Shown here piece after piece: positions 1 to 35,923 of a DNA stretch of 35,923 nucleotides (the stretch's first letter is position 1; every line of letters starts with the position of its first letter). The stretch is taken from assembly GCA_945897335.1 (NCBI GenBank), contig CAMDFP010000010.1, forward strand, positions 1 to 35,923, in the 5' to 3' direction. The position numbers and the translations under genes were made by a program. The stretch is from Asaia bogorensis (GTDB taxonomy: Bacteria > Pseudomonadota > Alphaproteobacteria > SHVZ01). Under the pieces are notes generated by a model that was not told the origin of the DNA, ran no database searches, and saw nothing but the letters and a program-made list of their open reading frames with translations.

Positions 1-457
1 CGATATAGCCCTGCTGCAGGTCGATCTCGGCGCCGAGCGCCTGGAGCCCTTTCAGATGCAGGTCGACCGGCCTGGCGCCGATGGCGCAGCCGCCCGGAAG
101 CGACACCCGGGCCACTCCGGCCCGTGCCACCAGAGGGCCGAGCACCAGCACGGACGCGCGCATCTTGCGGACGAGGTCGTAGGGTGCGGTGGTATTGGTT
201 ATCGCGCCCGCAGTCAGCTTGAGCGCCTTGCCGGTGTGGCCGCCGGAGGCGAAGCCGTCCATGCCGATCTCGACGCCGTGCTGGGCGAGCAGGGTCGCCA
301 GCGTCGAGATGTCGGCGAGGTGCGGCAGGTTGACCAGGGTGAGCGTCTCCTCGGTCAGGAGACTGGCGCACATCAGCGGCAGGGCCGCGTTCTTGGCCCC
401 CGAGATGGGGATACGTCCGGAGAGCCGCCGGCCGCCCTGGATGCGGATTTTGTCCAC
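1..457 (-). CDS. murA: UDP-N-acetylglucosamine 1-carboxyvinyltransferase, N-terminal part (cut by left edge)
   Basis: MurA transfers enolpyruvate from PEP to UDP-GlcNAc, the first committed step of peptidoglycan synthesis in the cytoplasm. About 152 N-terminal residues are present; the gene continues beyond base 1. The protein opens MDKIRIQGG and reads on through GAKNAALP (the conserved K-N pair that binds substrate), then [22 protein letters not shown] and [14 protein letters not shown], all typical of the family. I chose the GTG at 457 because it gives the usual MDKIRI start and has AAGG about nine bases upstream; no ATG lies nearby in frame. It is the last gene of a minus-strand run after the MBL-fold and ATP-grasp genes, separated by 84 bp. 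A weak promoter-like pair (TTGTGG, 17 bp, TACAAC) lies in that gap on the minus strand, so murA may also be transcribed on its own. Confidence 0.95.
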
Positions 458-541
458 GGTGGAAGCCTTGAACCTGGGAATGAATATTACCAGCCGTTGT
501 AGCGGACGGCCGCCCTGTCCACAAGCAAACCGGCGGTTTCG

Positions 542-1525
542 CTAGATACGATCGACCGGAATCCGGATGTAGACCGAGCCGTCCGCCTCGGGCGGTGGGA
601 ATCGCCCGGCCCGCATGTTCACCTGAACCGATGGCAGGATGAGGGCAGGCATGGAGAGCTTGGCATCCCGGGCAAGCCTGAGCGCGACGAAGGCCTCCTC
701 GCTCACCCCGCCCTTGAAGTGCAAATTGCCCTCGCGCTGGGCACGGACGGTGGTCTCCCAGACGAAACTGTCACGGCCGGGCGCCTTGTAGTCGTGGCAG
801 AGGAACATGCGCGTCTCGCCTGGCAACGAGAGGAGCCTGCGCACCGACCGGTAGAGGGTCGCAGGGTCCCCACCCGGAAAGTCGCAGCGGGCCGAGCCGT
901 AGTCCGGCATGAACATGGTATCGCCGACGAAGATGGAGTCGCCGATCCGGTAGGTGATGCAGGCCGGCGTATGCCCGGGCGTGTGCATCACCTCGACGGT
1001 CAGGCGTCCTAAAGGGAACCGCTCGCCGTCGGCGAACAGCCGGTCGAACTGCGAGCCGTCCGGCATCACGTCCCAAGCCCCGAACAGCGGCCTGAAGGTC
1101 TCCTGCACCCGGGGAACGGCGCTGCCGATGCCGATCGGCGCGCCCGTCGCCCGCTTCAGGTGCTGGGCCGCCGACAGGTGATCGGCGTGAACGTGGGTCT
1201 CGAGGATCCAGGCGACCTCGAGCCCGAGCGCCGCAACCGCGGCGAGCACGGCATCGGCGGCCGTCGTCCGCGCCCGGCCGGAGGCGCCGTCATAGTCGAG
1301 GACGGAATCGATGATGGCGGCCTGGCGGGTCGACGGATCGACGACGAGGTAGGTGGCGGTGAAGCTGGGTTCATGAAAGAAGCAGGTGACGTCGGCAACG
1401 CCGTCCGGCGGCGCTTCGGCGCGCGCGCGCGCCTGGTCCTTCCGTCGCTTCAGGTTCTGGCGCAATGCGGCGGCGCGGCGCTCGTCGCGTTCGACCTTGC
1501 CCGACACGTCCTTGCCCCCTGTCAT
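542..1525 (-). CDS. MBL-fold hydrolase (Blh/ETHE1-like) with a fused basic N-terminal segment
   Basis: A 327-residue metallo-beta-lactamase-fold hydrolase. Residues from about 43 onward match the Blh/ETHE1-like group (relatives of persulfide dioxygenases and glyoxalase II). The metal motif T-H111-V-H113-A-D115-H116 is intact, followed by HTPGHT (H181), FVGDTMF and LCHDYKAPGR. The exact substrate cannot be told from sequence; sulfide or persulfide detoxification is the usual role of ETHE1 relatives. Residues 1-42 are extra: a highly charged, Arg/Lys-rich stretch with the pattern ALRQNLKRRKDQARAR. I see no ATG or GTG just before the MBL domain, so this looks like a true fusion rather than a wrong start. 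The ATG at 1525 has GGAGCGGAG just upstream and lies 9 bp after the ATP-grasp stop, so the two are probably co-transcribed. Confidence 0.9.
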   Translation of the reverse strand: MTGGKDVSGKVERDERRAAALRQNLKRRKDQARARAEAPPDGVADVTCFFHEPSFTATYLVVDPSTRQAAIIDSVLDYDGASGRARTTAADAVLAAVAALGLEVAWILETHVHADHLSAAQHLKRATGAPIGIGSAVPRVQETFRPLFGAWDVMPDGSQFDRLFADGERFPLGRLTVEVMHTPGHTPACITYRIGDSIFVGDTMFMPDYGSARCDFPGGDPATLYRSVRRLLSLPGETRMFLCHDYKAPGRDSFVWETTVRAQREGNLHFKGGVSEEAFVALRLARDAKLSMPALILPSVQVNMRAGRFPPPEADGSVYIRIPVDRI

Positions 1526-1534
1526 CTCCGCTCC

Positions 1535-2860
1535 TCAATCGGCAAAGCGGAACGGCAGCATCGTCAGCGCCCGGTCGAGCTTCGCCTGCATGTCGGCGAG
1601 GTCGCGGCCGCCTATGTTGATGAGGCCGTGACGAAAGCTGTAGCTGTCCTGCGGCAGCTCCGACAAGCGCATTCCGGGAACCGCCCGGATCATGACGACG
1701 GTGTCGGGGATCGCCTTCCCGACCCGCGCCACGTCTTCGTCGGCGGGCACGGCGAGGCACAGCCGGTCGGTGAAGCCCCGGAGCACGAAGCTCGCCGCCG
1801 CCCGGTAGCGCCCCTGCCGCCGGCCGTGATCGGGCCGCCGCCCCTCCGCCAGGTCCATGAGGATCCGGTAGGTGTTGATGCCGTCGACCTTCTCGTAGAG
1901 GTCGCCGAACTGCATGGAGAGGCGGTCGTTGACCTCGATCACCATCGGTGCCGGCCGCCTGGGATCCCAGAAGAACTCGATGTTGAAGAGGCCATGGTCG
2001 AACCCGAGGCCCGGCATCAGCTTCCGCGCCACATCCGCCATCTGCGCCTGGACCTTGAGCGGCAAGGCCGAGGGATACTGGAAGCGCTTGAAGCTGACCT
2101 TGTTGGCGAATCGAATGGAATCGACGACGCCCAGCACGGTGACCTCGCCGCCATGGACATAGCCGTCGAGCGTACACTGGATGCCCCCCATCAGTTCCTC
2201 CGCCAGCATCCATTGGCGCCCGCGCGTGAGATCCGCCGGCGGGCCGGCGTCCCGCATCAGATCCAGGAACGATTCGAGGAACGGCGGAAGCTGCACTTCC
2301 GCCGTTGCCAGGGCCTGGCGGTAGGCGGCCGCGTCGGCGATGCGAAAGCCGAGATATGAGAGATAGGACTTGATCGGCTTCAGCCAGAACGGCCGGCCGA
2401 CGCCGAGCGCGTCGAGTTCCACCGGGCGGTCGAGATCGACCAGGGCGAAGCGCGGCGTCGAATCCGGCACCAGGCGCTGCTGCAGCATCCGGCTCCAACC
2501 CTTGTGCTCGCAGCGGACCGCCGCACCGAAGTCGAGGCCGGGAAGGCCGAGGTTCCGGCAGATCGCCGGGACCAGCAGGCTCGGCGGATAGTCCTCGACG
2601 CCGATGACTCCGTCGATCCGAGGCTGCTCCCGGGCGAACGCCGTGGCCCGGGCGATGAACTCGCGGGGCCGGCAGACATAGGGGTCGGATGCCTCCTCGT
2701 AGCTACCGGTCTCAGCCAGAGCCAGGGAGCCCGGCGGCGCCAGCCTCAGGACCTGCGCCCGGTCCTCGTCGCTGAGCCCGATCGAGAGCAAGGTCGTCAC
2801 CGTCGCTGGTGACGGCCGACAGCCGACGGCACGGGCGGGATCGGGGGCATCCGGAACCAT
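1535..2860 (-). CDS. ATP-grasp domain enzyme (carboxylate-amine ligase type)
   Basis: A 441-residue ATP-grasp protein. These enzymes activate a carboxylate as an acyl phosphate and join it to an amine or thiol. The N-terminal ~110 residues are a pre-ATP-grasp region. PFWLKPIKSYLSYLGF, around residue 160, looks like the first ATP-binding lysine segment, and FNIEFFWD followed by MVIEVNDRLS, near 290-312, is the Mg-ATP region with the Glu...Asn metal ligands. The C-terminal ~100 residues resemble the extra lobe of biotin-carboxylase-like members. The substrate is unknown; the family includes peptide and amino-acid ligases. The ATG at 2860 has AAGGAAG about ten bases upstream. The gene heads a short operon with the MBL-fold gene. 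Confident of the fold, not of the reaction. Confidence 0.85.
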   Translation of the reverse strand: MVPDAPDPARAVGCRPSPATVTTLLSIGLSDEDRAQVLRLAPPGSLALAETGSYEEASDPYVCRPREFIARATAFAREQPRIDGVIGVEDYPPSLLVPAICRNLGLPGLDFGAAVRCEHKGWSRMLQQRLVPDSTPRFALVDLDRPVELDALGVGRPFWLKPIKSYLSYLGFRIADAAAYRQALATAEVQLPPFLESFLDLMRDAGPPADLTRGRQWMLAEELMGGIQCTLDGYVHGGEVTVLGVVDSIRFANKVSFKRFQYPSALPLKVQAQMADVARKLMPGLGFDHGLFNIEFFWDPRRPAPMVIEVNDRLSMQFGDLYEKVDGINTYRILMDLAEGRRPDHGRRQGRYRAAASFVLRGFTDRLCLAVPADEDVARVGKAIPDTVVMIRAVPGMRLSELPQDSYSFRHGLINIGGRDLADMQAKLDRALTMLPFRFAD

Positions 2861-3020
2861 GAAGGTCGATCTTCCTTAGACAAGAGCCCGCTAGCAACAG
2901 GGTCGCTGGAGCACCAACACCGGCGGATGGGATTGGCGCCACGAAATCCGCACAATTGCGTCACTCGGGGGTCACGGATGAACGGTAGTTTCGCGCCAAC
3001 CAAAAGAGGGAAGCGCCACC

Positions 3021-3155
3021 ATGGAGATCGCAGCGACGATGGCGGCCGGTGTGCTCTTGATGGCGCTTCTCTGGGCGAGCTCGGGTCTGCTCAACCGGCT
3101 GATCGACCGCTCCATCGACCGCAACCTGCCCGACCCCAGCTGGTTCGAGGCCTGA
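3021..3155 (+). CDS. Small single-pass membrane protein, 44 residues
   Basis: A short frame starting MEIAATMAAGVLLMALLWAS and ending DPSWFEA. It has one hydrophobic segment (about residues 5-23) followed by a charged tail with a repeated pattern (RLIDRSIDRNLPD). A good ribosome-binding site, AGAGGGAAG, lies about seven bases before the ATG. It is divergent from the ATP-grasp gene at 2860 and about 100 bp upstream of tRNA-Thr. I do not recognise a family. The strong RBS, the membrane segment and the lack of a competing gene make it likely to be real. Conservation in relatives is the missing evidence. Confidence 0.55.
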   Translation: MEIAATMAAGVLLMALLWASSGLLNRLIDRSIDRNLPDPSWFEA

Positions 3156-3259
3156 TCGCCGGCCGCCTCCCCCGCCTCCGCGCTTGCAACCCCCTGTCCC
3201 CTGTGGCATGGAAGCGCCCGCCCGGCGCTCCCTACAGATCGTCGGCGCGCTTTAGCGGC

Positions 3260-3334
3260 GCCGCCTTAGCTCAGTGGCAGAGCGCGTCATTGGTAATGAC
3301 GAGGTCGACAGTTCAATCCTGTCAGGCGGCACCA
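3260..3334 (+). tRNA. tRNA-Thr (anticodon GGT), CCA encoded
   Basis: A full cloverleaf can be folded by eye. The acceptor GCCGCCT pairs with AGGCGGC over 7 bp. The D arm is GCTC/GAGC, and the anticodon arm CGTCA/TGACG holds loop TTGGTAA, giving anticodon GGT. The T arm is GACAG/CTGTC with loop TTCAATC. The discriminator base is A (3331) and CCA is encoded (3332-3334). It decodes ACC and ACT. No integrase or att-like repeat is seen next to it. Confidence 0.97.
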
Positions 3335-3382
3335 GCCTTTCCAGGCAATTGCGTCGCGCCCCCTCCCTCATACTGATCGCGG

Positions 3383-5038
3383 ATGATCGAAGACATCGAC
3401 CGGCTGGAGGACAGGGCCGGCCTCGAAGCCGATCTCTGCATTGTCGGAGCGGGCGCCGCCGGCATCTCGCTGGCGCTTCAGTTCGTGTCGACCGGCCACC
3501 GGGTCATCCTGCTCGAGGGCGGAGGCACCACTTCCGACCCCGCGACCCAGTCGCTCTACGAAGGGGAGGTGGCCGACAAAAGGCTGCACGCGCCTCCTGA
3601 TCGCTATCGTCAGCGACGCTTCGGCGGCTCGACCACGATCTGGGGCGGACGCTGCATGCCCTTCGACCCGATCGACTTCGAGCCCCGTCCCTACATGGCC
3701 ATCAGCGGCTGGCCCTTCGGCCGCGAGGTGCTCGATCCTTACTACGTCCGCGCCAACGAGATCTGCGAAGCCGGTGCGTTCGCCTACACGGCGGCGACGG
3801 CTTTCCCTGACGGCATGAAGGAGATCATCGAGGGCTTCCGGAGCGAGCGGGTGAGCTCCGACACTCTCGAGCGATTCAGCCGCCCGACCGACTTCGGCCG
3901 GGTCTATGGCGGCCAGCTGGCCGGGGCCGGCAACATCCGCGTGCTCCTCAAGGCCAACGTCACCCGGCTGCAGGCCACCACCGACGGCACCCGCATCGAT
4001 CATGTCGAGGTGCGGACGCTTTCCGGCAAGCGGTTCACGGTCCGGGCCAGCCGTTTCGTGCTGGCGAGTGGCGGCATCGAGATCCCCCGCCTCCTGCTGG
4101 CGTCGAACGACGTCCATGCGGCCGGCATCGGCAACGGCGCCGATCTCGTCGGCCGCACTTACATGTGCCACGTCGCCGGCACCATGGGGACGCTGACCGT
4201 CGATCGCCCGACCTCCGCGGTCTGGCATGGCTATGAGGTTTCCGCCGACGGGGTCTACTGCCGCCGACGCCTGGCGGTGACGGCTGAGACGCAGCGGACG
4301 CTCGGGATCGGCAACATCGTCGCCCGCCTGCACCACCCGCGCATCACCGATCCGACCCACGGATCGGGCGCGCTCTCGGCGCTCTACCTGATCTTGCCGC
4401 TGATCAGCTACGAATACAGCAAGCGCTTCAAGGACGAGGATCCGGGCTCGGCCGGGCTCTGGCTCCGGCACGCCAAGAACGTCGTCACCGACGCCTTCGG
4501 GACGGCCGGGTTCCTCTTCCACATGCTGACCAAGCGGGTCCTCGCCAAGCGCAAGTTTCCCTCGGTCATCATCCACCCGAAGGTGAACCGCTTCACGCTG
4601 GAGTTCCACGGCGAACAGGAACCCAACCTTGAGAGCCGGATCACCCTCATCGGGGAGACCGATCGCCTCGGCATGCCGCGCGTCAAGGTCGACTGGCGCT
4701 ATACCTCACAGGACATCCGGACGGTCGCCGTCGCCTACGACGTCCTTGCGGAGGAGTTCGACCGCACCGGCGTCGGGCACCTCGCCTATGATCGCGAACG
4801 GGTGGAAGAGATCGCGCTTCGCGACGGCGCCTATGGCGGCCATCACCTGGGGACGGCGCGGATGTCGGCAACGCCGAGGGACGGCGTCGTCGATGCCGAC
4901 TGCCGGGTCCATGGCATCGCGAATCTCTACATCGCCGGCGGCGCCGTGTTCCCGACCTCGAGCCAGGCCAACCCGACGCTCACCATCGTTGCACTCTCGC
5001 TCAGACTCGCCGAGCACCTGAAAAACGCTCGCGGCTGA
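3383..5038 (+). CDS. GMC-family FAD-dependent oxidoreductase
   Basis: A 551-residue glucose-methanol-choline family flavoprotein, which oxidises alcohol groups on sugars or other alcohols. The N-terminal dinucleotide-binding motif is G22-A-G24-A-A-G27, followed by HRVILLEGGG, whose acidic residue binds the FAD ribose. FGGSTTIWGGRCMPF near 75-93 is the second FAD segment. The C-terminal GMC domain carries GGH487-H488-LGTARM, where a His acts in catalysis, then LYIAGGAVFPT and ANPTLTIVALSLRLAEHL. No signal peptide is evident. The gene ends at a terminator-like hairpin and is followed by the surface-polysaccharide genes in the same direction. GMC enzymes occur in such clusters, so oxidation of a glycan precursor is plausible but inferred. 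Confidence 0.92.
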   Translation: MIEDIDRLEDRAGLEADLCIVGAGAAGISLALQFVSTGHRVILLEGGGTTSDPATQSLYEGEVADKRLHAPPDRYRQRRFGGSTTIWGGRCMPFDPIDFEPRPYMAISGWPFGREVLDPYYVRANEICEAGAFAYTAATAFPDGMKEIIEGFRSERVSSDTLERFSRPTDFGRVYGGQLAGAGNIRVLLKANVTRLQATTDGTRIDHVEVRTLSGKRFTVRASRFVLASGGIEIPRLLLASNDVHAAGIGNGADLVGRTYMCHVAGTMGTLTVDRPTSAVWHGYEVSADGVYCRRRLAVTAETQRTLGIGNIVARLHHPRITDPTHGSGALSALYLILPLISYEYSKRFKDEDPGSAGLWLRHAKNVVTDAFGTAGFLFHMLTKRVLAKRKFPSVIIHPKVNRFTLEFHGEQEPNLESRITLIGETDRLGMPRVKVDWRYTSQDIRTVAVAYDVLAEEFDRTGVGHLAYDRERVEEIALRDGAYGGHHLGTARMSATPRDGVVDADCRVHGIANLYIAGGAVFPTSSQANPTLTIVALSLRLAEHLKNARG

Positions 5039-5059
5039 CCCCGTCGGCGGGGCTTATTT
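5039..5059 (+). terminator. Terminator-like hairpin after the GMC oxidoreductase gene
   Basis: CCCCG (5039-5043) and CGGGG (5048-5052) form a perfect 5-bp stem around a TCGG loop, starting right at the stop codon and followed by CTTATTTC. The stem is short but all G-C, and the T-rich tail is modest. It probably ends or weakens transcription before the wecG-wzy pair. Confidence 0.5.
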
Positions 5060-5080
5060 CCGAAGCCCTTTCGCTATATA
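5053..5080 (+). promoter_or_regulatory. Possible promoter for the wecG-wzy pair
   Basis: A clear -10-like TATATA (5075-5080) lies about 47 bp before the wecG start, in the only A+T-rich patch of the gap. The -35 side (CTTATT, 5053-5058) is poor. It would place a start site just downstream of the hairpin that ends the GMC gene. Prediction from sequence only. Confidence 0.3.
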
Positions 5081-5126
5081 CCGAAACTCACACCGCTTCC
5101 TCACGCGGCCCCGAGAGACCGACCGG

Positions 5127-5924
5127 ATGCCAGCTGCCGCCGACATTCCCGCGCTCGACTTCCTTGGCGTCCGCCTGAACGACCTCGGCGTGCGCGCGGC
5201 GGCCGAAACCATCGCCGCCCGGGCCCCCGAACTCCCCTTCGTCTACGTCATCACGCCCAACGCCCAGCACCTGGTTCGCCTGGCCCGCGGCGACGAGGTA
5301 TGGCGTCGCGCCTATGAGCGCGCCTGGCTCGTACTGATGGACGGCCGGGTGGTTCCGATGCTGGCGCGCCTGCTCTTCGGCCAGCGGCTGCCGCAGGCCT
5401 CCGGCAGCGACCTGACGGTCGAGTTAATGCAGAATCACGTCAAGCCGGACGACCCGATCGCGGTCATCGGCGGCGGCGCGGTCCTCGAGCAGGCGCTGAT
5501 CGACCGCTACGGCTTCACCCGCCTTCGGGTGCACAACCCGCCTATGGGCTTCATCCGCGATCCCGAAGCCGTTTCCGCCTGCGTGGACTTTCTCGTCGCG
5601 CATCCGGCGCGCTACGTCTTCCTCGCCGTTGGGGCACCGCAGTCGGAGATCCTGGCGGAAGCCGTCATCGCGCACGGCGGGAGCCGAGGCGTCGGCCTCT
5701 GCATCGGCAGCTCACTTCTCTTCGCGACCGGCCTGGTCAAGCGCGCCCCTCTCTGGGTGCAGAAGGCCGGCCTCGAGGCCTTCTACCGGCTGGTGCAGCG
5801 GCCGGGGACGCATTTCCGGCGGATCTTCGTCGAGTCCCTGCCGGTGATCTGGATCCTCCTGCGCGCCCGCCTCGGCGGCCCCGGCATCCTTCGGGCGGCC
5901 GGTGACGGGCCGCCCCCGCGTTGA
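5127..5924 (+). CDS. WecG/TagA/CpsF-family glycosyltransferase
   Basis: A 265-residue member of glycosyltransferase family 26. Characterised members add N-acetylmannosamine or its uronic acid to a lipid-linked sugar on the inner face of the membrane. Family landmarks are visible: T43-P44-N45 with the following AQHL, then GRVVPMLARLLFG, QASGSDL, AVIGGG, NPPMGF, VFLAVGAPQSEI, and the C-terminal GLVKRAPLWVQKAGLEAFYRLVQRP. Length is normal. It is followed at once by the polymerase gene (14 bp to its ATG, or overlapping its alternative GTG), so the two are co-expressed. It is the only ordinary glycosyltransferase in the polysaccharide region. The donor sugar is inferred from the family. Confidence 0.9.
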   Translation: MPAAADIPALDFLGVRLNDLGVRAAAETIAARAPELPFVYVITPNAQHLVRLARGDEVWRRAYERAWLVLMDGRVVPMLARLLFGQRLPQASGSDLTVELMQNHVKPDDPIAVIGGGAVLEQALIDRYGFTRLRVHNPPMGFIRDPEAVSACVDFLVAHPARYVFLAVGAPQSEILAEAVIAHGGSRGVGLCIGSSLLFATGLVKRAPLWVQKAGLEAFYRLVQRPGTHFRRIFVESLPVIWILLRARLGGPGILRAAGDGPPPR

Positions 5925-5937
5925 CGGCCCGGTCTTC

Positions 5938-7260
5938 ATGACCGCCGCCCGCCGCGGCCGCGTCGGACTCGCGGGCCTCGAGAGGGGACGCATCCTCCCG
6001 CTCTCGCAGGTCGGGGGGCGGCCGGGAGCGGCGGGCATCGGAACAGCGGGCAGCCTCCAGCAGCATGCGGGCATCCTGCTGCTGCTGACGCTGCCGCTGT
6101 TCGGGCAGCTGTTCCACTACCTGATCGATGTCGGGCCGATCTACTACCTCTCCAAGGCTTGGCCGTTCCTTACTCTGCCGCTGGCGGCCTACGCCGTCTT
6201 CCGGGTCTCGACCCCCTTCCACACCCTCTACATGTTGACCATCGCTTACGCGCTCGGCGTCACCCCGGTTCTGTCGATGGCGTGGCTCGGAAACGACATC
6301 GTCGACGCCTTCACCACGACCATCAAGGTTTGGCCGCTGACCTACTACTTCAGCATGCTCGCCGTGCTGGTGGTGCTGAAGCCGTCGCCGACGCTGATCA
6401 CGCGCACGATCCTGCAGCTCGGCATCGCCACCTACGCGATCATGTGGATTCTGTGGATCGTCGTCCCGGTCAGCTTCTATGCGAGCGACTCGACGATTTC
6501 GAAGCTTTTCATGTTCGAGAACGAGCGCGGCTACCGCATCTACATGCCGGTGACCTTCGGCATCATCATGCTTTTTTACCTGGCCAGCCGCATGGCCGAG
6601 AGGCCGCGGCTCTGGATCGTGCTGTCGTCGATCGCGATGCTCGGAAGCCTCGTCTACATCTACAAGCAGCGGCTCGCCATCTTCACAACTATCATTGTCA
6701 TCGGCTGGACCTTCGTCGCCCGGCTGCCGCTATTGGCGCGGTCCATCTTCGTGCTGCTTGGCGCTGGGATCGGTGGCGCCATGGCGATAACGGCACTTGC
6801 CAACCTCGACCGGATCACCGAGTCCCTCGGCGCCTCGCTCAGTGTCCGCCAGCATTCGATGGCACTCGTTACCCAATACCTGGTGAACGAACCTTTGCGC
6901 TGGATTTTCGGCGTCGGCGGCACTACGCGGTTCGCCAATACGACCCTGTCCGAAATCATGGGCTCCGCCAGCTTCTACCTCGCCGACCTCGGCTGGCTCG
7001 GCGTGCTCTTCGAATACGGACTGGTCGGCTCGCTGATGATCCTCAGCCTCTACATCGTCATCGTGCGGCTGCCGGCAACGGTGGAGTGGGGCGACGAGAA
7101 GGACGCGGCGATGACCAACGCGCTCCGCGCCTACGTCCTCTACCTGCTGCTGACCAGCTCGATCTACTCGGCGGTCTTCGTGCCGGGAGAGCTCGCCGCC
7201 ATCAGCGCTCTGTTCCTCTATATGCGCCGCGGGCCGGGAGCCGAGCCGCGTTCACCCTAG
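5938..7260 (+). CDS. Wzy-like polysaccharide polymerase (O-antigen polymerase type membrane protein)
   Basis: A polytopic membrane protein of 440 residues, or 452 if the GTG at 5902 is used. By eye there are about ten to twelve hydrophobic segments, starting with GILLLLTLPLFGQLFHYLI. A long soluble loop lies in the second half (about residues 270-350), as in Wzy/WaaL proteins, and contains RITESLGASLSVRQHSM and WIFGVGGTTRF. Sequence in this family is poorly conserved, so the call rests on topology, the central loop and position between wecG and wza-wzc. I prefer the ATG at 5938 because the GTG at 5902 overlaps wecG; neither has a clear RBS. Its TAG overlaps the stop of the convergent wza-like gene within a shared CTAG (7257-7260). 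Confidence 0.75.
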   Translation: MTAARRGRVGLAGLERGRILPLSQVGGRPGAAGIGTAGSLQQHAGILLLLTLPLFGQLFHYLIDVGPIYYLSKAWPFLTLPLAAYAVFRVSTPFHTLYMLTIAYALGVTPVLSMAWLGNDIVDAFTTTIKVWPLTYYFSMLAVLVVLKPSPTLITRTILQLGIATYAIMWILWIVVPVSFYASDSTISKLFMFENERGYRIYMPVTFGIIMLFYLASRMAERPRLWIVLSSIAMLGSLVYIYKQRLAIFTTIIVIGWTFVARLPLLARSIFVLLGAGIGGAMAITALANLDRITESLGASLSVRQHSMALVTQYLVNEPLRWIFGVGGTTRFANTTLSEIMGSASFYLADLGWLGVLFEYGLVGSLMILSLYIVIVRLPATVEWGDEKDAAMTNALRAYVLYLLLTSSIYSAVFVPGELAAISALFLYMRRGPGAEPRSP

Positions 7261-8024
7261 TTCGTGGTCGTCGTCGTCCGCCCCAGCGTATAGCTGAACG
7301 ACCGCTGGAAGGGCACCACGCGGTTGATGAACTGCTCGACCCACAGCCCGACTTCGGCGATGCGGGTCTTCGGCACGAACAGGATGTCGCCGGGAACGAT
7401 GCGGGGATCGTCGACGGGCTTCCCTTCCAGGAGACCGTGGACATCCACCATCTTCAGCATCGGGCGGCCGTCCGGGCTGCGGCGGATGAGGATCACTTCG
7501 CTGATCCGCCCGGTATCGGTGGTGCCGGAGGCAAGCTGAAGGGCGGAGACGGAGCCGAGCGGACCGGAGATGGGATAGGCGCCCGGCACCTTGACCTCGC
7601 CGCCGACATAGACCTTCGCCGAGATCGGATCCATGACCTCGACGATCACCTCGGGATTGCGGAGCCGCGCCAGGGCTTTCTGGGTCAGCAATGTCGTGGC
7701 TTCCGCCAAGGTGAGATCCGCGACCCGAACGTCGCCTGTCGCCCGCAGGGTCACAATGCCGTCGGGGCGGACCAGCACCTCCTGGGTCATCTCGGGCGTC
7801 AGCGGGAACAGCACCCTCAGCTTGTCACCTTCGCCGATGCGGTATCCCGGCGCGGTCTCCGACCAGGCAGCGAACCGCGCCAGCGCAGGATCGGCGGCCC
7901 GAGGATCGCCGCGGGACACCTCTGGCGAGGGCCGCGGGCTGATCGACTGGCCGGTACCGCCGCAGGCCGCGAGGACGGCGGCAAGTGCCGCGGCGAGGAA
8001 GACGTGCCGTCCGGTCAGAGCCAT
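7257..8024 (-). CDS. Polysaccharide export lipoprotein (Wza/GumB-like)
   Basis: A 255-residue outer-membrane polysaccharide export protein. A lipoprotein signal ends in lipobox L18-A-A-C21. GYRIGEGDKLRVLF, near residues 60-75, is the start of the Poly_export domain, followed by VRPDGIVTLRATGDVRVADLTLAEA. An SLBB-type segment begins at KVYVGGEVKVPGAYPISGPLGSVSALQLASG. It lacks the extra C-terminal domains of E. coli Wza, as is usual for the GumB type. The ATG at 8024 lies inside the end of the co-polymerase gene (10-bp overlap), indicating translational coupling. The longer open frame reaching upstream is only the shadow of that gene. A repeat of five Thr residues ends the protein. Confidence 0.93.
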   Translation of the reverse strand: MALTGRHVFLAAALAAVLAACGGTGQSISPRPSPEVSRGDPRAADPALARFAAWSETAPGYRIGEGDKLRVLFPLTPEMTQEVLVRPDGIVTLRATGDVRVADLTLAEATTLLTQKALARLRNPEVIVEVMDPISAKVYVGGEVKVPGAYPISGPLGSVSALQLASGTTDTGRISEVILIRRSPDGRPMLKMVDVHGLLEGKPVDDPRIVPGDILFVPKTRIAEVGLWVEQFINRVVPFQRSFSYTLGRTTTTTN

Positions 8025-10135
8025 CGGTAGATCGCTTTCGGGATGCTGAATTTGCGCCCGGTCACGACAGCTCCGAAGAGGTCGCCGCCCGCTTCGAGCA
8101 GCTGGTCGCGGAGGCGAGCCGCCACCGGCGTCCGCGTATGCTCGGCCCGCACCACCAGGATCGATCCCTCGACCGCCTTGGCGAGCCTGAGCGTCACCAG
8201 GGTCTGTCGCGCCGGCGGACTGTCGATGACGATCATCTCGTATTCGGACCGGAGACTGCCGAGGATCTCCCGCAGCGTCAGGCTGTCGATCCGCTGCCAG
8301 TCCACCGGGCCTTTGGTGGCGCCGACCGAGACCTGGAGCCTCGGCACCGAGGTCTGGGCGGTCATGATCCCGGTATTGCGCACGGGGACCGGGTCCTTGC
8401 CCTTGAACCGCTTCCAGTGATGATCGCCGTCTCCTATCAGGTCGAGGATCACGACACGCTTGTTCTGGCCTTCGGCCAGCTCGAAGGCGAGCGCGCCGAC
8501 GAAGGCCGAGCGGCGCTCGGTCCGGCTGTAGGAGACGACCTGAATCGCGGTGCCGCCGACGGCGCGGCTCTGGTTGAGCGCGAGCTGGCTCGCGAGATAG
8601 GTGATCTGCGCTCGTCCGTCCGGCGTGTTGAACCCGTCGTCCTCGGCGAAGCTGGCGAGGACCGGCAGGCCGAGCTGGCGGGTCACCTCGTCCGGCAGCA
8701 GGAAGATCCGGCGGTTCCACGACGCCAGCACCGTCAGTACACCGGCGAGGAGCATTCCGCCGATCATGGCGGCGGCGGCGATGCTCGGCCCGTTGCTCCG
8801 GCCCCGCAGCGAGGCGTCGGCGCCACCGACGACGCGGATGTTGGCGGTCCTCGATCCTGCGGACGCCTCCTCGAACAAGGCCACTTCGGTCCGCTGGCTA
8901 GCCTCCTTGTAGAGCTGCTCAAGGATCGCGCGGGACCGTTCCAAGGTCTGGAACACGCCCTCGGCGGCACGCAGCTGATCGATGCGCACCTGAGCCTCCT
9001 CGACCTGGCGGTCGAGTTCGGCGACCGAGCGCGATGCGGCGTCGGCCTCGATGCGGCGCTGGTAGAGGTTGTTGGTCATCACGTCGATCGTCGGGTTGCG
9101 CACCTCGCGGGCGGTCAAAGAGTCGCGCCGAGGCTGGCGCTTGATGTCCTCGAGCACCTGGATCTGACGGTTCACCTCCTCGAGGCGAGGCTCACTGTCC
9201 TGGTAGCGGAGCCTGAGCGTGTCGCGCTCGAGCCTGAGCTTGGTCAGCACGTTCTCGGTCTCGTCGTTGTCGACCCTGTCGGTCTTCTCGCGATAGTCGA
9301 AGACGCTTCCCGGCAGTTCCCGGATCCGCCGTTCGGTCGACTGGACCTGCCCCAACGTCGACTCGCGACGCTCCAGCATTGACTGGCGACGCTGTACGGC
9401 ACTGTCATAGGTGCGGATGGCGAGAAGGACGTCCTGCTCGAAGCTGAGGATCTTGTACTCGGCCTTCTTTGCCCGGATCTCGCTTTCGACGCCGCGCAGC
9501 TGATCGAGATAGGTTGTGGCGCGGGCGCGAAGGAAGGGCGAACGGAGGGTGCGGTAGATCTCGGTCCGTTTTTCGAGGTAGGCGTCGATGAGCGCGTTGA
9601 CTGCCGCGATCGCGACGTCGCGCGAAGGATGCTCGAAGGAGATGGTGATGAGATTCGACGTCGTCTCCGCCGCGGTGGTCAGCGACTTGAGGACGACATC
9701 GACGGTGATTTCCTGTCGCTGCTCCTCCGGGTAAGGCGGCAGCAGCCCGAAGAACCGGGCCTTGCCTACCTGCGGGTAGAGCATTTCCGGATCGACCCTC
9801 TCGACCATGGTGCGGACCACGCCGCGGTCGCGCAGCAGCTCGACCTCGGCCTGGGTGGCTCGCGCGGCATCGACCGGCAGCAGCCCCGCGCCGCCGAGAA
9901 GGCCGGCAGCGCCGGTCGCGTCACGCCCGGGGAGGATGAGGACCTGGGCCTTGGCCGTATAGAGGACAGGGCTCATGACCCATCCGGCCGCCGCCGCCGC
10001 CGCCAGGAGCAGCACGGAGGCGATGAGACGCCAGTGATAGGCGGCGATGACGACGATATCGCGGACGGAAAAAGTAGAGGCAGCGGCCGGCCGGCCCTGG
10101 CTCGGGATCGGAGCATTGGCGACGGTGACCGTCAT
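8015..10135 (-). CDS. Wzc/GumC-like polysaccharide co-polymerase with a degenerate tyrosine-kinase domain
   Basis: A 706-residue inner-membrane protein that sets chain length and couples polymerisation to export. TM1 is at about 35-54 and TM2 at about 453-475. Between them is a Wzz domain and a long coiled-coil region rich in Glu, Arg and Gln. The C-terminal ~220 residues match the cytoplasmic BY-kinase domain of CpsD/Wzc: MIVIDSPP near 636 is the Walker B-like segment. However, the expected Walker A (GEGKST-like) is replaced by SYSRTERRSAF near 535, with no lysine, and Walker A' is VVILDLIGDG. The C-terminal Tyr cluster is reduced to a single Tyr in the last few residues. The kinase is probably inactive. 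I use the ATG at 10135; a TTG at 10171 would add 12 residues. Confidence 0.9.
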   Translation of the reverse strand: MTVTVANAPIPSQGRPAAASTFSVRDIVVIAAYHWRLIASVLLLAAAAAAGWVMSPVLYTAKAQVLILPGRDATGAAGLLGGAGLLPVDAARATQAEVELLRDRGVVRTMVERVDPEMLYPQVGKARFFGLLPPYPEEQRQEITVDVVLKSLTTAAETTSNLITISFEHPSRDVAIAAVNALIDAYLEKRTEIYRTLRSPFLRARATTYLDQLRGVESEIRAKKAEYKILSFEQDVLLAIRTYDSAVQRRQSMLERRESTLGQVQSTERRIRELPGSVFDYREKTDRVDNDETENVLTKLRLERDTLRLRYQDSEPRLEEVNRQIQVLEDIKRQPRRDSLTAREVRNPTIDVMTNNLYQRRIEADAASRSVAELDRQVEEAQVRIDQLRAAEGVFQTLERSRAILEQLYKEASQRTEVALFEEASAGSRTANIRVVGGADASLRGRSNGPSIAAAAMIGGMLLAGVLTVLASWNRRIFLLPDEVTRQLGLPVLASFAEDDGFNTPDGRAQITYLASQLALNQSRAVGGTAIQVVSYSRTERRSAFVGALAFELAEGQNKRVVILDLIGDGDHHWKRFKGKDPVPVRNTGIMTAQTSVPRLQVSVGATKGPVDWQRIDSLTLREILGSLRSEYEMIVIDSPPARQTLVTLRLAKAVEGSILVVRAEHTRTPVAARLRDQLLEAGGDLFGAVVTGRKFSIPKAIYRWL

Positions 10136-10403
10136 GCCGGCAGGCTCGCAATCACGCCAAATCGCAGGCAAGCTACGAGCGGATAGCGGAAGGCCCTAAA
10201 CCCACCGCCTTCGTCGGGGCTGTACCGGAGCCGCCGCACGCCGCCACTCATCGAATTGCCCTAAACTTTCATCATTATTGATCTAAATTGGACCTTACCT
10301 ATACCTGGGCCAGCCTGCACTCGATTCGGGGATTCTGGCACCAGATTTTGTAGCAAGGACGCCTTTTGTCTCAAAGAATATCCATACCTGGGTTTTTCGC
10401 GCG
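10136..10403. promoter_or_regulatory. Divergent promoter region between the co-polymerase and flippase genes
   Basis: 268 bp, far more A+T-rich than its surroundings from about 10255 onward, separating the two halves of the polysaccharide cluster. On the plus strand TTGATC (10278-10283), 16 bp, and TATACC (10300-10305) form a plausible sigma-70 promoter toward the flippase gene. The nonamer ATACCTGGG occurs twice (10301-10309 and 10384-10392), a possible regulator site. Two GANTC methylation sites lie 8 bp apart (10323-10327 and 10331-10335). I see no small gene here. Confidence 0.45.
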
Positions 10404-11735
10404 GTGAACGGCCGATCGGCAGTTCTGCTGAACGCCATTGCCGGCCTGGCGGTTCGCGGCATCGAAGTCGCCGCCAAGCTCGCCCTCTATGTCGTCGCCG
10501 CGGCACTTCTCGGCGTCGTCGGCAGCGGCCTCCTGTTCATTGCCATGACCTGGGGGCACCTCGCCGCGACCTTGTCCCGGCTGGGCATCGAGCGCGCGCT
10601 GACCCGACTCGTCGCGGGCGACCTTGCCGTGGGTCAGGGACGAAGCGCCCGGCGGCAGATCCTGAGCGGCCTCGCCATCGTCGCCGCCACCAGCACCACG
10701 CTCGGCCTCGCCACACATCTCGCAGCCCCGATCGCCGCCGACATCCTCTTCCATGACCCGGCCCTGGCCGCCCCGCTCGCCGCCAGCGGCCTGGTCATTC
10801 CGGTCATGGCGCTCACCTTCACGCTGACCGCCATATTGTCGGGTCTCGACCGCACCTCGGCGGCGCAGATCTTCCAGAACGTCTTCTGGCCGATTGGCAT
10901 GCTGCTGGGCCTCGCGCTCGGCGCCCGCGACCCGGAAACGGTCATCCTGGCCCAGGCGACGACGATGCTCGTCGCCATGATCCTGGCGACCCTCTGGATT
11001 CTCCGGGACCGCGCCAGGCTCGTCAGCAACCAGCCGCTGCCGCCCGACATCGAGCTCCTGCCATCGCTGCCGGCAACCGCGGCACCTCTCTACGTGGTCG
11101 AGCTCGTTCAGGTCTCCATCGCCTCGCTGCCCGCCCTGATCCTCGGCGTGGTCGCCGACGCCACCGCGGTCAGCATCTTCAGCCTCGCCCAGCGCGCCTC
11201 GATGCTCGTCCACGTTGTCCTGCTCAGCCTCGGCACCGTCGCGGCCCCACGCTTCGCCGCCCTGCACCGGACAAGATCCGTATCCGCGCTCGCCCGCCTC
11301 AACCGGCAGATGCAGCTGGCGGGGACGGTGATGGGCGGCGGCGTCTGCCTGGTCCTGGCGGCGGGCGGCGGCCCGCTTCTGTCGCTGATCGGCACCAGCT
11401 TTGCGGCCGGGGCCATTCTGCTTGCGATCATGGCCGCCGGCCAGTTCGTCAGCGCCCTCTACACCGCGCAGGACATCCTTCTGGCGATGACCGGGAACGG
11501 CTCGGCTCTCCGCGTCCTTAACCTCTTGCAGCTCGGGACGATGCTGGTGCTGTCGATCCCGCTGATCACGACGTTCGGGGCCGAGGGCGCCGCCATCATC
11601 ACCGCGCTCGCCGTCGCCCAGGGCGGCATCGGGACGGCGATCGCGGCCCGCCTCCTCATCCCCGAGGCCGCCACCTTTCTCGCCCCGGCCCTTCCGGCGG
11701 CGTTCCATTCGCTGTTCAGGAGATCCGCACCATGA
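10404..11735 (+). CDS. Wzx-type flippase (MOP superfamily polysaccharide translocase)
   Basis: A 443-residue integral membrane protein with about twelve to fourteen hydrophobic helices in pairs, the pattern of the MOP exporter superfamily. These proteins flip undecaprenyl-linked repeat units across the inner membrane. The N-terminal half includes MTWGHLAATLSRLGIERALTRL, and the second half contains SIFSLAQRASMLVHVVLLSLGTVAAPRFAALH, typical of Polysacc_synt-type proteins. It starts with GTG at 10404; the RBS is weak. Its TGA overlaps the ATG of the next gene (ATGA at 11732-11735), so flippase and initiating transferase are translationally coupled. MATE-type drug export is the main alternative, made unlikely by context. 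Confidence 0.85.
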   Translation: MNGRSAVLLNAIAGLAVRGIEVAAKLALYVVAAALLGVVGSGLLFIAMTWGHLAATLSRLGIERALTRLVAGDLAVGQGRSARRQILSGLAIVAATSTTLGLATHLAAPIAADILFHDPALAAPLAASGLVIPVMALTFTLTAILSGLDRTSAAQIFQNVFWPIGMLLGLALGARDPETVILAQATTMLVAMILATLWILRDRARLVSNQPLPPDIELLPSLPATAAPLYVVELVQVSIASLPALILGVVADATAVSIFSLAQRASMLVHVVLLSLGTVAAPRFAALHRTRSVSALARLNRQMQLAGTVMGGGVCLVLAAGGGPLLSLIGTSFAAGAILLAIMAAGQFVSALYTAQDILLAMTGNGSALRVLNLLQLGTMLVLSIPLITTFGAEGAAIITALAVAQGGIGTAIAARLLIPEAATFLAPALPAAFHSLFRRSAP

Positions 11736-13183
11736 CAGCCGCATCCGCCGCCGGCCCGATGCCGCCGCGGGACAAAGCGGGTGTGCGACGATCGCTCGTC
11801 TCGCACGGCCTCATCAACGGCTGCCTCAAGGTCGGCGACGTCGCCAGCCTCGTCCTCGCCGGTCTCGTCGCGAGCCACATCGCGCCGGGCCTCACCCTCC
11901 CTCAATCCCTCCTGCTGTCGCTGGTCGCGCTGCTTCCCTTCCGCCTGATCAGCGGCAACCGGCGAGCTTATCGCTGGGACCGCTACGCCTGGCTGCTCTG
12001 GGAAGCCGTCGACGTCGCCGTCGGGCTCGCGGCCGGCGTCGCCTCGACTCTCCTCGTCCTCGCCATCTTCGGGCAGGCCGGCGCCGACCCCGAATGGGCC
12101 ATGGCTTGGTTCGTGACCGCCTTCGCCGGCACGATCGGCGTCCGGCTCGCGGTGCGCTCGGCCGCCTCCATTTTGCGCCGCCGCGGCGTGCTCACGCAGA
12201 AGGTGGCGATTGTCGGCTCCGGCTCCGAGGGCATTGCCGTGGTCGAGCAACTCACCCGCAACGAGCGTCGCAACACCTACGAGATCATCGGCATCTTCGA
12301 CGAGCGGACCGAACGCCGCGAGGAGAAGATCCACGGGATACCGGTCACCCGCGGCATCGACCGCCTGATCGAGTTCTCCCGCACCATGGCGATCGACGTC
12401 GTCGTCGTCGCGCTGCCGGTGAATGCGCGCGAGCGCATCTCCGACCTGATGAAGCGGCTGAGCTCGATCCCGGCCGACATCCTGCTGCTGATGGAGATCA
12501 ACCGCCTCGGCCTCAAGGAAGTTCGCCTTCGCAATGTCGGCGGCTATTCGTTCCTGCAGATGACCCGGCGGCCGCTGGTCGGTTCGCTCGTGCTCTTCAA
12601 GGTGATCGAGGACTACGTCGTCGCCACGATCGGGATCCTGCTCACGGCGCCGATCATGCTGGTGGCGGCGCTCCTGATCCGCCTGGATGGACCGGGGCCG
12701 ATCCTCTTCCGACAGCGTCGTGTCGGCTTCAACCATCGCGAATTCGACATGCTGAAGTTCCGCTCGATGGCGGTCGATCCGGCCGACGACGGGTCCAAGG
12801 GCACGTCGGCCAACGATCCCCGGATCACCCGGATCGGGCGCTTCATCAGAAGGACCAGCATCGACGAGCTGCCTCAGCTCTTCAACGTGCTGCAGGGACA
12901 CATGTCCGTCGTCGGCCCGCGCGCCCATGTGCCGGGCATGCTGGTCGAGGACCAGATCTACACCCAGGCCGTGATCGAGTACGCCGCCCGCCACCGGGTG
13001 AAGCCCGGCATCACCGGCTGGGCGCAGATCAACGGCATGCGGGGCGGCATCCATACCGAGGCGAAAGCGCGCCGCAGCGTCGAACTCGATCTCGAATACA
13101 TCGAGAACTGGTCGATCTGGCTCGACATCGTGATCATGGCCCGCACCGTTCTCGGCGGGCTCTGGGGCCGCAACGTCTTCTGA
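11732..13183 (+). CDS. Undecaprenyl-phosphate sugar-phosphate transferase (WcaJ/PssY-like initiating enzyme)
   Basis: A 483-residue polyprenyl-phosphate hexose-1-phosphate transferase that starts each repeat unit by placing a sugar phosphate, usually glucose, on undecaprenyl phosphate. The N-terminal third holds about four membrane helices. Next comes a Rossmann-like CoA_binding_3 region starting QKVAIVGSGSEGIAVVEQL. The conserved catalytic domain begins near 290 with FKVIEDYVVATIGILL, then GPILFRQRRVGFN, FDMLKFRSM, and RRTSID378-E379-LPQLFNVL with the catalytic Asp-Glu pair, then MSVVGPRAH and VKPGITGWAQING. All key motifs are intact and the length is normal. It sits between the flippase and the GH18 hydrolase genes. 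Confidence 0.93.
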   Translation: MTAASAAGPMPPRDKAGVRRSLVSHGLINGCLKVGDVASLVLAGLVASHIAPGLTLPQSLLLSLVALLPFRLISGNRRAYRWDRYAWLLWEAVDVAVGLAAGVASTLLVLAIFGQAGADPEWAMAWFVTAFAGTIGVRLAVRSAASILRRRGVLTQKVAIVGSGSEGIAVVEQLTRNERRNTYEIIGIFDERTERREEKIHGIPVTRGIDRLIEFSRTMAIDVVVVALPVNARERISDLMKRLSSIPADILLLMEINRLGLKEVRLRNVGGYSFLQMTRRPLVGSLVLFKVIEDYVVATIGILLTAPIMLVAALLIRLDGPGPILFRQRRVGFNHREFDMLKFRSMAVDPADDGSKGTSANDPRITRIGRFIRRTSIDELPQLFNVLQGHMSVVGPRAHVPGMLVEDQIYTQAVIEYAARHRVKPGITGWAQINGMRGGIHTEAKARRSVELDLEYIENWSIWLDIVIMARTVLGGLWGRNVF

Positions 13184-13193
13184 CGCAGATCCC

Positions 13194-14186
13194 ATGTCGG
13201 CCTTCGCGCGCTGGCTCGCTCTGACGTTCCTGCTGCTGTGGTCTCCGGCGAAGGCCGAGCCGCCTCTCCTCATGGGCTTCTATGAGAGCTGGTCGGAGCG
13301 GCCGGGCGCGCCGCCCCCGGCGACGCGGCTGGCCAACCTTCCGCAGCACCTCGACATCCTGGCGCTCGGCTTCGCCCGACCCGACCTTAGTTATTCCGGC
13401 GACAACGACCTGACCGCGACCGGTCTCGAGATGCCGTTCGGCGTCGCCGAGACGGCGGAAGCGCTCGCCCTTTTCAGGCAGCGGAGCCCGCGGACGCGCA
13501 TCTTGCTTTCGCTCGGCGGCGCAACCTACGATCGGTGGGATGCCTTTGCGCCGGAGGCCGCGGCGCGGCTGGTCGCCGCCCTCGGCATTGACGGCGTGGA
13601 TCTCGACTACGAGCCGACAGATCCCGGCTGCCACCCGCGACCTGAGCGGAATGACATCGTTTGTGAAAGCGACGCCGTCTGGGCCGAGATCATCCGGCGG
13701 ACGCGAACGCACCTGCCGCGCCCGGCGCTGGTCACCGCTCAGGCCTGGAGCGTCGGCGCCTACGGGACCGGACGTTTCGCCGATGCCGTTCCGGCCGCGC
13801 GGCATACCGGGTCGATGCTCTGGCTCGGCCGCGAAGCGGTCGCGGCGGAGCTCGATCTGGTCGCGATCATGGCCTATGGCGCCGGACGGCGTTTCGATCC
13901 GCTCCTCGCCTTCGCCGCCTACCGTGACATCTGGCCTGGCCGGCTGCTGCTCGGTGCCCGCATCGGCGGCACGGGCGGCGGCGGTCCGCCTGCGACCGCG
14001 TCGACGCTCACCAGGTACGCAAAGGAAATGGCGCGCGATCCCCGCGCCGGAGTGATGCTGTACACGCTTGCCGCCGGCACATCTCATCGACCTTCGCGGG
14101 CATCTCTCGACGGGCGGGCGGCGGTCGCTACGGTCTGCAGGACCTGGGACCGGACGGAGTGCGCGAGCCCGGTCAAGGAGCGTTGA
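13194..14186 (+). CDS. Secreted GH18-family glycoside hydrolase
   Basis: A 330-residue protein with a signal peptide (cleavage likely after SPAKA, residue 21). The TIM-barrel landmarks of glycoside hydrolase family 18 are present: ILLSLGG near 103-109 (SxGG), the catalytic D133-G-V-D136-L-D138-Y-E140 with E140 as the acid/base, and M226-A-Y228 on a later strand. Family members cut beta-1,4 bonds next to N-acetylhexosamines using the substrate's acetamido group. It starts 10 bp after the initiating-transferase gene, so it belongs to the polysaccharide operon. A role trimming or releasing an N-acetylhexosamine-containing polymer is more likely than chitin use, but that is inference. The last ~40 residues do not resemble a normal barrel end. 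Confidence 0.85.
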   Translation: MSAFARWLALTFLLLWSPAKAEPPLLMGFYESWSERPGAPPPATRLANLPQHLDILALGFARPDLSYSGDNDLTATGLEMPFGVAETAEALALFRQRSPRTRILLSLGGATYDRWDAFAPEAAARLVAALGIDGVDLDYEPTDPGCHPRPERNDIVCESDAVWAEIIRRTRTHLPRPALVTAQAWSVGAYGTGRFADAVPAARHTGSMLWLGREAVAAELDLVAIMAYGAGRRFDPLLAFAAYRDIWPGRLLLGARIGGTGGGGPPATASTLTRYAKEMARDPRAGVMLYTLAAGTSHRPSRASLDGRAAVATVCRTWDRTECASPVKER

Positions 14187-14512
14187 GCTTAGGATCGAGA
14201 GTTGCATCACCACGACGCCGCCGTGCAGGAAGACCCGCCGGAGGTTGGCACCGTCCGGAAAGACCCAGAGCGGCAGGAGATAGACGAGCAGGAAGTGATG
14301 GAGCACGCCGAGCGCGCCGCTGATCACCAGCGAGCGCCAGCAGAGCAGCGCCAGGCAATGGCGGCCGGACGGTCGGGATTAAGGGCGAAGAGGTCGCGTC
14401 CGGCAATGGAGAGCAGCGCCAGACTGGAAAGCAGAAGGCTCGGCCAGATGCCGAGTGAGCGACGCCCGGCGGGGCCAAAGCAGTTCGGACCGGCTGACTG
14501 CGCCTCGCTCAT
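14187..14512 (-). pseudogene. Possible frameshifted small membrane-protein remnant
   Basis: On the minus strand an ATG at 14512 opens MSEAQSAGPNC and a hydrophobic stretch (GIWPSLLLSSLALLSIAG), then stops at 14324. In a neighbouring frame from about 14350 downward there is a second hydrophobic stretch (LALLCWRSLVISGALGVLHH, FLLVYLLPLWVFPDG) and a third (VVVMQLSILSST). The two frames together look like one multi-pass membrane protein broken near 14340. The second frame then runs on into the antisense of the GH18 gene without a natural stop, so decay or chance is possible. No RBS or family match is seen. From 14513 to 14722 I see nothing coding. Confidence 0.25.
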
Positions 14513-14722
14513 GCCGATCAAGCTAGAGACGTCAGGGTTACCAGCCGGTTAACGAGTTGACCGCTTACAGTCGATTTCACCCTGCGGTTTGCCCGTACCG
14601 CGTTCGCCGTCGGAAGGCCATTGAGCCGGGTTTGCCCAAGGCCCATATCCTCTCCGCCGAGGATGCGCCGGGCCAGGCCCCGCGCTAGCATGAGCCTGCC
14701 GAGAGGATCCAAGGAGTCTGCC

Positions 14723-15379
14723 ATGTGGGGTTTCCGCAAGAAGTCGCTGAATCTGCCGACCGCCGACAATGCGCTTCCCGGCCGCGACAAGGCCCTGGCG
14801 ATCGAGAATCGGCACTTCGTCAACGGTCATGCGCTGAAGCCGCCGTTTCCCGCAGGGATCGAGACGGCGATGTTCGGTCTCGGCTGCTTCTGGGGCGCCG
14901 AGCGAAAGTTCTGGCAGGCCGACGGCGTGTGGAGCACGGCGGTCGGCTACGCTGCCGGCGTCACTCCGAATCCGACCTACGAGGAAGTCTGCTCGGGCAT
15001 GACCGGGCACAACGAGGTCGTCCTGGTCGCCTACGATCCCCGGCGTATCAGCTATGACGAGTTGCTCAGGATCTTCTGGGAGAGCCACAACCCGACGCAG
15101 GGCATGCGCCAGGGCAACGACGTCGGCACCCAGTACCGGTCGGGCATCTACGCCTATACCGAGGCGCAACGGCGTGCCGCCGAAGCCTCGCGCGATACCT
15201 ATGCCGGCATGCTCAAGCGCGCGGGCTACGGGCCGATCACCACCGAGATCCTGGACGCGCCGCCGTTCTACTACGCCGAGGACTATCACCAGCAGTACCT
15301 GGCGAAGAATCCGGCCGGCTATTGCGGCCTCGGCGGCACCGGCGTCGCCTGCCCGGTCGGGCTCGCCGCCGCCGAGTAG
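14723..15379 (+). CDS. msrA: Peptide-methionine (S)-S-oxide reductase
   Basis: A 218-residue MsrA that reduces the S-epimer of methionine sulfoxide and so repairs oxidised proteins. The catalytic motif GLGC55-FWGAE is intact. [48 protein letters not shown] and EDYHQQYL follow as expected. C201 and C210 near the C-terminus ([12 protein letters not shown]) match the resolving cysteines of E. coli-type MsrA. The ATG at 14723 was chosen over earlier in-frame starts because AAGGAG lies seven bases upstream and homologues begin here. It is convergent with the stress-protein gene, 16 bp away. No signal peptide, so cytoplasmic. Confidence 0.97.
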
Positions 15380-15395
15380 GACTCCCTCTCCGCTC

Positions 15396-16244
15396 TCAGT
15401 GAGCGAAGAGGACCGGCACCTCCGCGTTCATGATGATGTGCCGGGTGGCGCCGCCGAAGATCATCTGGCGGAGCCGGCTCTGGGTGTAGGCGCCCTTGAT
15501 CATCAGGTCCGCCTTCATTTCCAGGGCTTCGGCACAGAAGACCTCGCCGGCGGTGCGCCCGCGCGCATCGACGTGGCGGGCGCTCGCGGGAACCCCCGCC
15601 TTGGTCAATGCACGAGCCAGCTCGTCGCCGCTCGGGCCCGGAGTCATCCCGCCCTCGACGCTGATGACCTGAAGCTCCTTCGCCTGCTTCAGGAACGGGT
15701 TGGCGAATCCGATCGTCCGCGCTGTCTCGCTGGAGCCGTTCCAGGCGATCATGATCCGCTCACCGACACTGGCCGGCACCTTCGGCGGCGCCATCAGGAC
15801 CGGACGACCGCTCTCGAACAACGCATCCTCGAGCGTCGCTTCCGCCAGCGACACCAGCTTGTCGGGACGCTCGACCACGATGAGGTCGAAGACCCTGCCG
15901 AGCGATCCGACGACGGCATTCTGCTGTCCCTGCTCTTCGCGCCACTCGGCGGTGACGCCCTTGGCTGCCGGCTGGGCGGACGCCAGCGCAACGTTCTTCC
16001 CCGCCATGTAGGTCTCGAAGGTCTTGCGGGCGGCATCACGCCGCTCCTTGTCTTCCTGCTCGAGGACCCGGTCGGCCTCGACCGGCACGGCAACTCCCAT
16101 CTCGCCCCACGGGATCACCACCGGCGCCGTGGTCCCGGCTCCCAGCCCGACGACATGCGCACCGAAGCGGCGCGCCACCAGCAGCGCCGTATCGTAGACC
16201 GAGGTGCCGCCATCACCGCCGGGAACTGCAAGGATGCTCTTCAT
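15396..16244 (-). CDS. Universal stress protein, two-domain UspA type
   Basis: A 282-residue protein made of two UspA-like domains. The first, from residue 1, begins MKSILAVPGGDGG and is the more divergent. The second begins near 165 with ERIMIAWNGSSETARTI and ends MIFGGATRHIIMNAEVPVLFAH, which fits the GxxG-x9-G(S/T) nucleotide-binding end in modified form. Such proteins bind ATP or metabolites and help survival under stress; the specific role is unknown. A strong RBS (GGAGGAGGACAGG) precedes the ATG at 16244. It is convergent with msrA, a common pairing of stress functions, though they are not co-transcribed. Confidence 0.9.
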   Translation of the reverse strand: MKSILAVPGGDGGTSVYDTALLVARRFGAHVVGLGAGTTAPVVIPWGEMGVAVPVEADRVLEQEDKERRDAARKTFETYMAGKNVALASAQPAAKGVTAEWREEQGQQNAVVGSLGRVFDLIVVERPDKLVSLAEATLEDALFESGRPVLMAPPKVPASVGERIMIAWNGSSETARTIGFANPFLKQAKELQVISVEGGMTPGPSGDELARALTKAGVPASARHVDARGRTAGEVFCAEALEMKADLMIKGAYTQSRLRQMIFGGATRHIIMNAEVPVLFAH

Positions 16245-16367
16245 GACCTGTCCTCCTCCATCCGACGCCTACCCTTTGTATGGGCATGTGCGAGACAAGA
16301 TGTTACGTCCCCGGCGCAAGGCTAACCGCGCCGGGGCCTGCCGTCACCTGCGGAGATCGAAGATCGC

Positions 16368-17177
16368 TTAGCCGACACGGAGGCCAAGCGCCGCCAGCGC
16401 CTCCCGCGTCAGCACCAGCCGCTGGTTCCCGATCCCCTCCCAGGTCGTCGCCTGCAAGAAGGTTGCAAAGGCGTAGCGGTCCCTCGGGCGCATCAGCGTG
16501 CCGACGAACCAGCCATCATAGACGTTGCCGGCCCGGCCCCCCCCGGTCTTGCCGGAAAAGACCGCCCCTCGCCCCCGCTCGATCTCCATGACCTCCTGGA
16601 CCAGTTTGGCAGTGCGGGACGACAAGCTTGTCCGACCCTCGATCAGATCGGACAATCGCTCGACCTGATCTTCGGCCGTGATCCGAAGGCTGCTGTTGAT
16701 CCAGAACCGGTCGATCCCGCCGGAGATGTCGGCATTGCCGTAGCCGATCGAGCGCAACGCCGCGCCCATGCGCTCAGGCCCTATGCGGAGGGCGACCTCG
16801 CGGAAGAACCAGACCGCCGAGACCTTGAAAGCACTCTTGACATCATGAGGACGCTTCCAGTCCTCCGGCCAGTCGGCCGCCGCCGGGTGCTTCTCCGCAT
16901 CCCAGTCGAGCCGGAAGGAGAGATCGGGGATCACGCCGACGTCGAGGGCGATGGCCGTGTTCCAGATCTTGAAGGTCGAGAACGGCGATTTCGGCTGGGC
17001 GGCGAGCTCAGGTTCGTGGCGAAGCGTCTCGCCGGTCCCGAGGTTCCGGATCACGAAGGCGGCGCCGGTGCCCGCGAGTGCGATCGACAGCGACTCTTCC
17101 CGGCTGGCCGCGACGGCGGGGCCGATGGCGAAGGCCGTCGCGCCCACGGCACCCTGCAGGATGTCTCGTCGCGTCAT
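16368..17177 (-). CDS. Class D (OXA-type) beta-lactamase-like protein with Tat-like leader
   Basis: A 269-residue serine beta-lactamase-like protein. All class D signatures are present: S67-T-F-K70 (acylated serine and carboxylated lysine), S120-A-V122, Y146-G-N148 and K210-T-G212-GG. Length is standard. The N-terminus MTRRDILQGAVGATAFAIG has twin arginines followed by a hydrophobic stretch and AVAA, which fits a Tat signal more than a Sec one. I chose the ATG at 17177 because the longer frame upstream has no homology and would destroy the leader. It is divergent from the first MlrC gene across 115 bp. Hydrolysis of beta-lactams is the family activity; the true substrate range cannot be read from sequence. 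Confidence 0.92.
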   Translation of the reverse strand: MTRRDILQGAVGATAFAIGPAVAASREESLSIALAGTGAAFVIRNLGTGETLRHEPELAAQPKSPFSTFKIWNTAIALDVGVIPDLSFRLDWDAEKHPAAADWPEDWKRPHDVKSAFKVSAVWFFREVALRIGPERMGAALRSIGYGNADISGGIDRFWINSSLRITAEDQVERLSDLIEGRTSLSSRTAKLVQEVMEIERGRGAVFSGKTGGGRAGNVYDGWFVGTLMRPRDRYAFATFLQATTWEGIGNQRLVLTREALAALGLRVG

Positions 17178-17292
17178 CACGATGAGGGTCCCCCTTCCCG
17201 CCCAATTTCCAGGGGGCGCACGGTAGACCGGGGAGCCGCCGCCGCGCCATACTGCGTTTCCTCCCTCGCCGTCCATCCCGGAGCACCCGCCC

Positions 17293-18744
17293 ATGAAGCT
17301 GTTCGTCGCCGGCATGGCGCATGAGACCAACACCTTTTCCCCCCTGCCGACCTCTAAGCGGGCCTTCGAAGAGCTGCTGGTCCGGCCGAAGACCGGCCAG
17401 GGCCTGGACCGGCTGGGCGACGCCTTCGGCTACAAGGATTTCATTCGCCTGGGCGAGCAGTCGCAGATGCAGGTGACGAAGAGCCTCTTCTGCGCGGCAC
17501 AGCCGAGCGCGCCGACCCTGCAGCGCGACTACGAGGAGCTGCGTGACGAGATCCTCGACGACCTCAAGGCTGCCATGCCGGTCGACATGGTGCTGCTGAT
17601 GCTTCACGGCGCCCAGATGGCCCAGGGGTACGACGACTGCGAGGGAGACATCATCGCCAAGGCGCGCGCCATCGTCGGCCCGAAGATTCCGATCGGGATC
17701 GAGCTAGACCTGCATGCCAACGTCACCAAGGCGATGATCGAGAACTCGACCGTGCTCATGGTGTGCAAGGAGTATCCGCACATCGACTTCGACAAGCGGG
17801 CCGAGCAGCTTTTCGACCTCTGCCTCCGCGCCCAGCGGGGCGAGGTCAAGCCGGTGATGTACAAGTTCGACGTACCCATGCTGGGCGCCTTCCCGACCAC
17901 GCGCGAGCCGCTCCGCTCCTTTGTCGACGAGACGACCGCGATGGAGGGGAAGGACGGCATCCTCTCGGTATCGCTGGTGCACGGCTTCGCCTGGTCGGAC
18001 TTCCCGGAGATGGGAGCCAGCGTCGTGATCGTCGCCGATGGCGACATGGCCAAGGCCAAGGCACTGGCGGAGACGCTGGGTAAGCGCTTCTTCGACATGC
18101 GCGAGAAGATCGAGAGCCCGCTGATCACCCTCGACCAGGCGCTCGACCAGGCTCTGGCGGAGCCCAAGGGGCCGGTGGTGATGGCCGATCGCTCGGACAA
18201 TGCCGGCGGCGGCGCGCCGGGCGACTCCACATATTTCCTGGAAGCCATGCTGAAGCGCGGCATCAAGAACGCGGCCCTGTCGATGATCTGGGATCCGATG
18301 GCCGTCCAGTCCTGCTTCGATGCCGGCGTCGGCGCCACCCTCGAGCTTCGCATCGGCGGCAAGACCGGCAAGTTCTCCGGCCACCCCCTCGACGTCACGG
18401 CGACGGTGACGGCGCTGGCCGAGAACCCGCGCCAGTTCATGTTCGGCGCGGTATCGCCGCTCGGCCGCTCGGCGGCGATCAACGTGGATGGCATCGACAT
18501 CGTGCTGAACTCGATCCGCCAGCAGACCTTCAGCCCGGAGGCCTTCTCGGAACTCGGCATCGATCCGGCGAAGCGGCATATCCTGGTGGTCAAGTCGACG
18601 CAGCACTTCCATGGCTGCTTTGCCCCGATCGCCGCCAAGATCATTTACGTCGGTGCGCCCGGTACGCTTTCGACCAACTACCTGCAGTTCCCCTACAAGC
18701 GCATGCCGAGGCCGATGGCGCCGCTCGACAAGGTGAGCCTGTAG
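17293..18744 (+). CDS. M81 family metallohydrolase, MlrC-like (copy 1)
   Basis: A 483-residue protein of peptidase family M81 (DUF1485 plus MlrC_C). The founding member, MlrC of microcystin degraders, cleaves the linear peptide products of microcystin; most relatives have unknown substrates, probably amides or short peptides. The start MKLFVAGMAH10-ETNTFSP is diagnostic. Likely zinc ligands are in E137-L-D139-L-H141-AN and YPH163-ID. DRSDNAGGGAPGDST near 298-312 and QQTFSPEAF in the C-terminal domain are also conserved. No signal peptide, so it is cytoplasmic. It is followed after 4 bp by a near-copy, and the pair probably forms an operon. Confidence 0.92.
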   Translation: MKLFVAGMAHETNTFSPLPTSKRAFEELLVRPKTGQGLDRLGDAFGYKDFIRLGEQSQMQVTKSLFCAAQPSAPTLQRDYEELRDEILDDLKAAMPVDMVLLMLHGAQMAQGYDDCEGDIIAKARAIVGPKIPIGIELDLHANVTKAMIENSTVLMVCKEYPHIDFDKRAEQLFDLCLRAQRGEVKPVMYKFDVPMLGAFPTTREPLRSFVDETTAMEGKDGILSVSLVHGFAWSDFPEMGASVVIVADGDMAKAKALAETLGKRFFDMREKIESPLITLDQALDQALAEPKGPVVMADRSDNAGGGAPGDSTYFLEAMLKRGIKNAALSMIWDPMAVQSCFDAGVGATLELRIGGKTGKFSGHPLDVTATVTALAENPRQFMFGAVSPLGRSAAINVDGIDIVLNSIRQQTFSPEAFSELGIDPAKRHILVVKSTQHFHGCFAPIAAKIIYVGAPGTLSTNYLQFPYKRMPRPMAPLDKVSL

Positions 18745-18748
18745 CTCC

Positions 18749-20200
18749 ATGAAGCTGTTCACCGCCGGGATCAGCCACGAGACCAACAGCTTCTCGCCGC
18801 TGCCCACATCCAAGCGCAGCTTCCAGGAGCTGATGATCCGCCCGAAGACCGGCCAGGGCATGGATCGGCTGAAAGACGCGGTCGGCTACGGCGACTTCAT
18901 CCGGCTCGGCGAGGAATCGCAGATGCAGGTGGTGAAGAGCCTCTACTGCGAGGCGCAGCCCAGCGCGCCGATGCTCCAGCGCGACTACGAGGAACTCCGG
19001 GACGAGATCCTGGACGACCTCAAGGCGGCCATGCCCGTCGACATGGTGCTGCTGATGCTCCATGGCGCGCATGTGGCCCAGGGCTATGACGACTGCGAGG
19101 GCGATATCGCCGAACGCGTCCGCGCCATCGTCGGCCCCAAGGTGCCGATCGGAATCGAGCTCGATCTCCACGCCAACGTCACGCAGAAGATGCTGGCGAA
19201 CGCCACGGCCCTGATGGCGTGCAAGGAATACCCGCATATCGACTTCGGCGAGCGGGCGAAGGACCTGTTCGAGCTGACCCGGCGGGCGGCGCGGGGCGAG
19301 ATCAAGCCGGTGATGGCCAAGTTCGACGTCCCCATGCTCGGCAACTTCCCGACCACCCGCGAGCCGCTCCGCTCCTTCGTCGACGAGACCGCGGCGATGG
19401 AAGGCAAGGACGGAATCCTCTCGATCTCGCTCATCCACGGCTTCGCCTGGGCCGACTTCGAGGAGATGGGAGCGAGCGTGGTCGTGGTCGCCGACGGCGA
19501 CGTCGCCAAGGCCAAGTCGCTGGCCGAGACCCTGGGCAAGCGCTTCTTCAACATGCGCGAGAAGATCGCGAGCCCGCTGATGTCGCTGGAGGCCGCGCTC
19601 GACCAGGCGGTCGCCGCGGCCAAGGGGCCGGTGGTCATGGCCGACCGTTCGGACAATGCCGGCGGCGGCGCGCCCGGGGATTCGACCTATGTCCTGGAAG
19701 CCCTGCTGAAGCGCGGCATCAGGAACGCAGCGCTGGCCATGATCTGGGATCCGATGGCGGTGCAGTCCTGCTTCGATGCCGGCGTCGGCGCCACCCTGGA
19801 CCTCCGCATCGGCGGCAAGACCGGGAAGTTCTCAGGGATGCCGCTCGACGTGACCGCGAAGGTGACGGCACTGGCGGAGACGCCGCGCCAGTTCGTATTC
19901 GGCGCCGAGGCCCCGCTCGGCCGCTCGGCTGCGATCCATGTCGACGGCATCGACGTGGTGCTGAACTCGATCCGCCAGCAGACGTTCAGCCCGGAAGCCT
20001 TCACCGAACTCGGCATCGACCCCAGGACCCGGAAGATCCTGGCGGTGAAGTCGGCGCAGCACTTCCACGCCGCCTTCGCGCCGATCGCCTCCACCATCAT
20101 CTATCTGGATGCGCCGGGGGCTTTATCGACCAACTACCTGCAATATCCGTTCAAGCGCATGCGCCGGCCGATGGCGCCGCTCGACAAGGTGACCCTGTAG
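18749..20200 (+). CDS. M81 family metallohydrolase, MlrC-like (copy 2)
   Basis: A second M81/MlrC protein of exactly the same length, 483 residues, aligning without gaps to copy 1. By eye about 80% of residues are identical. All likely metal-site residues are kept (GISHETNSFSP, ELDLHAN, KEYPHID, DRSDNAGGGAPGDST). Differences cluster at about 110-180 (KAMIEN versus QKMLAN; DKRAEQLFDLCLRAQ versus GERAKDLFELTRRAA), which may alter substrate preference. The start codon lies 4 bp after the copy 1 stop, with AAGGTGAG just inside the end of copy 1 as RBS. This is a fairly recent tandem duplication kept in frame and intact. Confidence 0.92.
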   Translation: MKLFTAGISHETNSFSPLPTSKRSFQELMIRPKTGQGMDRLKDAVGYGDFIRLGEESQMQVVKSLYCEAQPSAPMLQRDYEELRDEILDDLKAAMPVDMVLLMLHGAHVAQGYDDCEGDIAERVRAIVGPKVPIGIELDLHANVTQKMLANATALMACKEYPHIDFGERAKDLFELTRRAARGEIKPVMAKFDVPMLGNFPTTREPLRSFVDETAAMEGKDGILSISLIHGFAWADFEEMGASVVVVADGDVAKAKSLAETLGKRFFNMREKIASPLMSLEAALDQAVAAAKGPVVMADRSDNAGGGAPGDSTYVLEALLKRGIRNAALAMIWDPMAVQSCFDAGVGATLDLRIGGKTGKFSGMPLDVTAKVTALAETPRQFVFGAEAPLGRSAAIHVDGIDVVLNSIRQQTFSPEAFTELGIDPRTRKILAVKSAQHFHAAFAPIASTIIYLDAPGALSTNYLQYPFKRMRRPMAPLDKVTL

Positions 20201-20211
20201 CTGAAAGTGAA

Positions 20212-20240
20212 AGAGCGCGGCCTCCTAGACCGCGCCCTCT
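20212..20240. terminator. Weak hairpin between convergent MlrC copy 2 and gcrA
   Basis: AGAG+CGCGG (20212-20220) can pair with CCGCG and CTCT (20230-20240) across a 9-nt loop and a CC bulge. There is no clear T-run on either strand, so this would be a poor rho-independent terminator. It is the only structure I see in this gap. Confidence 0.3.
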
Positions 20241-20268
20241 CGGAAACCAACCGGCTGAAGGTAGAACC

Positions 20269-20604
20269 TTAAGCCGCTGCCTCGTCCTTGTTGCGGTACG
20301 CGACCGAACAATGGGACGTGCAATAAGGCCGGCCGGCCGCAGCCTGGGACCCACAGAAGTGGAACCCGCTTTCGCCCGGATGGCCGATCGGCCACCGGCA
20401 GCCGCGGTCGCTCACCATCGCCACCATGGCCGGCTTCGGCTTCGCCTTGGCCGGACTCGGTTGCGACAAGCCGATGCGATGCGCCTTGCCGATGACGGCG
20501 TTTCGAGTCACCCCACCCCCGAGTGTCTCAGCGATCTGACGAGCGCTCATACCTTTCGCCCACATATCCTTGAGTTGATGAACTCGGTCTTCGCTCCACT
20601 CCAC
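20269..20604 (-). CDS. gcrA: GcrA family cell-cycle regulator
   Basis: A 111-residue GcrA-family protein. GcrA binds sigma-70 RNA polymerase and activates promoters carrying CcrM-methylated GANTC sites in alphaproteobacteria. The N-terminal helix-turn-helix is EWSEDRVHQLKDMWAKGMSA plus RQIAETLGGGVTRNAVIGKAHRIGL. The C-terminal sigma-binding part holds CRWPIGHPGESGFHFCG and RPYCTSHCSVAY. The linker between them is short (about 20 residues), making the protein shorter than Caulobacter GcrA. I chose the GTG at 20604: GGGAGG lies five bases upstream and EWSEDRV is the normal beginning; the ATG-like start ten codons earlier lacks both. It is the only member in view, so I cannot tell the main gcrA from a paralogue. 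Confidence 0.9.
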   Translation of the reverse strand: MEWSEDRVHQLKDMWAKGMSARQIAETLGGGVTRNAVIGKAHRIGLSQPSPAKAKPKPAMVAMVSDRGCRWPIGHPGESGFHFCGSQAAAGRPYCTSHCSVAYRNKDEAAA

Positions 20605-20649
20605 GGTGGCCTCCCATCGAAGATCTAGGGGCATCTAAACAACATGCTT

Positions 20650-20681
20650 ACTATATTCGGTGGAGGCTTGAAGTGCGAGTC
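20650..20681 (-). promoter_or_regulatory. Possible gcrA promoter with a GANTC site
   Basis: On the minus strand TATAGT (20655-20650) is a good -10 element about 45 bp before the gcrA start. A GANTC site (20677-20681) lies where the -35 would be, and the -35 itself is poor. GcrA-dependent promoters characteristically have a methylated GANTC near a weak -35, so self-regulation is possible. Prediction only. The rest of the gap, 20682-20963, holds the small frame listed next and two more GANTC sites near the following gene. Confidence 0.3.
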
Positions 20682-20879
20682 TTTTGCGAAGAGTGCGCTT
20701 CCGATCCCAAGTTGGGAACGCTGCGCTACCTTCGGTATGATGAAGCGACGTCCGACCGTGGATGTGAAGGGGGCAACGTCACCCGGCCACGGACGGCTCG
20801 CACAAGTTCCGGATGCCGCAGCCGACCGTCACAACCACCTCCGGCCTACCCCCCGCCGCCGGCGCCCCCGAGGCCGTAG
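20673..20879 (+). CDS. Hypothetical small protein with a CxxC pair
   Basis: A 68-residue frame starting at GTG 20673 with GGTGGAGG eight bases upstream, a good RBS. The first ~35 residues look protein-like (VFCEECASDPKLGTLRYLRY) and hold a CxxC pair and a later Cys. The second half turns into a low-complexity Arg/Ser/Pro-rich tail that looks like translated non-coding DNA. It overlaps the gcrA promoter on the other strand. No family recognised. It could be a real small gene, a remnant or chance. Confidence 0.25.
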   Translation: MRVFCEECASDPKLGTLRYLRYDEATSDRGCEGGNVTRPRTARTSSGCRSRPSQPPPAYPPPPAPPRP

Positions 20880-20963
20880 GCGCCGACCTCGACAGTCTGT
20901 TAGCGTTGGCCTGCCGAAGATTCCTCGAATCCGGCCTTCAGGGCCCACCAATGGGAGAAGTGC

Positions 20964-22547
20964 ATGTTGAAACCTAGGATCCAGTGGATGGCGGGGCTCA
21001 CATCCTCGCTCGTCGTCGCCCTCGCGTTCGCGCAACCCGCTTCCGCCCAGAAGGTCCTGCGCGTGGTGCCACACGCAGACCTCAAAGTGCTCGACGGCTA
21101 TCAGACGACGGCGACCATCACCGGGATGCACATGATCTCGGTCTACGACACCCTCTTCGCGTGGGACGAGAAGCTCGAGGTCAAACCGCAGATGGTCGAG
21201 GGCTATACGGTCACGCCCGACAAGCTGAAGTACACCTTCACTCTGCGACCGGGGCAGAAGTTCCATGACGGGACGCCCGTGACGTCCAAGGACGTCGTCG
21301 CATCGGTTAAGCGCATGCTCATCCGTGAGACCGTCGCCAGGGTCGCAGCCCCTTATGTCGCCAGCGTCGACGGCATCGACGACAAGACCTTTTCGATCAC
21401 GCTGAAGGAACCCTTCGGCTTCCTGACGCTGATGCTGCCGGGCACCTCGACCGCCTATGCCGGTATCTACCGGGAAAAGGAGGCGCTGACCGATCCGAAC
21501 ACGCCGATCACCGAGACGATCGGCTCCGGTCCCTTCACCTTCAACCGGGCCGAGTGGGTTCCCGGCGCGAAGGTCGTCTACGACAAGAACAAGGACTACG
21601 TTCCGCGGAGCGAGCCGCAGAGCGCGCTCGCCGGCGCCAAAATCGTGAAGGTCGACCGGGTCGAGTACAAGGTCATCCCCGATGCCGCGACCGCTTTCAC
21701 CGCGCTGGGCGCGGGAGAAGTCGATCTTCTCGATCAGCCGACCTCGGACCTGCTCCCGACGGTCGAGAAGAACCCCGATGTTGTGATCAGCAACCCGACT
21801 CTCCTGGAGAACTACGGCGGGCTGCGTCCGAACGTGCTGTTCCCGCCCTTCAACAACCCGAAGGCACGCCAGGCCCTCGCCCTGATGGTCGACCAGTCCG
21901 AGTACGCCCAGTCTGCCTATGGAGATAAGAAGTACTGGCGGACCTGCATGTCGATGCTGGTATGCGGCGGTCCGTTCGGGAGCGAGGCCGGCGGCGAGCC
22001 CTATGCCAAGCAGAACCTAGAGAAGGCCCGCCAGCTCCTGAAGGAGTCCGGGTACAATGGCGAGAAGATCGTGGTGATCGGTGCCGCCGACATCCCGAGC
22101 CTGAACGCGCTGACGCTGATGACGGTCGAGAACCTGAAGAAGATCGGCGCCAACGTCGAGCCGGTCATCGCCGACTGGGGCAGCATCGTCACCCGGCGCT
22201 CCAAGATGGACCCGCCGGACAAGGGCGGCTGGCACATCTTCCACACCACCTTCGGCGGCGCCGGTGGGTCGAACCCGCTGACCAGCCTCCCGGTCGGCAC
22301 GGCCTGCGAGAAGTCGTGGTTCGGCTGGCCCTGCGACAAGGTCGCATCGGACATCCTGGCCAAGTTCGCGGCCGAGACCGACCCGGCTAAGCAAAAAGAG
22401 ATTGGCGTCGAGTACCAGAAGCGGCTGTGGGAGGTGATCCCGTTCGTGCCGCTGGCGCAGTACACGCAGCCGGTTCCGCACCGGAAGAACATCACCGGCA
22501 TCGTCAAGTCGCCGATCCAGTTCTTCTGGGGCATCGACAAGTCCTGA
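20964..22547 (+). CDS. ABC transporter substrate-binding protein, family 5 (copy A)
   Basis: A 527-residue periplasmic solute-binding protein of the SBP_bac_5 family (peptides, nickel, glycosides, opines). The Sec signal peptide ends after QPASA, near residue 28. Mature landmarks are KVLRVVPHADLKVLD, the family signature YTFTLRPGQKFHDGTPVTSKDVVAS, TIGSGPFTFNRAEWVPG, LLKESGYNGEKIVVIG and, near the end, WFGWPCD and FFWGIDKS. The start ATG has GGGAG eight bases upstream. No permease or ATPase genes are adjacent, so it must work with a transporter encoded elsewhere or as an orphan receptor. It is paralogous to the convergent gene at 22619-24205 (about 60% identity by eye). Confidence 0.92.
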   Translation: MLKPRIQWMAGLTSSLVVALAFAQPASAQKVLRVVPHADLKVLDGYQTTATITGMHMISVYDTLFAWDEKLEVKPQMVEGYTVTPDKLKYTFTLRPGQKFHDGTPVTSKDVVASVKRMLIRETVARVAAPYVASVDGIDDKTFSITLKEPFGFLTLMLPGTSTAYAGIYREKEALTDPNTPITETIGSGPFTFNRAEWVPGAKVVYDKNKDYVPRSEPQSALAGAKIVKVDRVEYKVIPDAATAFTALGAGEVDLLDQPTSDLLPTVEKNPDVVISNPTLLENYGGLRPNVLFPPFNNPKARQALALMVDQSEYAQSAYGDKKYWRTCMSMLVCGGPFGSEAGGEPYAKQNLEKARQLLKESGYNGEKIVVIGAADIPSLNALTLMTVENLKKIGANVEPVIADWGSIVTRRSKMDPPDKGGWHIFHTTFGGAGGSNPLTSLPVGTACEKSWFGWPCDKVASDILAKFAAETDPAKQKEIGVEYQKRLWEVIPFVPLAQYTQPVPHRKNITGIVKSPIQFFWGIDKS

Positions 22548-22564
22548 CGCGCTGACGTCGGGCC

Positions 22565-22601
22565 AAAAAAAGGGCGGCGCGACCGTGGTCGCGCCGCCCT
22601 T
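22565..22601 (-). terminator. Strong rho-independent terminator for solute-binding protein copy B
   Basis: A perfect 14-bp stem (22570-22583 with 22588-22601) closes on a CGTG loop. Read on the minus strand, the stem is followed by a run of seven T (complement of 22565-22571), the classic intrinsic terminator for the gene ending at 22619. In the plus direction only two T follow, but the hairpin would still slow read-through from copy A. Confidence 0.9.
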
Positions 22602-22618
22602 GTCGCTTCAGGCGGACC

Positions 22619-24205
22619 TCAGCTCTTGTCGACGTTCCAGAAGGCGATGATGGTCGCCTTCAGAAGCCCGGTGACGTTCTTGCGGAAGAACGTCGGCTGG
22701 CTGTACTGGCCCGTGACCGCCAGCGGTTGCACTTCGTAGAGACGCGCGTGATAGGCGTCGCTGAGCCGCTTCTGCTCCGCCGGCGTCGCCGCCGCCAGGA
22801 ACTGGTCGCGCAGTTTCATCGCTTCCTGATCGCACGGCCAGCCGAACCAGTTCTTCTGCGCGCAATCGGCATTGACCGCCACGTTGGTCAGCGGGTGATG
22901 CATGGAGACGCCGCCCCAGGTGGTGTGGAAGATGTTCCAGCCACCCTGTTCCGGCGGCTCCTTCTTGGAGCGCCGGGTGACGATCGAACCCCAGTCGGCC
23001 AGGATCACCTCGACGTTGCCGCCGATCGCCTTCAGCTTCTCGGCCGTGACCAAGGTCATGGCGTTCAGCGAGGGAAGGTCGGACGCGCCGATGATGGTGA
23101 TCTTTTCGCCCTTGTAGCCGGACTCGGCGAGGAGTTGCCTGGCCTTTGCCATGTCGGCCTTCTTGTAGGGCTCCGCCCCCGCCTCGGTGCCGAACGGCGC
23201 GCCGCAGACGAAGTACGAATGGCAGACGCTCCACAGCTTTTCGTCATCGCCGAAGCCGGCACGAAGATAGTCGAGCTGGTCGACCATCATCTGCAGCGCC
23301 TGGCGCGCCTTCACGTTGTTGAAGGGCGGGTGCAGATGGTTCGGGCGGATGACGCCGACCGCAGGCACCGGGAACAGCGCCTCCATCCTCACATCCGGGT
23401 TGTTCTTGACCAGCCGCACCATGTCGAGCGGCGGCTGGTCGACCAAGTCGACCTCGCCCTGGTTGAGGGCGGCGATGGACGTCGCCGAATCCGGGATGAC
23501 CTTGTACTCGACCCGGTCGAGCTTCACCACCTTGCCGCCGGCCAGGCCGCTCGCCGGCTCGGAGCGCGCCACGTAGTCCTTGTTCTTGTCGTAGACGACC
23601 TTGGAGCCCGGAACCCATTCGGCCTTGTTGAAGGTGAAGGGTCCGGAGCCGATGGTCTCGCTGATCACGGTGCCGAGGTCGACCGAAGCCTCCTTCTCGC
23701 GCATGACGATCGGAAGCTGCCCGCCCGATGAGGCGAGCGAGAACAGCACCGGGCCGTAGGCTTCCTTCATCTTGAGGACGAAGGTGTTGGCGTCCACGGC
23801 TTCCAGCGACGCCATGCGGTCCTGGAGCGAGCCGCCGACCGAGTCCTTCTTCATCCACCGGGTCAGCGAGGCGATAACGTCCTTCGTCGTCACCGGCGAG
23901 CCGTCATGGAACTTGAGGCCGGGACGAAGCGTGAAGGTGTAGGTCAGGCTGTCGGCCGAGACCTTGTGGTCGCCGATCATCTGCGGCTTGGCTTCCAGCT
24001 TCTCGTCCCAGTTGAACAGGAAATCGTAGATCTGGACGCCGTGCATCAGCGTGATGGTTGCGGTGGTTGTGGTCGGGTCGAGCACCTTGAGGTCGGCGTG
24101 CGGGACGACCCGCAATACCTTCTGGGCAGCAGCCGGCGTGGCCGCGAGCCCGATCGCCGCGGCAACGGCCAGGGCCGTACCGAAGATCCGGGGAAACGCT
24201 GTCAT
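22619..24205 (-). CDS. ABC transporter substrate-binding protein, family 5 (copy B)
   Basis: A 528-residue SBP_bac_5 protein, paralogue of copy A and convergent with it. The signal peptide ends after TPAAA, near residue 27. The mature part starts with the same KVLRVVPHADLKVLD and shares YTFTLRPGLKFHDGSPVTTKDVIAS, GSGPFTFNKAEWVPG, IILADWGSIVTRRSK-like text, WFGWPCD and FWNVDKS. I chose the ATG at 24205 (AGGGAG nine bases upstream); the frame runs further upstream without homology. A promoter-like TTGGGT, 17 bp, TAGCCT lies on the minus strand about 80 bp upstream. No transporter subunits are nearby. The ligand is probably a peptide or peptide-like amide, inferred from the family and the MlrC neighbours. 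Confidence 0.92.
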   Translation of the reverse strand: MTAFPRIFGTALAVAAAIGLAATPAAAQKVLRVVPHADLKVLDPTTTTATITLMHGVQIYDFLFNWDEKLEAKPQMIGDHKVSADSLTYTFTLRPGLKFHDGSPVTTKDVIASLTRWMKKDSVGGSLQDRMASLEAVDANTFVLKMKEAYGPVLFSLASSGGQLPIVMREKEASVDLGTVISETIGSGPFTFNKAEWVPGSKVVYDKNKDYVARSEPASGLAGGKVVKLDRVEYKVIPDSATSIAALNQGEVDLVDQPPLDMVRLVKNNPDVRMEALFPVPAVGVIRPNHLHPPFNNVKARQALQMMVDQLDYLRAGFGDDEKLWSVCHSYFVCGAPFGTEAGAEPYKKADMAKARQLLAESGYKGEKITIIGASDLPSLNAMTLVTAEKLKAIGGNVEVILADWGSIVTRRSKKEPPEQGGWNIFHTTWGGVSMHHPLTNVAVNADCAQKNWFGWPCDQEAMKLRDQFLAAATPAEQKRLSDAYHARLYEVQPLAVTGQYSQPTFFRKNVTGLLKATIIAFWNVDKS

Positions 24206-24374
24206 TGAAGTTGGCTCCCTGATGATGGACGGGAGGCGGATGCCGCACCTTCTTGCGCCTGCGAGACGGCTCTCCCCTTCCCAGGGAGACGAGGCTAGCA
24301 GCCCCCGCCGCTCCACCCAAGCGGATCGTAAGCGTGCCCCTTACCTGCTTAAAATGTAGTCCGTTGCCTGAAGT

Positions 24375-24815
24375 TCAGCCGCGGCCTTCGCCTGCTTCGG
24401 CCTTTTTCGCACGTTGAAAGCGCATGCTTCCCATCTCGTCGAGCTCGGTCTGCTCGAGCTTCGCCAGCCGCTCGGCTTCGCGCTTCTCGCGGTTGGCCTG
24501 GGTGATCTCCGCCTGCTTCAGCTCGAGGAAGAGTCCCGACAGCTCGTCGCGCAAGCGCTCAACCTCGACATCGGCCGCACGAATGGCGGCTTCCGTCACC
24601 TCGCGCCGCCTGAGGAAGAGCTTCGCGTAGCTGGCGTAGCCCTGCCCCGCCTCGAAGGAGCCGCGGGCAGCTTCCTGCTCGCGCTTGAGCTCGGCCCCAA
24701 GATCGACGAGCGCCTGGCGGCAGGCATCGGCCTCGCGCTGGGCATCCGCCAGCTCGCGCCGCTTCTCGTCGACGCGCCACTGCACCAGCCTGATGAGGCT
24801 GCCGAGGTCCTTCAC
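24375..24815 (-). CDS. fliJ: Flagellar export protein FliJ
   Basis: A 146-residue, highly charged, almost entirely helical coiled-coil protein (SLIRLVQWRVDEKRRELADAQ, then a long Glu/Arg/Ala-rich stretch). It matches FliJ, the central stalk-like chaperone of the flagellar type III export ATPase. It starts with GTG at 24815, seven bases after the fliI stop. An ATG overlapping the fliI stop gives only four codons and is not used. The fliI-fliJ order is the usual one. FliJ sequence conservation is low, so the call leans on position, size and coiled-coil character. Confidence 0.85.
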   Translation of the reverse strand: MKDLGSLIRLVQWRVDEKRRELADAQREADACRQALVDLGAELKREQEAARGSFEAGQGYASYAKLFLRRREVTEAAIRAADVEVERLRDELSGLFLELKQAEITQANREKREAERLAKLEQTELDEMGSMRFQRAKKAEAGEGRG

Positions 24816-24822
24816 GTCGGCT

Positions 24823-26163
24823 TCATGTCGCCGGCGGCGGGTTGTTCAGGATCTGAGCGAGCTGGGCATAGCCGGTGCCGAGATCGCAGCGTTCGTCCTT
24901 GTCCTGCTTGAGAAAGGCTTCGAGCAGCGGGTTGTAGGCGATCGCCTGATCCACCTGCGGGTCGGTGCCGCGGCGATAGGCACCGAGCCGGATCAGCTCG
25001 GCCATGTCCTCGTAGGTGCTGAGCAGCGCGCGGGCGCGCATCACCAGCGCGTTTTCCTCGGGCGTGTTGCAGCCCGGCATGGCGCGCGAGATCGAGCGCA
25101 GCAGGTTGATCGCCGGGTAGCGTCCGCGCTCGGCGATCTGACGTTCCAGCACGATATGGCCGTCGATGATGCCGCGGACGGCATCGGCGATCGGCTCGTT
25201 GTGGTCATCGCCCTCGACCAGCACGGCGAAGAGGCCGGTGATCGCGCCCTTGCCGGTGCCGGGACCGGCCCGCTCGAGTAGGCGCGGAAGCTCGGTGAAG
25301 ACGGTCGGGGTATAGCCCTTGGAGGCCGGCGGCTCGCCGGCGGAGAGGCCGATCTCGCGCTGGGCCATGGCGAAGCGCGTGATCGAGTCGATCAGGCAAA
25401 GGACTTCCATGTCCTGATCGCGGAAGAACTCGCTGACCGTCAGCGTCAGATAAGCCGCCTGGCGGCGCATCAGCGGCGACTCATCCGAGGTGGCGACGAC
25501 GACGACCGAGCGCGCCAGCCCCTCGGGCCCCAGGATGTCCTGGATGAACTCCTGGACCTCGCGCCCGCGTTCGCCGACCAGGCCGATGACGTTGACGTCG
25601 GCCGAGGTGAAGCGGGCGATCATCGACATGGTCACCGACTTGCCGACGCCGGAGCCGGCGAAGATTCCCATGCGCTGGCCTTCGACGACGGTGAGGAAGG
25701 TGTTCAGCGCGCGGACGCCGAGATCGATCTTGCCGCCCAGGCGACGGCGCGAATGGGCAGGCGGCGGATTGGCGCAGAGCGGATAGGGCACGCGGCCATT
25801 GGCAAGCGGGCCGAGACCGTCGATCGGCTCACCCATGGCATTGACGGTGCGCCCCAGCCAGGACTTGTCGGGAAAAGCGACAGGCTCGGATTCGGCGACC
25901 TCAGCCCGGCTGCCGACGCCGACCCCTTCGAGGGAGACGAAGGGCATGACCAGCGCGCGGTCCTTCCGGAATCCGACCACCTCGCAAGGCACCCGCCGGC
26001 CGCCGCGGGCGAGCAGATGGCAGCGGTCGCCGATGGAGAGCTGGCGTTCGACGCCGCCGACCTCGACCAGCATGCCGAGGATCGAGGCGACCCGGCCGAA
26101 CAGCCGGTACTCCGACAGCTTCTCCAGCTGGTCGACGGCCTGCCGCAAGGGATTGACGTGCAT
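24823..26163 (-). CDS. fliI: Flagellum-specific ATPase FliI
   Basis: A 446-residue F1-beta-like ATPase that powers flagellar protein export at the membrane base. The N-terminal beta-barrel has [18 protein letters not shown]. Walker A is G-S-G-V-G-K175-[29 protein letters not shown] and [17 protein letters not shown] (Walker B) follow, then the ExxxPAxxGYxPTVF-type segment and [12 protein letters not shown]. All key motifs are intact. I chose the ATG at 26163 over the GTG at 26175; neither has a strong RBS. The gene is divergent from ctrA across a CtrA-box-rich region, so CtrA control of flagellar export genes is likely. Confidence 0.95.
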
Positions 26164-26227
26164 TAGCCCAATCACCGCAAGGGTTTGCAGGTCATGAATG
26201 TCCTGCCGTTACGACGTTGCAGCCGGG

Positions 26228-26340
26228 GATTCGCAGGCGCACTCTATCATGAAATCGACAATCGAGCCTCGCCGGGGATGCTGTTAACCAAGTTTTAGGA
26301 TGTTGTTAATAGGATGAGTTAACCTTGATAGGGGGTTAAC
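26228..26340 (+). promoter_or_regulatory. ctrA/fliI divergent control region with CtrA boxes and a GANTC site
   Basis: TTAA occurs four times in 56 bp (26284, 26306, 26319, 26336). The first forms TTAA-N7-TTAG (26284-26298), close to the CtrA consensus TTAA-N7-TTAA. A possible sigma-70 promoter for ctrA is TTGTTA (26303-26308), 17 bp, TGATAG (26326-26331), overlapping the TTAA copies, which suits autoregulation by phosphorylated CtrA. A GANTC site at 26228-26232 could bring CcrM/GcrA control. The same region lies upstream of fliI on the other strand. Confidence 0.6.
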
Positions 26341-26343
26341 GAG

Positions 26344-27042
26344 ATGCGTGTCCTTCTGGTCGAAGACGACTCCGCCACCGCGCGGTCCATCGAGCTCATG
26401 CTCCGTTCCAGCGGCTTCGTGGTCGACACGAGCGAGTTCGGCGAGGACGGCATCGAGGTCGGCAAGCTATACGATTACGACATCATCCTTCTCGATCTCA
26501 TGCTGCCGGACATCGACGGCTACGAGGTCCTGCGCCGGCTCCGCGCCCAGAAGGTGACGACGCCGATCCTGATCCTCTCCGGCCTCTCGGAGATGGACAA
26601 CAAGATCAAGGGGTTGGGCTTCGGCGCCGACGACTATCTGACCAAGCCCTTCGACCGCCGCGAGCTCATTGCCCGCATCCAGGCGATCGTGCGCCGCTCC
26701 AAGGGCCATGCCGCCTCGGTCCTGAAGACCGGGCGCCTCAGCATCAACCTCGGTGCCCACACGGTCGAGATCGACGGCAAGCCCGTGCATCTCACCAGCA
26801 AGGAATTCGGCATCCTCGAGCTGCTCTCGCTCCGCAAGGGCACGACGCTGACCAAGGAGATGTTCCTGAACCATCTCTATGGCGGCATGGACGAGCCCGA
26901 GCCGAAGATCATCGACGTCTTCATCTGCAAGCTGAGGAAGAAGATCTCCAAGGCTGCCAACGGCGACAATTTCATCGAGACCGTCTGGGGCCGGGGATAC
27001 GTGCTGCGCGATCCCGCCGAAGTGAAGGCCAAAGCGAGCTAA
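26344..27042 (+). CDS. ctrA: Cell-cycle response regulator CtrA
   Basis: A 232-residue OmpR/PhoB-family response regulator, the master regulator of cell cycle and motility in alphaproteobacteria. The receiver domain has acidic pocket E7-D8-D9, phospho-acceptor D51 in [10 protein letters not shown] and the conserved lysine in [11 protein letters not shown]. The DNA-binding domain has [45 protein letters not shown] and [10 protein letters not shown]. The match to CtrA is close throughout. The protein ends AKAS rather than with the Ala-Ala that targets Caulobacter CtrA to ClpXP. GGGGG about eight bases upstream serves as RBS. ChpT, which would phosphorylate it, is encoded 650 bp downstream. Confidence 0.97.
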
Positions 27043-27064
27043 AGCCTCGCTTCCAGCGACCGAC

Positions 27065-27092
27065 AAAAAGCCCTCCCGGCATCGGCAAGGGC
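27065..27092 (-). terminator. Rho-independent terminator downstream of the HPt gene
   Basis: On the minus strand GCCCT and AGGGC pair around an inner CCG/CGG pair and an ATGC loop, then five T follow (complement of 27065-27069). It lies 32 bp past the HPt stop and between convergent genes. The stem is interrupted, so strength is moderate. Confidence 0.6.
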
Positions 27093-27123
27093 ATCATCGC
27101 CGCGACGGGCGCAGCCGGTGGCA

Positions 27124-27573
27124 TCAGGCCATAGATGCCGCGCTCACCCGGCATCGGCTCGAAGCGATCGGTGCCGGGGTGGGGGCCGGCACGGCCGTGC
27201 CGTCCGCCCAGGCGTCGAGAAGCTGGATCAGGTCGGAGTCGTCGCCGGGAGGCTCGGCCTCGGTCTGCTCGAGGACGGAGAGGATCGACTTGATGGCGTC
27301 GAGCGAGCGGAGGATCAGGCCGACCGCATCCGGGGTCACCTCGAGGGCGCCGTCACGGAACTTGCCGAGCACATTTTCGGAAGCGTGCGCGACCTTCTCG
27401 AGCCGCGGCAATCCGAGGAACCCGCAGGCGCCCTTCACCGTGTGCATGACCCGGAAGATGCTGCTCAGCAGCGCCTTGTCGTTGGGGGGCTGCTCGAGCC
27501 TCACCAGATCGAGATCGAGAACCGACAGGTTCTCGGAGGTTTCCATCAGGAATTCGCGCAGCAGGTCGTCCAT
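27124..27573 (-). CDS. HPt-domain protein resembling the P1 domain of CheA
   Basis: A 149-residue protein whose first ~115 residues are a histidine phosphotransfer domain: LLREFLMETSENLSVLD, then IFRVMH44-TVKGACGFLGLPRLEKVAHASE with H44 as phospho-site. It is very close to the P1 domain of alphaproteobacterial CheA. What follows, GDDSDLIQLLDAW plus a Pro/Ala-rich tail, looks like the start of the CheA linker, and then the frame stops. CheA P2-P5, including dimerisation and kinase domains, are absent. It is therefore a free HPt protein or a truncated cheA. It lies 122 bp downstream of chpT in the same direction and convergent with ctrA. The start ATG has only a weak RBS. Confidence 0.85.
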   Translation of the reverse strand: MDDLLREFLMETSENLSVLDLDLVRLEQPPNDKALLSSIFRVMHTVKGACGFLGLPRLEKVAHASENVLGKFRDGALEVTPDAVGLILRSLDAIKSILSVLEQTEAEPPGDDSDLIQLLDAWADGTAVPAPTPAPIASSRCRVSAASMA

Positions 27574-27695
27574 GATCGCCGTCCGTCGGTTCGCCGCTTG
27601 GGGATTTGCGGAAGTGGCGGGGAGGACCTCCCCCGAACGACGCGGAGTATCGCGATCGAAGCCTAATTTTATGTAAAGCGGTTGAACCGATTTCC

Positions 27696-28340
27696 TCAGG
27701 GAAGTCGCATCGTGAACCCGACCCGGTCCGCACTCGCGTCCGAGGCGATCTTGGCCCCGATCGAGGCGGCGAGGCGGCCGGCATAGGCCGCGCCTACGCA
27801 TTTCGGATCGAGAGCGTCCGGATCGGGCGTCGCTCCGGATCCCAGCAGGGCCAGCACGGATGCGACCGAAGCCTCGATGCGGGCACCGACGCCCGTCGCC
27901 ACCAGACTCGCACCGGCCGGCGGATCGACGCTCACGGCGAGGCCGCCGCCCCGCGGCAGGGATTCGGCCGCCAGGACGACCATGGCCGCCAGCAGCTTGA
28001 GGCCGCTTCGCGGCAGCCCGACCGCTGCGTCCTCCGGCTTGACCGGCCAGTCCAGCTTGACCTTGCCGCCGACGAGGAAGCCGTCGACCAGTGCCCTCAC
28101 CTCCTGCACGCTCTGGCCCTCGTCATGTCCGGCATTTCCATAGGCGACGCGGAAGAAGGCGATCCGCCTCATCGCGCTGTCGGCCGAGGAGGCGACGAGG
28201 TCGAGCGCATCCTTCTGCATCGTGTCGCAGAACTCCGACATCAGCTCGACGCCGTTGGCGACCGCCCCGATCGGATTGACCAGATCGTGGCAGAGCCGGG
28301 ACGCCAGCATTTCCGCAAGCCTGAGGTCGAAGGCGCTCAC
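27696..28340 (-). CDS. chpT: Histidine phosphotransferase ChpT
   Basis: A 214-residue ChpT, which passes phosphate from hybrid kinase CckA to CtrA and CpdR. The dimerisation/phosphotransfer helix holds LASRLC-H18-DLVNPIGAVANGVEL with H18 as phospho-site, followed by RIAFFRVAYG. The C-terminal half is a degenerate ATPase-like fold (LPRSGLKLLAAMVVLAAESLPRGG) as in known ChpT. GTG start at 28340 with GGAG eight bases upstream. It shares a ~50-bp divergent promoter region with the DUF3553 gene. Closeness to ctrA suggests the phosphorelay genes are linked in this lineage. Confidence 0.93.
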   Translation of the reverse strand: MSAFDLRLAEMLASRLCHDLVNPIGAVANGVELMSEFCDTMQKDALDLVASSADSAMRRIAFFRVAYGNAGHDEGQSVQEVRALVDGFLVGGKVKLDWPVKPEDAAVGLPRSGLKLLAAMVVLAAESLPRGGGLAVSVDPPAGASLVATGVGARIEASVASVLALLGSGATPDPDALDPKCVGAAYAGRLAASIGAKIASDASADRVGFTMRLP

Positions 28341-28390
28341 GTGGAACTCCAGTTTTACCTATAGTAACAGCACCCGAGCGGAGCCGAACC
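28341..28390. promoter_or_regulatory. Short divergent promoter region chpT / DUF3553
   Basis: The sequence TATAGTA (28360-28366) reads as a -10 element in both directions: TATAGT toward the DUF3553 gene and TACTAT toward chpT. For chpT a partial -35 (TTCGGC) lies 16 bp away on the minus strand. Both start codons are within 30 bp. Prediction only. Confidence 0.4.
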
Positions 28391-28570
28391 TTGTCCTCAG
28401 ATCTTGCCCCCGGCGCCCTGGTGCGCCACCCCGACCGCCCGGACTGGGGATTGGGCCAAGTCCAGTCGGCGGTCGGCAGTCGCATCACGGTCAATTTCGA
28501 GAATGCCGGCAAGCTCCTGATCAACGCCGAGGTCGTGTCGCTGCAAGAAGTCACCGAGGAAAGTTCCTGA
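28391..28570 (+). CDS. DUF3553 family small protein
   Basis: A 59-residue protein with the DUF3553 signature: APGALVRHPDRPDWGLGQVQ, then ITVNFENAGKLLI. The family is typical of alphaproteobacteria and has no established function; the fold is probably a small beta-barrel like SH3/CarD-type domains, which is inference. The start is TTG at 28391, with GGAG seven bases upstream; no ATG or GTG lies nearby in frame. It is divergent from chpT, an arrangement I associate with this family, which hints at a regulatory link. Confidence 0.88.
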   Translation: MSSDLAPGALVRHPDRPDWGLGQVQSAVGSRITVNFENAGKLLINAEVVSLQEVTEESS

Positions 28571-28617
28571 TTCCGGGCCTCGCCGCGGCGTCTGCGGCGG
28601 AGTAGAGTAGCGATTCG

Positions 28618-29025
28618 ATGCTTCGCATGCTTTTCCTCGCCCTGGCGGTCTTCGCCACCCCCGTCGTCGCCACGCTGGCGGTGCCGACGGCCGTTCTTGC
28701 CCAGGAGAAGGCCAGCGACAAGGACAAGAAGGCCAAGGAGAAGCAGCGCGGCGCGCCGACGAAGAAGCAGGAACCGGTGATCAGCCAGCTTCCCGGCATC
28801 AGCGACGATGCCCGCTGTCAGGCCGAGGTCGCCGTCGCCGCCTTCAAGCGCCTAGGTGCCCTCTCGGTCCTGCACTATATGCCGAGCGGGCTCGCCAACG
28901 CCGCGGCGGCCGGCAACACCGCCGCCTTCGGCTATTGCGCCCAGAATCCCCGGGCCTGCGCCGAGTCGGCCGAAGTCCTGATGCCCAAGGTCGGCGAACT
29001 GCCGCCGAGCTGCGAGGGCAGCTAG
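28618..29025 (+). CDS. Small secreted four-cysteine protein, unknown function
   Basis: A 135-residue protein with a Sec signal peptide, cleavage likely after AVLA near residue 28. Next is a Lys/Glu/Asp-rich stretch ([17 protein letters not shown]) and then a compact domain with four Cys (DARCQ, YCAQ, RACAES, PSCEG), enough for two disulfides in the periplasm. I do not recognise a family. The start could also be the ATG nine bases later at 28627; the RBS is weak for both. Its TAG overlaps the stop of the convergent mobA gene in a shared CTAG (29022-29025). Confidence 0.75.
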
Positions 29026-29626
29026 CCCGAGACCAGCCGCTCGGCCGCGGCCAGATCCTCAGGCGTATTGACGTTGAAGAACGGATCGACCGGATCGGCC
29101 GGGAAGTCGACCATGGCGAGCCTGTGGCGCGCCGTCCAGGCATCGACCTTGCGCAGACCCTCCTCGACAACGGCGCGGCGCAGATCCTCCCTGAGGCGCA
29201 CCGCCCAGAGGCCGATCACTGGATGCGGCTGGCCATGCGAGGCGGCGCAGACCAGCTCGGCCCCTTCCTCGGTCGCGACGACGAGGCGCGCGACCAGGTC
29301 CGCCGGCAGGAAGGGTGCATCGGTCGCAGCGGTAACGACCCACATGGCAGCCGGCACGTTCGCCGCTGCCCAGTCGAGCCCGGCGAGCACGCCGGCCAGC
29401 GGGCCGACGAAGCCCTCGACCGAATCCGGCACCACGGTGAGACCGGTCCGGGCGAACCGCCCCGGATCGCCATTGGCGTTCAGAATCAGGCGGCCGACCT
29501 GGGGCTGGAGCCGTTCGATCACCCGGTCGAGGATCGGCCGCCCGCCCAGCTGGCGCAGGTTCTTGTCGCCGCCGCCCATTCGTCGCGACTGGCCGCCGGC
29601 AAGCAGCACGCCGACGACACTCTGGG

Positions 29627-29630
<4 letters not shown>
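29022..29630 (-). CDS. mobA: Molybdenum cofactor guanylyltransferase
   Basis: A 202-residue nucleotidyltransferase that attaches GMP to molybdopterin to make the bis-MGD cofactor. The GTP-binding loop is [16 protein letters not shown] at residues 7-22. [46 protein letters not shown] and the C-terminal [14 protein letters not shown] are all typical of MobA. Its ATG overlaps the alaS TGA by ATGA, so it is translationally coupled to alaS. No other molybdenum genes are in view. It is complete and of normal length. Confidence 0.96.
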
Positions 29631-32272
<2,642 letters not shown>

Positions 32273-32366
32273 GACACAGGCCCTTGCGCGGAGGTTCAGC
32301 CGGGGCGCGGTCGGCCTCGACCGGCGGACCCGGGGAACCGCTTCTATCCCCAGGGCTTAGGCGTGT

Positions 32367-33010
32367 CTAGGCGACTTTCGGCGGATTTCCGCAGGAATCG
32401 CGCACGATCAGGCGGGGCGGCCGCAGGCTGCGCTCCCCCGGCCCCTGCCTTGCCCCCCCCGATCCGCTCGAACAGGAGGTCGACCGCGGCGGCCGCCATC
32501 TCGGACACGGGCTGGGCGACGATGGTGAGGCGGGGCTGCATCGCCGCCGCCCAGGGGAAGTCGTCGACGGCAAGCGCCGAGACGTCATCCGGGCAGCGGA
32601 GCCCGCGTTCGGCCAGCGCCCGCATGACCCCCAGCAGGACCAGGCTGTGGCCGGCGAAGATCGCCGTCGGCGGCTCGGCCAGCGAGAGCAGCTCGACCGT
32701 CGCGTCATGGGCGCGGGAGTCGCGGAGGCCCACCTCCCGCATCAGGGCGGGATCGAACACCACGCCGCCGGCAACCAGGGCCTCCTTGAAGCCCAGAAGG
32801 CGCTCGCGGCCGGCCGAGACCGAGGACGAGCCCAGGATGACGCCGATCCGGCGGTGACCGAGGCCGACGAGATGCGTGCCGGCGAGGTGCCCGGCCATGT
32901 GGTTGTCGAGCGCCTCGGTGTCGAAGCCGAAGCCGTCGAGGGTGCGGTCGACCAGCACCACCGGAGCCTTCAGCGCCGAAAGCGTCGCCGAATGCGAGGA
33001 CTCCCGCCGC
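32367..33010 (-). pseudogene. LacI-family regulator remnant (5' truncated and frameshifted)
   Basis: The ligand-binding half of a LacI/PurR-type repressor. Recognisable segments are HSATLSALKAPVVLVDRTLDG, HLVGLGHRRIGVILGSSSVSAGRERLLGF, PTAIFAGHSLVLLGVMRALAERGL and CPDDVSALAVDDFPWAAAMQPRLT. The DNA-binding helix-turn-helix, hinge and first part of the sensor domain are missing: upstream of about 33010 the frame reads the antisense of another gene. Near the 3' end a run of eight G on the coding strand (32453-32460) shifts the frame. One G fewer restores the family ending RPPRLIVRDSCG and a stop at 32367; as it stands the frame ends at 32344. The protein cannot bind DNA as a LacI repressor. Confidence 0.85.
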
Positions 33011-33304
33011 CCCGCCGGTCCGGACATGAGCGATCCGCTCGGCCATCTCGGGCTCCGCTCGAACTGCGACAAGGCCTGGTTCGGCTGGCCCTGCGACGAG
33101 GAGATCGAGAAGCTGCGCGGCGCCTTCGCCGATGCCGCCGACCCGGCGGAGAGGAAGCGCATCGCCGAAGCCGTCCAGCGCCGCGCCAACGAGGTTGTGC
33201 CCTATGTCCCGCTCGGCCAGCTCTACCTGGCGCGGAGATACTCGACGAAGCTCAGCGGCATCCTGGCCGCGCCGCTGCCGGTCTACTGGAACATAGCCAA
33301 GGCG
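33011..33304 (+). pseudogene. Remnant of a third family-5 solute-binding protein (C-terminal fragment)
   Basis: About 95 residues match the C-terminal end of the two solute-binding proteins at 20964 and 22619. Compare MSDPLGHLGLRSNCDKAWFGWPCD here with NPLTSLPVGTACEKSWFGWPCD in copy A. YVPLGQLYLARRYSTKLSGIL and VYWNIAKA complete the match. The first ~430 residues and the signal peptide are absent. The normal stop after the final tryptophan region is also lost: the frame stays open to 33469, into the next gene. There is no plausible way for it to be exported or to work. Confidence 0.85.
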
Positions 33305-33383
33305 AACGGACGGCTGCCCCGGAAAGGGTTGCATCGAAAGTCGCGGTCGGATCATCTGGCGCCGGACCTGTCCTCCGGAGCCG

Positions 33384-35585
33384 ATGACCCGATCGCGACC
33401 GACCGACCCGGCGCTCGAAGCCGACCTCGCCCGCGCGGTCGGCCTGCACCGCAGCGGCAATCTTGCTAATGCCGAGGCGATCTATCGCGGCATCCTTGCC
33501 AAGGCACCGAAGCACGCCCAAGCGCTCAACTATCTGGGCATCCTGCTGGCCGCGAGCGGCCGGACCGATGAGGGCATCGACCTCCTCAGGCGCTCGATCC
33601 GGGAGTCGCCGCAGGTCCTGGAACTGCACCTCAATCTCGGCGATACGCTGGCCGCCGCCGGCCGATTGGATGCGGCCGAGGCCGCGTTCAAGCGCGCGCT
33701 CCAGCAGCACCGGAGCCCGGAAGCTCTGGCCAAGCTCGGCGTGGTGCTGCTGCGACAAGGGAAGATGCAGCCGGCGGCGCATCAGCTCGAGCAGGCGCTC
33801 AAGCTGGCGCCGGAAGCGGTGGACATCCGCTGCAACCTCGCCGTCATCCGGGCGCAGCAGGACGACGTCCCCGCCGCGCGCCGGCTGCTGACGGGCGCAA
33901 TGGTTCTCGCCCCGGCCCATCTAGACGCGCTCAATGCGACCGCCGCGCTTGACCAGCAGCAGGGCCGCCTCGCCGAAGCGGTCAACTGGCTTCGTCGCAC
34001 GCTCGCGATCGCGCACGGCTTCGGCCCGGCCCACGCCAATCTCGGCATGGCCCTCGACCGGCTCGGCGAGCGCACGGTCGCCGCCCGCCACGACCGGATG
34101 GCGCTGGTGCTGTCGCCGGCCGATCCCAACGCCTGGGGCAATTTCGGCAACCTGATCCAGAGCCAGGGACGGCCGACCGAAGCCGAGGCAACGCTCCGGC
34201 GCGCGCTACACCTGCAGCCGCGAAGCGCCACGACATGGAGCAACCTCGGGCGGACGCTGAACGCCCAGGCGCGCTTCGCCGAGGCCGTCGCGGCCTACCG
34301 GCGCGCCCTCGAACTCGATCCGCTGAACGCCCCGGCCCGCAGCAACCTGCTGTTCCTCAGCCACTTCGATCCCTCCTTCACGCCCGAGCAGATCTTCGCC
34401 GAGCACGTTGCCTTCGGGCGGACCCATGAACCCGAACTCGCCCGGCAGTTCCAGCCCCACGCCAATATGCGCGAGCCCGACCGCCGTCTCAGGCTCGGCT
34501 ACGTCTCAGCCGATCTCGGCAGGCATCCGGTCGGCTACTTCCTGGCGCCAGTCCTGCCCCGCCACGACCCGGCATCGGTCGAGGTGGTCTGCTATTCCGA
34601 CCGGGCGGTCGAGGACGACATGACGGAGCTGTTCCGCCGCGCGTCCTCGGAGTTCAACAACATCTCGGGCTTGTCCGACGACGCGCTCGCCGAGCGAGTT
34701 CGCCGGGACCGCATCGACGTCCTGGTCGATCTCTCCGGACACACCGCCGGCAATCGGCTGCTGACGTTCGCCCGCAAGCCCGCGCCTGTGCAGGTGTCCT
34801 GGCTCGGCTACTACGACACCACTGGGCTCACCGCCATCGACGCCGTACTTGCAGATCCCTGGGAGGTCGAGCCCGGCGACGAACGCTGGTACGTCGAGAA
34901 GATCGTGCGGCTGCCGTCGGGCCGGCTCTGCTACGGCCCGCCGGTGGACGCGCCGGACGTGAAGGAGGCGCCGGTCCTGGCGTCCGGCCGCCTGTCCTTC
35001 GGCTCCTTCAACAACGTCGCCAAGCTGACCGACGCGACGCTTGCGGCCTGGGGACGGATTCTGACGGCGACACCGGACGCAAGGATGGTGCTGCGCTCTC
35101 CGCCTCTCGCCGACCCCAGATACCGCGACCGACTCGCCGCGCGCTGCCACAGCTTCGGCCTGGATCCCGATAGGCTGGACATGAGCGCCGCAACGCAGAA
35201 GGGGATCCTCGAAGCCTATGGCGAGGTCGACTTGGCGCTCGACCCCTTCCCGTTCCCCGGCGGCCTCACGACCTGCGAATCCCTATGGATGGGCGTTCCG
35301 GTGGTCACGCTCAGGGGTGGCCATCCGGTCACCCGCCAGTCCGTCAGCTTCCTCGCCCGCGTCGGCTTGCCGGACCTGATCGCAGACTCGGTCGACGACT
35401 ATGTTGCCCTGGCCACCTCGCTGGCGCGATCGCCGCAGACGCTCGCGGACATGCGTCGCGGGTTGAGGCCGCGCATGGCTGCCTCTCCCCTGACCGACGG
35501 GGCCGCCGCCGCGCGCGCGGTCGAGGCGGCGGTCAGAGGGCTCTGGCGTTTATGGTGCCAGGATGGCGACGCCCGGTCGCCCTAG
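33384..35585 (+). CDS. TPR-repeat SPINDLY/O-GlcNAc-transferase-like protein
   Basis: A 733-residue protein. Residues ~10-320 are about eight tetratricopeptide repeats (for example LHLNLGDTLAAAGRLDAAEAAFKRAL). Residues ~365-720 match glycosyltransferase family 41 (SPINDLY/OGT): LRLGYVSADLGRHPVGYFLAPVL with the catalytic-type His near 381, then DVLVDLSGHTAGNRLLTFARKPAPVQVSWLGYYDTTGL, LSFGSFNNVAKL and LALDPFPFPGGLTTCESLWMGVPVVTL. Bacterial members are thought to glycosylate proteins such as flagellins, or to act in envelope glycan synthesis; the target here is unknown. Start ATG 33384 has CCGGAG five bases upstream. Its stop overlaps that of the convergent SDR gene in CTAG. Confidence 0.92.
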   Translation: MTRSRPTDPALEADLARAVGLHRSGNLANAEAIYRGILAKAPKHAQALNYLGILLAASGRTDEGIDLLRRSIRESPQVLELHLNLGDTLAAAGRLDAAEAAFKRALQQHRSPEALAKLGVVLLRQGKMQPAAHQLEQALKLAPEAVDIRCNLAVIRAQQDDVPAARRLLTGAMVLAPAHLDALNATAALDQQQGRLAEAVNWLRRTLAIAHGFGPAHANLGMALDRLGERTVAARHDRMALVLSPADPNAWGNFGNLIQSQGRPTEAEATLRRALHLQPRSATTWSNLGRTLNAQARFAEAVAAYRRALELDPLNAPARSNLLFLSHFDPSFTPEQIFAEHVAFGRTHEPELARQFQPHANMREPDRRLRLGYVSADLGRHPVGYFLAPVLPRHDPASVEVVCYSDRAVEDDMTELFRRASSEFNNISGLSDDALAERVRRDRIDVLVDLSGHTAGNRLLTFARKPAPVQVSWLGYYDTTGLTAIDAVLADPWEVEPGDERWYVEKIVRLPSGRLCYGPPVDAPDVKEAPVLASGRLSFGSFNNVAKLTDATLAAWGRILTATPDARMVLRSPPLADPRYRDRLAARCHSFGLDPDRLDMSAATQKGILEAYGEVDLALDPFPFPGGLTTCESLWMGVPVVTLRGGHPVTRQSVSFLARVGLPDLIADSVDDYVALATSLARSPQTLADMRRGLRPRMAASPLTDGAAAARAVEAAVRGLWRLWCQDGDARSP

Positions 35586-35923
35586 GGCGTGACGTCGGGC
35601 CGCCAGAAGCCGCGCTCGTCCATCACGGCCCTGAGCTCGGTGAGCTGCTCACCGAAAGGCCGGACTCCGAGCCCTTCGAGAAAGCCTGGATACGCGGTCG
35701 CGAGCCGCATGTCCCTGGGCGTCCCGCCAGCGACGGGACGGATCCGGATCGGGTGTGCGAACGCGTCGCGGAAGGCCTCCAGCACCTGGCGCTTGGTCTG
35801 ATCCTCTCCGAAGACATGACGGATGCCGCGCTCCGTGATGCCTCGCTCCAGGAGCACCGCGACGAGGCGGCTGAGTTCGAGGGTTGTGAGCCCGTTCCAC
35901 AGGTGATGATCGTAGCCCTGGCA
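35582..35923 (-). CDS. Extended SDR / RmlD-like sugar-nucleotide oxidoreductase, C-terminal part (cut by right edge)
   Basis: The last 113 codons of a gene that continues past the right edge; the frame is open to base 35923. The text DHHLWNGLTTLELSRLVAVL, ITERGIRHVFGEDQTKRQVLEAFRDAF and RPVAGGTPRDMRLATAYPGF resembles the substrate-binding end of RmlD-type and related extended short-chain dehydrogenases acting on nucleotide sugars. The Rossmann fold and catalytic YxxxK lie outside the window, so the reaction is unknown. Convergent with the TPR glycosyltransferase, with overlapping stops. Confidence 0.7.
   Translation of the reverse strand, partial: CQGYDHHLWNGLTTLELSRLVAVLLERGITERGIRHVFGEDQTKRQVLEAFRDAFAHPIRIRPVAGGTPRDMRLATAYPGFLEGLGVRPFGEQLTELRAVMDERGFWRPDVTP

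Follow-up and report, generated by a model that had tools for sequence, protein, structure and literature searches.

Among described Wzx/Wzy-dependent systems, the holdfast pathway of Caulobacter and the promonan pathway of Sphingomonas are the closest to the locus analyzed here. GlcNAc and 3-O-methylglucose have been reported in the holdfast, according to the available text of the sources (PMC6372794, PMC8449245, PMC11340318). HfsJ, a glycosyltransferase of the GT26 family, acts with HfsG and HfsL, and the repeat was predicted to contain at least four sugars (PMC6372794, available sections). The holdfast glycosyltransferase genes lie at separate loci, with hfsJ at CC_0095 and hfsL at CCNA_02360 (available sections of PMC6372794 and PMC11340318). 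The accessible part of PMC11340318 states that HfsJ is thought to use Und-PP-Glc and that the second sugar is undefined. The same part reports that a Caulobacter strain lacking its own initiators regained its holdfast when it received initiators from any alphaproteobacterium of one panel, which was read as Und-PP-Glc synthesis, and that the hydrolase of the promonan locus was predicted by the authors to cleave its own polymer. Promonan, holdfast, and similar Wzx/Wzy pathways use several glycosyltransferases, and their products are therefore hard to predict. A disaccharide capsule is also on record; in the available sections of that source it is made without Wzy and therefore sets no precedent for the module (PMC11641403).

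The window, that is, the whole stretch of DNA that we analyzed, comprises 35,923 nucleotides from Asaia bogorensis. The original prediction placed a complete Wzx/Wzy module in this window and suggested that it makes a very simple repeat.

Gene content of the locus

All of the predicted parts (initiator, flippase, polymerase, co-polymerase, export lipoprotein, GT26 enzyme, GH18 hydrolase, and GMC enzyme) were found at positions 3383-14186, as judged by family profiles and, in the case of the polymerase, by fold.

3383..5038, + strand: GMC-family FAD oxidoreductase (PF05199, 3.5e-26)
5127..5924, + strand: WecG/TagA-family (GT26) glycosyltransferase (PF03808, 4.2e-27; TagA structures by profile; clade support 100/99)
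5902..7260, + strand: polymerase of the Wzy type, with the predicted O-antigen ligase/polymerase fold of WaaL-like proteins (GTG 5902 or ATG 5938 as start; fold match and 10-row alignment)
7257..8027, - strand: Wza-type polysaccharide export lipoprotein, Poly_export and SLBB (PF02563, 9.2e-17; PF10531; PF22461)
8015..10171, - strand: Wzc-like co-polymerase, degenerate BY-kinase domain (start TTG 10171 or ATG 10135; TIGR03007 and TIGR01007 below cut-off)
10172..10403, no strand: intergenic gap separating the divergent wzc-wza and wzx-pgt-gh18 units, where promoters are presumed to lie (232 bp, computed)
10404..11735, + strand: Wzx-type flippase (PF01943, 7e-8)
11732..13183, + strand: WcaJ/HfsE-type polyisoprenyl-phosphate hexose-1-phosphate transferase, the initiator or PGT (PF02397, 2.1e-65; TIGR03023)
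13194..14186, + strand: secreted GH18 glycoside hydrolase, intact DxxDxDxE (motif, profile match to chitinases, Foldseek; signal peptide by eye)

The PGT initiator, flippase, polymerase (identified by predicted fold only), PCP, and OPX export protein together make up the gene set of a Wzx/Wzy-dependent pathway. The genes formed three transcription-orientation units, GMC-wecG-wzy (+), wzc-wza (-), and wzx-pgt-gh18 (+). The GH18 gene follows the initiator gene at a distance of 10 bp, but the locus is not the single operon that had been predicted. In the divergent intergenic region, one sigma-70-like match was found versus 0.7 expected by chance, which was not above chance.

The RNA element search identified only a tRNA-Thr gene (3260-3334), which lay immediately upstream of the module. 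No tRNA stretch of 12 or more bases was repeated within the window, and a genomic island at this tRNA gene, though conceivable, was unsupported by this search of the window. No viral copies of the module GT26 were confirmed.

Distribution of the core in relatives

The original prediction had called for a search of relatives for the same gene set, and we found the core in 15 other alphaproteobacterial loci, which belonged to Xanthobacter, Ancylobacter, Stella, and further genomes. Homologues of the PGT, GT26, Wzy, Wza, and Wzc proteins were present in all 16 loci and GH18 in 13 of the 16. Wzx homologues were present in 10 of the 15 other loci (11/16 with our own locus) and were not found in 5/16 within the DNA examined. 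Of 80 candidate loci, 74 were not module loci; these included L020, a 4.7-kb contig from another Rhizobiales MAG with only the initiator and GH18 genes. Locus L130 was on the same contig as L021, and the pair was counted once.

Among 385 genomes of the class, the module Wzy was found in 12 and the module in 11, with the divergent genome G049 left out of the latter. The distances of the core proteins correlated pairwise, with r values of 0.74-0.95 that were not controlled for the species tree. Three of the loci (L133, L134, and L135) were tight operons of 7-8 genes without another glycosyltransferase.

Polymerase and export proteins

The putative Wzy had no Pfam or NCBIfam match, and a profile of 10 homologues had no PDB sequence match. 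Its predicted fold (pLDDT 74.5, moderate confidence) had a single PDB match below E 0.001, namely, the O-antigen ligase WaaL (7tpg; E 8.1e-5, probability 1.00). Taken with the lack of a Wzy family model match, this hit would also fit a ligase that places a short oligosaccharide onto lipid or LPS. We consider such a function very improbable, as Wzy and WaaL are regarded as having a common fold, and a co-polymerase and a Poly_export lipoprotein were present in 16/16 loci, which is consistent with an exported chain.

The module Wza was the sole Poly_export match in the genome and had a lipobox-like LAAC sequence, read by eye. In the case of the Wzc-like protein, there was no Pfam match, and the matches to TIGR03007 (2e-20) and TIGR01007 (2.5e-9) were each under the model cut-off. 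The BY-kinase Walker A motif (G-x4-G-K-[ST]) was absent from all 17 co-polymerases checked, our own protein included.

The two predicted sugar-adding enzymes

The module initiator was the sole Bac_transf match in the genome. It scored 421.9 bits against TIGR03023 (cut-off, 410.75) and 324.6 bits against the HfsE model NF050817 (cut-off, 750), and thus did not reach the threshold of that curated model. Because initiators of the alphaproteobacterial panel rescued the Caulobacter holdfast (PMC11340318, accessible part), the favored reading is that the module initiator would add a hexose first, most likely glucose.

The second enzyme had a profile match to TagA structures 7mpk, 5wb4, and 5wfg, and its T-P-N stretch and subsequent Asp aligned with TagA. 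Residues N45 and D72, which have a catalytic role in the family, were invariant in 10/10 rows; the PF03808 match and these conserved Asn and Asp residues assign the protein to GT26. In a tree without any HfsJ sequence and with the Rhizobiales MAG locus L019 omitted, the module GT26 proteins formed one clade (support, 100/99) apart from 16 others. The predicted WecG/TagA type was borne out at the family level, but the ManNAc-like donor assumed with it was not established, as the family includes HfsJ. Another GT26 member, GumM, adds glucose onto Und-PP-glucose in xanthan synthesis.

The GH18 hydrolase

The hydrolase matched PF00704 (9.7e-6) with 25.9 bits, which was under the curated Pfam cut-off of 29.6, and had no NCBIfam match. 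Its assignment came from motif and fold: D133, D136, D138, and E140 of the motif DGVDLDYE were invariant in 8/8 rows, the profile search matched chitinases, and the Foldseek match was the GH18 structure 6k7z (E 1.5e-11). The GH18 gene adjoined the initiator gene in all 13 of the loci that carry it. Strong GH18 matches were found in 9/385 genomes of the class, and all nine were among the 12 Wzy-positive genomes, although four of them were represented in the query alignment. GH18 was absent from 3/16 loci and is therefore not essential.

GH18 enzymes need the sugar at which they cleave to be N-acetylated, so an N-acetylhexosamine is the probable second sugar. The presence of an N-acetylated sugar in the polymer finds support in the intact GH18, which is co-inherited with the module. 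Alternatively, the enzyme might act on peptidoglycan, chitin, or a neighbor's polymer, and the module polymer might lack N-acetylated sugars, with a hexose-only disaccharide being possible. The activity of GumM and the three loci without GH18 would fit this alternative, as would the different hydrolases in related EPS loci (GH44 in L136 and GH10 in L181), but the position beside the initiator gene and the restriction of strong matches to Wzy-positive genomes argue against it. In addition, the promonan hydrolase was predicted to act on its own polymer in the accessible part of PMC11340318. We consider another target unlikely and prefer a GH18 enzyme that acts on the module's own product.

Search for further glycosyltransferases

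Within 3383-14186, GT26 was indeed the only glycosyltransferase besides the initiator. The window also encoded a TPR/GT41 protein (33384-35585), which was 19 kb from the module, and the genome contained 12 GT2 and 11 GT4 matches elsewhere at E 0.001. When 378,868 bases of module stretches were searched at E 0.01 with our own GT2 and GT4 profiles, no GT2 or GT4 was found, and hence no HfsG/HfsL-type GT2 of the kind that marks holdfast or UPP pathways. As a control, seven GT2 seeds from our own genome recovered 28/30 GT2 loci, and 30/30 once those matches were added; the GT4 profile recovered three independent genes of its family, located in L181 and L182. The profiles cover GT2 and GT4 only, and the GT41 protein of the window was not flagged by them.

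The repeat would be longer if the module supplied the assembly part of a pathway resembling that of holdfast or UPP and one or more distal glycosyltransferases, either shared with LPS synthesis or species specific, added sugars. The joint action of HfsJ, HfsG, and HfsL in Caulobacter, with its predicted repeat of at least four sugars (PMC6372794, available sections), the separate loci of the holdfast glycosyltransferase genes, and the GT2 and GT4 matches elsewhere in our genome would fit this arrangement. We compared 18 of our own GT2/GT4 proteins with those of other module genomes, a comparison that was restricted to these two families, took in 6 of the 12 GT4 matches of G264 and 6 of the 7 of G048, and did not extend to the sequences of G046 or to four of our own matches (contigs 18, 100, 174, and 322), which the profiles missed. 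A 266-aa GT2 protein had reciprocal best hits (50-56%) in all but one of the four module genomes compared, which also fits a longer repeat. One GT4 protein had such hits (54-57%) in all four; within this incomplete comparison, it was the only glycosyltransferase with good orthologues throughout, but all five congeners lacking the GT26 also had it, and it was not detected in G046, which has the module. None of the 18 proteins behaved as a module partner. In nine other module genomes, the GT2 genes were more than 100 kb from the module or on other contigs (in G346, the contigs measure just 3 and 7 kb). The rarity of the module Wzy and the separate GT26 clade, in a tree that lacked HfsJ, are further points against distal partners, and we regard a longer repeat as rather doubtful. 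The very simple repeat of the original prediction is better supported than before because the one-glycosyltransferase core recurs in 15 loci without a detected GT2 or GT4 and none of the 18 proteins acts as a partner, but the comparison behind the latter point is partial.

Putative modifying enzymes

No signal peptide was visible by eye in the GMC protein. A GMC homologue at E 1e-10 was not found in the DNA examined of the 15 other module loci (1/16 loci overall). Close homologues were found in five other genomes; four (G049, G193, G096, and G231) had them in polysaccharide loci, and the fifth had its copy on a contig too short to tell. As far as sequence comparison goes, the GMC enzyme is an accessory of this copy only and not part of the conserved module. 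The suggestion that it oxidizes the polymer is weakened by its presence in a single module locus, despite the polysaccharide setting of most of its homologues.

The commonest extra gene in the module loci of relatives encoded an FkbM methyltransferase, which was missing beside our own module. One Stella locus had a carbamoyltransferase as well, and the non-core ORFs scanned between module genes encoded methyltransferases, a carbamoyltransferase, or, in one case, a protein without a Pfam match. Methylation was absent from the original prediction, though FkbM was the most regular modification gene among relatives. We rejected the idea that the conserved extra neighbor was the missing GT2 pair of the holdfast pathway, as Pfam identified FkbM methyltransferases. 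The three FkbM genes of our own genome were also rejected as relocated partners; two of the products were 26 and 29% identical to the module FkbM, and the third had no match at E 1e-6. TPR proteins were seen by eye near the own-genome FkbM genes on both contigs.

Proposed pathway and comparison with known systems

We propose, with about even confidence, that the locus encodes a complete Wzx/Wzy system with two cytoplasmic sugar-adding steps and a GH18-trimmed polymer whose disaccharide repeat would consist of a hexose and a GT26-added, probably N-acetylated sugar. By family, the WcaJ-type enzyme would transfer a hexose phosphate, most likely glucose, onto undecaprenyl phosphate, and the GT26 enzyme would add one second sugar. 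Family and fold suggest that Wzx would flip the disaccharide, that Wzy would polymerize it, and that the Wzc-like protein and Wza would export the chain, which the secreted GH18 may cut or trim during or after export. In relatives, the FkbM methyltransferase, plus the carbamoyltransferase in one Stella, probably decorates the repeat unit, so that the polymer would usually be O-methylated; in our copy, which has no FkbM gene beside the module, the GMC enzyme may oxidize a sugar instead.

Somewhat more tentatively, these loci may represent an undescribed, patchily distributed family of alphaproteobacterial polysaccharides with the smallest heteropolymer repeat (hexose plus N-acetylhexosamine), a fixed 6-7-gene core, a kinase-dead co-polymerase, and a single backbone on which species exchange the modifier, be it an FkbM methyltransferase, a carbamoyltransferase, or a GMC oxidase. 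We recognized no description of a one-glycosyltransferase Wzx/Wzy module with GH18 in the open-access PMC literature, which was covered mostly at the level of titles and abstract openings. With such a conserved core, the repeat would be predictable from two enzymes and testable with few mutants. The module would also give a simple model of backbone diversification by exchange of a single modifying gene and of alphaproteobacterial GT26 specificity, a matter left open in the accessible part of PMC11340318.

The module co-polymerases resemble bacterial tyrosine kinases of the Wzc and ExoP type in joining a chain-length domain to a BY-kinase-like one, but none of the 17 has the Walker A motif of those kinases. 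The module GT26 shares its family and the aligned T-P-N and Asp positions with TagA/WecG of wall teichoic acid and ECA; the acceptor of TagA/WecG is Und-PP-GlcNAc. Locus L136 of G049 has a GMC enzyme that is 58% identical to ours along with GT26, Wzc, Wza, Wzy, Wzx, and PGT genes, but it carries GH44 in place of GH18, a DUF6492 protein and an epimerase, and a Wzy that is just 31% identical.

The promonan (prm) cluster of Sphingomonas sp. LM7, as presented in the accessible part of PMC11340318, likewise combines a WcaJ-type initiator, a WecG/TagA glycosyltransferase, Wzx, Wzy, Wza, Wzz/CapB, and hydrolases in a single locus. It differs in its type of hydrolase (GH10/GH16), in four additional GT2 genes, and in a repeat predicted to have six sugars, whereas the module has GH18 and no GT2 was found in it. 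The Caulobacter holdfast (hfs) pathway shares a WcaJ/HfsE-type initiator followed by a GT26 enzyme (HfsJ) and Wzx/Wzy export; in the available text, it also requires HfsG and HfsL, with its glycosyltransferase genes at separate loci, whereas the module contains its GT26 (PMC6372794, PMC8449245, PMC11340318). In addition, the module differs from the holdfast system in its initiator, which falls below the HfsE cut-off, and in its rarity (11/385 genomes).

Gene organization of the module

The source assembly comprised 5.0 Mb in 442 contigs with a completeness of 95.8%, and the window, its contig 10, had 35,923 bases with a GC content of 63-70%. The gene set that the original prediction listed at 3383-14186 was confirmed, and the eight genes were arranged in three units.

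Plus strand: GMC oxidoreductase gene, wecG (GT26) and wzy
Minus strand: wzc and wza
Plus strand: wzx, pgt (initiating transferase) and gh18 (secreted hydrolase)

A 232-bp divergent gap separated wzc from wzx. Read by eye, Wza contained a lipobox, GH18 had a signal peptide and the GMC protein had none. A tRNA-Thr gene was located at 3260-3334, 48 bases upstream of the GMC gene, and no repeat of it was found within the window. The window also contained the following genes.

16368-17333: protein similar to class D beta-lactamases (PF00905; NF012161 at 156.6 bits, below the cut-off of 250)
17293-20200: two neighbouring M81/MlrC-like metallopeptidase genes
20964 and 22619: solute-binding protein genes, after the M81/MlrC-like pair
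24823-27801: flagellar/T3SS-type ATPase, CtrA response regulator (above the NF045991 cut-off) and Hpt protein, side by side

Wzy had no match in Pfam or NCBIfam, and a profile of ten Wzy homologues had none among PDB sequences; with the predicted fold (pLDDT 74.5), WaaL 7tpg was the single PDB match under E 0.001. The GH18 score was under Pfam's cut-off, the GH18 profile matched chitinases, the fold matched GH18 structure 6k7z, and D133, D136, D138 and E140 were invariant in 8/8 alignment rows. The Wzc-like protein (8015-10171) had a BY-kinase-like domain without Walker A, as did all 17 proteins checked (the window's plus 16 homologues, including the divergent one of genome G049; those of loci L019 and L099 were partial). 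This domain is a conserved apparent pseudokinase, and it may have a structural role.

Distribution and conservation in relatives

A GT26 search of 116 relatives yielded three strong orthologues (52-59% identical) beyond the window's own protein and only distant GT26 proteins in 12 further genomes; at E 1e-10, the five genomes of the same genus, with completeness of 77-97%, gave no match. An initiator scan kept 80 loci, six of which carried the gene set: those of Xanthobacter tagetidis, a Rhizobiales MAG, two Stella species, Ancylobacter moscoviensis and a Xanthobacteraceae MAG. L020, a short contig with only the initiator and GH18 genes, was left out of the module count. A Wzy profile at E 1e-30 matched 12 of 385 class genomes; 11 contained the module proper, and the remaining locus, in G049, was divergent. 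With Stella L021 and G186, which by length are one contig, counted once, the total was 16 distinct loci including the window.

The core (PGT, GT26, Wzy, Wza and Wzc) was complete in 16/16 loci, which extended the original observation to 15 other loci. Wzx was found in 11/16, with no match in the stretches examined of the Rhizobiales MAG, G039, G048, G174 and G346. GH18 was found in 13/16 and adjoined the initiator gene in all 13; because it was missing from three module loci (Stella vacuolata, G048 and G140), it is not essential for the module. In G321, G240 and G140, the genes formed a single tight operon, wzx-pgt-(gh18)-fkbM-wzc-wza-wecG-wzy. Pairwise correlations of core-protein distances (r 0.74-0.95, species relationships ignored) fit co-inheritance. 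The module GT26 proteins formed one clade (15 rows, support 100/99) separate from 16 other GT26 proteins, in a tree built without the Rhizobiales MAG, whose GT26 shows an alignment gap.

In G039 (L099, 6209-8646), the initiator and co-polymerase genes both lacked their 5' parts, the truncated ends met and wzx was not found, which reflects either a deletion or an assembly error. All three genes were present in G264, of the same genus.

A single glycosyltransferase in the module

Profiles for GT2 and GT4 were built from seven and six, respectively, of the matches in the source genome. In its first form, the GT2 profile recovered 28/30 control GT2 loci; widened with those matches it recovered 30/30, a control that was then not independent. 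Independently of these controls, the profiles recovered one GT2 gene in L182 and three GT4 genes in L181 and L182. The scan, which covered these two families, gave no match at E 0.01 in 20 module stretches (378,868 bases, partly duplicate coverage). By Pfam, non-core ORFs among the module genes were FkbM methyltransferases, a Methyltransf_24 protein (G046) and a carbamoyltransferase (Stella L021); one had no Pfam match, and two in L019 resembled NadB and NadC by eye.

The window's OGT-like TPR protein with a GT41 domain (33384-35585), 19 kb from the module, escaped both profiles. It had no homologue in six relative loci compared and possibly functions in protein glycosylation. By eye, contigs 193 and 265 likewise had TPR proteins near their FkbM genes.

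At E 0.001, the source genome had 12 GT2 and 11 GT4 matches; Bac_transf and Poly_export each matched once. Across nine other module genomes, GT2 matches were on other contigs or >100 kb from the module; G346 has module contigs of just 3 and 7 kb. We compared 18 GT2/GT4 proteins of the source genome with the proteins of these families in four genomes with the module (G346, G174, G048 and G264); four own matches unrecognised by the profiles (contigs 18, 100, 174 and 322) were outside the comparison, which took in 6/12 GT4 matches of G264 and 6/7 of G048 and left out G046. Only the L104 GT4 had reciprocal best hits in all four (54-57%); for each of the other 17, at least one genome had no match reaching 40%. 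The L104 GT4 occurred in 45/60 genomes searched (own included). It is an unlikely partner because it was present in all five congeners without GT26 and had no match in module genome G046. The L102 GT2 (266 aa), whose best NCBIfam match was an ArnC-type model far below cut-off, had reciprocal best hits in three of the four genomes and is a possible partner. The comparison thus lowers the weight of distal glycosyltransferases, and this alternative still stands.

Sugar chemistry and modification genes

The predicted simple repeat, perhaps hexose plus N-acetylhexosamine and possibly oxidised by the GMC enzyme, was supported in part only. GH18 catalysis depends on an N-acetyl group carried by the sugar that is cleaved. 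Strong matches to GH18, with E below 1e-100, occurred in 9/385 class genomes, all nine Wzy-positive; four (G000, G039, G046 and G186) were represented in the alignment used as query and five were independent. Two further, weaker matches were found in 1,500-aa ORFs of G167 (not Wzy-positive) and G264.

Sugar oxidation by the GMC enzyme is plausible because four of its five close homologues, each in a different one of 385 genomes, sat in polysaccharide loci.

G049 (L136, 3638-18409): GMC (58% identity with that of the window), GT26, GH44, DUF6492 protein, epimerase, Wzc, Wza, Wzy, Wzx and PGT
G193 (L181): GT26, GH10 and two GT4 genes, with an epimerase near GMC
G096 (L182): GT2 and GT4 genes, Wzc- and WbaP-like genes by eye, and an aldo/keto reductase near GMC
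G231 (L184): PGT and Wzz

The fifth (G013) was on a 4.3-kb contig, too short to judge its setting. The subfamily is possibly a sugar oxidase of EPS synthesis. However, GMC had no match in the stretches examined of the 15 other module loci, and it is accessory rather than core. By its gene content, the L136 locus is a cousin of the module with the hydrolase swapped.

FkbM methyltransferases accompanied the module in 15/15 other loci (14 by similarity, G046 by Pfam), whereas the window's module had GMC and no FkbM. Two of the source genome's three FkbM genes were only 26 and 29% identical to module FkbM, and the third had no match. In Stella sp. ATCC 35155 (L021, 7678-9393), a carbamoyltransferase gene lay between wzx and the initiator gene, and the polymer may be carbamoylated there.

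Comparison with known systems

In a study of holdfast and promonan (PMC11340318), every alphaproteobacterial initiator of one panel restored holdfast in initiator-less Caulobacter, which its authors read as Und-PP-Glc synthesis. HfsJ was replaceable by WecG-family members from three groups and not by E. coli WecG or PrmH, and the sugar added by HfsJ is not established (PMC11340318). These results support a hexose as the first sugar and do not fix the identity of the second. The same source gives its authors' prediction that a secreted GH16 shapes promonan (PMC11340318), and the module GH18 would shape its polymer similarly.

We recognised no description of a one-glycosyltransferase Wzx/Wzy module with GH18 in the open-access literature searched. 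The initiator fell below the HfsE model cut-off and no GT2 gene was found in the module stretches, and by these two features the module appears distinct from the holdfast system. The module is an apparently undescribed variant of the Wzx/Wzy kind.
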